Part shown: in pieces, positions 1 to 64,000 of the stretch
How the letters are laid out: every line of letters starts with the position of its first letter
Numbering within the stretch: position 1 is the stretch's first letter
Assembly (NCBI RefSeq): GCF_000003815.2
Contig: NC_049984.1
Span: forward strand, 25,307,330 to 25,371,329
Source: Branchiostoma floridae
Lineage: Eukaryota > Chordata > Leptocardii > Amphioxiformes > Branchiostomatidae
Reading direction: 5' to 3'
Length of the DNA stretch: 64,000 bases
Notes under the pieces: generated by a model
What the model was told of the DNA's origin: nothing
The model's database searches: none
The model's input: only the letters and a program-made list of their open reading frames with translations
Translations under genes and position numbers: made by a program

Positions 1-1045
1 CCCCTTTAGCGTTTTCGCTCCCCCCCCCTAGAGCAGCTGGTTACTACATATTACAGGTGCGCTACCTGGTACTATACTGCACCTGGGGAGTAACGTATAT
101 GGTGTGTTACCTGGTACCTATATGGCACCTTATTACCGTACCGTAAGATGTCATAACTCAAAAGTCGATACTATATTGTTCGGTGCAAACATGACATTGA
201 AATGAAAAAGACATTTTTTGCAGCTGAGGTGGCATAAAAACAGTGCTACTGCGAACGTATAAATCAACACCGTCTATGGTACGGAATACGTCAGCTATAT
301 GTTTTCAATTTGTCACAGTGTTTTCTTTCTTGTGCTGGAAACATTTCCAAAGCACTAACAAAAACACACGTGGATAATAGTTTCTCATTATAAACACTAT
401 CTACGCTACGCGCAAGTTGATATAGCTGTTGCTAAATGCTACACAAACACTGGTAAAGTACCAGTCTGAAGAAACACGGGTAAATGCATCAGTTCCTAAA
501 TACTAGAAAAAACAGTCATCCCTCGACCAGGTGCATATACCAAAATGTGCGTTATTTTAATTAATACCTAATATTTGCATAATTAATAAAGACATTACAT
601 AGTTCTTTTGTGGTCACTTCATGGTAGAGACTTCATATTGGAGATATATAGGTTGCTTGAGGACAGGTGAATACTATGAAATACATCTTATGTCAAGACT
701 CAGGTATATGCAATAATGGGAATACAAGGGACCCAACCCTCCTTGTCTGAAACAAGTTCAACTATCTTATTACCATGTAATTACGTTAATATTGATACTA
801 TGAATGGAGTTATATATCAAACTCGTGTACTTATATCATTCTGAAACTGCAGTTTGTGGTTTATACCAATCAACTTCTAAAATGTCATGTAAACCCGGTT
901 TTTTTTTTTGGGGGGGGGGCGAAATCGCTAAAGGGGGGCGAGGTAGGGGGCGAGATCACTAGCCGGGGAGGGCGAGATCGCTAGTGATTTCGCCCCCCGG
1001 GGGGGGGGCGAGATCGCGGGGGGGGGGGCGAGATCGCTGTCACAC
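1..1045. repeat. Non-coding stretch bounded by inverted G/C-rich motifs
   Basis: No gene is visible. The first 30 bases (CCCCTTTAGCG followed by a C run) match, in reverse complement, a motif at about 905-936 (CGCTAAAGGGG beside a G run). The interval could therefore be an element with C-rich/G-rich ends. From about 899 to 1045 there is a tandem-like array of G runs of up to 12 Gs alternating with CGAGATCGCT-type words. It includes a short palindrome at about 967-990. The array could form G-quadruplex or hairpin structures. The space between is AT-rich and featureless. Confidence 0.5.
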
Positions 1046-1065
1046 CTGCTATATAGATACAGATA

Positions 1066-1300
1066 CAGTATCATGCAAGCTATCTTCATACCAAAGTCAT
1101 GACGATCCGGTGATCCCTCCTTGAGTTATTTCCTTTCAAGTCTGACACTAAACCGGCCCCTGCAACTCCAAAACAAGCAGCTAGGGGGCCCAAACCTAAG
1201 CCACTTATTCAGCTCGGCTCCAAGAGCTATCACCCACTCAAACATAATGACCACGGCATGTCCAGAAGCCTATCAAATTTCCGCTGCTGTACTGTACATT
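1066..1300 (+). repeat. Fragment of the CTAGAGTTC-family interspersed repeat
   Basis: This stretch matches, with divergence, the 3' part of the repeats at 13311-14650 and 19855-21107. Shared words include 'catgacgatccg', 'gctagggggccca' and 'gcatgtccaga'. It is older than those two copies. It lies directly upstream of the unit 1 death-domain exon, where unit 2 has the exon at 40451-40525. It may therefore mark the point where the 5' half of gene 1A was lost or displaced. Confidence 0.55.
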
Positions 1301-1482
1301 TTTTCAACATGGAAAATAGTTCATTTTATATATAAGCTTGTGTGCTACTGCGCAGGGCCGGATATACGGGCTATATAGATACAGATATATAAATTATATA
1401 TACCACAAGACGATAATTCTCAGCCATATACACTTTTCTAACAGTTACAAAAAAAATATATTTTCTCTTTCTTATTCCCAAG

Positions 1483-1735
1483 GCCATCGTTCGGGCCATC
1501 ATCACAACAGTCCTGAGTGAGCGCGTTGGACGGAGATGGCGGGAGCTCGGCCGTCGTCTGGGTATCACGGATGTCGAGTTGGACGACATCGAGCGGAGGT
1601 GCAACATCAACCTGAGGGGGCTGAAGGAGATGACTGTGGAGAGTCTGCAGCTGTGGCTGGACAGACAACCGTACTGGCCAAACATCTTTGACGTGTGGTG
1701 GGCACTTCAGGACATGCAGATGGCAGATGTGGCAG
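1483..1735 (+). CDS. Gene 1A exon: death domain DD1
   Basis: The acceptor is ...ttcccaAG and the donor is gcaG|GTACCG. The 84 codons fit a six-helix death domain: [14 protein letters not shown] carries the conserved Trp and Leu of helices 1-2, then [10 protein letters not shown], then [13 protein letters not shown] with the helix-4/5 Trp. The protein is about 95% identical by eye to the unit 2 exon 40921-41173, which has the same length and phases. Death domains pair with other death domains in signalling complexes. Reading through the donor gives a short alternative C-terminus that stops at 1770. Confidence 0.8.
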
Positions 1736-4048
1736 GTACCGGTCAGGAGACGTGCCCGTACAGAGAATAACAATAAGTCAAGTCAAGTCAAGTCAAAGTT
1801 TATTGCACAACATTTGTAGAACGGGTACAATGTAAGGCAAACTCAGTTTACGTTATACTACATTATATTGTACATGTATAAGACAACTAGCAGTATACAA
1901 GTAGTATAATTAAGCTAATAACTTAACAATAGATGACGGCTGTGCACTATTCGAAGAAACACAATGTGCAATGTGAATTAAATCCAGAATGATGCGGCAG
2001 ACTACTAAGTGGATTGTTGGAATAGAAGCATTGGTGCTACCTGTATTGTTCATATGTACAACAATATAGTCTTTGTTGAGCGTAATATAAAATGAGATTA
2101 GATTAGATCGAGATAAGATAAAATGAAATAATCACCTAAGTATATAACCCAAAGATTGCATGCCTGCAATATGCATGTTGCAGATATTGTACTTGCGACC
2201 GTCCGTAATGAGCGAAATCTTGCCGGCGCCAAAGACGAGTGTGTGGAGAACGACGAAGAAGATGGGAGGGAAAATAACGGAAACAACGACCAGGAAAAAG
2301 AAATGGCTAAAAAGAAGGGACAGGTAAACGCAAGTCTATTAATAAAACAGCATACACCTTAACATATGGATTATTAAGAACTGGCAATGGCATGAATTCT
2401 ATGCTATTTGGTCTGAAACATCCGACCTCCTTTTCCAGTGTTGCTTGTTTATGGATAACGTTTTGAATTATGTGTTCTCCGTTCCAAGGATCCTTTGCAG
2501 GGAGGATCTAAGGCTGAAACAGGTTCCAAGCCGTCTTCTGGGAGATTCGAGGAACTTTCCGTCTCTGCAGCAGGTTAGCATTTGATAAACGTTCCGATTA
2601 TTCATACTCTGTGTGTACATCTTTCAGTCCATTTAAAACGAATTGGTTCTTGTTCAAGATCTATTGGCGGATTTCAGTCGCTAATAGGTGAGGTCTAGAG
2701 AGACCCGCTTAAGGAACAAAGCACATATCTTCACAAGTTGTCATTACTAATGCTCGAGATTTTTTTTGTACTGACGGACACCTATTTGTACTGACATCCC
2801 ATAGGCCGTAAGATAACTCGCATCTTGCTGATCAATGATGAATATGGAACCTCGCATGGAGGAATCTCTACCATCAACTGTCAGGTAGGACAGCTGACCG
2901 CCAGTGACTACCAAGCAGATGTAAGTTGCACAGTTCTCTATGCCCCGGATAAAGACCAGAGAGATGCAGATAAGGACGGTGTTCAGCTTATCGAGCCGCA
3001 CCCCGGAGCAGGACCCAGGGGTTCGAGGGACCCGTCGATAGATTGGCTGTACTATCATCGAGAGCACTACCCTCACCTCCCAAATGATGTTGACTGCGTC
3101 ATTGGCCATGCAGACATCACAGACCAAGCAGCGAGAAAAATTAAAAATGATCGCTATCCCCAGGCAAAGTTGGTCACCATCAACCATGTCATACGAGAGA
3201 ATACAGACGCTTACAAGGGGAGACGCAAACAGACCGAAGCTTGGAAGAAGGAATTGGATGCTCTAAAAGAAGTGGTAGATGCAGATGCTGTCTTCTCTGT
3301 TGGTAGGCGGATCTACAAGCACTGCCACAGTGTGTACAAAGGAGACAAGGGGCCAAAAAGTCACCATATCTTCCTCCCGAAACCATCTGATATATTCGTG
3401 AGAACCACAGTGAAAGCTGGTAGTGGCGGACAGTTGGTGGTTCTGTCCATTGGCAGGGTGAGGCAAGTAGAGAGGCTGAAAGGTCATGACGTCGCAGCAG
3501 GGGCCATGGGAATAGTTGGAGAGGTGATCAAGGATGTTGCGTGGCGTGTATGCGGCATCAACACGGATGACTTTGACGTAAGTATGAAAATCCTGGAAGA
3601 CAACCTGAAGAGTGGAAACCTGAAGCCCACCCTGGTGCCTTATGGAACGCAGGAGGAGATCTGTGACAATATGAAGAAAGCCCACCTGGTCCTGATGCCA
3701 TCCCGTTCTGAGCCTTTTGGTCTGGTCGGTCTGGAGGCCATCGCAGCAGGCATACCTGTGCTTATCTCTGACAAGTCAGGACTGGCAGACCTGATCAACG
3801 AGTTGATCGAGAAGAAGAAGTGCCACCCAGACCGCAGGGACAGGATTGTGGAAACCAGTGTGAATGAGTCTGACCTCAATGCAGATGCAAAGGTGTGGGC
3901 AGAGAAAATCCTGGACACCCTGGAAAACATTGAGGCAGAATTCGAGAAAGCAGCAGAGTTCAAGCGGGAGCTGCTGGCTTCCAAGTACTGGGAGGAATCC
4001 CATCAAGACTTCCTGCGCACCTGCGGCATCACCGCTGCACACAAGTAG
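1483..4048 (+). CDS. Gene 1A: death domain - linker - GT4-type glycosyltransferase (5' end outside or lost)
   Basis: Four exons join in one open frame: 1483-1735, 2184-2323, 2501-2573 and 2805-4048, together 1710 nt or 569 codons plus TAG. Phases are compatible throughout: phase 0 entry, then junctions of phase 1, 0 and 1. The first two exons have exactly the same lengths as their unit 2 counterparts (253 and 140 nt). The product would be an intracellular death-domain protein ending in a GT-B fold glycosyltransferase, so its likely role is death-domain signalling joined to transfer of a sugar or nucleotide-sugar. No start codon is visible. In unit 2 the DD1 exon is preceded by an ANK array; here a repeat lies upstream, so either more exons lie left of the window or the gene is 5'-truncated. 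No signal peptide or membrane segment is seen. Function is inferred from domains only. Confidence 0.72.
1776..2010 (-). mobile_element. Retroposon tail inserted in gene 1A intron
   Basis: Four AAGTC pentamers are followed by AAAGTTTATTG, the reverse complement of a CAATAAA-type 3' end, so this looks like a minus-strand retroposon 3' terminus with a short-repeat tail. The matching unit 2 intron (after 41196) runs directly from 'ataacaata' to 'ttggaata' and lacks this block, which supports an insertion. The family is not recognised. Confidence 0.45.
2184..2573 (+). CDS. Gene 1A linker exons (2184-2323 and 2501-2573)
   Basis: Two small exons encode a charged, probably disordered linker. The first gives DIVLATVRNERNLAGAKDEC and then an acidic and Asn/Lys-rich stretch ending KKKGQ. 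The second gives GGSKAETGSK...LSVSAA. Acceptors are TTGCAG and TTTGCAG; donors are CAG|GTAAAC and CAG|GTTAGC. Junction phases are 1 into the first, 0 between them and 1 out of the second, the same as 41847-41986 and 42213-42276 in gene 2. The second exon is 9 nt longer than in gene 2, an in-frame length change. The intron after 2573 begins with the same 'gttagcatttgataaac' as in unit 2 before the sequences diverge. Confidence 0.75.
2805..4048 (+). CDS. Gene 1A terminal exon: GT4-like glycosyltransferase domain
   Basis: This single exon has 414 codons ending in TAG. The acceptor catAG at 2803-2804 gives phase 1, so the frame enters as G-RKITRILLINDEYGT. The N-terminal Rossmann half has a first beta strand (TRILLIND) and a glycine loop (HGGI). 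The C-terminal half has VLSIGRVRQVERLKGHD, typical of the GT-B sugar-nucleotide half. The EX7E motif is EPFGLVGLE (about 3709-3735), followed by AIAAGIPVLIS, as in family GT4. The length is normal for a complete catalytic unit. From memory, similar GT4 domains occur in prokaryotic and metazoan biological-conflict proteins; that link is inference. The donor and acceptor substrates are unknown. The same position in gene 2 holds Roc-COR instead. Confidence 0.8.
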
Positions 4049-4149
4049 GGTGAGGAGAATTCACATGAGGGAACACTTCACAATTTCAGAGCTTTGTCCG
4101 TGTAACATTAAGATGAAGAAAGCTAAAAAGCTTTGTATTGTCAGTTCCA

Positions 4150-5428
4150 CTAAATAATTTATTACTACATACCAGTCGTCCATATTTAAGCCGTCTCTTG
4201 GTGATACATACACATGCAAATCAGTTGTCAACTCCCTGTGTGCGTCTGAAGAAGTTGATGTGCTCTCATCAAACCAACTCTTCACTGATTTCTCTGACTT
4301 CCACCTCCGTCCGACTCGTGGCCTAGCCACCCTGGACTTTCTTATCACCAACCGTAAGTCTTACTACACAACCCTCTTATTTCCGACCCCCTCGCTACTA
4401 GCGATCATAACGTAGTCACATTACAGTCCAAACCGACGTGTGTGCTGGTCAACAAGACGACCAAATGGTCATGTCTAGACCCATACGGGATTCTGAACTT
4501 CGCTGTTTTGGGCAATAGATTACTTCCCACGATTGGACCGAAGTGTTATCCGCTCGCACTGCTGTGGACAAGTCTCGAGCATTATATGCCACCCTACAAG
4601 GCCAACTAAACCACTTTTTCCATTAAAACATATTCGCCTTCACCGCCAGGACAAACCCTGGATCACACCTGCTATCAAAACCCTGATTCACCAACGTCAA
4701 CTGGCCTTTGCTAATGATGACGTTAAGTCCTAGAAACTGGCATATCAGAAACAAAGTTCAGCGTGTGATTTCGACCGCCAAAGCGACATACTTCAACACG
4801 AAGATTAAAGACTTTAAGAAAGAAGACCCTGCTCGGTGGTACCAACGAATCAAAACCATGGCTCACTCAAGAAGAGCGGAACCTGTCATCCACATCAGTG
4901 ACGTAGCGCCCAGTGACACTCTGGGGATAGCAAACGCAATTAATAGCTCGTTATCCTCTGTGACTACCTTTCTGCCGCCACTTGCCAACGCTTCCTTCCA
5001 AGGCATGGTACCGGAAGAGTGGAAATCAGCTGTTGTCGTCCCCATCCCAAAGACCAATCCACCAACCATCGGTGACCTCCGTCCTATTTCCTTGACATCT
5101 CTGTTGAGCAATGTCGCGGAGAGTTTCATTGCCCAGTCGGCTCTATCTGGTATCCTTCCCCAACTCGACCCGAAGCAATTTGGACCTTACTAACGAGATC
5201 TTCAAGGCTACAGACAAGACAGATATACTGTGCTCCTTAGTATCAACAGACTTTAGTAAAGTGTTTGATCGCGTTAACCACAACGTTGCCATTCAACGTC
5301 TGATCGATCTAGGCCTGAGGCCCTCAATTACAAGCTGGATAGTCGACTTTCTCAGAAACAGACAACAAGCAGTTCGGTACCATGGTGCGCTTTCCGAGAA
5401 AATCACCGTTACCTGTGGCCTACCTCAG
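4150..5428 (+). mobile_element. Decayed non-LTR retrotransposon (endonuclease end plus reverse transcriptase)
   Basis: Broken frames on the plus strand give the C-terminal endonuclease (LDFLITNRKSYY, then a SDHNVV motif near 4401), the linker region (HRQDKPWITPAIKTLIHQRQ) and the reverse transcriptase N-terminal half (VPEEWKSAVVVPIPK, GDLRPISLTSLLS, then DFSKVFDRVNHN). It is CR1/L2 or jockey-like. Stops and a frameshift occur, and a deletion near 5190 removes the usual residues after QFG. The element ends abruptly at CGLPQ, before the catalytic YxDD block, and is joined directly to the COR sequence of gene 1B. The copy is dead. Confidence 0.8.
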
Positions 5429-6495
5429 ATCCCTGTCAAGTGGTTAGAACTAAAGTCTAAGCTGCAGGATATGTACAAGGAAGGTAGGAGATACTGCAGC
5501 CTGCAGGAAGTCATGGAAGCAATCGGCAGTCCGCCCAAGACAACCACAACAGAAGAGAACGCCATCAGCATCCTGACCTTCTGGCACCTTTGTGGCGACA
5601 TCATCTACTTCCCGGTCCAGAACCTCCGCAACTTCGTGATCCTGGAACCACAGTGGTTCGTGGACGTCTGCAAAACCATCATCACAATCCCGCAGTACCG
5701 AGATCGTGAAGTGAAAGATGAATGGGACAGGCTGCAGGAGACAGGGGAGTTGCGAGATCACTTGATAGATTACGTGTGGAGTCACCGAGAAGAAGCCCTG
5801 CGGTACAACTTGATGGAACACAAGCAAGAGCTGCTGGACATGATGGAGAAGTTTGATCTGGTCCTTCGATGCCATGGGCGCAGCGAGGAAGAGACCGGTC
5901 CAAAGTGTGATGTTGCCGGGGAAGCAACGTACTTCGTTCCATCATTACTCACGTCTGTAAAGGATGAGAAGAAGCTCTACCCACCCGGTACAACATGCAG
6001 CAAGCCGATCTTCGTCGTGTTTGACGGCAAGTTCTGCCCTGTCGGCCAGTACCATAGGATGGTCATCAGCAGTATGCGTCGCTACCTCAGCGTCAAACCG
6101 CAGCTAGCGTATGCGTCATGTGCCAAGTTCATCACAAGTAACATCAAGAGGCAGACCTTCATCCTCACAAAGGAAAAGTTCTTCCTGAAGGTTGGATTGG
6201 TGTCTTCAGTGAAAGATGAGGAAAGCTGCTTTAGCCATGGCCCCAGTGTGAGGGAAGGTTTGGAGGAAGATTTGACAGACATCATCAACAAGTGGGTTCC
6301 AGGCATCCGGTACAAGTGGTGCGTCAGGTGCGGCTGTGAGGGCCACAGGGAGAAGGAAGATGCTGACAGTTTCCTCCTTATAGAAGATCTCAGCGCTACC
6401 GAACACTTCAAGAGTGGTGAAATCGTCTGTGAGACGTACGCACCTGCAACTACAACCGTCAAGGAAGCTGGCCTTTCCGACTGGTTCCGAAACCC
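5429..6495 (+). CDS. Gene 1B COR-domain exon (truncated 5')
   Basis: This encodes [19 protein letters not shown] to SDWFRNP. It is about 95% identical to the gene 2 exon 44501-45753 from its codon 63 on. COR is the C-terminal-of-Roc dimerisation domain of ROCO proteins. Visible COR features are the [20 protein letters not shown] helix-strand and [16 protein letters not shown]. The second half has a Cys/His-rich segment ([13 protein letters not shown]), conserved in the other copy. The donor is CC|GTTAGT, phase 2. Confidence 0.82.
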
Positions 6496-8645
6496 GTTAG
6501 TGATCATTTTTATGCTATCTGTTGCTTTCGGGGATAGTTTTAAAACATTCATTCAACGTTAATGCTATGTGTGTTAAAATGGTGATCAATGTTTTAACAT
6601 TTTGCTGACAGAGTTTTGGCTAGTCCTTTCGAAAGTCCACATACATTTAAAGAAGAATCTGATATGATAATTGTTTTGTGATGTATCCTATCTCATTATC
6701 GTAGAGTGCCGCAGACTGCAGAGGAAACGTTGGCTTATCCAGGAAGCCTACCGACAGGTAAAATGATCAAATGTGTTGTCTGTAGGATTTTGATCTATTC
6801 TTGCATGGATCAACACTCTAGTAATGTCTAATTGTATGTACATGTTTACCCTGTTTCTCATTGAAATGTGTGTCAAATGGATACAGCTGAACTAAAAATG
6901 TGTAAAGGTGAAAATCTTATCTACTCCTATAGTACTAATGCCAAATGAAGATTTCTTTAGAAGACCTGTTCATGTTGACTTTTTGAACATGCAAACAAAT
7001 ACTGTTCGATATGTACAGGAACACTATTTAAGAATGACAAGATGGGAAGGTTATATATTTGAAAATAAGTGTTAATTGCCCTTTCAGTTTCTCAGGACTA
7101 CTTCCACCTGGTTGTGAGGGAGGTGTGTCCAAGATGGAGAGAGCTCGCCTTCCGCCTCAACCTCTCACCTGCAAATGTTGAGGAGATCGATGAGCGACAC
7201 CGGGGAGAGCCACGGAAGTGCTGCAGGGCTGTCTGTGACCGCTGGGTTCAGCTGAACGGCAGCAGTGCGACGGTGGAAGTGCTGAAAGACGCGCTCATGT
7301 CAATCGGAGAGGTGCCGACGGCAGAGAATATCGACGAGTGAGTAGTAATTTGTGACAGATTATTGATTAAAAAGCAATGTTATATAAGGTAGTCATAACA
7401 ACACTTGTTTTTTTATTGGTTTATGTGTTCAGGAAGTATACCTTTCTCATGTGTTCAGAAAGTATACATTTCTTGTGTGTTCAGAATGCATGCGTTTCTT
7501 ACATGTATGTATTCACAATGTGTACCTTCTATACCAGCACCTCTGTTAAGTGTGGCAGAAACATCAATAAGATGATGGTGGCCACTAAGAAGAAGAAGAA
7601 TGTGTTCAGAAAATATGCCTTTCGTATGTGTTCAGAAAGTATGCCTTTCGTATGTGTTCAGAAAGTATGCCTTTCGTATGTGTTCAGAAAGTATGCCTTT
7701 CGTATGTGTTCAGAAAGTATGCCTTTCGTATGTGTTCAGAAAGTATGCCTTTCGTAAGTATTACTGAAAATTCATGCAAAATTTCTAGTCCTCATTATCA
7801 CAAATTAACTGCAAAGTTAAACAGTAAAATAAATAGCTCTGTGTTATAGATAGCATTTGGTCTATTCATGTATAGCATTTTGATACCATGCAGCTTGCAG
7901 AAGGCAGGGGTTTACTCACGGCAGTCAACACAACTGCAGACAAGTCAGGGAGGTGCAAGTAAGTTGCTCCATAAAATCAAGATAGCCATCAAAAGAATCA
8001 GTAAATGTACCCAAAGTATCTTATTGTGTTGTGATAATCTTTTAACATATCAGTGATTTACGTATTTCGTTTCGGCCCACGCCGAATGATGTATGATTTC
8101 TTTCCCTGTATGATTTCTTTCAAGATTCTTTATGAGCGTTGCTCCTAACTACGTCTGTGTTTTGGTGGTTGGATGGTTTTATTTAGAACTGTTATCAAAC
8201 TTTATAAGATCATACCGAACTGTATTTTCAATATGATTATCTTTTAGCCAAACCAAAAATGCGCAGGACAGATTTGAGGCATAATTCTCTCAAAATACAG
8301 ATATCGGTTTGAATTCCAATGGCCTTGCAATGAGCAAACTCTTTGAAAGAACACTGAGCGTTATTTTACCTCCCCGTTTAAGGCACAGAAAGCTGTTTCG
8401 CCATAATCGTGGAAGACGTGTGCCCACGCTGGACAGAACTCAGCCGCCATCTTGGACTTACAGCAACACAAGTTGACGAGATCGCCGGGAGGCATAACGG
8501 TGACCCACGAGAGTGCTGCCTGGAAGCCCTGAAGCTTTGGTACTTTATCAATGGTAGTGATGCAAGTAAAGAGAGTCTGAGGGATGCTCTTATCTCTGCT
8601 GAAGAGATAGCCACAGCAGAGAAGCTGGATGCACTAACACTGTAG
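5429..8645 (+). CDS. Gene 1B: 5'-truncated ROCO body (COR - DD2 - DD3)
   Basis: Exons 5429-6495, 6705-6757, 7088-7337, 7894-7958 and 8389-8645 join to 1692 nt, an open frame of 563 codons plus TAG. The last four exons have exactly the lengths of the gene 2 exons. Compared with gene 2, the Roc GTPase exons and the first 62 or so codons of the COR exon are missing; the LINE fragment ends where they should be. The reverse transcriptase frame runs in frame into COR. No stop or frameshift is seen in COR, DD2 or DD3, so the body is either recently truncated or still expressed. Possible routes are a fused LINE reading frame, or a new acceptor (cctacctCAG just before 5429) spliced from an upstream exon. 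It is otherwise a pseudogene fragment. Confidence 0.7.
6705..6757 (+). CDS. Gene 1B small linker exon before DD2
   Basis: This 53-nt exon has acceptor cgtAG and donor ACAG|GTAAAA, with phase 2 in and phase 1 out. It encodes VPQTAEETLAYPGSLPT. The unit 2 counterpart 45945-45997 has the same length. Only this frame is open in both copies; another frame that looks attractive here (CRRLQRKRWL) hits TGA in unit 2. Confidence 0.7.
7088..7337 (+). CDS. Gene 1B death domain DD2
   Basis: The exon encodes [20 protein letters not shown], then [20 protein letters not shown], then the [16 protein letters not shown] helix 4/5 segment and the [20 protein letters not shown] helices 5-6. The donor GA|GTGAGT is strong. 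If it is read through, a TGA follows at once, so retention of this intron would end the protein after DD2. The sequence is about 96% identical to 46320-46569. Confidence 0.82.
7601..7756. repeat. 26-bp minisatellite, six copies, in the DD2-DD3 intron
   Basis: Six direct copies of a 26-bp unit starting TGTGTTCAGAAA lie head to tail with almost no divergence. More degenerate copies of the same motif lie at about 7420-7500. The unit 2 intron has only three perfect copies, at 46865-46942. The apparent open frames through the array ([12 protein letters not shown]-like) are a by-product of the repeat. Confidence 0.9.
7894..7958 (+). CDS. Gene 1B linker exon between DD2 and DD3
   Basis: This 65-nt exon has acceptor atgCAG and donor CAA|GTAAGT, with phase 2 in and phase 1 out. 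It encodes [20 protein letters not shown], a polar Gln/Ser/Thr-rich hinge between the two C-terminal death domains. The unit 2 counterpart is 47082-47146, of the same length. Confidence 0.72.
8389..8645 (+). CDS. Gene 1B terminal exon: death domain DD3
   Basis: The acceptor is ggcacAG. The reading [20 protein letters not shown] leads into a death domain with conserved Trp, [18 protein letters not shown] and [11 protein letters not shown], and ends LDALTL-TAG. It resembles DD2 strongly (VCPRW.EL, RH.G.PR.CC, DAL.S..E..TAE), so DD2 and DD3 arose by duplication. It is nearly identical to 47582-47838. Confidence 0.82.
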
Positions 8646-11600
8646 TATCCAATACAATGTACGTTGGCCGTTATTGGAAGTACGTGGTTTACTAACCTGT
8701 GTATCATATTGTAATAGCCTGTAGTTTAGGTATGTACTTGTTTGCAACTCTATAGTCGGTAATTCTCTTTTGTATTCTAAATAAGTATGTAAATACTTTC
8801 ACCCAGCTCTTGAATGAAAATGTGGATGAGTAGATGATTTTGTATATATACTGTACATATTTCAATTTCTCTTTTAATCGTTTTCCTTAGGTCTTATATG
8901 TTGGAGCAAGTGGTTTTTATATTATGGCTAACACGCAATTCAGCCTTGGCTGCTAGCTGTTATCCACTCACTGTATTGTACTGTACTGTTAATTGTGAAC
9001 AATAAACCAAGTATATATATATAAAATACAAGTAATGTCTTGTACATGCATATTTCTAATCAGAAGTGGGAAGACACATACCTATTAATAGTATCTTTTG
9101 TTTTCAAGTGAATAGGTTTGGGAGATATCACTGCCATACCCTATTCAAATATCACGAATAGCATACAATAACGTTAAATTTTTCTAGTGCTTAGTTAATT
9201 GTTTATGTTGAATGGTGCTTCCTTTGACCTACATGTAAACAGACCTGGTGTGGCATCTGAACACCTGACAGTGTACAGGCTATTCTAGATTCATCTATTT
9301 CATATAGTCAACAAAAATGTTATACAATAGTTTGCTCATGTAATGTGAGATATACTTTTTATCTCGTTAAAATTTTTGTATATTATAATTTTTTTCATTA
9401 AGAGACGCATTAAGTGGTTTGCTACAGACACAGCTTTGACACGTTGGTCTATACATTTCAGAGAACGTCAATGTTTTTATAGCACGATGTTTTCACGGAA
9501 GCACTACATGTAAGTTTCAGAGGCAACTTATTGATCACCATATACTTATACTATTAGTCTATCCTAGGGTTGTTCAACATAGACGTCAGGTACAGTCTAT
9601 TGTACAATTTGATCTACACAACATGGAATTGCAATATCAGACAAAAGGCAGTGGTTATATATTGCCACAGGGGTCTGTTACCCCCTGTATGCTAGTTGTA
9701 AGTTTTTCTTTTCACCTAGCTTATTTTGTTAACTTTTTTTGGTAAGTTACTAGGACAACTTAAAAATTCTGAAAATTAGTCTGGTTGTTTGATGTGGATA
9801 GCCCTTATGCGTAGTTACAATTAATAAATATTTGCAGAGATCTTAATTTGCATTGAGATTATAAGTGTTTAATTACAATCCTTTGCCATTCTCATTATAT
9901 CATTTTAAAAAGTATAAGTCTGTCTATTTTAACAATACATGAACATTTACTTAGTAGCTACATACCACATTACAAAATGATGTCTTTGATAAATATATAC
10001 CCGGTAAGGGTTCATAGTAAACCGACCTGTATCTAATATACCAGTTGCAAATTTACAACGACCCGTCCTTGGTACTGAATGCCATCCCTGTACAGAATCC
10101 ATTCTAAAGGCTTAAATACTGCACTTGTGCCACATCTACGCCACCTTTGTATACGAAAGTAAACGGTTAATTTACGGTTACAGTTACAGCTGAACATTAC
10201 CTTTTTGAACTCACGAAGCTCGTTGACCTTGTGTCCTCTTGACTTGCCGACAATTTGACTATATGTACAATTCGGACACAACATCTGCAGACGTTGCACA
10301 CGCCGCTCCCTGCATGCAGCAGTCACCACCTAAGCTACCTGCCGATGGCTCTGGTACAGTTTACACCGCTTGTAGCTCGACGAGGCGTCCACGTTCTGAG
10401 GGAGGGATTGCTCCTGACCAGTGCTGGATCTGTCATGGTTAATCTGTCGAATCCGTCATTTCACTAGAGACTGCCCTTTTAATGTGTCTAAACCGATCGG
10501 GTCGGGGGTAGAGGGATTCTCGCATCGCTACTGAATTTTGTGGAAAAGAATTCGATGTATTAACGAATAATAGAACTGTCCTTTTACCGTCCTTTGTGTT
10601 ACAGATCTGCCTTTTCTTTCTTCTGATTGATGCATTTAAATAGGTTTGATCAGCATATATCTTTCCTCTCTTACTTACACACTTGGTGGTTCTGTTGGCT
10701 AAGGAAGTGGCGTTAGAGGCTACTCTACGTACCAACCTCGTAGAAAGTCATGTTAGAAGCACAGTCTTGTCATTGAGTCATTGAAGTAAGATTCGTCCGC
10801 CATCGTGGGTAATCTAATAGTATATATTTTCATCCCCATTAACTACTTTTGCCATTGTTAGGTTTAGGCCTGTCTACTTTACCTTTGAGTGTGGTACCCC
10901 CTGTAAGGGTTACAGGTAAGCGTTCGTCACGATAACGAGATTGCGTAACTGATAACTCGTGATATTAATTTCAAAGATTAACCCTTGTGGAAGGATATAG
11001 GACTCGTAGAAAACCAAACACCCTAAGGGCATCTTCTCTGGATAGTTTTAAAGAACACTTGCAGATAGATGTGCGGTTATTTTGTTTAAAACTATTCAGG
11101 ACAATTCCACAGCTTATGTATTTGAGTAAATAGAACATGCTTCAAACTATTAGCATCATGAACTATGAATTAGAATTGCAAATAAATCTGTGACGGTGTT
11201 CATGTAAGTCATTTGTATTTAAGAAGCAAGTGAGTTTCCATTTATATGGAAAAAACAACACAATGTGTAAAATGTATAATAGGACTTGGGCTGTAACACT
11301 GGTAACAGGCTATAATGCCAATACTCCAAGTACATTAGTGTGATTCAATTTCTAGACAAACGAAAGAGACATAGTTATTACTTGACCAAATTTATACAAT
11401 CAATCAGCTGTCTTCATCGCCCACGTATTTTCCTGACATTGTACACTAATTTTTCAACGGCTAAATTCAACACATTTGTTACACTAATCAAAACGGTATT
11501 ACTCAAGTCAAGTAATTTTGTTCTTGGCAAACTCTCAAAAGAGTGTTGTATGCATGTTTATACTGTCACTGATTGTACAGTTTGTATAATTTGTATAAAA

Positions 11601-13310
11601 TTTGCAGCTTTGTATTTCCTTGGTTCGCAAATGTGTGAACTAAAACGTTTGAGGTAAAAATATAAAAACAGGCATCGTAAAATAAGAGGAAATCTTGGCA
11701 TAAACCTTGTTCTATTGCTTGCATGTTTTCAATAAATCACTTTTTCTAGCACATTGACATTTATAAGATACGAGAACAAACTGTTAAATATCAAATTGGA
11801 GCCTACACAAATATCAAGTTGAGTTGGTTGTTTCACATGATCTTTCCATGTAGATATGAAGATAGATAAAAATCCTGCCTCGATTTACCTCACTTTACTG
11901 TAATGATACAATCAACACGAATGCTACATGGCAGTGTGATCTTATACAGCATCCAGGTTCTGAATAACAACTCGTTATCTGCAAAATCAGCAGACAATGC
12001 CGCACTGCTGTCGTGTGTAACATTGTACAAGTCATTGGTGAAATGTTGTTTCTGTTATACATTTATTTAAACCTGCTACTTACATGTAACTCGGCCCATC
12101 AAAAGGCAAATCTCATTACCCAGGCATTGATTTGCCAAGTAGGCCTGATGTGCAGTAAATCCTTTTTAAACACAGGTGTCTATGAAGCAAATGAGCGCAC
12201 ATGTTTGTTTTGCCATGTAAAATAAAAGTTATGTTTTGCTAAGTTGCCATGTAGAATAAAAGTTGTTCCTGTGCACAGTAGGAAGTAAAACCCTGCTATG
12301 AGCTATTCCTTGGCAGACCACAAGTACATGACAAGTATCAGTAATTTATTTACTCATAACAATAGTAATAGTACTTTCTGAGTCAAAAAAGGATGTATAA
12401 TATTACAGCAAAACGATACAGCGACTTCATGCTTGTCAAAGGAAGGAACATGTGATGGTGACAATAGCTCAACAGTTGTTGGCATCAAACATCAAGCCTT
12501 ATTTTCGTACATTGATTCATCCTTCCTTTCCTAACTTCCCTTCTCACCTTCCTTTCTCTCTACTTTATTCTCTTCGTTTGTTCTAACTTCCTAATAAAGA
12601 CTGCATCGTTTTATAAGATCGTTATTTTCATACTTTTTTTACCTCTTTTTGCCTTTCTTATTCTTTCTTCCTTTTTCATTCCTTCCTTCCATGTTTCTTG
12701 AGAACACATGGCTGCATTATTTTACTTAATTTAAAATCCACTGATTATTCTTCCTTCCTTTACTTCCTGCCTTCACCACTATTTTGGAACACCTTACTTA
12801 GATAAATCACTACAAATTAGAATCATTTCCTTCAATTTTACTTAGATAGATTACTACAAATTGGAATAATTTCCTTCAGTTTTTCACATAGATCAATCAA
12901 GGTACGGTCATTTTCAAGCTTATTTTGGAGCTTTGCAAATGTAGGCAAATGTAGCTTCACATCCTTGGTCACTCCAGCGTCCCTTTTCCACGTGAACTCC
13001 CCAGAGCCACTGCTTGCCAGTCTGTTGAAAACGCTATAATGTTCACCAAAGTTAAACACTTTCCAATACCGTGTGGTGTATGTCTCTTTAGCAACTGGGC
13101 AACAGCACTGTGCAATCAGCGATCATACTACATTAGGTAGTGGTGTGTGCCCAGTGCTGAGCAGAGACGCAGAACACAGTAATATGGGGATTTACACAGT
13201 ATTATGGGGATTTACATGGTTAAGGGCCCCAGTGTGGGCAGAACACAGTATTATGGGGATTTCCATGGTTAAGGGCCTCAGTGTGGGAAGCTATTGACGT
13301 TTTAAAATCA
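8646..13310. other. 3' untranslated region and non-coding flank of unit 1
   Basis: This is AT-rich and has no convincing coding exon. About 8646-10330 is clearly homologous to the flank of gene 2 at 47839-50150, for example 'agattcatcta', 'gtggatagcccttat' and 'aatttacaacgacc'. From about 10330 to 16270 there is sequence with no counterpart in unit 2, so it is either a roughly 6-kb insertion here or a deletion there. A CT-rich stretch of TTCCTTCC type lies at about 12520-12780. Short open frames here are not conserved between units. Confidence 0.6.
9001..9006 (+). promoter_or_regulatory. Candidate polyadenylation signal for gene 1B
   Basis: AATAAA lies about 355 bases after the stop codon. 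The nearer site used as a candidate in unit 2 (47968) is here changed to AATAAG (near 8780), so unit 1 would need this later signal. Confidence 0.4.
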
Positions 13311-14650
13311 ACTAGAGTTCCACGAACACATACCTTTGCCAAATAAACCAGGTTTGTTATGTAGAATGATGTCTGTAGACAAATGCGTTACTCATTTCAT
13401 TTTCTTTATAATTAAATGCTTGGAGTTGGTTTATAAAATTTCGGCATTTATTATGCAAATTAGATCCCAATTTACAATTAATTGATATCAAATTGTATCA
13501 AGCATTACTTAAGCTATCAGCATACCAAAAATCATGATGATCCTTTGATCCATTCTTGACTTATTCTCTTTCAAAGTCTTTAAATACACCTCTTACTCTC
13601 TTCCCTCTTTCTCAGTTACATATGTGACAACTTTGATGAAAGTACTATAATTGAATGCAGTGGATTTATGAACTTTTCCTAATCAATTATGCAAATTAGC
13701 TGTTAACTTGCATAATAAGTATCACATTATATAAGTCTTCATTTAGGCTATCTACATGCCGAAAATCATGACGATCCGTCAACACGTTAATATTTTCTCA
13801 TTAATTATGCAAATGAGATCATCATTTGCATGATAAATATGTATTGACATTTCTCTCTTTCTCAGCTACATATGTGACAAGTTTTAAAGCCCTATCATGG
13901 AATGTAGTGAATTTATAAAATATCCTCATTAATTATGCAAATTAGCTGTTGATTTGCATAATTGTTGTCTCATTATGTAGGTCTTCACTTACGCTACCTA
14001 CATACAAAAAAACATGATGATCCGTCAACATGTTCATATTTTCTCATTAATTATGCAAATGAGGTCATCATTTGCATAATTGATATCTGTCGACATTTCT
14101 CTCTTTCCCAGCTACATATGTGACAAGTTTGAAAGTCCTATCATGGAATGTAGTGGATTTATAATTTTTCCTCATTAATTATGCAAATTAGCTGCTGATT
14201 TGCATAATTAGTATACCATTATGTAAGTCATCACTCATTCTATCTACATACCAAAAATCATGACGATCCGTCAACACGTTGTAGAGTTATTCTCATCCAA
14301 AGTTTGAAAGGAAACCGGCGCCTGCAGTTCCAAAAAAGCCGCTAGGGGGCCCAAACTCACAGCACTTACTCTCTGCCTCGAGGGCTATCTACCACTTAAA
14401 AATCATGATCACAGCATGTCCAGAACACGAGATATCAAAAATTGAGGTTCTGCTGCAGTACCTTAGCAAGCCGCTAGGGGGCCCATTATCGAACTTGACC
14501 TTCGTTTTCCCGACTCCTACCCACCTACCAAATATCATCGGGATCCATCCAAGACTTCTTGAGTTATGCTGTTAACAGACAGACAGACAGACAGACACAC
14601 AGAAGACTCACAAGCCCAAAACATAACCTTAGCCATTCTGGCAAAGGTAA
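13311..14650 (+). mobile_element. CTAGAGTTC-family non-autonomous element, copy 1
   Basis: This is about 1.34 kb and closely matches the element at 19855-21107. It begins ACTAGAGTTCC and carries an imperfect inverted pair near its ends: ACCTTTGCC at 13332-13340 and GGCAAAGGT at 14640-14648. Inside are about three monomers of roughly 250 bp built on 'attaattatgcaaatKAG', then a segment with two copies of 'gccgctagggggccca' and an (ACAG)n run near 14575. No coding capacity is visible. Copy 1 keeps about 95 bp near 14230-14320 that copy 2 has lost. Confidence 0.75.
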
Positions 14651-15014
14651 TAATTGGGTAGAAAAATAAGTTATCAAAATTGAATACGTTTGAAATCGTG
14701 GTACAATCTAAAATAAACTAGCTAACAAAGAGCCACAGTCAGTATATCTGCTCGTTCTCTTTTCAAAGTCGTTTATTATACTGCAGGAGCAGAACAAGAA
14801 CAATATTTGTTTTGGTGAAATGAATAAATAAATAAATAACAGCGGTAGTTACGTTGTTGACAGAGTATGACCGGTGATTTCTTTTCTACTTTGAATCTTT
14901 CCTCTCACTTACGGCAGCGACACTTCTAAGGTTCATTTTTTCAGCTTGACGGCTTTTGTCAATATTCAACTTAAAGGTCATACTTTGTATTTCAACGAAC
15001 GTTCCATTTTTCAA

Positions 15015-15900
15015 TGATAATAATAATAACTTTATTGCAAACTCATGCCCGAAGGCTAATTGCAAAAATACATGTATGAAAGTACGATGATAATGATACA
15101 ATAACAAAGTGAACATTAAGTAAAATAGGAGTCATCAACTAGAGATACTTCTAATCTAAAATAAATGCTATTGGGTATTTCTTTTCTGCATACAGTGGAC
15201 CGGAGGATGAAATTTCCAACATTTTGGGAGACATATGCGTTGGGTGGTGCTAACAGGAAGACAGTTTTTTGTAGTTCGGTACGAAAAGCTCGGAAAAATT
15301 TTGATGACTAGTTTAAATAGTTTGTCTCTTTCGGTACTGTAGTGTGGACAATGACACATAAAGTGCATTTCTTCTTCCACTGCTTTTCCTATACAAGATT
15401 TACATATTCTCTGGTTAACAGGTAATTGTTTGTATCTACCTCTTTCTACTTCTAACGTATGTGCGCTTACTCATAGCTTACATATAGCTGATCTTATATC
15501 AAAGTCTTTGGTGTGTAGATAATTTTCCAAGGTGTACACAGATTTGAGATGCTTATACAATCTTAGTTTACCAGGATCAACAGATAGATTGTGGAGAAAA
15601 GTTTGTACGTACATGTAAGTAAAGTACAAATATGTTGCCTATCGAGGTCAATGTTGTCGTTATTCCAGATAAAGGACAAACCGCTATTGTTAAGTATTTC
15701 TTTTACACGAGATAACAGATTTTTCTTGTTGTTATACATATCAAGCATGTATTTTTGAGATAACAATGCGTCAGCTTGCAGTGGATTTGTATTGGTATCC
15801 AGTTGTCTAAGCCTTAACCAATATTTTATATGCCCTTCACACGAGAAAGAATGAGCCGAAATGCCGTCAGAATAACTATTCTTTGTCAATTCCTGTGTGT
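15015..15900 (-). mobile_element. LINE 3' fragment, minus strand
   Basis: Broken minus-strand frames encode the C-terminal part of a non-LTR reverse transcriptase protein. One has LRLRQLDTNTNPLQADALLS. A later one has a zinc-knuckle-like pattern, RICKSC followed by EEEMHFMCHC (C-x2-C...H-x3-C). The 3' end lies near 15016-15050, where a CAATAAAG reverse complement abuts an AAT microsatellite, a usual LINE tail. There are several stops and it is not functional. Confidence 0.65.
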
Positions 15901-16275
15901 TTGTAGTGCATTCTAGACATTCTCACTGCATTCCAGATATTTATTTGACCACATTCTGGCAGGATTTGAAGTAGCTTGCCGTTTTGGTTCTTCGTCGAAA
16001 GAAATCAGAATGTTTCGAATAATGTAGGAATGCCGTAGAATCCGGTCATTACTGCAGTAAGAATAGTTAGAATACACTTGGAATGCCGTTCGGTGTTTCT
16101 CCACTTCAAATACACCTCGAAAGTTTTGAGCACGACAAAAACGTTCGCGACGGCCCCAAGAATTAGCAGAAATATCTGGAACTGTGTGAGAATTTCTAGA
16201 CTGCACTACGAATTCCCAGGAATGCAAAGAATCGTCATTCTGACCGCATTCAGACTGATTCTCATGTGAATGGGG

Positions 16276-16649
16276 CTTAATGACTTACAGAGAGCGCACA
16301 GGATAAAAAAAGACGAGGAAGAAAAAGGAAAACGACATTAAGAAAAATCTGTCCTGTTGCACCAACAACAAACGTAAAGTCACCCTTCTTAGGAATATTG
16401 AGTGAAATATGGCCTTTGTTCTGCAGTTTTGCCCAGCCGAGCAACGTACAAGTTATGCACAACAAAACATATGCATGATAGAACATGGTGGTAAAAGTAT
16501 CGTAGTCTAAAATGTTATAATCATGATGTATACAATGTAAGAATAGACCAAATATTCCAAGGCTTTTGTTACTCAATTCATAAGTAGCTGGCTTATAAAC
16601 GGCGTTTTGCTAGTAGCCATATAAATGAACTCAGACAAACTTTGTTTTT
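16276..16649. other. Unit 1 flank homologous to 50290-51610
   Basis: This is non-coding and aligns with the unit 2 flank ('caccaacaac', 'tgttataatcatgatgta', 'cttataaacggcgttttgct'). It is useful because it retains the empty target sites of two insertions seen in unit 2 (50533-50770 and 50851-51545). Confidence 0.65.

Positions 16650-16708
<59 letters not shown>
16650..16708. repeat. (GT)n microsatellite
   Basis: About 29 uninterrupted GT dinucleotides. The open frame through it (Cys-Val repeats) is not a gene. Unit 2 has a short (CG)n/(TG)n run at the same place (about 51650-51665). Confidence 0.95.
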
Positions 16709-16710
<2 letters not shown>

Positions 16711-19193
16711 CCGTGTGTGCATTAATGTTTTTGTGTATGTCTGTTTACTTTCCGGATATTTGTGGTCAGCATAGCTTAAGAACGTTTAGATGGATCATAA
16801 TTATATTTGGTATGTGCGTAGGTGTTGGGAAGACGAAGTTCAAAGTCGACTTTGTGCTCCATCCACTCCAATGCTCATTGAGGAGCAAAGCTGACTTATA
16901 TGTCGCTTATAAAGTCTATAAGTCTTTAAGAGCATTGGTATTCCATGAAAAAACAAACATGTATACATATCATATACAATGTCAAAGTATACACATAGCT
17001 TTGACAATAGAACAGGTTTGCTACGGCACGGGTGGTCTATCTAATATCCAACAGACTTCATATATCGACGGCTCAATAAGGAAAGTTTACCGGTAATAAT
17101 GCACCACAAAACAAGCAAACGCAAACGAGGACAACAACTTCCGCTTCACAACCCTGTGCAACTAAAAGGTATTACACAGTCAACAGCCCTGCGGGGAATC
17201 CTATCCCCGCTAATACACGCTCCCGCCGCGTCCCACTGAGGGCTGATCGATTTATGACTTAAACTACCTCAAGCGCTGAGCTACTTTCTTTGTACAAATA
17301 ATGGGGGGGGGGGGGGTATTATTTTGATATCGTTTGAACATGGCGACCCCGCACAGGCTTCCCGGTAATAAAATAACTCCTCTAGCCGGCTGACACTCCT
17401 GGCGTACTATTGACTCTATTTGTGCAATTTCTACTATCAGAACACCGATCCACGGAGGCTAGTCCTATCCCACCCGGGGACATCGATGTACCTTGGACTG
17501 ACTCACCTGCAGACAGTCCTTTGTTCTTTCAACCTCGCCAAGCCCGTATCATGGAGGGTCTCCAAGCAGATATGGGGAGGGAAGGTCATGAGGTGTGACT
17601 TTACGAATAAGAATTGACACGCGTTTGTTGTCCATCAGAAGCGATCATATGCCCATACTAAATGGATGTCTTCGTCTTTTATCATCGTCCATGGATGCAA
17701 AGCATGTCTTTTAAGTTGGGTAGTATTATTTAAAGGTGGCTTAGCTTCGGTTAACATGCATGTAGAATATATGTATTTATTCCAACATATATCAAACATA
17801 ACGTAGAGGTATGACGTACTTTTTGGCGTCAGTTTGGCTTAGGCATTACAGCTTTATGTATGAAGCGGGTATCTCACACATAAATTGTGCCAAAGTTTGT
17901 TAGTATATTGCGCCAACTTTGCGGCTTTGTGCCAGTTTTTACTTGAAGTATCACTGACGTACAATCGAGCATTTTCGCATGAAACCCAGACTGAGCCAAA
18001 CAAAATGGTCTCGTTCGCCGAGAATGTCACATTTTCAGTTAAGGTACAAGAAAAGTTGATTGGAAATTGTAGTGTTGCCAATAAAAATCAATTTACTATG
18101 ATCTAAAATTCTTCAAAAAGTGATTTTTGGATGTTCGCTGGATAACTGCGAGTTTGTTGACATTTAAAAAGTCGCACTATCAGGTCACAAGTTGCTCCAC
18201 TTTCCGAATGGAGAGTGCAATTTGCGGCAGGCCGCTTAACTAGAGTTCCACTTCACACATTCACCAGATTTCTCTTGTTGATTATGCAAATAAGGCCCTC
18301 TTATGCATATGTTCTATGAGTTGATGATCTTGTCTCCCCACATAACGAAACTTGTTTTATCTGAAACGAGTTTGTTTAATGATCAACAAATGGTCTACAT
18401 AAATTGTGAAGAATATCAAGTATCAAATAAATGCCTGTCAATAACAGGTACGACAAGTATCAAATTCATGTCATGCTCCACTACGATATTTAATCCATCA
18501 ATTATTTTTCAAATGGTGTCATTTGCATAATTGAAATCAATTTTTGCTCTTTTCCAGGTTTCAAAGTTCTGTCATGGAACGCATGCAGCGGATTTTTGAA
18601 TTGGTATTTGTAGAATTATGTAAGTTAGCTATTGATTTACAAAGCTGACACCTTATTATGTCAGTCATAATTTGGGCTATCTACAAATAATTATTCATTT
18701 TAGCAGTCAATTTGGGAAAAGTTTAGGCCTTGTCAAGTAAGAACTCGTGGTGCGTTGTCATCTACCTTTAATGTTTACTCAAGAGATTACATTGACTTAA
18801 GATGGCGGACGAGGATGTTACTACTAACATCAAGTCAAAACATCACACACCTACATTGAAATTCCCACCTTACTATACTATAGCACCATCCCTAAAGGAA
18901 TACATCGTAAGATCATAGTTGTGGCGTGTTTACGAACGTTTACTGCTTTGTGCCTCAGACACATGACACCAAAGCATTGTTTACAACCGTATCGTTAAAC
19001 AAAGGTTGTTCAGCGTTGCTGTTGTCGACATGTCAAGCGTCAAGTTTCTATTGAAAACGCTTGTAACTCAAGTAGGAACGCCCATGGCCAGAAAAAATCA
19101 CTTGTAACTCAAGTAGGAAGGCCCATGTTCAGAACTTGTTGGTCGACCTACATGCTACTGCGTGTTGTTTCCTTGAGAGGTAAAACAAGTCAT
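16709..19193. other. Flank of unit 1 grading into the promoter region of unit 1.5
   Basis: No gene is seen. Blocks at about 16740-17090, 17395-17610 and 18700-19190 are homologous to 51670-52760 and 53340-55200, and to 27830-28320 and 28900-29470. They mark the junction between tandem units. A poly-G run lies at 17302-17316, and a diverged CTAGAGTTC-type repeat at about 18239-18620. Open frames in the shared block are not in a conserved frame between copies. Confidence 0.55.
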
Positions 19194-19291
19194 TATAATG
19201 ACGTAATTCGTCCTGAAGATCTGGAAAGGAGCCTCAGACGATTTCAGCTAATTTTGTAGCATCAGGCTGAGTCCTTTTAAGTTGTACCAGC
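19194..19291 (+). promoter_or_regulatory. Putative core promoter of orphan unit 1.5
   Basis: A TATAA at 19194-19198, in the context 'attataatgacg', lies 98 bases before the ATG. The matching boxes in units 2 and 3 are 103 and 114 bases before their ATGs. A CRE-like TGACGTAA overlaps just downstream. Conservation across the three units is the main support. Confidence 0.45.
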
Positions 19292-19318
19292 ATGTCAGAG
19301 GGAGCAACGGACACCGAG
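19292..19318 (+). CDS. Orphan first coding exon (MSEGATDTE)
   Basis: ATG plus nine codons end at GAG|GTAAGT, phase 0. It is homologous to the first exons at 29573-29590 and 55314-55340, and the start of the following intron is also conserved. No ANK exon follows before the next first exon at 29573, so this is a remnant of a lost unit or an alternative first exon for gene 2. Its phase 0 donor would fit the exon at 33758, giving a slightly longer N-terminus. Confidence 0.55.
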
Positions 19319-19854
19319 GTAAGTCAAGTTGACCTTGTTAGCATTTGCACTATGGGCCAAGGAGCCGATACAAAGGCATTGCAATAAACGTTCGAATTTT
19401 TACCATCTATTATCATAATACCGGTACGTTTACGACGATTTCTCTAGTCATACTGATTTGACAAATTGTCAACGCATCATTTTCTCCAGTTACATGTTGC
19501 TGTTATAGGCTACCCTTGCCACTTCTTCTGTGTAACTTTTCTGCCACTCTTGTCCTGCTAAAAGCGTAATATTGTAATTGTAACACGCCGCGGAATTACA
19601 CGGCGAACGGGCGCGTGGTTGGCAGGGGGTACAAAATACCGGTAGGAAGAAACACGGCACAATTAACTGCCGCTATGTACATTTATACATCCTCTGATGT
19701 TCCTTCCTTTTCTGTCAGTAAATGCATAAAACATAAACCTGCGTGAGCATACAAAATGTCATGAGAAAACGGACGTATACTGTCAAGAATTTTCATTTAA
19801 CTTCTGTCCGTCACAACCGCGATGACGTAACACTTCACTGCTAGCGTAGATATA

Positions 19855-21107
19855 ACTAGAGTTCCACGAACACATACCTTTGCCAAATAAACCAGGTTTG
19901 TTATGTAGAATGATGTCTGTAGACAAATGCGTTACTCATTTCATTTTCTTTATAATTAAATGCTTGGAGTTGCTTTATAAAATTTCGGCATTTATTATGC
20001 AAATTAGATCCCAATTTACAATTAATTGATATCAAATTGTATCAAGCATTACTTAAGCTATCAGCATACCAAAAATCATGATGATCCTTTGATCCATTCT
20101 TGACTTATTCTCTTTCAAAGTCTTTAAATACACCTCTTACTCTCTTCCCTCTTTCTCAGTTACATATGTGACAACTTTGATGAAAGTACTATAATGGAAT
20201 GCAGTGGATTTATGAACTTTTCCTCATCAATTATGCAAATTAGCTGTTAACTTGCATAATAAGTATCACATTATATAAGTCTTCATTTAGGCTATCTACA
20301 TGCCGAAAATCATGACGATCCGTCAACACGTTAATATTTTCTCATTAATTATGCAAATGAGATCATCATTTGCATGATAAATATGTATTGACATTTCTCT
20401 CTTTCTCAGCTACATATGTGACAAGTTTTAAAGCCCTATCATGGAATGTAGTGAATTTATAAAATATCCTCATTAATTATGCAAATTAGCTGTTGATTTG
20501 CATAATTGTTGTCTCATTATGTAGGTCTTCACTTACGCTACCTACATACAAAAAAACATGATGATCCGTCAACATGTTCATATTTTCTCATTAATTATGC
20601 AAATGAGGCCATCATTTGCATAATTGATATCTGTCGACATTTCTCTCCTTCCCAGCTACATATGTGACAAGTTTGAAAGTCCTATCATGGAATGTAGTGG
20701 ATTTATAATTTTTCCTCATTAATTATGCAAATTAGCTGCTGATTTGCATAATTAGTATACCATTATGTAAGTCCAAAAAGCAGTTCCAAAAAAGCCGCTA
20801 GGGGGCCCAAACTCACAGCACTTACTCTCTGCCTCGAGGGCTATCTACCACTTAAAAATCATGATCACAGCATGTCCAGAACACGAGATATCAAAAATTG
20901 AGGTTCTGCTGCAGTACCTTAGCAAGCCGCTAGGGGGCCCATTACCGAACTTGACCTTCGTTTTCCCGACCCCTACCCACCTACCAAATATTATCGGGAT
21001 CCATCTAAGACTTCTTGAGTTATGCTGTTAACAGACAGACACACACACAGACACACACACAGACTCACAAGCCCAAAACATAACCTTAGCCATTCTGGCA
21101 AAGGTAA
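19855..21107 (+). mobile_element. CTAGAGTTC-family non-autonomous element, copy 2
   Basis: This is nearly identical (well above 95% by eye) to 13311-14650, apart from an internal deletion of about 95 bp near 20770 and an ACAC expansion near 21040. The inverted pair is ACCTTTGCC at 19876-19884 and GGCAAAGGT at 21097-21105. It sits inside the first intron of the orphan unit 1.5. The high identity implies recent activity or gene conversion. Confidence 0.75.
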
Positions 21108-24100
21108 TAAAAATGGCGGGAAAATGGCTGCGTACGTTCAATTTTGCCCATTCAGTCGTAGATCCGGGCTATTATGCAACGGTTCTTCACACTTTTACAT
21201 GAGTTGTAGGTCACCAACAGAAATTCAAGATTGTTGTTGAATCATGTTCGTCTTGTGCCGTGAGCATGTGTAATTATGAGCTATATAAATTTGGCAATGA
21301 ATGTGACAGTGTGTTCGTCCCACGACGAGCTGCCTACCCCGAAAAAAAATATACTGAAAACTTTTGGCCTTGTTGTCTTCGAATGCGTTGTTATCGATGC
21401 TTTGTATGGTGTATTGGACACCTAGATGTCTGAAGTGTGCACAGCTCAGAAATAACTATTGTTGCATGTGTAGATCTCTTTAAGTTCCAGTATTTTTAAT
21501 CTACCGGTATAAGGCTTACTACCGGTATTATGCCAATGCATGTTACTGATTCAAGGATTAGCTATATCAGATTTGGTGTGAAGTACACTTTGTAATATTT
21601 TGTGTCTGGGTCTTGTTAGATGATTAGGTGATTATATTTGTGTGCGATGTGTTCCCATAGCAGAAGAGGTTTACACAGAGTCTACCTCTCCAAAATGGCG
21701 GACGTTTCTTGTTAATTGACCAAAAATTTTAGATTGGATTGAGGTTAACTGCATAAGATTATATTCTGTGGGTATAGCCAAAGCTAGGAGTACACTTCTT
21801 AAATCTTGCTCAAAGGGAAAATAGCTGTTTGCCATGGGAGTGCATCAGCTTTGCTTTTTTGTACCTTATCTTTAATATGAATAATCTAAAAGAACTGGTT
21901 TGCTACGCCTTGAGACGGTCTATCCTGTGTCCACCAGGCCCTAGACATCATCGGTAATGCGCTACAAAACAAACACAAACAAGGAAAACTAGAAAGGCCG
22001 GTATTTGCTTAGGAGCAAATTCAGTTATTTTCACTCCGCTCTCCCCCTTTATGCAAACATGGACTGTTCCAAAATTGAATTTGAAAAAAATAAATCCCAT
22101 GTGAGAATGACCTTGAACTACGTTGCTAGTATACTATTTTTATTATGTATGCGGTTATCAAACTTTTATTTCTTGATAACAACACGCACACAGCATGCTA
22201 GTGTTTCCCACATTAACAAAGAAGGCACCGTTTTACTTGAAGAAAAAAAGGTTTTATTTCACAAACGGAAATTGTGTTATATTTTTTCTACGGATGCGTT
22301 AACACGTTATGCGACCCTAAACGTTGGTATTACGTACCCACAGCAGACAATAGCGTGGTTATGATTAAAGTTTTTCTGCTTATTTACACAAGGCAAGGAC
22401 AATTACTGCACTTATTCAAGGTTGTCACAAGCGTAATCTTCATACAAGCAGACCTCTCCAAACAAACTTCACTACACTTTTAACTCTTTACCAAGATATG
22501 CTTATTAGCCGTTTTTAGCAAAGTGCATTTTTTAAAATCCAATTCAAGGCAATTGGATATCATGGCTACACTGCAATGACATTATCAGTACAAATATATA
22601 TAAAGTTATGCACATTGTATTCAGACAAAAGGATCACATTCCGTTTTTATACATAGAGTTAATCAGCTAAAACATTATATTGATGAACAAAGATTATTAG
22701 CCCCTGTATGTTTGCACGAAGTCTGTTTCATATATCTAAATGTTTTGTATGCTTTTTGTCTTAAAAAGGACGCAGCAATTGCAGTAATTATACGTCTGTT
22801 ATAACCTTAAAGTCCCATTTATTTTTCACATAAACTAACAGATCTCGAGAACCTTATTATGCGCGGCACTGCGCACGTGATCCACTAAGTAGTACTAAGT
22901 GGACGCAAGTCTTTGCTGATTGGCTACCGAGACCATCCAATTAGCAGACCGCGAACCCGCCGCACCTGCCAGCTGCGTGTTCAAGGACCCTTTTGTCGCT
23001 TTCACAAATGGTGAAACATAGGAACGCGTTGAGCGCCGCTGAGAATACTGTAGTTGCAAGTTAGGAATTAACGTGTTTGCAAGCAAAAGTCAGTGATATT
23101 TCTGAAACAACAGCAGTTCCGTGATAAACGGAACCTTCTCAAAAATAATAATTCAACGCTAATACATATGTCATTATTTTTTTTTATGTGATCATGTGTA
23201 CATGTGGCAGCAAGGCGACCCGCGCGGCGGTTGATTAGTCACTACCAGACTTCCGCCTGGTTGAATAGAGGACTTTTGCCAAGTTCAATGAATAAAAGCC
23301 TAGTGTATAACTTTCTTGGTTGGAGTTAATTGGCCTATAAGTGTTGGCCGGCATGGCAAGTCGCAAACTATAGTCGTCGGCCATGTGACGTTAACTTAGA
23401 TGGCGTGTTTTCTGTCTTTTCTTGACCAATTTCTTCTATTTTTTGACGCGGAGCGGCTTTTAATAGTGGACAGTGTAACAGCGGGGCTCAAGCACCGCCA
23501 AATCGACCATGCCAAACAGCTCTGAGCTTTAGGCGTTGTGGTTTTTGCATTGGGATTGCGGTATTGTTTCTCTCTGTTGTTGATGACTTGTTCTGTGGTG
23601 AATCCTGCACTTGAAATGAATCCTCTGGCCGGCCGACTCTCCTAGCATACTATTGACTCTATTTGTCCACTTTCTACAATCAGACCACCGATCCGCGGAG
23701 CCAGGTAGAGGCTACACTTGACTGAGGGTGGCATCCTGTCTAAAATGTGCCTACGTATCTTGTGCTTGCGTCGAGATTTGTGACAATAAATTTGACCACG
23801 GGGTGACCACGTGTATGTGCACGGCCGCCACCTGGTCATACACACAGGGAAGGTGACTACGTCATCTACCATATATGGTGAGACGCTCAGAGGCGGCGAA
23901 GACGAAAACGCAGACGAAAAAAAAACGCCAAATTGGCTTATAAATCATTTTAAGTGATTTTGTGCCAAAAATGATAACAGGATTCTTTAAGTTAATATAT
24001 ATCTCATGCACTATCATACCAAATTTCGGGTCCCTTGGGTTTAATACCTGGGCACGGGAGGCACAATTATACAGTTCGGTCAAAACACCACCTAAAAACA

Positions 24101-24242
24101 TCCATAAAATTATTTTAAAAGTATCTATCAAAAAAGAGAAAAAAACCTTCCGAGGGTATTGGCCCAAGGTACACTTGTGCCAAATGTCAGGTCATTCGGT
24201 CCAAGAACGACGGAGAGGAATCACTTTAAAGGTCGTGACAGG

Positions 24243-24273
<31 letters not shown>

Positions 24274-26050
24274 ATTCAAAGAAGAAACAATATGAAAACA
24301 ATATTTTCACTCGAAAATAATAACTTCCGTTGCACAACTAATAGCTACTAAAGTCAACCCCTGCGGGTCGTCATGTCCCACACTGGGATTTTTCCTTGAC
24401 ACACCCGCGGACAGTCCTTTGTGAGGTAGCGGCCGTTGTGCTTGTCTGTCTATCAGATTTCTGTAAGCCAGACAAGTCAAAAACGGCTGAATGGATTTTA
24501 TACTTGGTGTGTTGGTGGGGTGTGACAAACACTGGATGTGATTAGATTTTGGGCCTCCTAGCGGCTTCCCTTGATACTGCAGCGGAACTTCATATTTTGT
24601 TATCTCGCGTTCTAAACGAGCTATGCATGGTCACGATGTTTAGGGGATAGATGGCTATTGAGCTTGTGAAGAAGTTGCATGAGCTTGGGCCCTCTAGCGG
24701 CTAGGGGCATTTTTTTAAAAAGAACATTCCGAACAGGATAACTCAAGGAAGGAATAACGGATTTTCATTCTTTTTGGTATGTAGGTAGCTTAGATCAAGA
24801 AGGTCCTGCTGGATCCAACGCATGGTTGGTTTCAAGCCGACGCCACGATAAGACAAAAGAAAATCGTCGCTATCACTCTGGACAATAGAATCCTCTCAAC
24901 ACACAGTGTACACATCTAACCCTACATGAGGGTCTGCATGGGGGGTCCTGACAACGCTTTACGCTAAATTCGGGACGATCGACAACGCTTTACGTTAAAT
25001 TCACGAAGGCCGGCAACACGGTGGTCAAATACGGGCTCAAAACCTCCCATGTCTAGCCGAATTGGAACCTTGTTCCACGATATTCCATCTGACGTAATTC
25101 GAACCGAACCCGTGTTCTATTTGGGGTCATCTGCGGTCGTTGCCGGTAAACACTGCTCTTTGGCCTTTCCCCCCAAACTACCTTGAATCAGCCAAAAAAG
25201 ATAGTTTTTCACTAATATAAACAATTTTCTGGACAGTACATCCATGCTATCACTTTGTTTGGGACCTGTGATATTTAACGAAGCTACTGACGTTTGTGTT
25301 GTTGATCTTGAATATTATAAGTGTTGTTTACACCGGTATCAATTACACCCTCCCGCTATCCGTGCGGCATGACATGCGTGCAAACTTCGTTTAAGATCGC
25401 GACCAAGAAGAGTCCAAATTAACTCGTTGACGGCTCAAAATGACCGCCATGATTTTCCCGAGATTTCTGTTTTTGGGATCTTTAAAAAATGCCTTCGATT
25501 TTGAATTATTGGTAATTAAGTGCGAAAATGCCATTTTTACGCATATTTTCGACTGTAACTTTGCTTGAAATTAAAAACTAAAAAATCCCAAAAACAGAAA
25601 GTTTTATTTTCCTCATAGATGACGAAAAATATAAAAAAACGAGAATTTTCGATGATACATGCGGCCTATCTTATCAAGAGTTTGGTCAAATTAAAGGCCT
25701 TCCTGAAAACAGAAAATGATCGTCTTTTTGAGTAACATCGAAACAAAACAGCTATCTAAATTTAAACTACATCATTCAATGTATGTAAAATTGCCAATTC
25801 AATCTTATTTCGAAAACATTTTCCTTGTCAAAACATTTTGTTTATTTTCAAATATTTTACGGGTAGCCAAAAGTAGGCCTCCAGTAACCCGATATTCTGT
25901 CGAACGCGCATAGCAACGGGAAAGAATACCCTAGCAACCGACCGCCGTGAACGTTTTACGCTAAATTCAGAAAGGCTGACAACGGTTTACGCTAAATTCT
26001 GGAAGGCTGGCAACACTCGACAGGGGCGGGGGCGTGCTCCGCAAGAAAGA
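21108..26050. other. Repeat-derived non-coding region between units
   Basis: No gene is supported. Recognisable pieces are: intron 1 start homology at about 21660-21730 (matches 29800-29860 and 55545-55600); unit-junction sequence at 21895-21990, 23630-23710 and 24310-24430 (scrambled copies of 17018-17610); a GAAA microsatellite at 24243-24273; a diverged inverted piece of the CTAGAGTTC repeat at about 24540-24800 (gccctctagcggct); and ACG/CTAAATT-type short repeats at 24955-25025 and 25950-26010. Confidence 0.5.
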
Positions 26051-26051
26051 T

Positions 26052-26830
26052 TGAAATTTTGACCCTCTGAAACACTATTCCCTGCATTTTGAAGGGAAAT
26101 TTTCGCTGGCAGACAAAGCTAAGTTAAATGGCATATCTAATTAAAGATTCCCAGAGGTTCAGCGTAAGCTTTTGAGGGTGACGCCAGCCAACTTATTTTG
26201 CCATGTCGAGCGCCGAAGGAAAGTCCGGGAAAATTTTGAAATCCTGCCCCCCAGAAACGCCATTTTCTGAGTTTTTTTGGCCATTATAGAAAACTAAGTG
26301 AAATTACATTTTTATCAGTAAAAAATGTGTTTGAGGTTGACACGTCACATCCCCCAGCCATGATACATATTTCTACAAAGTCGATGACCGAATGTGAATA
26401 GATTGGCAAAGGAGATCCGGCGAAATTTTGAAATCTTGACCCTCTATAAAACGATATTTCGTGCATTTTGATGGGCAAATTTCTATTAGCAAAACAGGTC
26501 TTTGAGGTTGACACATCCCCAACATATTTTCAGAATTTCGAGTGCCAAAGGCGCGAGGCGGCACAAGGAGGACCATGGAAATTTTGAAATCTTGACCCTC
26601 TAAAATGATATTTCCTGCATTCTGATGGGCAAATTTTGCTGGCAGACTAAGCTAACTTCAATGACATTTCTATTTGCAAAAAAAAAGGTTTTTGAGGGTA
26701 TATACTATATTTTTACCATGTCGGTAACCGAAGGTCGCAAGTGAGGTCCGGCGAAATTTTGAAATCTTGATCCTCCGAAACGCAATTTCCTGTGTTTTGA
26801 AGGGCTAAATTTACTGGTAGACTACGTTTC
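26052..26830. repeat. Tandem array of about 150-200-bp monomers
   Basis: At least four diverged monomers each start GAAATTTTGAAATCYTGACC, at about 26052, 26229, 26424, 26578 and 26752. They share 'tttgaggttgac' and a G-rich 'gtccggc' end. Monomers differ by indels. The array is flanked on both sides by short ACG-containing repeats, which suggests one composite element. Confidence 0.6.
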
Positions 26831-27055
26831 GACTTACGAAATTTGGGAGGCCAGGCTACGATTTACGGGTAATTATTAGGCTAAATTACGCTTTACGTGA
26901 AATTTTTAAGCTAGATTACGGCTTACGTGAAATACACTGGCTACGCTTTACGGTAAATTTTCCATCCTCACTACGAATTACGTGAAATAAAATAGCTTAC
27001 TCTACAAATTACGGGAATTAAAAAGGCCTGCCTACGCCTTACGGAAAAGAGCATG
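26822..27055. repeat. Degenerate short tandem repeat built on TACG..TTACGTGAAAT
   Basis: About eight units of 25-32 bp contain 'ggctacgatttacg' or 'ttacgtgaaat' variants. Smaller related runs occur at 24955-25025 and 25950-26010, on the other side of the 26052-26830 array. Confidence 0.6.
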
Positions 27056-27106
27056 CAGACCCTCCTACATGATTCCTATATTTCGTCACCCTTTGTATAA
27101 TATCAT

Positions 27107-27214
27107 TAGCCTGAAATCCAGCCGTATTGTGCTTTGGTCGCTCTGCTTCCCGCCAACACAAGAAGCGTACCTCAGGGGAGCGACCAAAGCACAATACGGC
27201 TGGATTCCAGGCTA
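27107..27214. mobile_element. Tiny hAT-like MITE with 37-bp inverted repeats
   Basis: The arms TAGCCTGAAATCCAGCC... and their reverse complement ...GGCTGGATTCCAGGCTA match over 37 bp with one mismatch, separated by about 34 bp. The element is 108 bp. TAATATCAT is repeated directly on both sides (27098-27106 and 27215-27223), a target-site duplication of 8-9 bp as expected for hAT-type transposition. Confidence 0.75.
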
Positions 27215-27223
27215 TAATATCAT

Positions 27224-29359
27224 CACCAACGGTGTGATATACTTTGAGAACATTATAATCAATGACAACTAGTGGGGAATACCTGTCTGGAGCTGATCTC
27301 AGAAACCGAGCCGCACCTGCCCACTTAAGAGGGGAAGTGAAATGACACACTTTTAGCAGGACAATAGACGATCTTTCAGAGGACCACCAGGTAGGATTCT
27401 GTACGGGGCACTATTTCATATGCAAAACAGACATTATGCAAACGAGAAAGCTGTTAGGATACTCAAAGTTTCTCTGATTCTTTGTTTTGATAGTTGGTGT
27501 TATCATCTCTCAATCAATAGTATCAATCATATGTTTGTGTATTTCAATGGGAGTGTTTTTACTGAATGAATGAATGAATGAATGAATGAATGAATGAACC
27601 TCCTTGAATGAATGAAAACCAAATTGTAGTTTTGTAATCTGTATCGGTTTGTCAAAACGCATGAGGAACATGGATTTTTCAGTGCATGCTACTCATGTCT
27701 AAAGTGAGGGTGTCTACTTTCTAGTAGCCAAAACAAGGATACTATAACCTCACTTAGTTTAACGAAATTACTTTAGCAAACCAACAACGTTCGAAGCAAG
27801 GAACTGTAGCTTAGACTAAAGAACGGATTTTCTTGTTTGGTTTGCTACGACAGTCTATCTAGTCTCCATCATGCCTAAAAAAATCCACGGCTACAGGCAA
27901 AATAGAAAGAGGAGCTATCTGGCCTTAAAAGGACAAACTATACGTTCCGTCAAACCAATAAAGTACATTGTACGGTAGAGACTACGGTTTACAAACAATG
28001 CGCTACAAAATAAACAGCCACAAACACATGCAGAGAATTATAACACTATGTAGCTAACAGCTGTTACACAGAGTCAACTCCTGCGGGTTGTCCTGTCCCA
28101 CAATCGGGGACTTACCTGGGACTGACACACCTGCGGACTGTCCTTTGTTCTTTCAAACGCGTCAGGCCAGTATAATGAAGGATCTTCAAGCATATGTGGT
28201 GGGGAAGGTCATGATATGTGACAGGTTACGAATGATGATTAGACCCACAGTTGCTGTACATCAGAAACGATCAAAACTCAAACGATCAAAACAGTGGATG
28301 TAAAAGCCATTAGTTGCCACCTATTAAGATTTGGGTGAAGTACGGTACTTCGGAAAATACATGTACAATAATGATATTTTTATTGATAAACATTACCAGA
28401 ATAAAGGATAATTGCACACAAGTAAAACAGCAGTAGACAACGTTTGTATACTTAGCAGAGAAGGGTAAAATATATCAATGAATTAGAAGCGAAATAAGCA
28501 TGCTAAATCCATACCTAGTTAAGCTATTTGAAAAAGAAAGCCGTTTATGTTTTAGAAGCGCGTCTATTCAAGAAGTTCAATTTGTGACCAATATCTTTTG
28601 TCACCGCGATCGCCCCTATCCCCGCCACACACGGGGCAACGGCCACACGAACCTTAGTTTACCGATCGTTATATCCATGGAGTTTCAAAACAGGTCCATG
28701 ACATATCAAACATACCGTAACGTTACTAGCATGACGTACTTTTGGGGCGTCAGTCGAGCCATGACAACTTTCTATGTAATCATGCAGCATTGTACATCCC
28801 AGCATCACGGTGATTGTTGTCGGGAAAATTAATTTAAACTGTTCTGTTCAGTAAACTGTAAGCCTTGGCATAAAGACTTTATTGTAAGTCTTTCCATTGT
28901 ATACCTCATGTTTGTTCAAGGTTACACATGACTTAGTAACTCAACATGGCGACGGAGTAATACATTTTACGTTGGACGAGAATCAATACAAATCACTACA
29001 CACCTCTACTGGAATTCCTTCTGAAGTATATGCGTTCATGATGTCTACTGTGGCAAATTAATCATAAGATGATAGTCATGCTCCCGAAGATAACAAACGA
29101 TTCTGTAGCCTTTCTGATTTGATTCTGATTTTGTAGATTGACGCTGAAACAATGCAGCTAATATATTGAGTGGTCAATTGATGTGGAATTCAGTTTTGAC
29201 TGCAGAAGAGCAATTTTGAAAAAAAAATCAGTTGGTGGTTGTCACGTACTTACGTTATGAACCCTATTATGCCTATGTCAGGCCTTTGGCATGTGACAAA
29301 AGCAAAGTCAAAACACCGCTGGATGGAGGTTGGTCAGCATAACTCGTTGTCAAGTTCCT
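27224..29359. other. Unit 2 upstream region
   Basis: No gene is seen. It contains a (GAAT)n run at about 27565-27598 and unit-junction homology from about 27838. The segment 28060-29360 aligns with 53340-55080 upstream of gene 3. A short conserved open stretch (PADxPLFFQxRQA at about 28126) does not keep its frame in the other units, so it is treated as non-coding upstream sequence. Confidence 0.55.
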
Positions 29360-29572
29360 ATTGGTTGAAGTGTGTAGCATGTGACTCAGCTGGAAAGACC
29401 CAGAACTTGTAGATCCACCTACAAGGTATAATGTAGATTACTGTTTCCGTGAGCAATGGAACAAACTATTATAATGATGTGAATCGTATCAAGAATCGAG
29501 AGAGGGTGGACAAACGATTTCAGATGATTCTGTAGCCGTGCTGATCACATTGACGTTCTGAGTTGTGCCAAC
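29360..29572 (+). promoter_or_regulatory. Putative promoter of gene 2
   Basis: Relative to gene 3, the conserved boxes are an inverted CCAAT (ATTGG, 29360-29364), a perfect AP-1-type TGACTCA (29382-29388), a block around 'gtttccgtgagcaatggaac' and a TATAA at 29470-29474. The same order and spacing occur at 55083-55204. Stress- or immune-linked control through AP-1 would fit the gene type, but this is inference. Confidence 0.5.
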
Positions 29573-32500
29573 ATGGCAACGAACACCGAGGTAAGTAAAC
29601 ATGTTTGTACTTAACACTGTGGGCACAGCTGACTAAAAACGGGAAGACATTGCAACAAACGTTCAAAATTTCAAAGACAGGTCACAGATGCTAGAGTTGA
29701 CGGTAAAGAAATGTGTTGTACGATTTGCAAAGTTCTGTGCATAACTCTGTTTTTATTAGATAATTAACTGATCATTTCCGGTGTCGGACGCGTTTCCCCA
29801 GATATGTTTACATAAAGTCTAGCTATTCAAAATGGCGAAGGTGTTTGTTAAGTCGATCCAAGGAGGTTGAAACAGGCTCCTTGGTCGATCCCTAGTTGTT
29901 TTCAAAATTATTTCAAAGACAGGTCACAAATGATAGGGTTGACGGTATACGTAAAGACATGTGATTTACAATTTGCAAAGCTTAGTGCGCGACTCTGTAC
30001 TAATATCAGATACTTAACTGATTATTTCGGTGTAGGACGCGTTTCCCCAGAGGAATATGTTTAATACACAAAGTCTACCTGTTCAACATGGCGAAGGTGT
30101 TTGTTTAGCCGGGCCCTATTACTAGTACATGTAGTAGTTTTCAAAACTTCCCATGGGCTTCTTTTTGGATGAATCAAATTCCCACTGGGTTCTTCTTCAT
30201 TTCCGAAAATAATGTAATCAGGTTGCTAGAACATAGGATGTCGAGGTTTCCTACATCGGCTATATATTGCGACGAGAAACAGCACTCCACGGTCAAAAGC
30301 TCTCACGACCGGAAGACGTCTAAATAGACATCAAAACGTAAGCAGGTAAGAGACAGTACCGGTTGTGTAAAGAAAATCCCAATATCTTAATACGTTCTTC
30401 TTCAATGAATAACTTATCGGAAGTTACCAAGTTTACCTCTCTTTTCATGCAGGAATGTATTTGTATCACACATCTTGTGATGTATTGTCTGGGCTAGATA
30501 GAGATACATTTTGCTAAATAGGAAATTTGATAATGTCAATGAGTTACGACCACCTACATGTGTGGTGTGTTGTTGGAAATATGACGTGTGGATGTATGTT
30601 GCAATTGTTTCCTGTATTACCTCCATGAAAATGTTGCTATATTGTAGTCAGTCTGGAGCTTATGTGGGGAATATCTCAAGAACCGTTGGAAGGTTTGCAA
30701 TGGTTTTCGGTGTGTTGATAGGTGTGGGGATGGTGCAAGTGGATTTTGCGCCACCTGTTGGTTGACCTTCGTACTGCAGCAACAGGTTTTGTGTAACTGT
30801 TATATCTTTGCACCTGGACATGCTGTGGTGTTGATTTTTATGTGGTAGGTAGGTGTATGGCGGATGCTGATTTGCTGTGATTTTCAGCCTTGTAGCTGTT
30901 TGTTGTTTATGAACAGGAGTGTTTGTTTTGTCTGGATGTTTGTGTGTGCAGCGAATATCTTAGGAAGCTGTGGATGGGTTGCAATGAGATTTGTAACGTG
31001 GTTAGGTGTTGTGATCGTGAAGAGCTTTATGCACTTTTTGGCCTCCTGGTGGTACTTCAGAAGGTGTTATTCTTATGTTTTGAGTAAAGTTGTGTGAAGA
31101 ACGTTAGGATGGATTGCAATGATTTATGGGGTGATAGGTAGTTCTTGTGCTCTGGAAGAATTTACTTTAGTTTGGACCCCTTAGCGGCTAGTTTTGGAAA
31201 TGCAGATTGCAGAGGCATTGTTGCCAAAATCTTCCGAGGAGGATAACTCAAGAAAGGAATAATGTGATTTTTGGTACATGTACTCGAAAATTTCAATATA
31301 AATTACTTTTTAAATTTTTACCTTGCAATAAAATATTACATTTATGGGGTTTGATAGACTCACCCTTATGTAGCCTCTGTAACGAGGAAGAAGAAACAGT
31401 CGTCCACCTTTTTTGGGATTGTTGTATAACTTAACATTTTTGGCGTCAGGTGGACGACTGGTTTTTCAATATTAATGATACTCATTTGCATATTAATGCA
31501 CTCAGTATAATTTTCAGTACTTCTAGTGATCGTTGCCCGGTTCTGTCGAATCTTATCCTCCTTTTAGGTAAAATGTTTGTTTTAAAAAATCTTAAGCACT
31601 CTTTGAATTTATCTGCTTTTATATCCTTTGTTTCATACTTTTATAAATTAAAAAAAAACATCTGTTTTATATATGTATTTGTAGCTGCCGTGCTTTCTTT
31701 TTGTTGTTTTGTTTTGCAAAAAGCAATAAAGAATGATTGAAAAAAAGATGTACAAAATGAATTATGAATTATGCAAATTAGGAGGTAATTTGATTAATTA
31801 ATTAGAATATTTTATAATAGTAGTTGTTTTAATGTATCTCCTGTCCCGGACATGATGTAGTCTTGACATTTAGGTGGAAGGTAGCTTGTGGCATCAGGAC
31901 AACATGTGACAAGTTTGAGCCCCCTAACATTTGATTGTGGAACTGCAGGGGCATTTTTGTCAATTTTCACCAGATTTTTTTCTTGCTTAAGGATGTTCAA
32001 CATGACAAGGAAGTACCAAAATATGCAAATACGTTGTGTTTCTGGCATGCAGGTAGCTTAGGCAAAGATGTACACAATTATATGCATGTATGCTAATGAG
32101 GATTTTTTTAGCATAATGAGGATTTTCTGTGATACCTTTGTAACCCCCTTTGGTAACAAATTGGTTAGTCTGTCAAGAACAGTATGTCTCTGGCCTGTAA
32201 CGTTATGTGTGTCTTGTAATATTGTGTGAAGTGTCAAGTAAACTTGTGTGAAGAACCTTAGGATGGATTGCAATAATATATCAGGTGTAAGATGGTTCTT
32301 CTGCTCCAGAAGAAGTTACATTAGTTTGGACCCTTTAGCGGCTAGTTTAGGAATTGCAGGGGCATTGTTGCCAAAAACTGTCGAGGAGCATAACTCCAGA
32401 AGAACACAGTTTCTTCTGGTAGTTGCTAAGCTGTGAAAAGTACATTTTCTGGTGCATTTTAGCACAGTCAACTTTAGGGTTAGTCCTGGTCGTGTGCATT

Positions 32501-35500
32501 ACCGATAGCCTCTACGTGGCTCCACGTGAGGCTGGAAAAGCAGGAATTGGCCAAAATGACAGATAGTTGGCCGGGCAAAAGCTAACAGTTTGTTACACCT
32601 GGTACAAGTTGTGTTGTCTGCCTATTTCGGGCAAATTTGTACTATTTCCAGCGACATGTGGAGCCTGGTAGATGCTACATTACCAAGATGAGATATTGTT
32701 CTTTTTTTGTGTGTGTGCGTGTCTATGCCTGTTTCTGTTTTCCTAGTAAGGTCACAACAAGTAAATTTTATGGATGACATCCTCTCCAGACTGCAAAAAT
32801 AGTGCGATAGGGCGAAAAAAAACAAGATGGGTGAAAAATTACAAGATAGCTGCATTTTAAAAAATAGGCACGATAAAGTTGTGATGACTGTTGTAAAAAG
32901 AATTAAAGGGGAAAAATGGTATCAGAGCCAACAAGGCATTTATTCCCGTATTTAAGACGTACTGGTGTGGTAAAAGTGACACTAGTGTGGTAGACTGGCA
33001 TCACCAACAAAGTTGGCAACAAGACTCATAGCTTCCACATTGGTGTCACTTTTACAACTATCTAATAATTTTCAGTTCTACAACTACAGTCCTAAGTACC
33101 TCGCAAGTGTCACTTCTACAAGTACAATTATTAGGCTACAACGCAATATATTTGCTCATTTTTGTACTTATCGTCATGTTGACCATCCCTGCAGAAGGAA
33201 AAAAAATATTGTTTTTTTTTCTGACTTGTGACTTTGTTACTGCAGCAGAACTTCGGATTTTGTGTATCTTTGCTTTTGACCTACACATGCTATGGTCTTG
33301 AGTTTTTGGTGGCAGATAGCTTGTGATAGCCCACCCACCCCCCTCCCCCAGCTGGTTACTCTAAAACTGCTTGGTCGTTTTTGCCAAACTCTTCAAAGGA
33401 AAATAACGGAATAAAGGAACCACGGATTTCCATGATATTTAGTTATTGATTGGACGAACATCATCAATTGATTGGACTATCAACATTTTGACCCTGTGAA
33501 AGTAAGTTTAAGGTATAACCAAGCATAGATTATCTAGATCTTAAGTCATTTACAAAATAAGATTATTTCATGGAGATATGAGGTCTCGGAATTCTTGTTT
33601 TGTATACGTTTTAGTTGAAGTTTTACGCCTTTCGCCTTACATATCTTTGAGTTTCGTACCATGAAACGACGTACGGCGGAACGCTACAATGAGACGAAAA
33701 ACATATGGTACCTCACGCACTTTTAAAACTGTATTACTGCATTCCACGTCTCTACAGGATGTAGCCACAACGGGCTCACTGATCACAGCAGCACATAGCG
33801 GACAAGTACAAGTTGTGCAGCAGCTGCTGAAGGCTGGAGCAGAAGTAAATAATACCGATCAGGTAATATGTTACATGTAACACTGGTTCACCTTTATTCG
33901 CGGGGGTGACCTATATCCGTTGTTTACTTTAAGCACGGTATCTATGGATATCAAGTCGACAGACTATCGTTTCAAATTGAGATATTTTCAAATAATGCAG
34001 TTTGAAACCGCCGCGTCGACTTGATATCCCTTAAAATACCCTGTGTTAAAAAAAGAACGGATATAGGATATCCCACGCATAAAGGTGAACCGGCGTTACT
34101 TATGACCATTGATTTTAATGAAAACTTTGATCCAAAATCAAATCGAGTAAAAAAAACAATAAACATAATATTTATTGAATCGTTGATAGGATGGCCGCAC
34201 AGCGCTTTATACAGCAGCGTGGAAGAACCATGTGGAAGTTGTGCAGCAGCTGCTGAAGGCTGGAGCAGAAGTGGACAAGGCCAGACAAGTAAGATGGATA
34301 ATAAAAAAAAAAGATGGCTAAACAACCAATAAAAGCTTACACGGACAGCTGCAGTCTGATTCTCCAGTCATGTTAAATTTATAGATTTTGTATGAAAAGT
34401 GCACTATTGTAAATTTTCGTCACATGTTGTATAAAAGGATGCCTATTGCCCTTTAGGAAAAGTTGATACGGTCACTGTGTCGGAAGGGAACAGTTATTCA
34501 TTCTCATCACATTTCACTCTCGATTCCACACAGGACGGAACCACACCACTGTTCATAGCAGCCCAGGAGGGACATGTGGTAGTTGTACAGCAGCTGCTGA
34601 AGGCTCGAGCAGAAGTGAACCAGGCTAATGAGGTAAGATAGTTGGACAAGTACAATGGCATTTATCATTGTTATCTGATCATTTTGTTCCCTTGCAACAA
34701 GTAGAGTTTCCTTTGTGATATCTCACCTGATAGATCCGTTCATGTGAATACACATAAACGTCTGCTCTCTAATTACAGGACGGATTGACAACACTGTTGG
34801 TAGCAGCCCACGAGGGACATGTGGAGGTTGTGCAGCAGCTGCTGAAGGCTGGAGCAGAAGTGGACAAGGCTGAACAGGTATGACAGTTTAAAATGAGAAT
34901 ACAACAGTTCTTTAGACTTGCCGGTTGTACGAAATGTGCTCCTTTCGGATACTCATTCTCATCAAGTTCTACTCACTTACAGACCGGAGCCACTCCACTG
35001 TACATAGCAGCCCAGAATGGACATGTGGAAGTTGTGCAGCAGCTGCTGGAGGCTGGAGCAGAAGTGGACAAGGCTACAAGGGTAAGGAATGGATAAACTT
35101 CTGAAACTTAACAGTAACAACGTAGCCATGCATGTACGATGAATACGTGTTGTAAAGAAAACAAATTACGGATTTTACCAATTGATGTATGTTATGTATT
35201 ACATATAATGTATACAATATTCTAGTTCTCTTCACTGAGTGAAAGTTGATTATGGTCGCTGTGTCGGAAGGGAACAATTATTCATTCTCATCACATTTTA
35301 CCCTCGATTCCACACAGAACGGAGCCACTCCACTGTACATAGCAGCCCACGAGGGACATGTGGAAGTTGTGCAGCAGCTGCTGGAGGCTGGAGCAGAAGT
35401 GGACAAGGCTATGCAGGTAGGACAGTTTAAAACGAGATTATATCCATTCTCTAGACTTTCCGGTTGCAACATGTACGTAATATGGCCCTTTCCGATACTC

Positions 35501-38500
35501 ATTCTCATCAGGTTCTACTCACTTACAGACCGGAGCCACTCCACTGTACATAGCAGCCCAGAATGGACATGTAGAAGTTGTGCAGCAGCTGCTGAAGGCT
35601 GCAGCAGAAGTGAACAAGGCTACAAGGGTAAGGAATGGATAAACTTTTGAAACTTAACAGTAACAACGTAGCCATGTACGATGAATATATGTTGTAAGGA
35701 AAACCAATTACGGATTTTATGTTATGTATTATATATAATGTATACAATAATCTAGTGCTCTCCACTGAGGGAAAGTTGATTAGGGTCGTTGTGTCGGAAG
35801 GGAACAATTATTCATTCTCATCACATTTTACCCTCGATTCCACACAGAAGGGAGTCACTCCACTGTTCATAGCAGCCCAGAAAGGACATGTGGAAGTTGT
35901 GCAGCAGCTGTTGAAGGCTGGAGTAGAAGTAGACAAGGCTAAACAGGTACGACAGTTTGAAACGAGATTACAACAGTTTAGACGTACCGGTTGTACATAA
36001 TGTGATGCTTTCAGATATTCATTCTCATCAAGTTCTACTCACTTACAGGACGGAGTCACTCCACTGTTCATAGCAGCCCAGACGGGACATGTGGAAGTTG
36101 TGCAGCAGCTGCTGAAGGCTGGAGCAGAAGTGGGCAAGGCTATTCAGGTAACATTACTGAAAGGGTAAGATATGGCTATAAAACCTAACAATAACACCCT
36201 AGTCATGTGCGATGTATATATGATGTTGAGAAAGATGATTAAGGCTTCTGTTACAAATTCATGTAACGTAATGTTATGTATTACATATGTTGTATACAAT
36301 CTTCTATAACCATCAATCTAGTGAAAGTTGATACGTGTCGCTGTGTCGGAAAGGAACAATTGTTCATTTTCACATCATCTTCCTCACAGGACGGAGTCAC
36401 ACCCCTGTTCATAGCAGCCCAGAATGGACATGTGGAAGTTGTGCAGCAGCTGCTGAAGGCTGGAGCAGAAGTGGGCAAGGCAAGGCAGGTAAGATTACTG
36501 AAAGGGTAAGAAATGGATAAGCCTATAAAACCTAACAGTAACACTCTAGTCATGTTGGCTGGAGCAGAAGTGGACAAGGCTAAACGCGTAAGATAGTTCG
36601 ACGAGTAGCATAACATTTATCATTATAGTCTGACTGGCTGGAGTAGACGTAAGTAATACAAATAAGTAATGAGGTTATAAGCGTTTTTGATCAATTAAAA
36701 CGTAAAACGTCGATACAGAATTGAGTAGAAATACTTTGTTGTTGAAACATTCATGATGACCGCACACTGCTTTAAATGGCAGCGCGGAAGAACCATGTGA
36801 AAGGTCATGGAAGTTTTACAGGTTTTGTATGGAAAACTAGTTCATTTAGTCATATAAGATTGCCCTCTTCTTAGGAAATGTTGATAATGTCACCGTGTTG
36901 GAAGGGGACAATTTGTTCATTCTCATCGGATTTCATCCTCGATTCCACACAGGACAGAACCACACCAAAAGACCTAACAATAACACTCTAGTTATGTATG
37001 ATGTATATATGTTCACGTTGTAAAGAAAACCGGTTAAGGCTTTTATTACCAACTTATCTAGGTTATGTTGCATACACTGCTCTATTGCTCCCCTCTGAAT
37101 GAAACTTGGTACGGGTCGTTTTGTCGGAAGGAAACAATTATTTATTTTCACATGCTATATTTTCACGCTTCCACTCCACTATCCACAGCAGCCCAGAATG
37201 GGCATGTGGTGGTTTTTCAGCAGCTGTCTATAAATGTAAAATGAATATGGCTATAAAACACTGACACCATGTACGGTCTATACAGTTTTGCCAGTTGGAC
37301 CAATTTAAGTATATTTTGTAGAAAAGTTTTTATTGCTCTCTATTGAGTAAAAATTTGATAGGGGATTCTTGTCGGAAGGAATCAATCATTCATTTTTATC
37401 TATTAATCTATCTAATCTTATGAAAACGTCTTGATCGCTCCTTCAGCAACGTGTGCTGATTTCCAAGCAGGGCCCTAGAAACAGTGTCAACACAAAATGG
37501 TACATATGTAACGTAACAAAGATTAAACGATTCATCCAATCACATCGGATGACATCACATTTTACTCCCAACACCACACAGGACGGAATCACACCACTAT
37601 CCACAGCAGCCCATAATGGACATGTGGAAGTTGTGCAGAAGCTGCTGAGGGCTGGAGCAGAAGTGGACAAGGTTATGCAGGTAGACTGGAGAAATTAAAG
37701 TAATGAAATTTTACACTGAAGTCTTCTTCATTGTGTCCATTTTTGTGTCCAAGAACATCACCGGCACCATTACCAATTAAACTATACCGATGATCTTGTA
37801 TGAACGGATTATCTTGTTCTTTTTGTAAATTCGTTACGGGTCTTGAAAAAGGATTAATCGGTTATTCAGGTAATATTATCGGTAAAAGAATTATTGATTC
37901 ATTCATCTTGGAAATTGTGTCCTAATTTGCATAATTTAGGTATGACATCTGACGATGTTAATCTCAACCTAAGTGGCAGATGTCACAAAGAAATGTGAAA
38001 TTACTTTAGTTGACCACTGAATGTCAGTGATACAAAATGAAATAAGTTTTAGTCACGCTATTTTGGGCTAAACAATGCAATTCTAAGAATTTATTAAATT
38101 AAATAAAATTTGGTAGCTAAACACAATGTGACCAAAAGTTTCTTTATTAAGAGCAAATAATTGAAAACAAATTGAAAATGATTTTTACTATAGCGCCATA
38201 GTATATGTCACGACATATATGAGGAAATACTGCTCTCGAAACGGGTTGTTGTCTCTTTCAGGGTGTTAACAATGAGGGCTCATATCAAGGTTTCACGGCT
38301 CTACATTTGACAGCTATGGGTGATCACTTTGAAGTCGCCGCCGCCCTTCTCCGCGCCAGTAAAGGCACCATCAACCAGAAATTATCGGTAAATTATTATC
38401 ACCTGTATCTTAACGACATGAAGTCTTACTAAGAAAATGCTGACCCTGTCGAATATACAGTTAGCAACGAACGCTTTTTTTTTTTGACTTGGTGAAATAT

Positions 38501-41500
38501 TAAAAGTGTACGTGTTCCAGAACTACTTCCGCCCCTTTTATCAAACATCACAAGTTGACCATTGTTGGTATCAAGACTTACGAGGTTGGTACAATAAAGA
38601 TGTCCCCGATCGTTACGGTGATTGTAGGAAGCTGAAAATGTACGTATATGATAATACATATCCGTATATATATATAAGTCACACAGCGGTTATCGTGTTC
38701 CTGTGTACGCCGAAGTTAAATGTTTTCTTGACACATTCCCCATTCACTGAACGGAATAAAAGCTACTCCATATACCTGATAAGTTATAAAACTAATAGTG
38801 TAACAATATAACACATTCTATTGCTCCCTGTCTATTCAAAGTAGTCTAAGAAAAATGCTAAATTATCAGCTCCAATTTCTTCAACTTCACTGTTGCTTCA
38901 CAACTTTGGTATTGATTTGTCTAGCTAAAGGTTCTCTACATCAAAAGTACTGGTATTATATAAATAAAGTTGACATTTTGTATGTCACCTATTGTTTATT
39001 GGTGTCTTTAAATATGGAGAAACTACCGCAACATACTTAAACATAGATGATGAATACAATAACCAGAGATCATGTATACAATCTACTTATCATATAATAC
39101 AAGAAACAGGAATTCAAACCAAAATAGCAGTAGTCTCACTGGTACATGTACATAGAAAATGAAACATGATCCACCGCGCTCCTCAGTTAGATTAAACAAA
39201 ACAATGTTGATTGGATGTAATATTAGCTATATGGAATAAATGATTGTGACTTCTTCTCAACAGAGGGAGACTTTTGAATCCAATGAGAAGGCTACAGATG
39301 TAACTCCGCTCCATTTCGCAGCAGAATCAGGTAACCTAAACACCGTGAATCTCCTTATCAGTGCAGGAGCAGACACAACGTGCACAGAGATCAAGGTATT
39401 TGACTTGTTTCATGTTGGCATTAGATTGACTTCGATATTTGTCGGAGGTGAACTAGGACACAATAGCCTGTATAGTAAATGAATAAGCGTCACAAAGGTT
39501 TTAATCAAATCTACCTTTTGCATTATAGTATAGGGCTATCCCCCGAATCGTTATTTCTATTTCATGTCCAAAGCCAATTGTTTTATCTAATAGCATACTC
39601 ATACTTGGTCCGATTGGTATATGTAATGAATAACACAAGTAGACGTTGGTCAATTCTAATATCACGAATCGAAACACCGTGATAGAATTACAATTTTAAC
39701 CTTATATTGTGAAACAATACTCTGTCAGATCATAGCTCGTATCTACGAATGGAGTTCGTCCTGCATTTCTAAAACGAACTCGATTTATTATCATAAGTAT
39801 TATCTTATGATAAGAGCTCATAAATTACACTAAATGATCATTTTTGTCAATAAAAAAGTATATTGCTCATTGTAGGAAGAAGGCACTGGAGAAATAAAGG
39901 CTTTGAGTCCCTATGATGTTGCTGTGGAAGGAAGTAACAAACTTGTGGCTTACACCATTTGGAGTGCCAACAAAACGAAGGCGGCTAACAAAGTATGGCA
40001 ATATTCTTAATCATATGAAAAGATTTGATATTGCTAAGGCATGACAAAACATCGACTTTGAACCTGATTGACGCAGAAGTTAAATCATTTTCCTCCCTCA
40101 ATATTACAGCGTAAATGGAAGCAACCTTCGGTGTTGACAACATCAATTACACATACGTTGATTCTACGGAAGCATATATCTATACCAATGTTATGCAAAA
40201 CTGCCTTTTATATCATGGTACAGTATCCATACTTTGCCTGAATTTAAAAAAAAAGTGTTGAAAACAAATGGATTAATTTATCCATCGATCAGATGGACCT
40301 GAGCAACGAATATACATTATGTTTAGAGACTATACCAGAAAGTTACATCATCTTTTCTGAAATCCAAGTCATATATGTTGCATGTATTAAGTAACGTAAA
40401 CAATCATTATCTTGGAACTGAAAACAGTAATTGTCTTATCTATATCGCAGCAATCTGGACACCAGTTTCCTTCGGAGCTTTCAGCACACCGGGCCGCTAT
40501 ACAAGCAAGGCAGCGAACAGAGGAGGTATGTGTACGTGGTCCCACCACAATATTCAATGAATTAGAGCCCGACGAAGCATCTTTCCAAGAGTTAGATCTC
40601 TCCAAAATCCGTTTGAGATATTCTTTCATAGTTGTGTAATGATAGGAAGCAGGATCAGGGGAAAATACCCAAAGTTAATTGGTAGAGAAGTTTGTTGTTA
40701 CATGTTACTATGTAACATGTTTTGCAAACTCTATACAAAGAGACAACTCAATAGCATATATGCACAGAATTGCCATGCTACATTTACTTTTTTAGTTTGA
40801 TGCATTTGTGTCTTTTACTAATGCTGCTCACTTGAATACTTAATTTCCTCATCTTAAATCCTCAACTTTATTTCCGCATTTTGTTATCAGAAAGTTTTGT
40901 TTCTCTAATTCATTTCCAAGACCATCGTTCGGACCATTATCACAACAGTCCTGAGTGAGCACGTTGGTCGAAGATGGCGGGAACTCGGCCGTCGTCTGGG
41001 CATCACGGATGTCGAGTTGGACGACATCGAGCGGAGGTGCAACATCAACCTGAGAGGGCTGAAGGAGATGTCTGTGGAGAGTCTGCAGCTGTGGTTGGAC
41101 AGACAACCGTACTGGCCAAACATCTTTGACGTGTGGTGGGCACTGCAGGACATGCAGATGGCAGATGTGGCAGGTCAGGAAACTTACAGATTATAACAAT
41201 ATGTACATGTAGACTGTTGGAATAAACAGAAGCATTGGTGCTAGTTGTATCATTCTTTTATACATAGAAATATGCAATGTGCTTATGGTGTTGCATATTT
41301 CGCTACCTGTACATAGGTTTAGTGGCATATTATATATGATGTAATAGTTAGAGCGTTAGGCTTAGAGAATATGGGCGATATCTGTGTCCTTTTTAGGGGC
41401 GCGCGAGTAACCAGAGTCTTCAACGTGTCTGATGTGCATTTGAATGGTGCGGATTTTTACGGAAATGTGTTTACATGACTATGAAGACATATTTTGCACG

Positions 41501-44500
41501 ATTTATGAAAGTTCCAGACATGTACAGAAATCTCCTCTTCAAGCTCATCTTCGCATTTCAGCAGCCAATATAAACGTTAACTGTCGACCGTAGAGTTATG
41601 GAAGACTGAGGTTGTTTTTTGGTGGGTGACACCTCAGTCATTAACGGGAAAAAGTTTGAGATTTGCTTGCCTGTCAATACCTCTGTCTTTGTTGAAATGG
41701 GCAAGACAGCTGATTCATATACAGAAACAAAATGAAATAAAATAAACTATGAGATGAGACGAGATAAGATAAAATGATCACCTAAGTATATATCCTAACA
41801 ATAGCAAGTCTGCAATATGTATTCAAGTATAGTGTGCATGTTGCAGATATCGTACTTGCGACCGTCCATAACGAGCGAAACCTTGCCGGTGTCAAAGACG
41901 AATGTGAGGATAACGACGAAGAAGACGGGATGGAAAAGAACGGAAACAACGACCTTGAAAAAGAAATGGCTGACAAGAAGGAAAAGGTAGACGCAAGTCT
42001 ATCCATGCAACAATCAATATACACCTAACATATAGATTAGCAAGAACTCCTGGCAAAAACATAAAGTCCAGGCTATTTGGTCTAAAACGTCCGTCCATTT
42101 GTTCCAAAAAGAAAGAAAGAATGTTACAAATATAACGTTACACATCAAAATTTCTGTAGCAGTGTTGATTGTTTATGGATAATTTTGAGATGTGTTCTCT
42201 GTTCCTCTCCAGGGCGGATCTACGGCTGAAACAGGTCCGAGAGAGAGATTAGAGGAACCGTCCGTCTCTGCAAAAGGTTAGCATTTGATAAACACCATCA
42301 TTGTTCATACTGTGCGTGTACATTTTCTTCATCTTGCAGTTCGGTGTCCATCTGGAATTTCATTAATTTACCTTGGTCCGAAGAGACTAGGTTGACTGCA
42401 GTGTACATTAATCCAGTATGCTACGTATAAGGAACCTGTTCACAAAATTGACCTCATTCTTATGATGACCATTGCTGCCTTGTTTAGGATCCTCAGATTC
42501 CGCAGTAGTACCGATCGAGGTGGAGATTGGAGGACCGGAACTGAGAGCCCTGTACGACCGCGCCTGTGAGGAGGGGTACACGGAGGTCTACAGTACCCGA
42601 TTTGTACTTGTAGGCAAGTTCGGTAATGGCAAAACTAACCTGTGTAACAGCCTGCTTGGGGACGAGTTTGACCCGGAATGGAAAATCACTGATGGCATAG
42701 CGATCCACCCATGTGTCATGACACAGGAACAGCAATGGAGAAAGCTTGGAGGTATTTTTGAGGACATGTTAAACGATTCAGATTTTGATTTATTAATCAT
42801 AAAATGTTAAAGCAAGGATAATGTATTCTGAAGTAGATTAGATTCGTATACTGAAAATGCTGCCAGTTGTCACGATTTCTTAAAAGCACCTCTTATTTGT
42901 AGGTCAAGAGGATCATTTTCCACATGCTGTGGCAAACGTAATGAAGAAATTGAGGCATGAGAGACAACGAGCAAAACAGCCTAATTTACCAACCAGACAG
43001 AGTCAAAGTCAACCTGACTCTGACGTCATGGACATAACAGGTAGTCTCATAGACTTTTTTTATTCATTTAGGGAATCAATAATGTGGTGGTATTTGGGTT
43101 TCTGAAAATTTACCTATGTATTGTTCTTTATAGATGCACTTCGTCTTCTGCGCAAAGGTTTAAAAAAGAACTCTAGTCCTATTTGTAGCTAAACAATGCC
43201 ATTTTTAAATTCCATTGCAGAGGCAATGAAGAAGACTAGGATTGGGAAAGAAGGTGGGAAAGAGCCTAAATCACCCACCAGAGACAAACAAAGTCAACCA
43301 GATGTTGACCTGCCGGACACCACAAGTACGTTTATGCCATTTGAGACATTTTGTCTCTATTTATACTCAGCGATCTTAGCTAAGTTTCAATTAGTCCTGA
43401 AAATATGGTGCTCATAATTTGAAACCCAAATCCTTTTGCAGCAATAAACAAACGTGTGGAACAAGCCCCGCATCCACTCCCATCTCTAGCGAAGAGACCA
43501 CAGGGAACGATCAGAGAGACATTTCAAGCTTATTTGAAGGCAACAAAAATCTTCAGGAAACAGGATGACAAATCCAATGTCACAGGCACAAAAGAGCACC
43601 CCCAGATTTCTATCTGGGATTTTGGGGGGCAGGAGATTTTCTACAGCACCCAGCAGGTCTTCTACACCCACCGGGCAATCTACGGGATGACCATGGACCT
43701 CACCAAACCCATCGACAATCCTGTGGAAATGTCTACTGATGGTGGTCCAACTAGTCACTGCCATAAGGAAAAAGGTAAGTATTGGGATGGGTTAGGCTGA
43801 TACTTTAAGTCATGAACTCCATATAGTGTTTGTCATTCGGCATTTGACAATTACAAGTTGTCATCTTTTTAAACCAAGGATGAACATTTCATTTCTTTTT
43901 AGGTAATTTTAAACCTTTCAATTGTTTTCATACAATGTTGGACTCAGTTGCCATTATAGAGAGAAGGGAATACATAGAATTAGACTTATTGTTTGTTTCT
44001 CCTTTGTATGAACCTGTACGTAACAAAGACTTCATCGACTATCATCTGGAGTCCATACGGGCACACACGAGACCAAAAGTACTGCAGCATGAGGTTGGAC
44101 GAACTCCAGCAGCAAGGGACATCGAACCACCTGTGATGTTCATCTTTACAAACAAGGACCAAGTTACCGAGGTTGGTAGTCTTAAGTAATATGCTTACAA
44201 TAAAAAGATTTTTCGTTTTTTTGGTTCTATTTTGTATTCGTGGGAGCTGCCGTTAGAATCAAGGTGACCGTGAAACATGCATGCATTCATACATACATAT
44301 ATATATGTATGTGTGTGTGTGCGCTATGACTAATCTATACTGATGCCACTTGCATTTTTAAAGTATTCAAATTCATGTTCCATTACTCTCTATGTAATTT
44401 TTTCTTTGGTAGATGACAAGAATGTCAGAGTTGTTGACATAGTCTGTTTATTGTCCTCACCATTCATTGTAATTCTAATACAGAAACTATTCCTTTCCAG

Positions 44501-47500
44501 GAAATCATACAGAAGTTTCACAGTGATACAAGAAACCACCTGAAAGGTAAGGTCATTGACAAGCATGTTATTGACAGGTACTTTTCGGTGGACAACACAA
44601 AACGGAACCCAGAAGATCCAGAAGTGTCAGAATTGAGAGGATTCATCCTTAATCTGGCCAGACAACAGAGCTACATGGGAGAGAGAATCCCTGTCAAGTG
44701 GTTAGAAGTAAAGTCTAAGCTGCAGGATATGTACAAGGAAGGTAGGAGATACTGCAGCCTGCAGGAGGTCATGGAAGTAATCGGCAGTCCGCCGAAGACA
44801 ACCACACCAGAAGAGAACGCCATCAGCATCCTGACCTTCTGGCACCTTTGTGGTGACATCATCTACTTCCCGGTCCAGAAACTCCGTGACTTCGTGATCC
44901 TGGAACCGCAGTGGTTCGTGGACGTCTGCAAAACCATCATCACCATCCCACAGTACCGAGATCGTGAAGTGAAAGATGAATGGGATAGGCTGCAGGAGAC
45001 AGGGGAGTTGCGAGACCACTTGATAGATTACGTGTGGAGTCACCGAGAAGAAGCCCTGCGGTACAACCTGATGGAGCACAAGCAAGAGCTGCTGGACATG
45101 ATGGAGAAGTTTGATCTGGTGCTTCGATGCCATGGGCGCAGCGAAGAGGTGAGCGGTCCAAAGTGTGATGTTTCCGGGGAGGCAACGTACTTCGTCCCGT
45201 CATTACTCACGTCTGTAAAGGATGAGAAGAAGCTCTACCCGCCAGGTACAACGTGCAGCAAGCCGATCTTCATCGTGTTTGACGGCAAGTTCTGCCCAGT
45301 TGGACTGTACCATCGGATAGTCATCGCCAGTATGCGACGGTACTTCAGCGTCAAACTGCAGCTAGCGTATGCGTCATGTGCCAAGTCCATCACGAATGAC
45401 GGTAAGAGGCAGACCTTCATCCTCACAAAGGAAAAGTTCTACCTGAAGGTTGAATTGGTGTCTTCAGTAAATGATGATGCCAGCTGCTTCAGCCATGGCC
45501 CGAGCGTGAGGGAAGGCCTTGAGGAAGATCTGAGAGACATCATCAACAAGTGGGTCCCAGGGATCCGGTACAAGTGGTGCGTCAGATGCTGCTGTGAGGG
45601 CCACAGGGAGAAGGAAGATGTTGACCGTTTCCTCCAAGTAGAAGATCTCAGCGCTACCGAACACTTCAAGAGTGGTGAAGTCGTCTGTGAGACGTACGCA
45701 CCTGCAACTACAACCGTCAAGGAAGCTGGCCTTTCCGACTGGTTCCGGAACGCGTTAGTGATCATTTCTATGCTATCTGTGGCTTTCGGGGATAGTTTTA
45801 AAACATTCATAGTTAATGCCAAGTGTATGGTGATCAATGTATTAACATTTTTGGCTAGTCCTTTCCACATTCCACATACATTTAAAGAAGAATCTGATAC
45901 GATAACTGTTTTGAAATCTATTCTAATATATCTCATCATCACAGACTGCCGCAAACTGAAGATGAAACGCTGACTCATCCAGGAAGCCTACCATCAGGTA
46001 AAATTATCAGATGTGTTGTCTGTACGATTTTCTATTCTTGCACTCTAATGTCTAATAGTGTGTAAATATTCACCCTTTCTCTCATTGAAAGTTGTATCAA
46101 ATTGGATACTGCTGCACCAAAAATGTAAAGCTTAAGGTGAAAATCTTACCTACCTTCAGTACTGATGCAAGTGAAGATTAGATTTTAGAAGACATGTTGA
46201 TGATAAGTTTTGGAATATTTTGTGCAAACAAATGCTGTTCTGTTTGTATCCATATGTAACTGAACACTGAAAGAAAGGAAGGTTAGATATTTGAAAATAA
46301 TTGCCGATTGACCTTTCAGTTTCACAGGGCTACTTTCACCTGGTTGTGAGGGAGGTGTGTCCAAGATGGAGAGAGCTCGCCTTCCGCCTCAACCTCTCAT
46401 CTGCAAATGTTGAGGAAATCGATGAGCGACACCGGGGAGAGCCACGGAAGTGCTGCAGGGCTGCCTGCGACCGGTGGGTTCAGCTGAACGGCAGCAGTGC
46501 GACTGTAGAAGTGCTGAAAGACGCGCTCATCTCCATCGGAGAGGTGCCGACGGCAGAGAATATCGAGGAGTGAGTAGTGATTCGTGACAGATTATTGATT
46601 AAAAAGCAATGTTATATAAGGAAGTCATAACAACACAGTGTTTTTTATTGGTTCATGTGTTTATGTGTTCAGAAAGTATACCTTTCCCATATGTATGGCT
46701 TTCTTGTGTGTTCAGAAAGTATGCCTTTCTTGTGTGTTCAGAATGCATGCGTTTATTACATGTATGTATTCAAAATGTGTACCTTCTGGACCAGCACGTC
46801 TGTTAAGTGGCAGAAACATCAACAAGATGATGGTGGCCACCTAAACACTAAGAATGAAGAAGAATGTGTTCAGAAAATATGCCTTTCGTATGTGTTCAGA
46901 AAGTATGCCTTTCGTATGTGTTCAGAAAGTATGCCTTTCGTAAGTATTGCTGAAAATTCTGATGCAATATTTCTAGTCCTCATTATCACAAATTAACTGC
47001 AAAATTAAACAGTAAAATAAATAGCTCTGTGTAATAGATAGCATTTGGTCTATTCATTGATAACATTCTGGTACCATGCAGCTTGCAGCAGGCAGGAGTA
47101 TACTCACGGCAGTCAACACAACTGCAGACAAGTCAGGGAAGTACAAGTAAGTTGCTCCATAAAATCAAGATAGCTATCGAAAGAATCAGTAAATATAAAG
47201 TATTTTATTGTGTTGTGATAATATTTTAACATATCAGTGATTTACGCACTTCGTTTCTGCCCACGCCATCGACCCGTATTTTTCCCTGTGTGATTTATTT
47301 CAAGATTCTTTATGAGCGTTGCTCCTAACTACGTCTGTGTTTTGGTGGTTGGATGGTTTTATTTAGAACTGTTATCAAACTTAAGATCATACCGAACTGT
47401 ATTTTCAATATGATTATCTTTTAGCCAAACCAAAAATGCGCAGGACAGATTTGAGAGCGATAATTTCTCTCAAAATATACTATTATTAGATGTTTTGTTC

Positions 47501-47838
47501 AGTTTGTATTTCAATGGCCTTGCACTCAGCAAACTAGCTAAAAAAACTGGGTATTATTTTCCCTCCCCTTTTAAGGCACAGAAAGCTGTTTCGCCATAAT
47601 CGTGGAAGACGTGTGCCCACGCTGGACAGAACTCAGCCGCCATCTTGGACTCACTGCAACACAAGTTGACGAGATCGCCGGGAGGCATAACGGGGACCCA
47701 CGAGAGTGCTGTCGGGAAGCCCTGAAGCTTTGGTACTTTATCAATGGTAGAGATGCAAGTATAGAGATACTGAGAGATGCTCTTATCTCTGCTGAAGAGA
47801 TAGCCACAGCAGAGAAACTGGATGCACTAACACTGTAG
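29573..47838 (+). CDS. Gene 2: ANK array - DD - Roc - COR - DD - DD protein (kinase-less DAPK-like ROCO)
   Basis: Twenty-nine exons can be joined: 29573-29590, 33758-33862, ten 99-nt ANK exons between 34190 and 37680, 38262-38387, 39264-39395, 39876-39992, 40451-40525, 40921-41173, 41847-41986, 42213-42276, 42488-42751, 42903-43040, 43221-43325, 43442-43774, 44029-44171, 44501-45753, 45945-45997, 46320-46569, 47082-47146 and 47582-47838. The total is 4881 nt, 1626 codons plus TAG, with every phase matching. Layout: ANK about 7-496, DD1 about 522-606, linker to about 674, Roc about 674-1001, COR about 1002-1418, DD2 about 1437-1519, DD3 about 1542-1626. The order ANK-Roc-COR-DD recalls DAPK1, but no kinase exon is seen. 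It is likely a cytosolic GTP-dependent signalling scaffold for cell death or immunity. No signal peptide is visible. Confidence 0.85.
29591..33757. other. Intron 1 of gene 2, repeat-rich
   Basis: This long first intron contains a local duplication: about 29672-29866 is repeated at 29920-30115, both with 'ggacgcgtttcccca' and 'aatggcgaaggtgttt'. It also has several diverged copies of a 'ggcccc..tagcggcta' repeat (about 31170-31260, 31910-31990, 32300-32410, 33240-33430) and a LINE 3' fragment listed separately. No conserved exon is seen. Confidence 0.55.
31270..31742 (+). mobile_element. LINE 3' fragment in gene 2 intron 1
   Basis: The reading [20 protein letters not shown], then [18 protein letters not shown], shows the C-terminal C-x2-C...H-x4-C zinc-binding segment seen in L1/Tx1-type elements. 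After a frameshift it continues in another frame to about 31740, ending in AATAAAG and an A-rich tail. It is in the same orientation as the gene, 5'-truncated and dead. Confidence 0.7.
33758..37680 (+). CDS. Gene 2 ankyrin exon array (11 exons)
   Basis: A 105-nt exon (33758-33862, [18 protein letters not shown]...) is followed by ten 99-nt exons, each exactly one 33-residue repeat: 34190-34288, 34534-34632, 34779-34877, 34983-35081, 35318-35416, 35529-35627, 35848-35946, 36049-36147, 36390-36488 and 37582-37680. All begin and end in phase 0, so any can be skipped without a frameshift. The consensus is [14 protein letters not shown] then [19 protein letters not shown]. The second helix and loop are almost invariant; variation is in residues 2-11 and at the end. 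Flanking introns are also near copies. ANK repeats bind proteins or other ligands; the ligand here is unknown. Confidence 0.87.
36558..36812 (+). pseudogene. Remnant ANK exons in gene 2
   Basis: At 36558-36587 the last ten codons of an ANK exon ([10 protein letters not shown]-like) with a GTAAGA donor survive, fused directly to intron sequence. At about 36766-36812 a degraded copy of the 34190-type exon is seen ('gaccgcacactgct', 'ggaagaaccatgtg') with an in-frame stop and lost donor. These record unequal exchange within the array. Confidence 0.6.
36950..37230 (+). pseudogene. Further degraded ANK exons in gene 2
   Basis: Near 36951 an acceptor and the first codons of a repeat (cacacAGGACAGAACCACACC) are cut off and run into intron. 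At about 37170-37230 a repeat is recognisable (ccactatccacagcagcccagaa...) but ends in TAA after 'cagcagctgtc'. A matching dead copy lies in gene 3 at 59757-59840, so this loss predates the duplication of units 2 and 3. Confidence 0.55.
37681..40450. other. Introns of gene 2 between cap exons
   Basis: Introns of 581, 876, 480 and 458 bases separate the cap exons. They align almost end to end with the gene 3 introns 60297-63585, apart from a SINE present only in gene 3 (61472-61746). No additional exon is seen. Confidence 0.6.
38262..40525 (+). CDS. Gene 2 C-terminal ANK cap exons and hinge
   Basis: There are four exons, all phase 0-0. Exon 38262-38387 ([20 protein letters not shown]) and exon 39264-39395 ([20 protein letters not shown]...ISAGADTTC) are diverged ankyrin repeats. 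Exon 39876-39992 ([20 protein letters not shown]) looks like a capping half repeat. Exon 40451-40525 ([20 protein letters not shown]) is a charged helix leading into DD1. Unlike the inner repeats, each is unique and has a clear one-to-one partner in gene 3. Confidence 0.78.
40921..41173 (+). CDS. Gene 2 death domain DD1
   Basis: The acceptor is tttccaAG and the donor is gcaG|GTCAGG, phase 1 out. It encodes [20 protein letters not shown]...[20 protein letters not shown]... and [20 protein letters not shown], a death domain. Read-through would add GQETYRL and stop, so intron retention could yield an ANK-DD protein without the GTPase. The length and sequence are the same as exon 1483-1735 of gene 1A. 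Confidence 0.82.
41847..42276 (+). CDS. Gene 2 linker exons (41847-41986 and 42213-42276)
   Basis: A charged, low-complexity linker ([20 protein letters not shown], an acidic run, [10 protein letters not shown]) is followed by [20 protein letters not shown]. Phases are 1, 0 and 1, as in gene 1A. Together they tether DD1 to the Roc domain here and to the glycosyltransferase in gene 1A. Confidence 0.78.
42488..44171 (+). CDS. Gene 2 Roc GTPase exons
   Basis: There are five exons: 42488-42751, 42903-43040, 43221-43325, 43442-43774 and 44029-44171. The P loop is [17 protein letters not shown] (G1, GxxxxGKT) and the G2 region is KITDGI. G3 is [15 protein letters not shown]. The G4-like motif is FTNKDQV. 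Between G2 and G3, two small Lys/Gln/Pro-rich exons form an insert, each with a MKK...PTR..SQPD..D pattern, so one is a duplicate of the other. Roc binds and hydrolyses GTP and works with COR as a dimeric switch. The essential P-loop Lys and Thr and the DxxGQ residues are present. Confidence 0.82.
44501..45753 (+). CDS. Gene 2 COR-domain exon
   Basis: One large exon of 1253 nt, phase 0 in and phase 2 out (GC|GTTAGT). It starts [20 protein letters not shown] and includes DRYFSVDNT, a long helical half ([34 protein letters not shown]) and a second half with [10 protein letters not shown] and the [13 protein letters not shown] Cys/His segment. This is the complete version of the domain that is truncated in gene 1B. 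COR gives ROCO proteins their dimer interface. Reading past the donor adds a hydrophobic tail that is unlikely to be real. Confidence 0.82.
45945..45997 (+). CDS. Gene 2 small linker exon before DD2
   Basis: A 53-nt exon with acceptor cacAG and donor TCAG|GTAAAA encodes [17 protein letters not shown]. The frame is fixed by phase 2 from COR and phase 1 into DD2, and is the only frame open in both units. Confidence 0.7.
46320..46569 (+). CDS. Gene 2 death domain DD2
   Basis: [20 protein letters not shown]...[11 protein letters not shown]...[10 protein letters not shown]...[20 protein letters not shown]. The donor GA|GTGAGT is strong, and read-through stops at once with TGA. It is a typical death domain with conserved Trp residues, about 96% identical to 7088-7337. 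Confidence 0.82.
46865..46942. repeat. 26-bp minisatellite, three copies
   Basis: Same unit as 7601-7756 and at the same intron position, but with three copies instead of six. More diverged motifs lie at about 46655-46790. Confidence 0.9.
47082..47146 (+). CDS. Gene 2 linker exon between DD2 and DD3
   Basis: A 65-nt exon encodes [20 protein letters not shown], with acceptor atgCAG and donor CAA|GTAAGT. Phases and length are the same as 7894-7958. Confidence 0.72.
47582..47838 (+). CDS. Gene 2 terminal exon: death domain DD3
   Basis: [20 protein letters not shown]...[18 protein letters not shown]...[11 protein letters not shown]...[12 protein letters not shown]. It is a paralogue of DD2 within the same protein, and differs from 8389-8645 by only a few residues. 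Confidence 0.82.
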
Positions 47839-47967
47839 TGTCCAATACAATGTACATTGGTCGTTATTGTAAGTACGTGGAAATGACCCGTACCAGTGTG
47901 CCATATTGTAATAGACTATTGATTGTGCATATAGTAGTTTGCAAGTAGTCAGTAAATCTCTATTCTA

Positions 47968-47973
47968 AATAAA
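47968..47973 (+). promoter_or_regulatory. Candidate polyadenylation signal for gene 2
   Basis: AATAAA lies about 130 bases after the stop codon in a short AT-rich 3' region. It is the first such signal after the gene. Confidence 0.5.
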
Positions 47974-48230
47974 GATTATATAATGTACATATTCAATCTC
48001 GTTATCAGCACATGAAAGTAGGTGGAAGATGATAATTCATAAAGGAATTTGTTAAGTCATGTATCTATCAACATATTTTGTTTTCAAATGAAGAAAATTT
48101 ATCAGATATTACTGTCATGCATCTGTTCAAATATGGTGAATAGCGTTCAATAACTTTGGATTTGTATTTTGTTTGAATTGTAAGAATGTATGTATGTTGC
48201 TACCTACACAAAAACAGAGCTGGAGATGGG

Positions 48231-49086
48231 TGTTGCGCCCCGAACCGTGCCTGCCCCATTCCGTGCCCATTCAGGCACGGAACGTGGCACTGCCCGACTG
48301 CCCCGGTCTGTGCCCAGAAGCGCTGTCAATCACTATGACTGACGGGGTAGTGATAACTAATTATTCACGCCCATGTTTCCAAATAAGGCTTGATCTTGTC
48401 CTTTTTGATTCCCACTTTATGATTTCCATCCATAAAACTGTGCATCGAAGACACAGAATTTAGAACGTCTATGTGAGTGCATCCCATTTATATAATAATT
48501 ACATTTAAATATACCACATATAACATGACAACGTCCAGCTGCACCTTGATCAAGTCTCCAAGCTTAATGATTCAGTTCGTTGTGTCAGACCTCAATGCAC
48601 AATTATCTGAGGCACAGTTTGTGCCCTGACCCGTGCTTTGCCCCAAACCGTGCCTTGTGGTTAAATCTACAGCCTTGGATATATATATATATATATATAA
48701 TACATATCATTGTTGTAGAAATTAGTGCTATGACATCCGTCTGTCTTTGCCACATCAACTCTAAGTCCGTAACTGCTCCAAGACGAGCGTGAATTACGTT
48801 GATTCCTCCTCATCACAGCACCCCGAAAAACAAAGATGGCGGGGCTGCAGGGAAAAAAGCACGTTGGACAGACTCCTCCCCTTAAAACACTAAGCTCCGC
48901 CCCAAAGCACAGTATGGGACAAGGTCCCCTGCTTGCCCAGAACTGTGCGCGATTGGGCACAGTTCGGGGCATTCCCCGCGTGTCCCAAACCGTGCTTTTT
49001 CCCCAGGCACGGTTTGGGGCACGCGGGGACTGCCCCAAACCGTGCCTAGGCACGGTTTGTGGCAAGGCACGGTTCGGGGCGCAACA
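48231..49086. mobile_element. Foldback-type element with perfect 22-bp terminal inverted repeats
   Basis: The left end begins TGTTGCGCCCCG and the right end is its reverse complement, perfect over 22 bp. TGGG flanks both sides. Inside, many copies in both orientations of a GGCACGGTTTGGGG-type word form subterminal inverted repeats, with an AT-rich centre that includes an (AT)n run at about 48678-48700. Unit 1 lacks it at the matching place (about 9240-9260), so it arrived after the unit duplication. No transposase is present; it is non-autonomous. GC content is far above the surroundings. Confidence 0.78.
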
Positions 49087-50532
49087 TGGGTGTTCAGTAT
49101 GTGTCCATCTGACTGTGTCCAGACAGTTATAGATTCATCTACTTCATGTAGTCAAAATAACGTTATACGATAGTTTTCCTATGCAAATGAGATATACTTT
49201 TTTTATCATCTCCTTTAAACGTTTTCTATTCAAAATATTGCTTTCATTAGCAGACACTTCAAGTGATCTTAGTTTTCATAGTATGATGTTTTCACAGAAG
49301 CACTACATGTAAATTTCATAGACAATTTCCTGGTTATCATATACATATACTATTAGCCTATTCTAGGGTTGTTTTACATAGACGTTAAGTAGAGAGTATT
49401 GTACAATTTGATCTGCACAAAATTCTTTTCTGTCATGGAATTTCAAAATCAGACAACAGGCAGTGGTTATATAGTCCAAGGGGCCTGTTACCCCCTGCAT
49501 GGTAGTTACAAGTTATTCATTTTACCTAGCTTTTCTTTTTTGTTGGCTTATTTGTTGGTTTGTTACTAGGATGACTTGAAAATTCTGAAATCTGGTTGAT
49601 TGATGTGGATAGCCCTTATTCGTAGTTACAAATAATAAATCTATGCAGAGATCTTGATTTGCGTTGAGATTATATGTACTTTAATTACAATTACCAATTA
49701 ATTAATTACGATTGTCTTTATAGCATTCTAAAGAGTGAGAGTCTATCTTAACACTAAATTTACTTTACCTCAGTACAGAATGACGACTTTCATACATGTG
49801 CACTTTTACACATAACTGGCAAAGGTTCATAGTAAACCGGCCTGTACCTTACCTTTACATACCGGTTCCAAAATTTACAACGACCTGTCCTTGGTGCTGA
49901 ATGCCATCCATATACAGAAAACATCATCAACGCTGATATACTGCGCTTGCTTCACATCTGCGTACACCACAGTTGCAGACGAAAGTAAACGCTTGATTTT
50001 GTAGATCAGTTCCAGCTGAAAAATTACCATTTTTTGACGCTGTAGGTACGGTCCAATTGCTATACAGTAGAAGCAGTTTAATTGCACTACCCATTTGCCA
50101 TCACATTTGTGCAATTATCTGGATGGTGCAACAAAGCTAATTATTTAGCTGGGCCGTATCACTACGGGACTTTGGGTTTTCTTGCAATTAACAGAAGTGT
50201 GCAATTATCCGTTGTGCAATTAACTGACTTCTACTGTTTAAGGAAATGAGCCATGCTAACAACCCAAATTAACGAACATGCATTCAGAATGGCTTACAGA
50301 GAGAACATGATGAATAGACGAGGACGAAAAAGAAATACGCCATTAAAGTCTGTCCTGTTGCACCAACAACGAGCACAAAGTCATCCTTCTTAGGAATAAT
50401 TGATAGATTATGACCTTTGTTGTACATTTTGCCCAATCGAGCTAAGTACAGGTCACAACAAAGACAAAACATACACATGATAGGGCATACTAAGGGCATG
50501 GTATCTTAGTATATAACATATTATAATCATGA
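49087..50532. other. 3' flank of gene 2
   Basis: Non-coding, homologous to 9270-10200 and then to 16276-16530 of unit 1. Open frames are not conserved between the two units. Confidence 0.55.
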
Positions 50533-50770
50533 GACCTGCGAATCTCAGCCTTCTTTCCCGTATGACATGAGGTAATGGTGGTAGATCTGTGGACTTCCAA
50601 ACATGGTCATGCAAAAAGAGGTAGACCACGCAAAACATATGTACATCAAATATGTGATGACTCTGGCTGCTCGACTGAAGAACTGCCCAAGGCTATGGAG
50701 GATAGGGAAGGATGGAGGAAGAGAGTCATGGCCATCCGTGCAACCAGCACGCCCGATGATGATGATGATG
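50533..50770 (+). mobile_element. Short LINE insertion with 5' inversion and 10-bp target duplication
   Basis: The direct repeat ATAATCATGA flanks it (50523-50532 and 50771-50780); unit 1 has a single copy at the empty site near 16520. The plus strand encodes a LINE C-terminal tail (KRGRPRKTYVHQICDDSGCS, then EDREGWRKRVMAIRATSTP) ending in a (GAT)n tail. The first 30-40 bases read as the upstream part of the same protein (RERRLRFAG) on the minus strand, the pattern left by twin priming. Confidence 0.75.
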
Positions 50771-50850
50771 ATAATCATGATGTACATGTATATAATGTAG
50801 AAAAAGACCAAATATTTGAAGTCACACAATTAATAAGTAGCTTGCTTAAG

Positions 50851-51545
50851 GTGCACTCTCACTGCCCTTTGGACACGCTTGAGGCACTGCGGGGTTCGTT
50901 CATTGCGGCACGCCGATTTTCTCTGGCACTCACACTGACGTGCGGCACTGTTGCGTTTCTAGGCTAAATGAACATGTTATTGGAAATAGCAGCGTTGTCA
51001 ATTTATGAAAAATCACTGCAAATGATAAAAATGCCCCAAAATGAGATTCATAATGATAGGATTTCCCTTATAATTATGAATTATATGTTACATATGCTAT
51101 AAATAATCTTGAAAGACTTTTACAGTAAAAGAAGTGACCCAAATGAGCCTACACGAACCATATACAAGCAGATTTGACTCGATCGATTATATTTGTTTTG
51201 CACAATTTATTTATTGTGTATGTTTATAGGTTTATTCAACAATTCTTAAATTTATGACATGAAAATGCTTGATATTTCTCACTTTTTGTGTGACGGGAAG
51301 AGTGACGGAGAGTTTCATTGTCGGCGGGTGGCGACACTGACGGGGCGCTGTTGGGGCATTTTGCCACTTGTTTTATTTTGTAACTTTCAAAAAATCGTCG
51401 TGCTTGCAACCGGCACCTCTAGGTTCGCTTAAGGCACCTCTGGGTTTCGTGGGGGCACCTCTAGGTTTCGTGAAGGTACATACATATGCGTTTAATATTG
51501 AACCCCGCAATGCCGCAAGCGTGCCCCAAGTGCAGCGAGAGTGCT
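50851..51545. mobile_element. Inverted-repeat element in unit 2 flank
   Basis: About 45-bp arms, GCACTCTCACTGCCC...GGGGTTC at 50853-50897 and the reverse complement at 51500-51544, match with about six mismatches. The interior has no coding capacity. It includes three short direct repeats with GGCACCTCTAGG near 51410-51470. Unit 1 (near 16590-16600) reads straight through, so this is another post-duplication insertion. Exact ends are uncertain. Confidence 0.6.
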
Positions 51546-52910
51546 GATGAAATAAATGGCGTTTGCTTATAAACGGCGTTTTGCTACTGGGCATACGGAT
51601 GAACTTAGCCAAACAGTCTTTTGTGCAAACTAGAGGCATTGTTTTTGGCGCGCGCGCGCGTGTGTGATTTCCGGATACCTGTGGTCAGCATAACATAAGA
51701 ACCTGTGGATTCATCATATATAATGACATGGTATGTGGGCTGGAAGACAAAGGTCAAAATCGACAATGTGTCCCCTGGTGTGTGACCTTGTTGTACGTGC
51801 TGAGGAGAACTACAAGTGACCTCTGACCCAGCCTGATGTAAACGCCTCCGCTGATTGGCTGTTTATCAAATGACGATAAGGCGCCGCAGCAGCCATATTT
51901 GTCTCCATTTTTGACACTATTTGCTCCACTCCAACACTCACTGAGAGGCAAAGTTTGACACCTTTTCTAACACGTGCAAGGACTTAACGACAATACGCCT
52001 ATACTATCGCTCTTCTAACTTGTACCATAGCAGAAATTTTCTTTAAACACAAGAACTCGTTGACCTTGTGTCCTCTTGACTTGCCGATAATTTGCTCGAT
52101 CGACTATATGTACGATATTTGCACAAAATATTTACATTAGTTTTCCCTGCTTCAAGAGAGGCTGTCTGTCAGTTTGAAGTTTGAGCTCACTTATAAAGCG
52201 GAAATTATAAGTCTATAAGAGGCTGATATTCCATGAGCAACAAACAAATGCTATACAGATATAATTTTTCTTTTCCCCTTTATTGAAAAAAAAAATAAAG
52301 TAAGTAGTAGATTTGTCGAATACTTAGGAACTAATCTACAACTATTGTACGTGGAGTGACGAAACGTGATCTAGTATCTCTCTGGAAGAATTCCATGGGC
52401 AATAGAACAGATTACAGTCCGCTTATTACAAGGGTACATTCCGCCTATTCAAATGGGTAACAGTATTGTATATTTTTCACAAGGATGATAGCACAATCCA
52501 CTTATCATATGGGTAATAGTACAATTCTTCTATCATGTGGGTAAAAGTGCATTCCACCTATTACACGTTGAGTAAAAGTTTACAGATGTATACATATGAG
52601 ACTTTGAGACTTTATTTTAAAATCCATCAGTGACGTGCCCAAGGGCACGCCATTAATCTTATGATATATTCATATAATATACAATATCAAACTAACACAT
52701 AGCTTTGATTACAGGACTGTTTTGCTACACAATGAGGTGGTCTTTCTAATCTCCAGCACAGTTCAGCAATCGGCAGCTAAAAGGAAAAGACACTCCATGT
52801 AAGGTAAATAGGAGGAGCTACTTTGCAGTAAACGGACAAGCTACAATGCCCGTTACCATTAGAGTCAGGTGGAGACTACGCTTTATAACGAGCTACAATA
52901 CAAACATAAA
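51546..52910. other. Unit 2/unit 3 junction region
   Basis: No gene is seen. It aligns piecewise with 16610-17110. It includes a displaced copy of 'ctcgttgaccttgtgtcctc' (52055-52090; its partner is at 10215). A retroposon-like tail (TTTATTTTAAAATCC at about 52610) has no counterpart in unit 1. Confidence 0.5.
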
Positions 52911-53290
52911 CTAGAGTTCGGCGACCTCATACCTCCATGAAAATTTCGAGCTTTCGTAAATTTCATGCAATTCTTTAAGACATTAACATAATTTCTGCAT
53001 GGTGTTGTTCATCATTGACAAACGTACACATGTCACAATTATAAAATTCCCATTATTAATCATTAAGCGGTTTTGCAATTTTTACATAAATTATGCAAAT
53101 AAGTTCCTCATTACCATATTTGGTATCTGCTAATATTCCACCTATCATAATTAACATGTGTTACATTTATTGAAGTCCAGTTATTGAAAACAACGGAATT
53201 ATACAATTTCCTCATTACTTATGCACAGACACACACACAGACAAACGCAGGGTAAAATATATCCTCCATGACATTTCATGGAGGTAACAA
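52911..53290 (+). mobile_element. CTAGAGTTC-family element with a different inverted repeat
   Basis: It begins CTAGAGTTCGG and carries the inverted pair ACCTCCATGAAA (52931-52942) and TTTCATGGAGGT (53274-53285). It has an ATTATGCAAAT core and an ACAC run, like the long family members. The matching places in units 1.5 and 2 (near 17110 and 28020) lack it. Confidence 0.65.
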
Positions 53291-54159
53291 ACACGGAAAA
53301 CTATTTCCGCATCACACCATAGTGTAGCGAACAGCTGTTACGCAGAGTCAACCAGCCTGCGGGTCGTCCTGGCCAACAAGGGGCCTTGGACTGACACGCC
53401 AGCGTTTTTTTAAACCACCCCAAGCTTGTATCATGGAGGATCTCCAAATTAATGTGGTGGAGAAAGATCACGATAGTATGCGTAACTATACGAATGACAA
53501 TAGTTGCCACTTATGAAGATTTGGGTGAAGTACGGTACTTCGGAAAATACATGTACAATAATGATATTCTTATTGAAAAACCTTGCCAGAATAAAGGATA
53601 ATTGCACCCAAGTAAAACAGCAGTAGACAACGTTTGTATACTTAGCAGAGAATGGTAGAATATATCAATGAATTAGAGGAGAAAGAAGCATGCTAAATCC
53701 ATACGTAGTTAAGCCATTTGAAAAAGAAAACCGTTTATGTATTAGAAGCGCGTCTAGTCAAGAAGTTTAATTTGAGACCAATATCTTTTGTCACAGCTAG
53801 CTGTCATCACCCCGATCCGCGCCACTCACGGGGCAACGACCGCACAGACCTTACCGATCGAGTTTCGTACCAGCCCCATGACATATCAAACATACCGTTA
53901 CGTTACTATAGCATGGCGTACGTCAGTCTACCCACTACAACTTTGTATATAATCGTGCAACGTTGTACATGTACATCCCATCATGTGGTTGCTGTCGGCA
54001 AAATTAATTTCAACTTTTCTAATCAGCAAACTGTGTGCCTTGGCATGAAGACTTTATTTTTAAGTATTTACTGCCTGCCTCAAATGTTTATACAACTAGG
54101 TTACACATTATATCAACATGGCAGCGGGGTAATCCATTTTACGTTAGACGGAAACATAA
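53291..54159. other. Upstream region of gene 3
   Basis: Non-coding and homologous to 28040-28960 upstream of gene 2, in places nearly identical ('gtgaagtacggtacttcgga'). Confidence 0.6.
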
Positions 54160-54665
54160 TGACAATGAAGTTTATTGCATATTCATGCCCCGTTGGGGCT
54201 AAATGCAGTCAGTTTGGTACAAAAGGTAGTAAACGCAGAGTTATACAGTTTCACATACTATAGTTTATATGCATCTTCTCTCTTCCTAAAACATTTGTAG
54301 ATGAACTTACAGAGATTTTCTAGTATATCGTGGTCAGATGAAGACATGAGATATTTGAACATATCTTCCTTCGTCATGTGTGCATATTTCTGATCTACAT
54401 GCGTAGCATTAACAAATGTATTGCGCAGATCATTGTACAGTGAGCACTCTAGGATAAAGTGTATTTCGTTTTCTACATACATGTGGTTCTTATCGCAAAA
54501 TATACATAGTCTATCATTAGGAGGAGTTCGGTTGTATCTACCGGCTTCAATTTCCAATGGGTGATCGCTGATCCTTAGTTTAGTCATGACTCGGCGATAG
54601 CTAAAATTTGTTATATCCAGGTATTTTTCTCTTTCATACAATTGCTTAAATTTTCTGTAGGTTCT
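54160..54665 (-). mobile_element. LINE 3' fragment, minus strand, upstream of gene 3
   Basis: A minus-strand frame (about 54258-54641) encodes the C-terminal region of a non-LTR retrotransposon: TNFSYRRVMTKLRISDHPLE, IEAGRYNRTPPNDRLCIFC, then VENEIHFILEC, a C-x2-C...H-x3-C pattern. The 3' end near 54165 shows TTTATTGCATATTCATGCCCC, resembling that of the 15015 element. It is absent from the gene 2 upstream region. Confidence 0.7.
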
Positions 54666-55082
54666 TAGCTTATTTCCTATATTATTAGCTTATTTTCCTT
54701 ATTTCCATATTACAACGATATCTAGATAGACAAAACTCCTGTAATTCCTTCTGAGGTATGAAAGCTAATTATGTGATGCCTATAGTGCACGTGGGAAATA
54801 AATTATAAAGTTTTACTATGTTCCCAAGATGATTTTACAGTGATGTTAACGCGATATTAACCCTCGAACAGCGCAGATTATATTGAGTTGTCAATTGTTG
54901 TGGAATTCAGACAGTTTTTACTGCAAAAGAAACAATTTTGAAAAAATAAGATTAATCAGTTGAAGGTTGTCACGCACTTATGGACCCATTTCTGCTTATG
55001 TCAGGCCCCAGACATGTGACCAAAAAGCAAAGTCCAAAACCGTTGGGTAAAGTTTGGTCAGCCAAGTCGTTCTCAAAATCCT

Positions 55083-55313
55083 ATTGGTTGAAGATAACAT
55101 TTGTAGCATGTGACTCATCTGGAAAAACCCAGAACTTGTAGATCATGATCAGCCTACAAGCTACAGATTACTGTTTCCGTGAGCAATGGAACAAGCTATT
55201 ATAAGGATGTGAATTGTATCAAGGATCAAGAGAGAGTGGATAGACTACTAGTATTTCAGTTGATTTGATTTGATTTGATTTGCCGTGCTGTTGAAGTTTT
55301 CACATGTGCCAGA
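55083..55313 (+). promoter_or_regulatory. Putative promoter of gene 3
   Basis: ATTGG (55083-55087), TGACTCA (55111-55117) and TATAA (55200-55204) occur in the same order and nearly the same spacing as in gene 2. A short TTGAT tandem repeat (about 55257-55282) has expanded between the TATA-like box and the start codon. Confidence 0.5.
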
Positions 55314-58300
55314 ATGTCAGAGGGGGCAACTATCACCAAGGTAAGCCAACATGTTTGCACTTTACACTGTGGGCACAGAGCTAGCTAAAACGGGAAGACA
55401 CAAACGTTTCGACTTTCAAGATAAGTACAGATACCAGAGGTAAAGAAACGTGATGTACGATTGCAAAGTTTTGTGCACGACTATGTACGTATAAGATACT
55501 TGACTGATTATTTCGGTGGAGGGCGCGGGATCTCCAGATATGTTTACACAAAGTCTACCTGTTCAAAATGGCGAAGGTGTTTGTTTAGCTGATCCCTAGT
55601 TATTTTCAAAACTTCTCGTGGGCTTCTTTTTGATGATTTTGATGATTACGGGTACCTGTAGCTTATTACCTATATTTACCATTTTATTTCTGTCACAGCT
55701 CCCCCCTATGTAACGTCGAAGTATAACAGGTAAACTGATCAAACATGGCGTTACCTTCTATTTACTTTAACATGAAGAGGTAGTAAGTACATAACCCACT
55801 GTTCATTATGTAATTGTTCCATATTGCTAAACTGTGCAAAAAAGTCCCTTTCCTGATGCATTTTAGCACAGTCAACTTTTATAGGGTTAGTCCTAATCGT
55901 GTGCATTCCCGATAGCCTCTACGCGTGTGGCTGGAAATAACAGAAATAGGCCAAATATTCGTTTATTTGTTTATTGTTTATTGACTCCTTTAGTTATTGA
56001 CAGCTTAACACTACAACATCTACTTTTCCAGGAGCAATAATTACACATAACTTGCACACACAACATATAACATGCCATTCACAATATCATTAAAAAACGC
56101 ATGTGCCTAATCAAAAATATCAAGTACCTTATGTGCCATTAGCTGAGCTTCGCATGGGTTTCACTAGCTTCTGTCAAAACAACTTTGATGTACTCATAGT
56201 TTGTAACCCATGTGCTACTTGTTGGTTCCATTCGGATGTTGCTCTATATGTGAAAGATTTCTTAAGGCTTTTTGTCTTTGGTTTCCCAGTTCTAAAGTTA
56301 CTCCGCGTTGTATGCCTCGTATGGTAGCTGTGCTGGTTAGATACCAGGTGTGCACGTAGAGTATACAGTACAATGATGATGGTTCCTTAGAAAGGAGTAT
56401 TTTGTGAAATGTACACATGTTGCTTACATAGAGTCTTGTGGTGCGGTTAGTTCCACAAGTAAGTCTGTCTGCTTTATTTTGCATCACTTGTAAGGCGGTG
56501 ATGTTCTTCTGTGTAGACAGAGAGTCAAATGGTTGTGTTTTCTGCCTATTTGGCGTGTAGGTGTTGGGAAAACTGAAGTCAATATTAATTTTGGGCCCCT
56601 GGAATGTGACCTTGGTATTGCAGCACTTTTTAAAGAATCTATTGACCTGGTGGCAGATAGCTTGTGATGCAAGGAAGAAGTTGTGTATACCCCAAACAAC
56701 CCCCCCGCCCCAGCAAAGGGGTAATTGATTGGACTGTCAGAATTTGACCTGTGAAAGGTAGTTAAATGTGTGCATAATCAAACATAGATTATGTACATTT
56801 GCAAAATCAGAATATCTATTAGAGATATAAGGTTTCCGAACTCTTGTTTGTATGCGTTTCAGTTGGGATTTGTACGTTTTCTGCCTTACATAGTGTTTCG
56901 TACCATGAAACGACGTACGGAACGCTACAAAGAGACAAACAAAATATGGCACCTCACGCACTTAAGTTTAATACTGCATAGAGTGCATTCCAAGACACCA
57001 TGAGGGTTTTTAGGCGATATTTATAATAAGTCTGAATTATTTTGAATAAAAGAATATCTGAGCCACAATAAGTAAATTATTTTCAAAAAATTGACTAAGA
57101 AAATACTCATTTATTTGAATTTCTTTGAATATTTTAGAAACATTTTGAAAGTAACTGTACAAAAATATCTTTATTTAGAATAATTGTGAATCCTCTCTGT
57201 GATTATTTCACATTTACAAATATTTACAAAAAATGGTAAACATGGCCAAATGGTAAAATTAGTTTATTGCCCCCATAAAAGTAAGCCCTATTGTTGCATC
57301 TGTATATTTTTAGATTTCACAGCTGGGCACTGGTGGATCCTTTGTGGTGGGCCATTGTTGCATGGCAGTGATGGCACCCAACCATACTTGCAAGGATGTG
57401 TGAATTGCTATCTTCCCAGCCCACCGAACCATTTACAAAAAATGGTAGAAAATGGTAAATAATGGTAGAATGCTGTTATCATTATTTAGAAACCATTAGA
57501 AGTATCCAATTCCACACCATGAATATTTCCAAAGTTTTACAGGACCAGGGAAATATTTATAAAGTTGAAACAGTGTTAAAAATATTTCTGAAGTATCAAA
57601 TGTCCTAGACATATAATTACAAAACTTTAAAATCAATTCTAAACAATGGCAACAAACATCCGCATGGTGTCATGTACATTCCACGTCTCTACAGGATGTA
57701 ACAACACCGGGCTCACTGATCGTAGCAGCACATAACGGACAAGTACAAGTTGTGCAGCAGCTGCTGAAGGCTGGGGCAGAAGTGAATAATACCGATCAGG
57801 TAAGATGTTACATATAACACTATTTCACCTTTATTCGACAGACCGTGGTTTCAAATTGTGATATTTTCAAATCATACAGTTTGAAACCGCCGGGTCGACC
57901 CGATATCCCTAAATAAACCCTGTCTTTAAAAAGAACGGATATAGGATATCCCACGCATAAAGGTGAACTAGCGTTCCTTATGACCATTGTTTTTCATAAA
58001 AACTTTGATCCAAAATTAAATCGAGTAAAGAATACAACAAACATAATATTTGTTGAATCGTCAATAGGATGGCCACACACCGCTTTATATAGCAGCGGGG
58101 AAGAACCATGTGGAAGTTGTGCAGCAGTTGCTGAAGGCTGGAGCAGAAGTGGACCAGGCCAAACAAGTAAGACGGACGAACCAATAAAAGCTTACACGGA
58201 CAACTGCAGTCTGATACTCCAGTCATGTTAAATGTATAGATTTTGTATGAAAAGTGCACTATTGTAAATTTTCGTCACATGTTGTATAAAAGGATGCCTA

Positions 58301-61300
58301 TTGCCCTTTAGGAAAAGTTGATTCGGCCGCTGTGTGGGAAGGGAACAGTTATTCATTCTCATCACATTTCACTCTCGATTCCAAACAGGACGGAGCCACA
58401 CCACTGGACATAGCGGCCTGGAATGGACATGTGGAAGTTGTGCAGCAGCTGCTGAAGGCTGGACCAGAGGTGGACAAGGCTAAGCAGGTAAGATTACTGA
58501 AAGGGTAAGACATGGACCAGCATATAAAACCTAACAATAACACTATAGACATGTACGATGTACATATGTTGGAAATAAAATTACGGATTTTACCAATTGA
58601 TGTATGTTATGGATTACATAATAATGTATACAATATTCTAGTGCTCTTCACTGAGTGAAAGTTGATTAGGGACGCTGTGTCGGAAGGGAACAATTATTCA
58701 TTCTTATCACATTTTACCCTCGATTCCACACAGAACGGAGCCACTCCACTGTTTATAGCAGCCCAGTATGGACATGTGGAAGTTGTGCAGCAGCTGCTGA
58801 AGGCCGGGGCAGAAGTGAACAAGGCTATGCAGGTAGGACACTTTAAAACGATATTTACAACAGTTATTTGGACTTGCCGATTGTACATAATGTGCTCCTT
58901 TCAGATACAACTTCTCATCAAGTTCTACTCCCACACAGGACGGAGTCACACCACTGTTGATAGCAGCCCAGATGGGACATGTGGAAGTTGTACAGCAGCT
59001 GCTGAAGGCTGGAGCAGAAGTGAACAAGGCTGAACAGGTAACATTACTGAAAGGGTAAGAAATTGACAAGCCTATAAAACTTGGCAATAACACTCTAGTC
59101 ATATCTAGTCACTCTAGTCATACGGTATAAAGAAACGTGATAAATGCTTCTACTACCAATATTTGTATGTTATGTATTATATATGTTACATCCAAGATTC
59201 TATTGCCCTTCACCGAGTAAAAGCTGATATGGGTCGTTGTGTCGGAAGGAGACAATTGTTCATTTTCACATCATGTTTTACTCCCGATTCCACACAGAAG
59301 GGAGTCACTCCACTGTACATAGTAGCCCAGAATGGACATGTGGAAGTTGTGCAGCAGCTGCTGAAGGCTGGAGCAGAAGTGGATAAGGTTGCGCAGGTAA
59401 CATTACTGGAAGGTTAAGACGTTGATAAGCCTATAAAACATAATTGTCAGGCATTGTATTCATCTGTTGTCTGGTTGAATGAATGAATGAATGAATGAAT
59501 GAATGAATGAATGAATGAATGAATGAATGAATGAATGAATGAATGAATGAATGAAGACCTTTATTGTACGTTTTTGCTTTCTAACAAGCTACGTACAGGT
59601 CAAGGTGAATAGGGTGAAGTGAACACGGCTAAACACGTAAGACGGACAAGCAAATAAAATCTTACACGGACACTCTAGTCATGGATGGAAGTTGTATAGA
59701 TTTTGTATAGAAAACTAGTTATTTTCACATTATATGTTTCTCACGCTTCCACACAGGAAGCATGGAACTGGAACCATTCCACTATCCATAGCAGCCCAGA
59801 ATGGGCATGTGGACGTTTTTGTAGGCAGCTGTCTATAAATAGTAAAGTGATTAAGGTTGAAGCCATGTACGTTGTGTATAGTTTTCCCAGAAAACTTTCT
59901 GAGCCCTCTATGACCAATTTAGATATATTTTGTAGAAGAGATTTTATTGCTCTCTATTGAGTTACTTTTGATAGGGGATTCTTGTCGGAAGGAATCAATG
60001 ATTCACTAAAATTATCTATTAATTCACCAATAGTTATGAAAAGATCCTGATCGCTCCTTCAGCAACGTGTGCTGATTTCCAAGCAGGGCCCTGGAAACAG
60101 TGGCAACACAAAAAGGTACATATGTAACGTATCAAAGATTAAACGATTCATCCACTCACATCGGATGACATCACATTTTACTTCCAACACCACACAGGAC
60201 GGAACCACTCCACTATCCATAGCAACCCAGAATGGACATGTGGAAGTTGTGCAGCAGCTGCTGAAGACTGGAGCAGATGTGAACAAGGTTATGCAGGTAG
60301 ACTGGAGAAATTAAAGTAATGGAATTTTACACTGAGGTCTTCTCCATTGTGTCTATTTTTGTGCAGAAGAACATCACCGGCACCATTACCAATTAACCCA
60401 TACATCTTGTATGAACGGATTATCTTATTCATTTTGTAAATTCGTTACGGGTCTTGAAAAAGGATTAATCGGTTATTCAGGTAATATTATCAAATGTACG
60501 GCAAAACAATTATTGATTTTTTTAATCATCGGAAGTGTGACCTGATTTGCACAATTTAGGTATGATATCTGATGATGTTAATTCCAACCTAAGTGACAGA
60601 TGTCACAAATGAATATTAAATTACCGAAAGTAACTTGATCACTGATCGAACGTCAACTTTTCTCTCCAGATATTTAAATAAGGTTATAAATATGCAGATT
60701 TGACTACGTTCCATTAGACAGAATCTGACAACCCATATAAAGAGTCTGCACTCTCTTAATGATAGAAAATTAAATTTTTAAAGTTTTAGTCACGCTATTT
60801 CGGAGTAAATGCTGCAATCCAATTATTAATTAAATTTGGTAGCCAAACACAATGCGAACATAAAAGTGTCTTTGTTAAGGATCAAATAACTGAAAAAATT
60901 GAAAATAATTTGTACTATAGCGCCATAGTATGGTACGATATATATGAGCAAATACTGCTCTCTGAACATGGATTGTTGTCTCCTTTAGGGTACTAACAAT
61001 GAGGGCACGACATGTCAAGGTTTCACGGCTCTACATGGGGCAGCTATTGATGGTCACTTTGAAGTTGCCGCCGCCCTTCTAAGCGCCAGTAAAGCCACCA
61101 TTAACCAGAAATCAACGGTAAATTACTATTACTATGATCCTAACGACATGAAGTCTATTTAGTAACTGACATGGCCACTTACTAGGAAAATGACAACACA
61201 TGATACACGTAATGTCACGAATGGTGCATATAGCTGGCCCTGTTGAATATAACGTCAGCAACGAGCTCTTGCTTTTTTGACTTGATGAAATAGTAAAGTT

Positions 61301-63660
61301 AAATAGTACGTGTTACAGCTCTGAACTACTTCCACCTCTTTCATCAAACACCACAAGTTGACCATTGTTGATATGAAGACTTACGACGTCGGTTCAATAA
61401 AGATTTCCCTTGTTCCTTACGGTAATTGTAGGAGGCTAAAGAAATGTACGCGTATAATAATATACATCCGTTCATGTTCTGTGTGGTCGTGTGGTGCAAT
61501 CGGCAGGGTGTTCGATTCACAACCCAGAGGTTCTGGGTTCGAATCCGTTGATGTGCCGTCCATGTAGTTTCAAGCTGGCCAAGGAGTATAGCCGTATATG
61601 GGAGTCAAACAGGCACCTATATGGTGGGTTTAGTACTATATTACGCTACCGTGGATCTGCTTGGAGATTAAGTTATGCTCACTACAAAAATCCGGACACA
61701 CAGACACACCCAAAACTATATCTCCATTTTTTAATGGAGATAATAAATCCGTATAAGTCACAAAGCGGTTATCGTATTCCTGTGTGCGCCAAATTTAAAT
61801 ATTTTCTTGATACATTTCACATGAACGGAAAGGAATAGAAAATTTTAAATTTTAAGAATGACATTATTTGCAGACTGCAAATGCAATGAGATTATACCAA
61901 TTTGAAAATAATTCTGAAATCAGGCGAAAATCAATGAGCTCGTTGATGTGATCCATAAACTTAACCTTTATCATAAAAGCATCGAACTAGTTATTACTAG
62001 GTAGTTGCTTCCATGGTATCCGATCGGAAATTCTGGAGAAGACCGACTTGTCGACTTCGCCCTAGTTTCACAACTTTCGTATTGATTTGTCTAGCTTTTC
62101 TATATCAAAAGTACTGGTAAGTTGAAATCTTATATGTGTCACCTATTGGGTTCTTTAGATATAGAGGAACTGCCACAACATGATAAATACAAGAACCAGA
62201 GATCATGTATGCAATCCACTTATTCTTAAAAGCAAGAATAGAAACGGAACCAAAATAGCTGTATCTTCTTTCAATGGTACATAGAAAATTAAACATGATC
62301 CACCACACCCCTCAGTTAGATGTTTTGACAAAACACTGTTGATCGGCTGTAATATTGGCTATATGAAATAAATAGATTATGGCTTCATCCCAACAGATGG
62401 AGACGTTTGAATCCAATGAGAAGGCTACAGATGTAACCCCACTCCATATCGCAGCAGCATCAGGTAGCCTCAACACCGTGAATCTGCTTATCAGTGCAGG
62501 AGCAGACACAACATGCACAGCGATCAAGGTATTTGACTTGTTTCATGTTGGCATTAGATTGACTTCGATATTTGTCCGAGGTGAACAGCCCTAGGACACA
62601 ATAGCCTGTAGAGTAAATGAATAAGCGTCACAAAGGCTTTAATCAAATCTACCTTTTCAATTATAGTATAGGGCTATCCCCCGAATCGTTATTTCTATTT
62701 CATGTCCAAAGCCAATTGTTTTATCTAATAGCATACTCATATTTGTTCCGTTTGGTATATGTAATGAATAACACAAGTAGACGTTGGTCAATTCTAATAT
62801 CACAAATCGAAACACCGTGATAGAATTACAATTTTAACCTTATATTGTGAAACAATAGTCTGTCAGATCATAGCTCGTATCTAGGTATGGGGTGCGTCCT
62901 TCATTTCTAAAACGAACTGTGACATATTATCAAAGAATTGTCTCATGATAATAGCTCATAAATAACACTAAATGATCATTCTTCGTCCATAAACAAGCCT
63001 TCCGGTATTTTGCTCATTGTAGGAAAAAGGCACTGGAGAAAGAAAGGTTTTGAGTCCCTATGACGTTGCTGTGGGAGACAGTACCAAACTTGTGGCTTAC
63101 ACCGTGTGGAGTGCCAACGAAACAAACGCGGCTAACAAGGTATGGTAATATTCGTTATCACATGAAAAGCTTTTATATTGCTAAGATATGACCAAAAAAT
63201 TGACTTTAAGTCTGATTGACCCTTCCTCACTATTACAGCGTAAAGGAAAGTAACCTTCGGTGCTGACAACGTCAATGACACACACGTTGATTCTACGGAA
63301 GCATATATCTATACCAATGTTATGCAAAACTGCCTTTCATATCATGGTACAGAATCCATACTTTCCCTGAATTTAAAAAAAATGTTAAAAACAAATGAAT
63401 TGATTTATTTATCGATCAGATGGACCTGAGCAACGAATATAACGTGTTACACTATGTTTAGAGACTATACCAGAAAGTTATTTAATCTTTTCTGCAATCC
63501 AAGTCATATATGTTGCTTGTATTAGGTAACGTAAACAATCATTATCTTGGAACTGAAAGCAGTGATTGTCTTATCTATATCGCAGCAATCTGGACACCAG
63601 TTTCCTTCGGAGCTTTCAGCACATCGGGCCGCCATACAAGCAAGACAGCGAACAGAGGAG
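55314..63660 (+). CDS. Gene 3: ANK array gene, 3' part beyond the window
   Basis: Twelve exons join in phase 0: 55314-55340 (MSEGATITK), 57695-57799, six 99-nt ANK exons (58068-58166, 58389-58487, 58734-58832, 58939-59037, 59298-59396, 60198-60296), 60989-61117, 62397-62528, 63023-63139 and 63586-63660. This gives 1179 nt, 393 codons without a stop. Repeats follow the gene 2 consensus ([16 protein letters not shown]), but there are six inner repeats instead of ten. Cap exons and the [20 protein letters not shown] hinge match gene 2 exon by exon. The intron after 63660 aligns with 40526-40862, so the DD1 exon is expected about 60 bases past the window. Whether it then carries Roc-COR, a glycosyltransferase or something else cannot be seen. 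Confidence 0.82.
55341..57694. other. Intron 1 of gene 3
   Basis: It begins like the intron 1 of units 1.5 and 2, with one copy of the 'aatggcgaaggtgttt' segment (two in gene 2). It then holds a minus-strand LINE fragment (separate entry), a diverged 'ggcccctggaatgtgacc' repeat at about 56560-56770, and AT-rich sequence with 'acaaaaaatggta' motifs at about 57220-57470. No exon is seen. Confidence 0.55.
55960..56550 (-). mobile_element. LINE 3' fragment (CR1-like), minus strand, in gene 3 intron 1
   Basis: Broken minus-strand frames read LQVMQNKADRLTCGTNRTTR, then FHKILLSKEPSSLYC, TRGIQRGVTLELG-like text and, after a frameshift, KKSFTYRATSEWNQ. This order is familiar from the end of CR1-like reverse transcriptase proteins. 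The 3' end lies near 55960 at a TTTATTGTTTATTG run. It is not present in gene 2 intron 1. Confidence 0.6.
57695..60296 (+). CDS. Gene 3 ankyrin exon array (7 exons)
   Basis: Exon 57695-57799 (DVTTPGSLIVAAHNGQVQ) is orthologous to 33758-33862, exon 58068-58166 to 34190-34288 and exon 60198-60296 to 37582-37680. The repeats between them have no simple one-to-one partners, so the middle of the array expanded or contracted after duplication. All exons are phase 0-0. Example readings are DGATPLDIAAWNGH and [14 protein letters not shown]. Confidence 0.85.
59476..59640 (-). mobile_element. (GAAT)n run with retroposon tail in gene 3
   Basis: About 19 copies of GAAT at 59477-59553 are followed by GAAGACCTTTATTGTACG, the reverse complement of a CAATAAAGG 3' end. 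It is a minus-strand retroposon whose tail grew into a microsatellite. A smaller GAAT run of similar kind lies at 27565-27598. Confidence 0.55.
59757..59840 (+). pseudogene. Degraded ANK exon in gene 3
   Basis: Following a CACACAG acceptor, a recognisable repeat (ccattccactatccatagcagcccagaa...) carries an internal duplication or frameshift and ends in TAG-containing sequence at 'gtaggcagctgtctataaat'. It is the partner of the dead exon at about 37170-37230 in gene 2. Confidence 0.55.
60989..63660 (+). CDS. Gene 3 C-terminal ANK cap exons and hinge
   Basis: Exon 60989-61117 ([20 protein letters not shown]), exon 62397-62528 (DVTPLHIAAASGSLNTVNLL), exon 63023-63139 (SPYDVAVGDSTKLVAYTVWS) and exon 63586-63660 ([20 protein letters not shown]). 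All are phase 0. The first is one codon longer than in gene 2; the others are equal in length. The hinge exon is unchanged at protein level between the two genes, which suggests constraint. Confidence 0.8.
61472..61746 (+). mobile_element. tRNA-derived SINE in a gene 3 intron
   Basis: The head reads TGGTGCAATCGGCAGGGTG, an A-box-like segment, and about 35 bases later GGTTCGAATCC, a perfect pol III B box. The body ends in a T-rich/TAATGGAGATAATAAA tail. ATCCGT is repeated at both edges (61466-61471 and 61747-61752). The gene 2 intron near 38660 has the uninterrupted site, so it inserted after the duplication. The tRNA part is not a functional tRNA gene: no acceptor-stem pairing was found. Confidence 0.8.
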
Positions 63661-64000
63661 GTATGGGTTCATGGTCACCACAATATTCAATGAATTAGAG
63701 CCCGACAAAGCACCTTTCCAAGAGTTAAATCGATCTCTACAAAATCCGTTTGAGATATTCTTTGATAGTTGTGTAATCATAGGAAGCAGGATCAGGGTAA
63801 AATACCCAAAGTTAATTGGTAGAGAAGTTTGGTGTAACATGTTACTATGTTACATGTTTTGCAAACTCTATACAAAGAGACAACTCAATAGCATATATGC
63901 AAAGAATTGTCATGCTACATTTGCTTTTTTGGTTTGATGCATTTGTGTCTTTTACTAATGCTGCTCACTTGAATACTTAATTTCCTCATCTTAAATCCTC
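63661..64000. other. Intron of gene 3 running to the window edge
   Basis: This aligns throughout with 40526-40862 of gene 2, which ends 58 bases before that gene's DD1 exon. No exon lies in this part. Confidence 0.75.

Follow-up and report, generated by a model that had tools for sequence, protein, structure and literature searches.

A GT4-conflict glycosyltransferase exon in place of Roc and the start of COR in one copy of a lancelet ankyrin-death domain array

Proteins of the Roco/DAPK type join ankyrin repeats, a Roc GTPase, a COR domain and a death domain in the order ankyrin-Roc-COR-death domain, with Roc-COR acting as a GTP-dependent dimerisation switch and death domains clustering partner proteins. 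GT4-conflict glycosyltransferases form a separate family that is predicted (PMC8195603) to serve defence through modification of molecules of the invader or the host, and GT4-conflict domains of animals, cephalochordates included, have already been described (in passages of eLife 2021 e70394, PMC8195603). The same source sets out a bacterial arrangement in which an AP-GTPase is combined with GT4, as well as proposed retroelement-linked fusions; its passages that name AP-GTPase with GT4 concern prokaryotes. Shuffling of domains has long been known from lancelet immunity (passages of PMC2575513), ROCO exons are known to be shuffled in brown algae (PMC11378527), and passages of PMC7159879 name glycosyltransferase effectors, GT4 not being among those named there. 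In the text searched, in which subscription papers are thinly covered, we found no published account of an animal gene with Roc-COR followed by GT4.

Here we describe a tandem array in the lancelet Branchiostoma floridae in which two neighbouring units share death-domain and linker exons and differ in what follows them. The window, by which we mean the whole 64-kb stretch of DNA analysed (C6:25307330-25371329), belongs to an assembly of 513,431,437 bases in 431 contigs that was searched throughout. An initial annotation had noted that three exons of unit 1 match three exons of unit 2 in sequence and phase, with an identical start to intron 3, and had called the difference beyond them an effector swap. 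The coordinates, phases and splice signals behind the match hold, and the two units are made up as follows.

1483..1735, forward strand: unit 1 death-domain exon, entered in phase 0 and left in phase 1 (its open frame matches Pfam Death at 6.6e-10)
2184..2323, forward strand: unit 1 acidic linker exon A, ending in phase 0, with frame and splice sites kept relative to unit 2
2501..2573, forward strand: unit 1 linker exon B, ending in phase 1, longer than its unit 2 counterpart (73 against 64 nt) with the frame kept
2805..4048, forward strand: unit 1 GT4-conflict terminal exon, entered through a phase-1 acceptor and 414 codons long with its stop, carrying EPFGLVGLE as its EX7E motif (PF20706 3.1e-71)
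4158..5428, forward strand: decayed LINE-type retroelement fragment with stops and frameshifts (RVT_1 1.3e-4, below the curated cut-off)
5429..6562, forward strand: orphan COR exon of unit 1, first part missing, open (COR-A 2.6e-16)
7088..7337, forward strand: second death-domain exon of unit 1, past the GT stop, open (Pfam Death 1.6e-8)
8383..8645, forward strand: third death-domain exon of unit 1, past the GT stop, open (Pfam Death 1.2e-10)
34229..37671 (approximate limits), forward strand: unit 2 ankyrin-repeat region, with internal repeats (Ank families up to 1.3e-42)
40921..41173, forward strand: unit 2 death-domain exon, placed by alignment to unit 1 and by splice sites
41847..41986, forward strand: unit 2 linker exon A, placed by frame and splice check
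42213..42276, forward strand: unit 2 linker exon B, ending in phase 1
42488..44171, forward strand: unit 2 Roc GTPase region, with the P-loop exon at 42488-42751, then 43442-43774 and about 43903-44171
44501..45973 (start approximate), forward strand: unit 2 COR exon region (COR-A 3.6e-17)

The first four exons listed join into a single open frame of 570 codons, 569 of them sense and the last a stop, running across 1483-1735, 2184-2323, 2501-2573 and 2805-4048 (253, 140, 73 and 1244 nt) with no internal stops and a terminal stop at 4046-4048; AG precedes all four exons, and GT follows the first three. In the 10 kb upstream of the window lie three segments homologous to ankyrin-side exons of unit 2 (about 77% identity), open and with matching frames, and the predicted product of unit 1 is likely ankyrin-death domain-linker-GT4. 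Unit 2, whose corresponding exons of 253, 140 and 64 nt end in the same terminal phase 1 and whose intron 3 opens with the same bases, likely encodes ankyrin-death domain-linker-Roc-COR, perhaps followed by more death domains, to judge from its domain matches. There Roc is followed by COR, with Pfam Roc above the cut-off on the second Roc exon (3.2e-8), weak and below it on the P-loop exon (4.2e-4) and giving no match on the third, and with COR-A above its cut-off; in unit 1 there are no Roc exons from linker to COR, and COR lies downstream of the GT stop. Unit 2 is like Roco/DAPK-type proteins in possessing ankyrin repeats, Roc, COR and death domains. It is unlike them in that its death domain precedes Roc and in that the stretches scanned contain no Pfam kinase, and unit 1 departs further in being without Roc.

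Where the two units part company can be read directly from their alignment. DNA identity is 93.8% over 1462-1737/40900-41175, 77.7% over 2087-2427 and 75.5% over 2436-2623; homology then breaks sharply near 2623, resumes at 5429/44687 inside the COR exon and continues to 8784. Between these breaks unit 1 carries the GT4 exon and the decayed LINE fragment, the latter truncated 3' at the COR junction; neither Roc nor the beginning of COR is present. The COR and two death-domain exons past the GT stop, the LINE remnant and the upstream ankyrin-side segments had escaped the initial annotation. A short exon after COR is open in unit 1 (6706-6757) and has an apparent in-frame stop in unit 2 (45930-45980), so that unit 2 may not make its last two death domains. 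A DNA search of the genome found copies of the LINE fragment on C144, C15 and C12 (84-91% identity) and less similar ones elsewhere. Simple transduction, with the LINE as carrier of the GT exon, is unsupported: some 110 bases separate the GT stop from the start of the LINE match, and no GT4 match adjoins the closest copies of the LINE, on those three contigs. A recent copy of a surviving paralog as donor of the exon is also unsupported, a DNA search that included the flanks having matched no paralog flank.

What enzyme does the terminal exon encode? The initial annotation had recognised a glycosyltransferase with an EX7E motif and proposed a profile search of the 2805-4048 product, and that search bears the reading out: the product matches GT4-conflict at 240.8 bits (cut-off 26), over positions 1-383 of a 385-position profile and well above general GT4 profiles, with its EPFGLVGLE motif intact, while the GT4-conflict search also matches in 14 of 14 control genomes, so that the cut-off alone does not separate the family from other GT4s. 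Its best sequence relatives in the Protein Data Bank are group-1 glycosyltransferases at E of about 1e-4, and the EX7E motif aligns with that of one of these whose structure is solved, 2jjm. A prediction by AlphaFold2 on the GT alone, made without an alignment, had a mean pLDDT of 34.5 and was discarded, and a bacterial promoter scan was set aside as uninformative for an animal.

Searching the genome with the GT protein returned at least 103 matches, 74 of them of at least 315 residues; these searches score the best candidates, and all genome counts given here are therefore lower bounds. Among the matches found, the closest paralogs are three genes on C191 (63-65% identity), and a tree of 36 sequences places the unit 1 GT as sister to the three C191 GTs with support 0.91. 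Outside the lancelet, none of 29 pattern matches in prokaryotic contigs and none of 4 in viral contigs proved to be a confirmed GT relative, phages searched with the GT protein gave no matches, and plasmids gave 9 matches, all weak (identities of 26-44%, with coverage of 80% in one), that have no bearing on origin. Unit 1 agrees with the animal GT4-conflict proteins in passages of PMC8195603 in its full-length domain, its death-superfamily context, its cephalochordate host and the retrotransposon association that is proposed there for related genes. The order differs: the pattern given in those passages has GT4 before TRADD-N, with LRRs after, whereas in unit 1 GT4 is the last exon, after the death domain, and closes with a stop, and Pfam reports no TRADD-N in the exons and stretches scanned.

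Entry into the GT4 exon in phase 1, as the initial annotation had it, is confirmed and extends to the family. Of 38 loci, 4 were set aside as duplicates or as incomplete; in 34 of the 34 exons tested, the acceptor that scores best near the start of the domain is in phase 1. These exons are paralogs, and the uniformity counts as a single inherited trait and not as 34 separate events. Given a uniform phase 1, any gene with a phase-1 donor could accept the exon. The comparison of gene structures supports a GT4 exon that behaves as an interchangeable phase-1 cassette, and it suggests that the GT4-conflict enzyme may be a plug-in exon shuffled among immune receptors.

The position of GT4 relative to Roc-COR was counted across the genome for 75 GT4 loci, comprising the 74 matches of at least 315 residues (of the 103) and one place from a second search, shorter fragments being excluded, against all 93 rows of the COR-A set at a pairing distance of 20 kb. 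COR-A lies within that distance of 32 of the 75 loci, and 43 have none. In 24 of the 32 near pairs GT4 is downstream of COR-A on the same strand, in 7 it is upstream, and in 1 it is on the opposite strand; counted by cluster (n=16), it is downstream in 11, upstream in 2, tied in 2 and opposite in 1. Random placement on the same contigs (200 rounds) gave a downstream mean of 0.5 and a maximum of 2, with some lengths approximate and GT4 clustering not kept. Unit 1 is among the minority with GT4 before COR. These counts replace an earlier pairing that had used 8 Roc-only units drawn from 38 Roc rows, hand-picked out of 147 near GT4 clusters, a choice that leaned towards the result; for 80 GT4 stretches it had given 34 downstream, 6 upstream, 1 opposite and 39 with none.

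Individual relatives illustrate the prevailing order. On C14, LRRs, Roc, COR-A and COR-B share a frame of 1306 codons that has a candidate phase-1 donor towards its end, and beyond it come a 72-nt candidate exon and then a GT exon with a phase-1 acceptor; of 11 loci compared by blastn, the 72-nt candidate exon matched in its own locus and in none of the other 10. On C18 the GT exon follows a weak match to Roc and a COR-A domain, and on C17 a death domain lies 0.8 kb ahead of the GT exon. The stretch at C191:240300-249000 carries matches to Roc, COR-A, Death and FIIND (two of these), followed by the GT exon, with GT4 at C191:250273. FIIND self-cleavage occurs in NLRP1 and PIDD, and by analogy it could release a GT4 fragment from the C191 protein.

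Because GT4, where COR-A is near, lies mostly downstream of it, the likelier arrangement is a single protein with Roc-COR as its switch and GT4 as its output, and gene order makes it more likely that the two, where they meet, are usually serial: switch, then output. This order is matched in the bacterial AP-GTPase (LRR-Roc-COR) with a GT4 effector described in section 15 of PMC8195603, to which the C14 relative, LRR-Roc-COR then GT4, corresponds; unlike the bacterial system, unit 1 is without Roc and the start of COR, and the animal genes are split into exons, some adding death and FIIND domains. The effector swap is not supported as the initial annotation worded it, unit 1 being better read as a rearranged copy in a family where GT4 usually follows COR-A. 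Of the interchangeable outputs that it had proposed, the part that survives is a death-domain/linker module leading in frame, cassette-like, into a conflict-family GT4; the part that lacks support is the pairing of sugar transfer and GTP switching as simple alternatives.

The initial annotation had also suggested a genome survey for other terminal modules behind the shared linker exons. A DNA search found at least six copies of the death-domain exon, four in the window's array and two elsewhere: Roc and COR follow in three of the six (units 2, 3 and 4) and GT4 in one (unit 1), and behind the remaining two (C6:19.46 Mb and C15:13.07 Mb, followed part-way) neither Roc/COR nor GT4 was among the matches found. 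The ankyrin part of unit 3 begins in the window at 57835-64000, and its death-domain match starts 37 bases beyond the window end. In unit 4 (C6:25412407-25415663) a change in the length of an A-run in linker exon A shifts the frame, and this unit may be broken.

The age of the break can be approached through patterns of substitution. Between units 1 and 2 dS is 0.15-0.30, and dN/dS is 0.14 in the death-domain exon (4 amino-acid differences in 84 codons), 0.47 in the weakly constrained linker exons and 0.22 in COR. Private COR changes (synonymous/nonsynonymous) number 12/7, 17/11, 17/16 and 13/9 in units 1 to 4, with ratios of 0.16, 0.18, 0.26 and 0.19, and unit 1, with 19 private changes in 1110 sites, shows no relaxation relative to units 2-4. 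On the unit 1 branch the death domain has 4 synonymous and 3 nonsynonymous changes, which are small counts. An unrelaxed COR in unit 1 implies that the loss of Roc is very recent, that the 3' part is still made, or that conversion has homogenised COR; lying after the GT stop, such a COR would be odd if long untranslated, and it weighs against a simple, long-established swap. The unit 1 GT4 exon gives dN/dS of 0.22-0.30 against five paralogs at dS of 0.8-1.2, and values so low at that divergence indicate that the GT4 enzyme has long been constrained and that the split from its paralogs predates the split between units 1 and 2.

Taken together, these comparisons make it probable that unit 1 is a rearranged copy within an array of immune-type genes built as ankyrin-death domain-Roc-COR-death domain, itself of the form ankyrin-death domain-linker-GT4, in which Roc and the start of COR were lost and a phase-1 GT4 exon ends the protein; it reads best as the product of a rearrangement and not as a regulated choice. 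Could the join nevertheless be fortuitous? The decayed LINE at the junction, the orphan COR and death-domain exons and the want of a near polyadenylation signal (the first AATAAA/ATTAAA downstream of the GT stop is at 4622, within the LINE fragment) are what a dead chimeric locus making no useful protein would show, and the in-frame meeting of death domain and GT4 needs no local selection because all 34 GT4 exons tested are in phase 1. We regard such a locus as unlikely, since all four exons are open with splice sites kept, the GT keeps 80 of the 81 columns strongly conserved in 35 paralogs, and the death domain is constrained relative to unit 2, though the counts on unit 1's own branch are small. 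A little less likely again is a unit 1 with both outputs, making ankyrin-death domain-GT4 and, by another splice or start, COR-death domain-death domain. For this speak the COR constraint, equal to that of units 2-4, and a plausible acceptor, ctacctcag, exactly at the LINE/COR junction, from which COR reads in phase 0, the phase in which linker exon A ends; yet the private COR changes are few and could reflect constraint that acted earlier than the break.

We consider it improbable that positions 2630-5429 are a haplotype or assembly chimera. The array is repetitive, and among the dispensable genes of two lancelet species no domain is more over-represented than the death domain (passages of PMC12373286), an enrichment by which unit 1 could be polymorphic; against a chimera, the window contains no N bases, and the unit 1 GT is unlike the other assembly copies found (65% at best) and thus no misplaced duplicate of one. 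Most improbable of all is a GT4 exon unrelated to the death-domain exons, forming a gene by itself or closing a different gene and driven from a promoter in intron 3. An independent start, which the initial annotation had already named as a possibility, was looked for, and the GT frame contains no Met ahead of its first conserved motif, so that it seems dependent on an upstream exon; moreover, the gap to linker exon B is 231 bases, the acceptor, ending cccatag, sits at the family's usual place and phase, and the paralogs are entered alike.

If unit 1 is indeed a rearranged copy ending in GT4, its ankyrin part would sense or scaffold, its death domain would recruit the protein to, or cluster it with, death-domain partners, and the GT4 would attach a sugar to a target of the invader or the host. 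In relatives with GT4 after Roc-COR the output would be gated by GTP-dependent dimerisation; in unit 1, the gate being lost, it would be controlled by recruitment alone, with the ankyrin and death domains giving location and activation. Transcription of unit 1, and the enzymatic activity, targets and gating of its GT4, are predictions from this scheme. On a broader scale we propose, tentatively and as a possibility that we do not favour outright, that lancelets run an animal counterpart of bacterial AP-GTPase-GT4 defence, with a large family of LRR or ankyrin sensors, a Roc-COR switch joined in some members by death and FIIND domains, and GT4 as the standard output on a portable phase-1 terminal exon moved by retroelement-linked rearrangement, unit 1 being a recent, switch-bypassing product. 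At unit 1 a proposed process, in which conflict enzymes become fused to death-type adaptors close to retroelements, is visible beside intact sister copies, which makes breakpoints, phase and age measurable, and the locus draws attention to the many Roc-COR genes of the lancelet that are followed by GT4. Confirmation would mean a bacterial defence architecture carried into chordates, and a testable role for Roco GTPases in gating a sugar-transferring effector.

Several further features of the sequence were recorded in and around the array. Just upstream of the unit 1 death-domain exon, window positions 900-1035 hold a G-rich tract of repeated 'gggggggcgagatcgct'-like units, and a second reverse-transcriptase match (RVT_1 4e-10) lies at C6:25302.7-25303.0 kb, between the unit 1 ankyrin-side segments and the death-domain exon. 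The intron after the second death domain holds tandemly repeated units of about 26 bases (tgtgttcagaaagtatgcctttcgta) at 7423-7760 and at 46631-46942, with a copy number that apparently differs. Positions 13310-14653 and 19854-21110, about 6.5 kb apart, are near-identical (97.6-99.5%), with internal repeats 246 bases apart.
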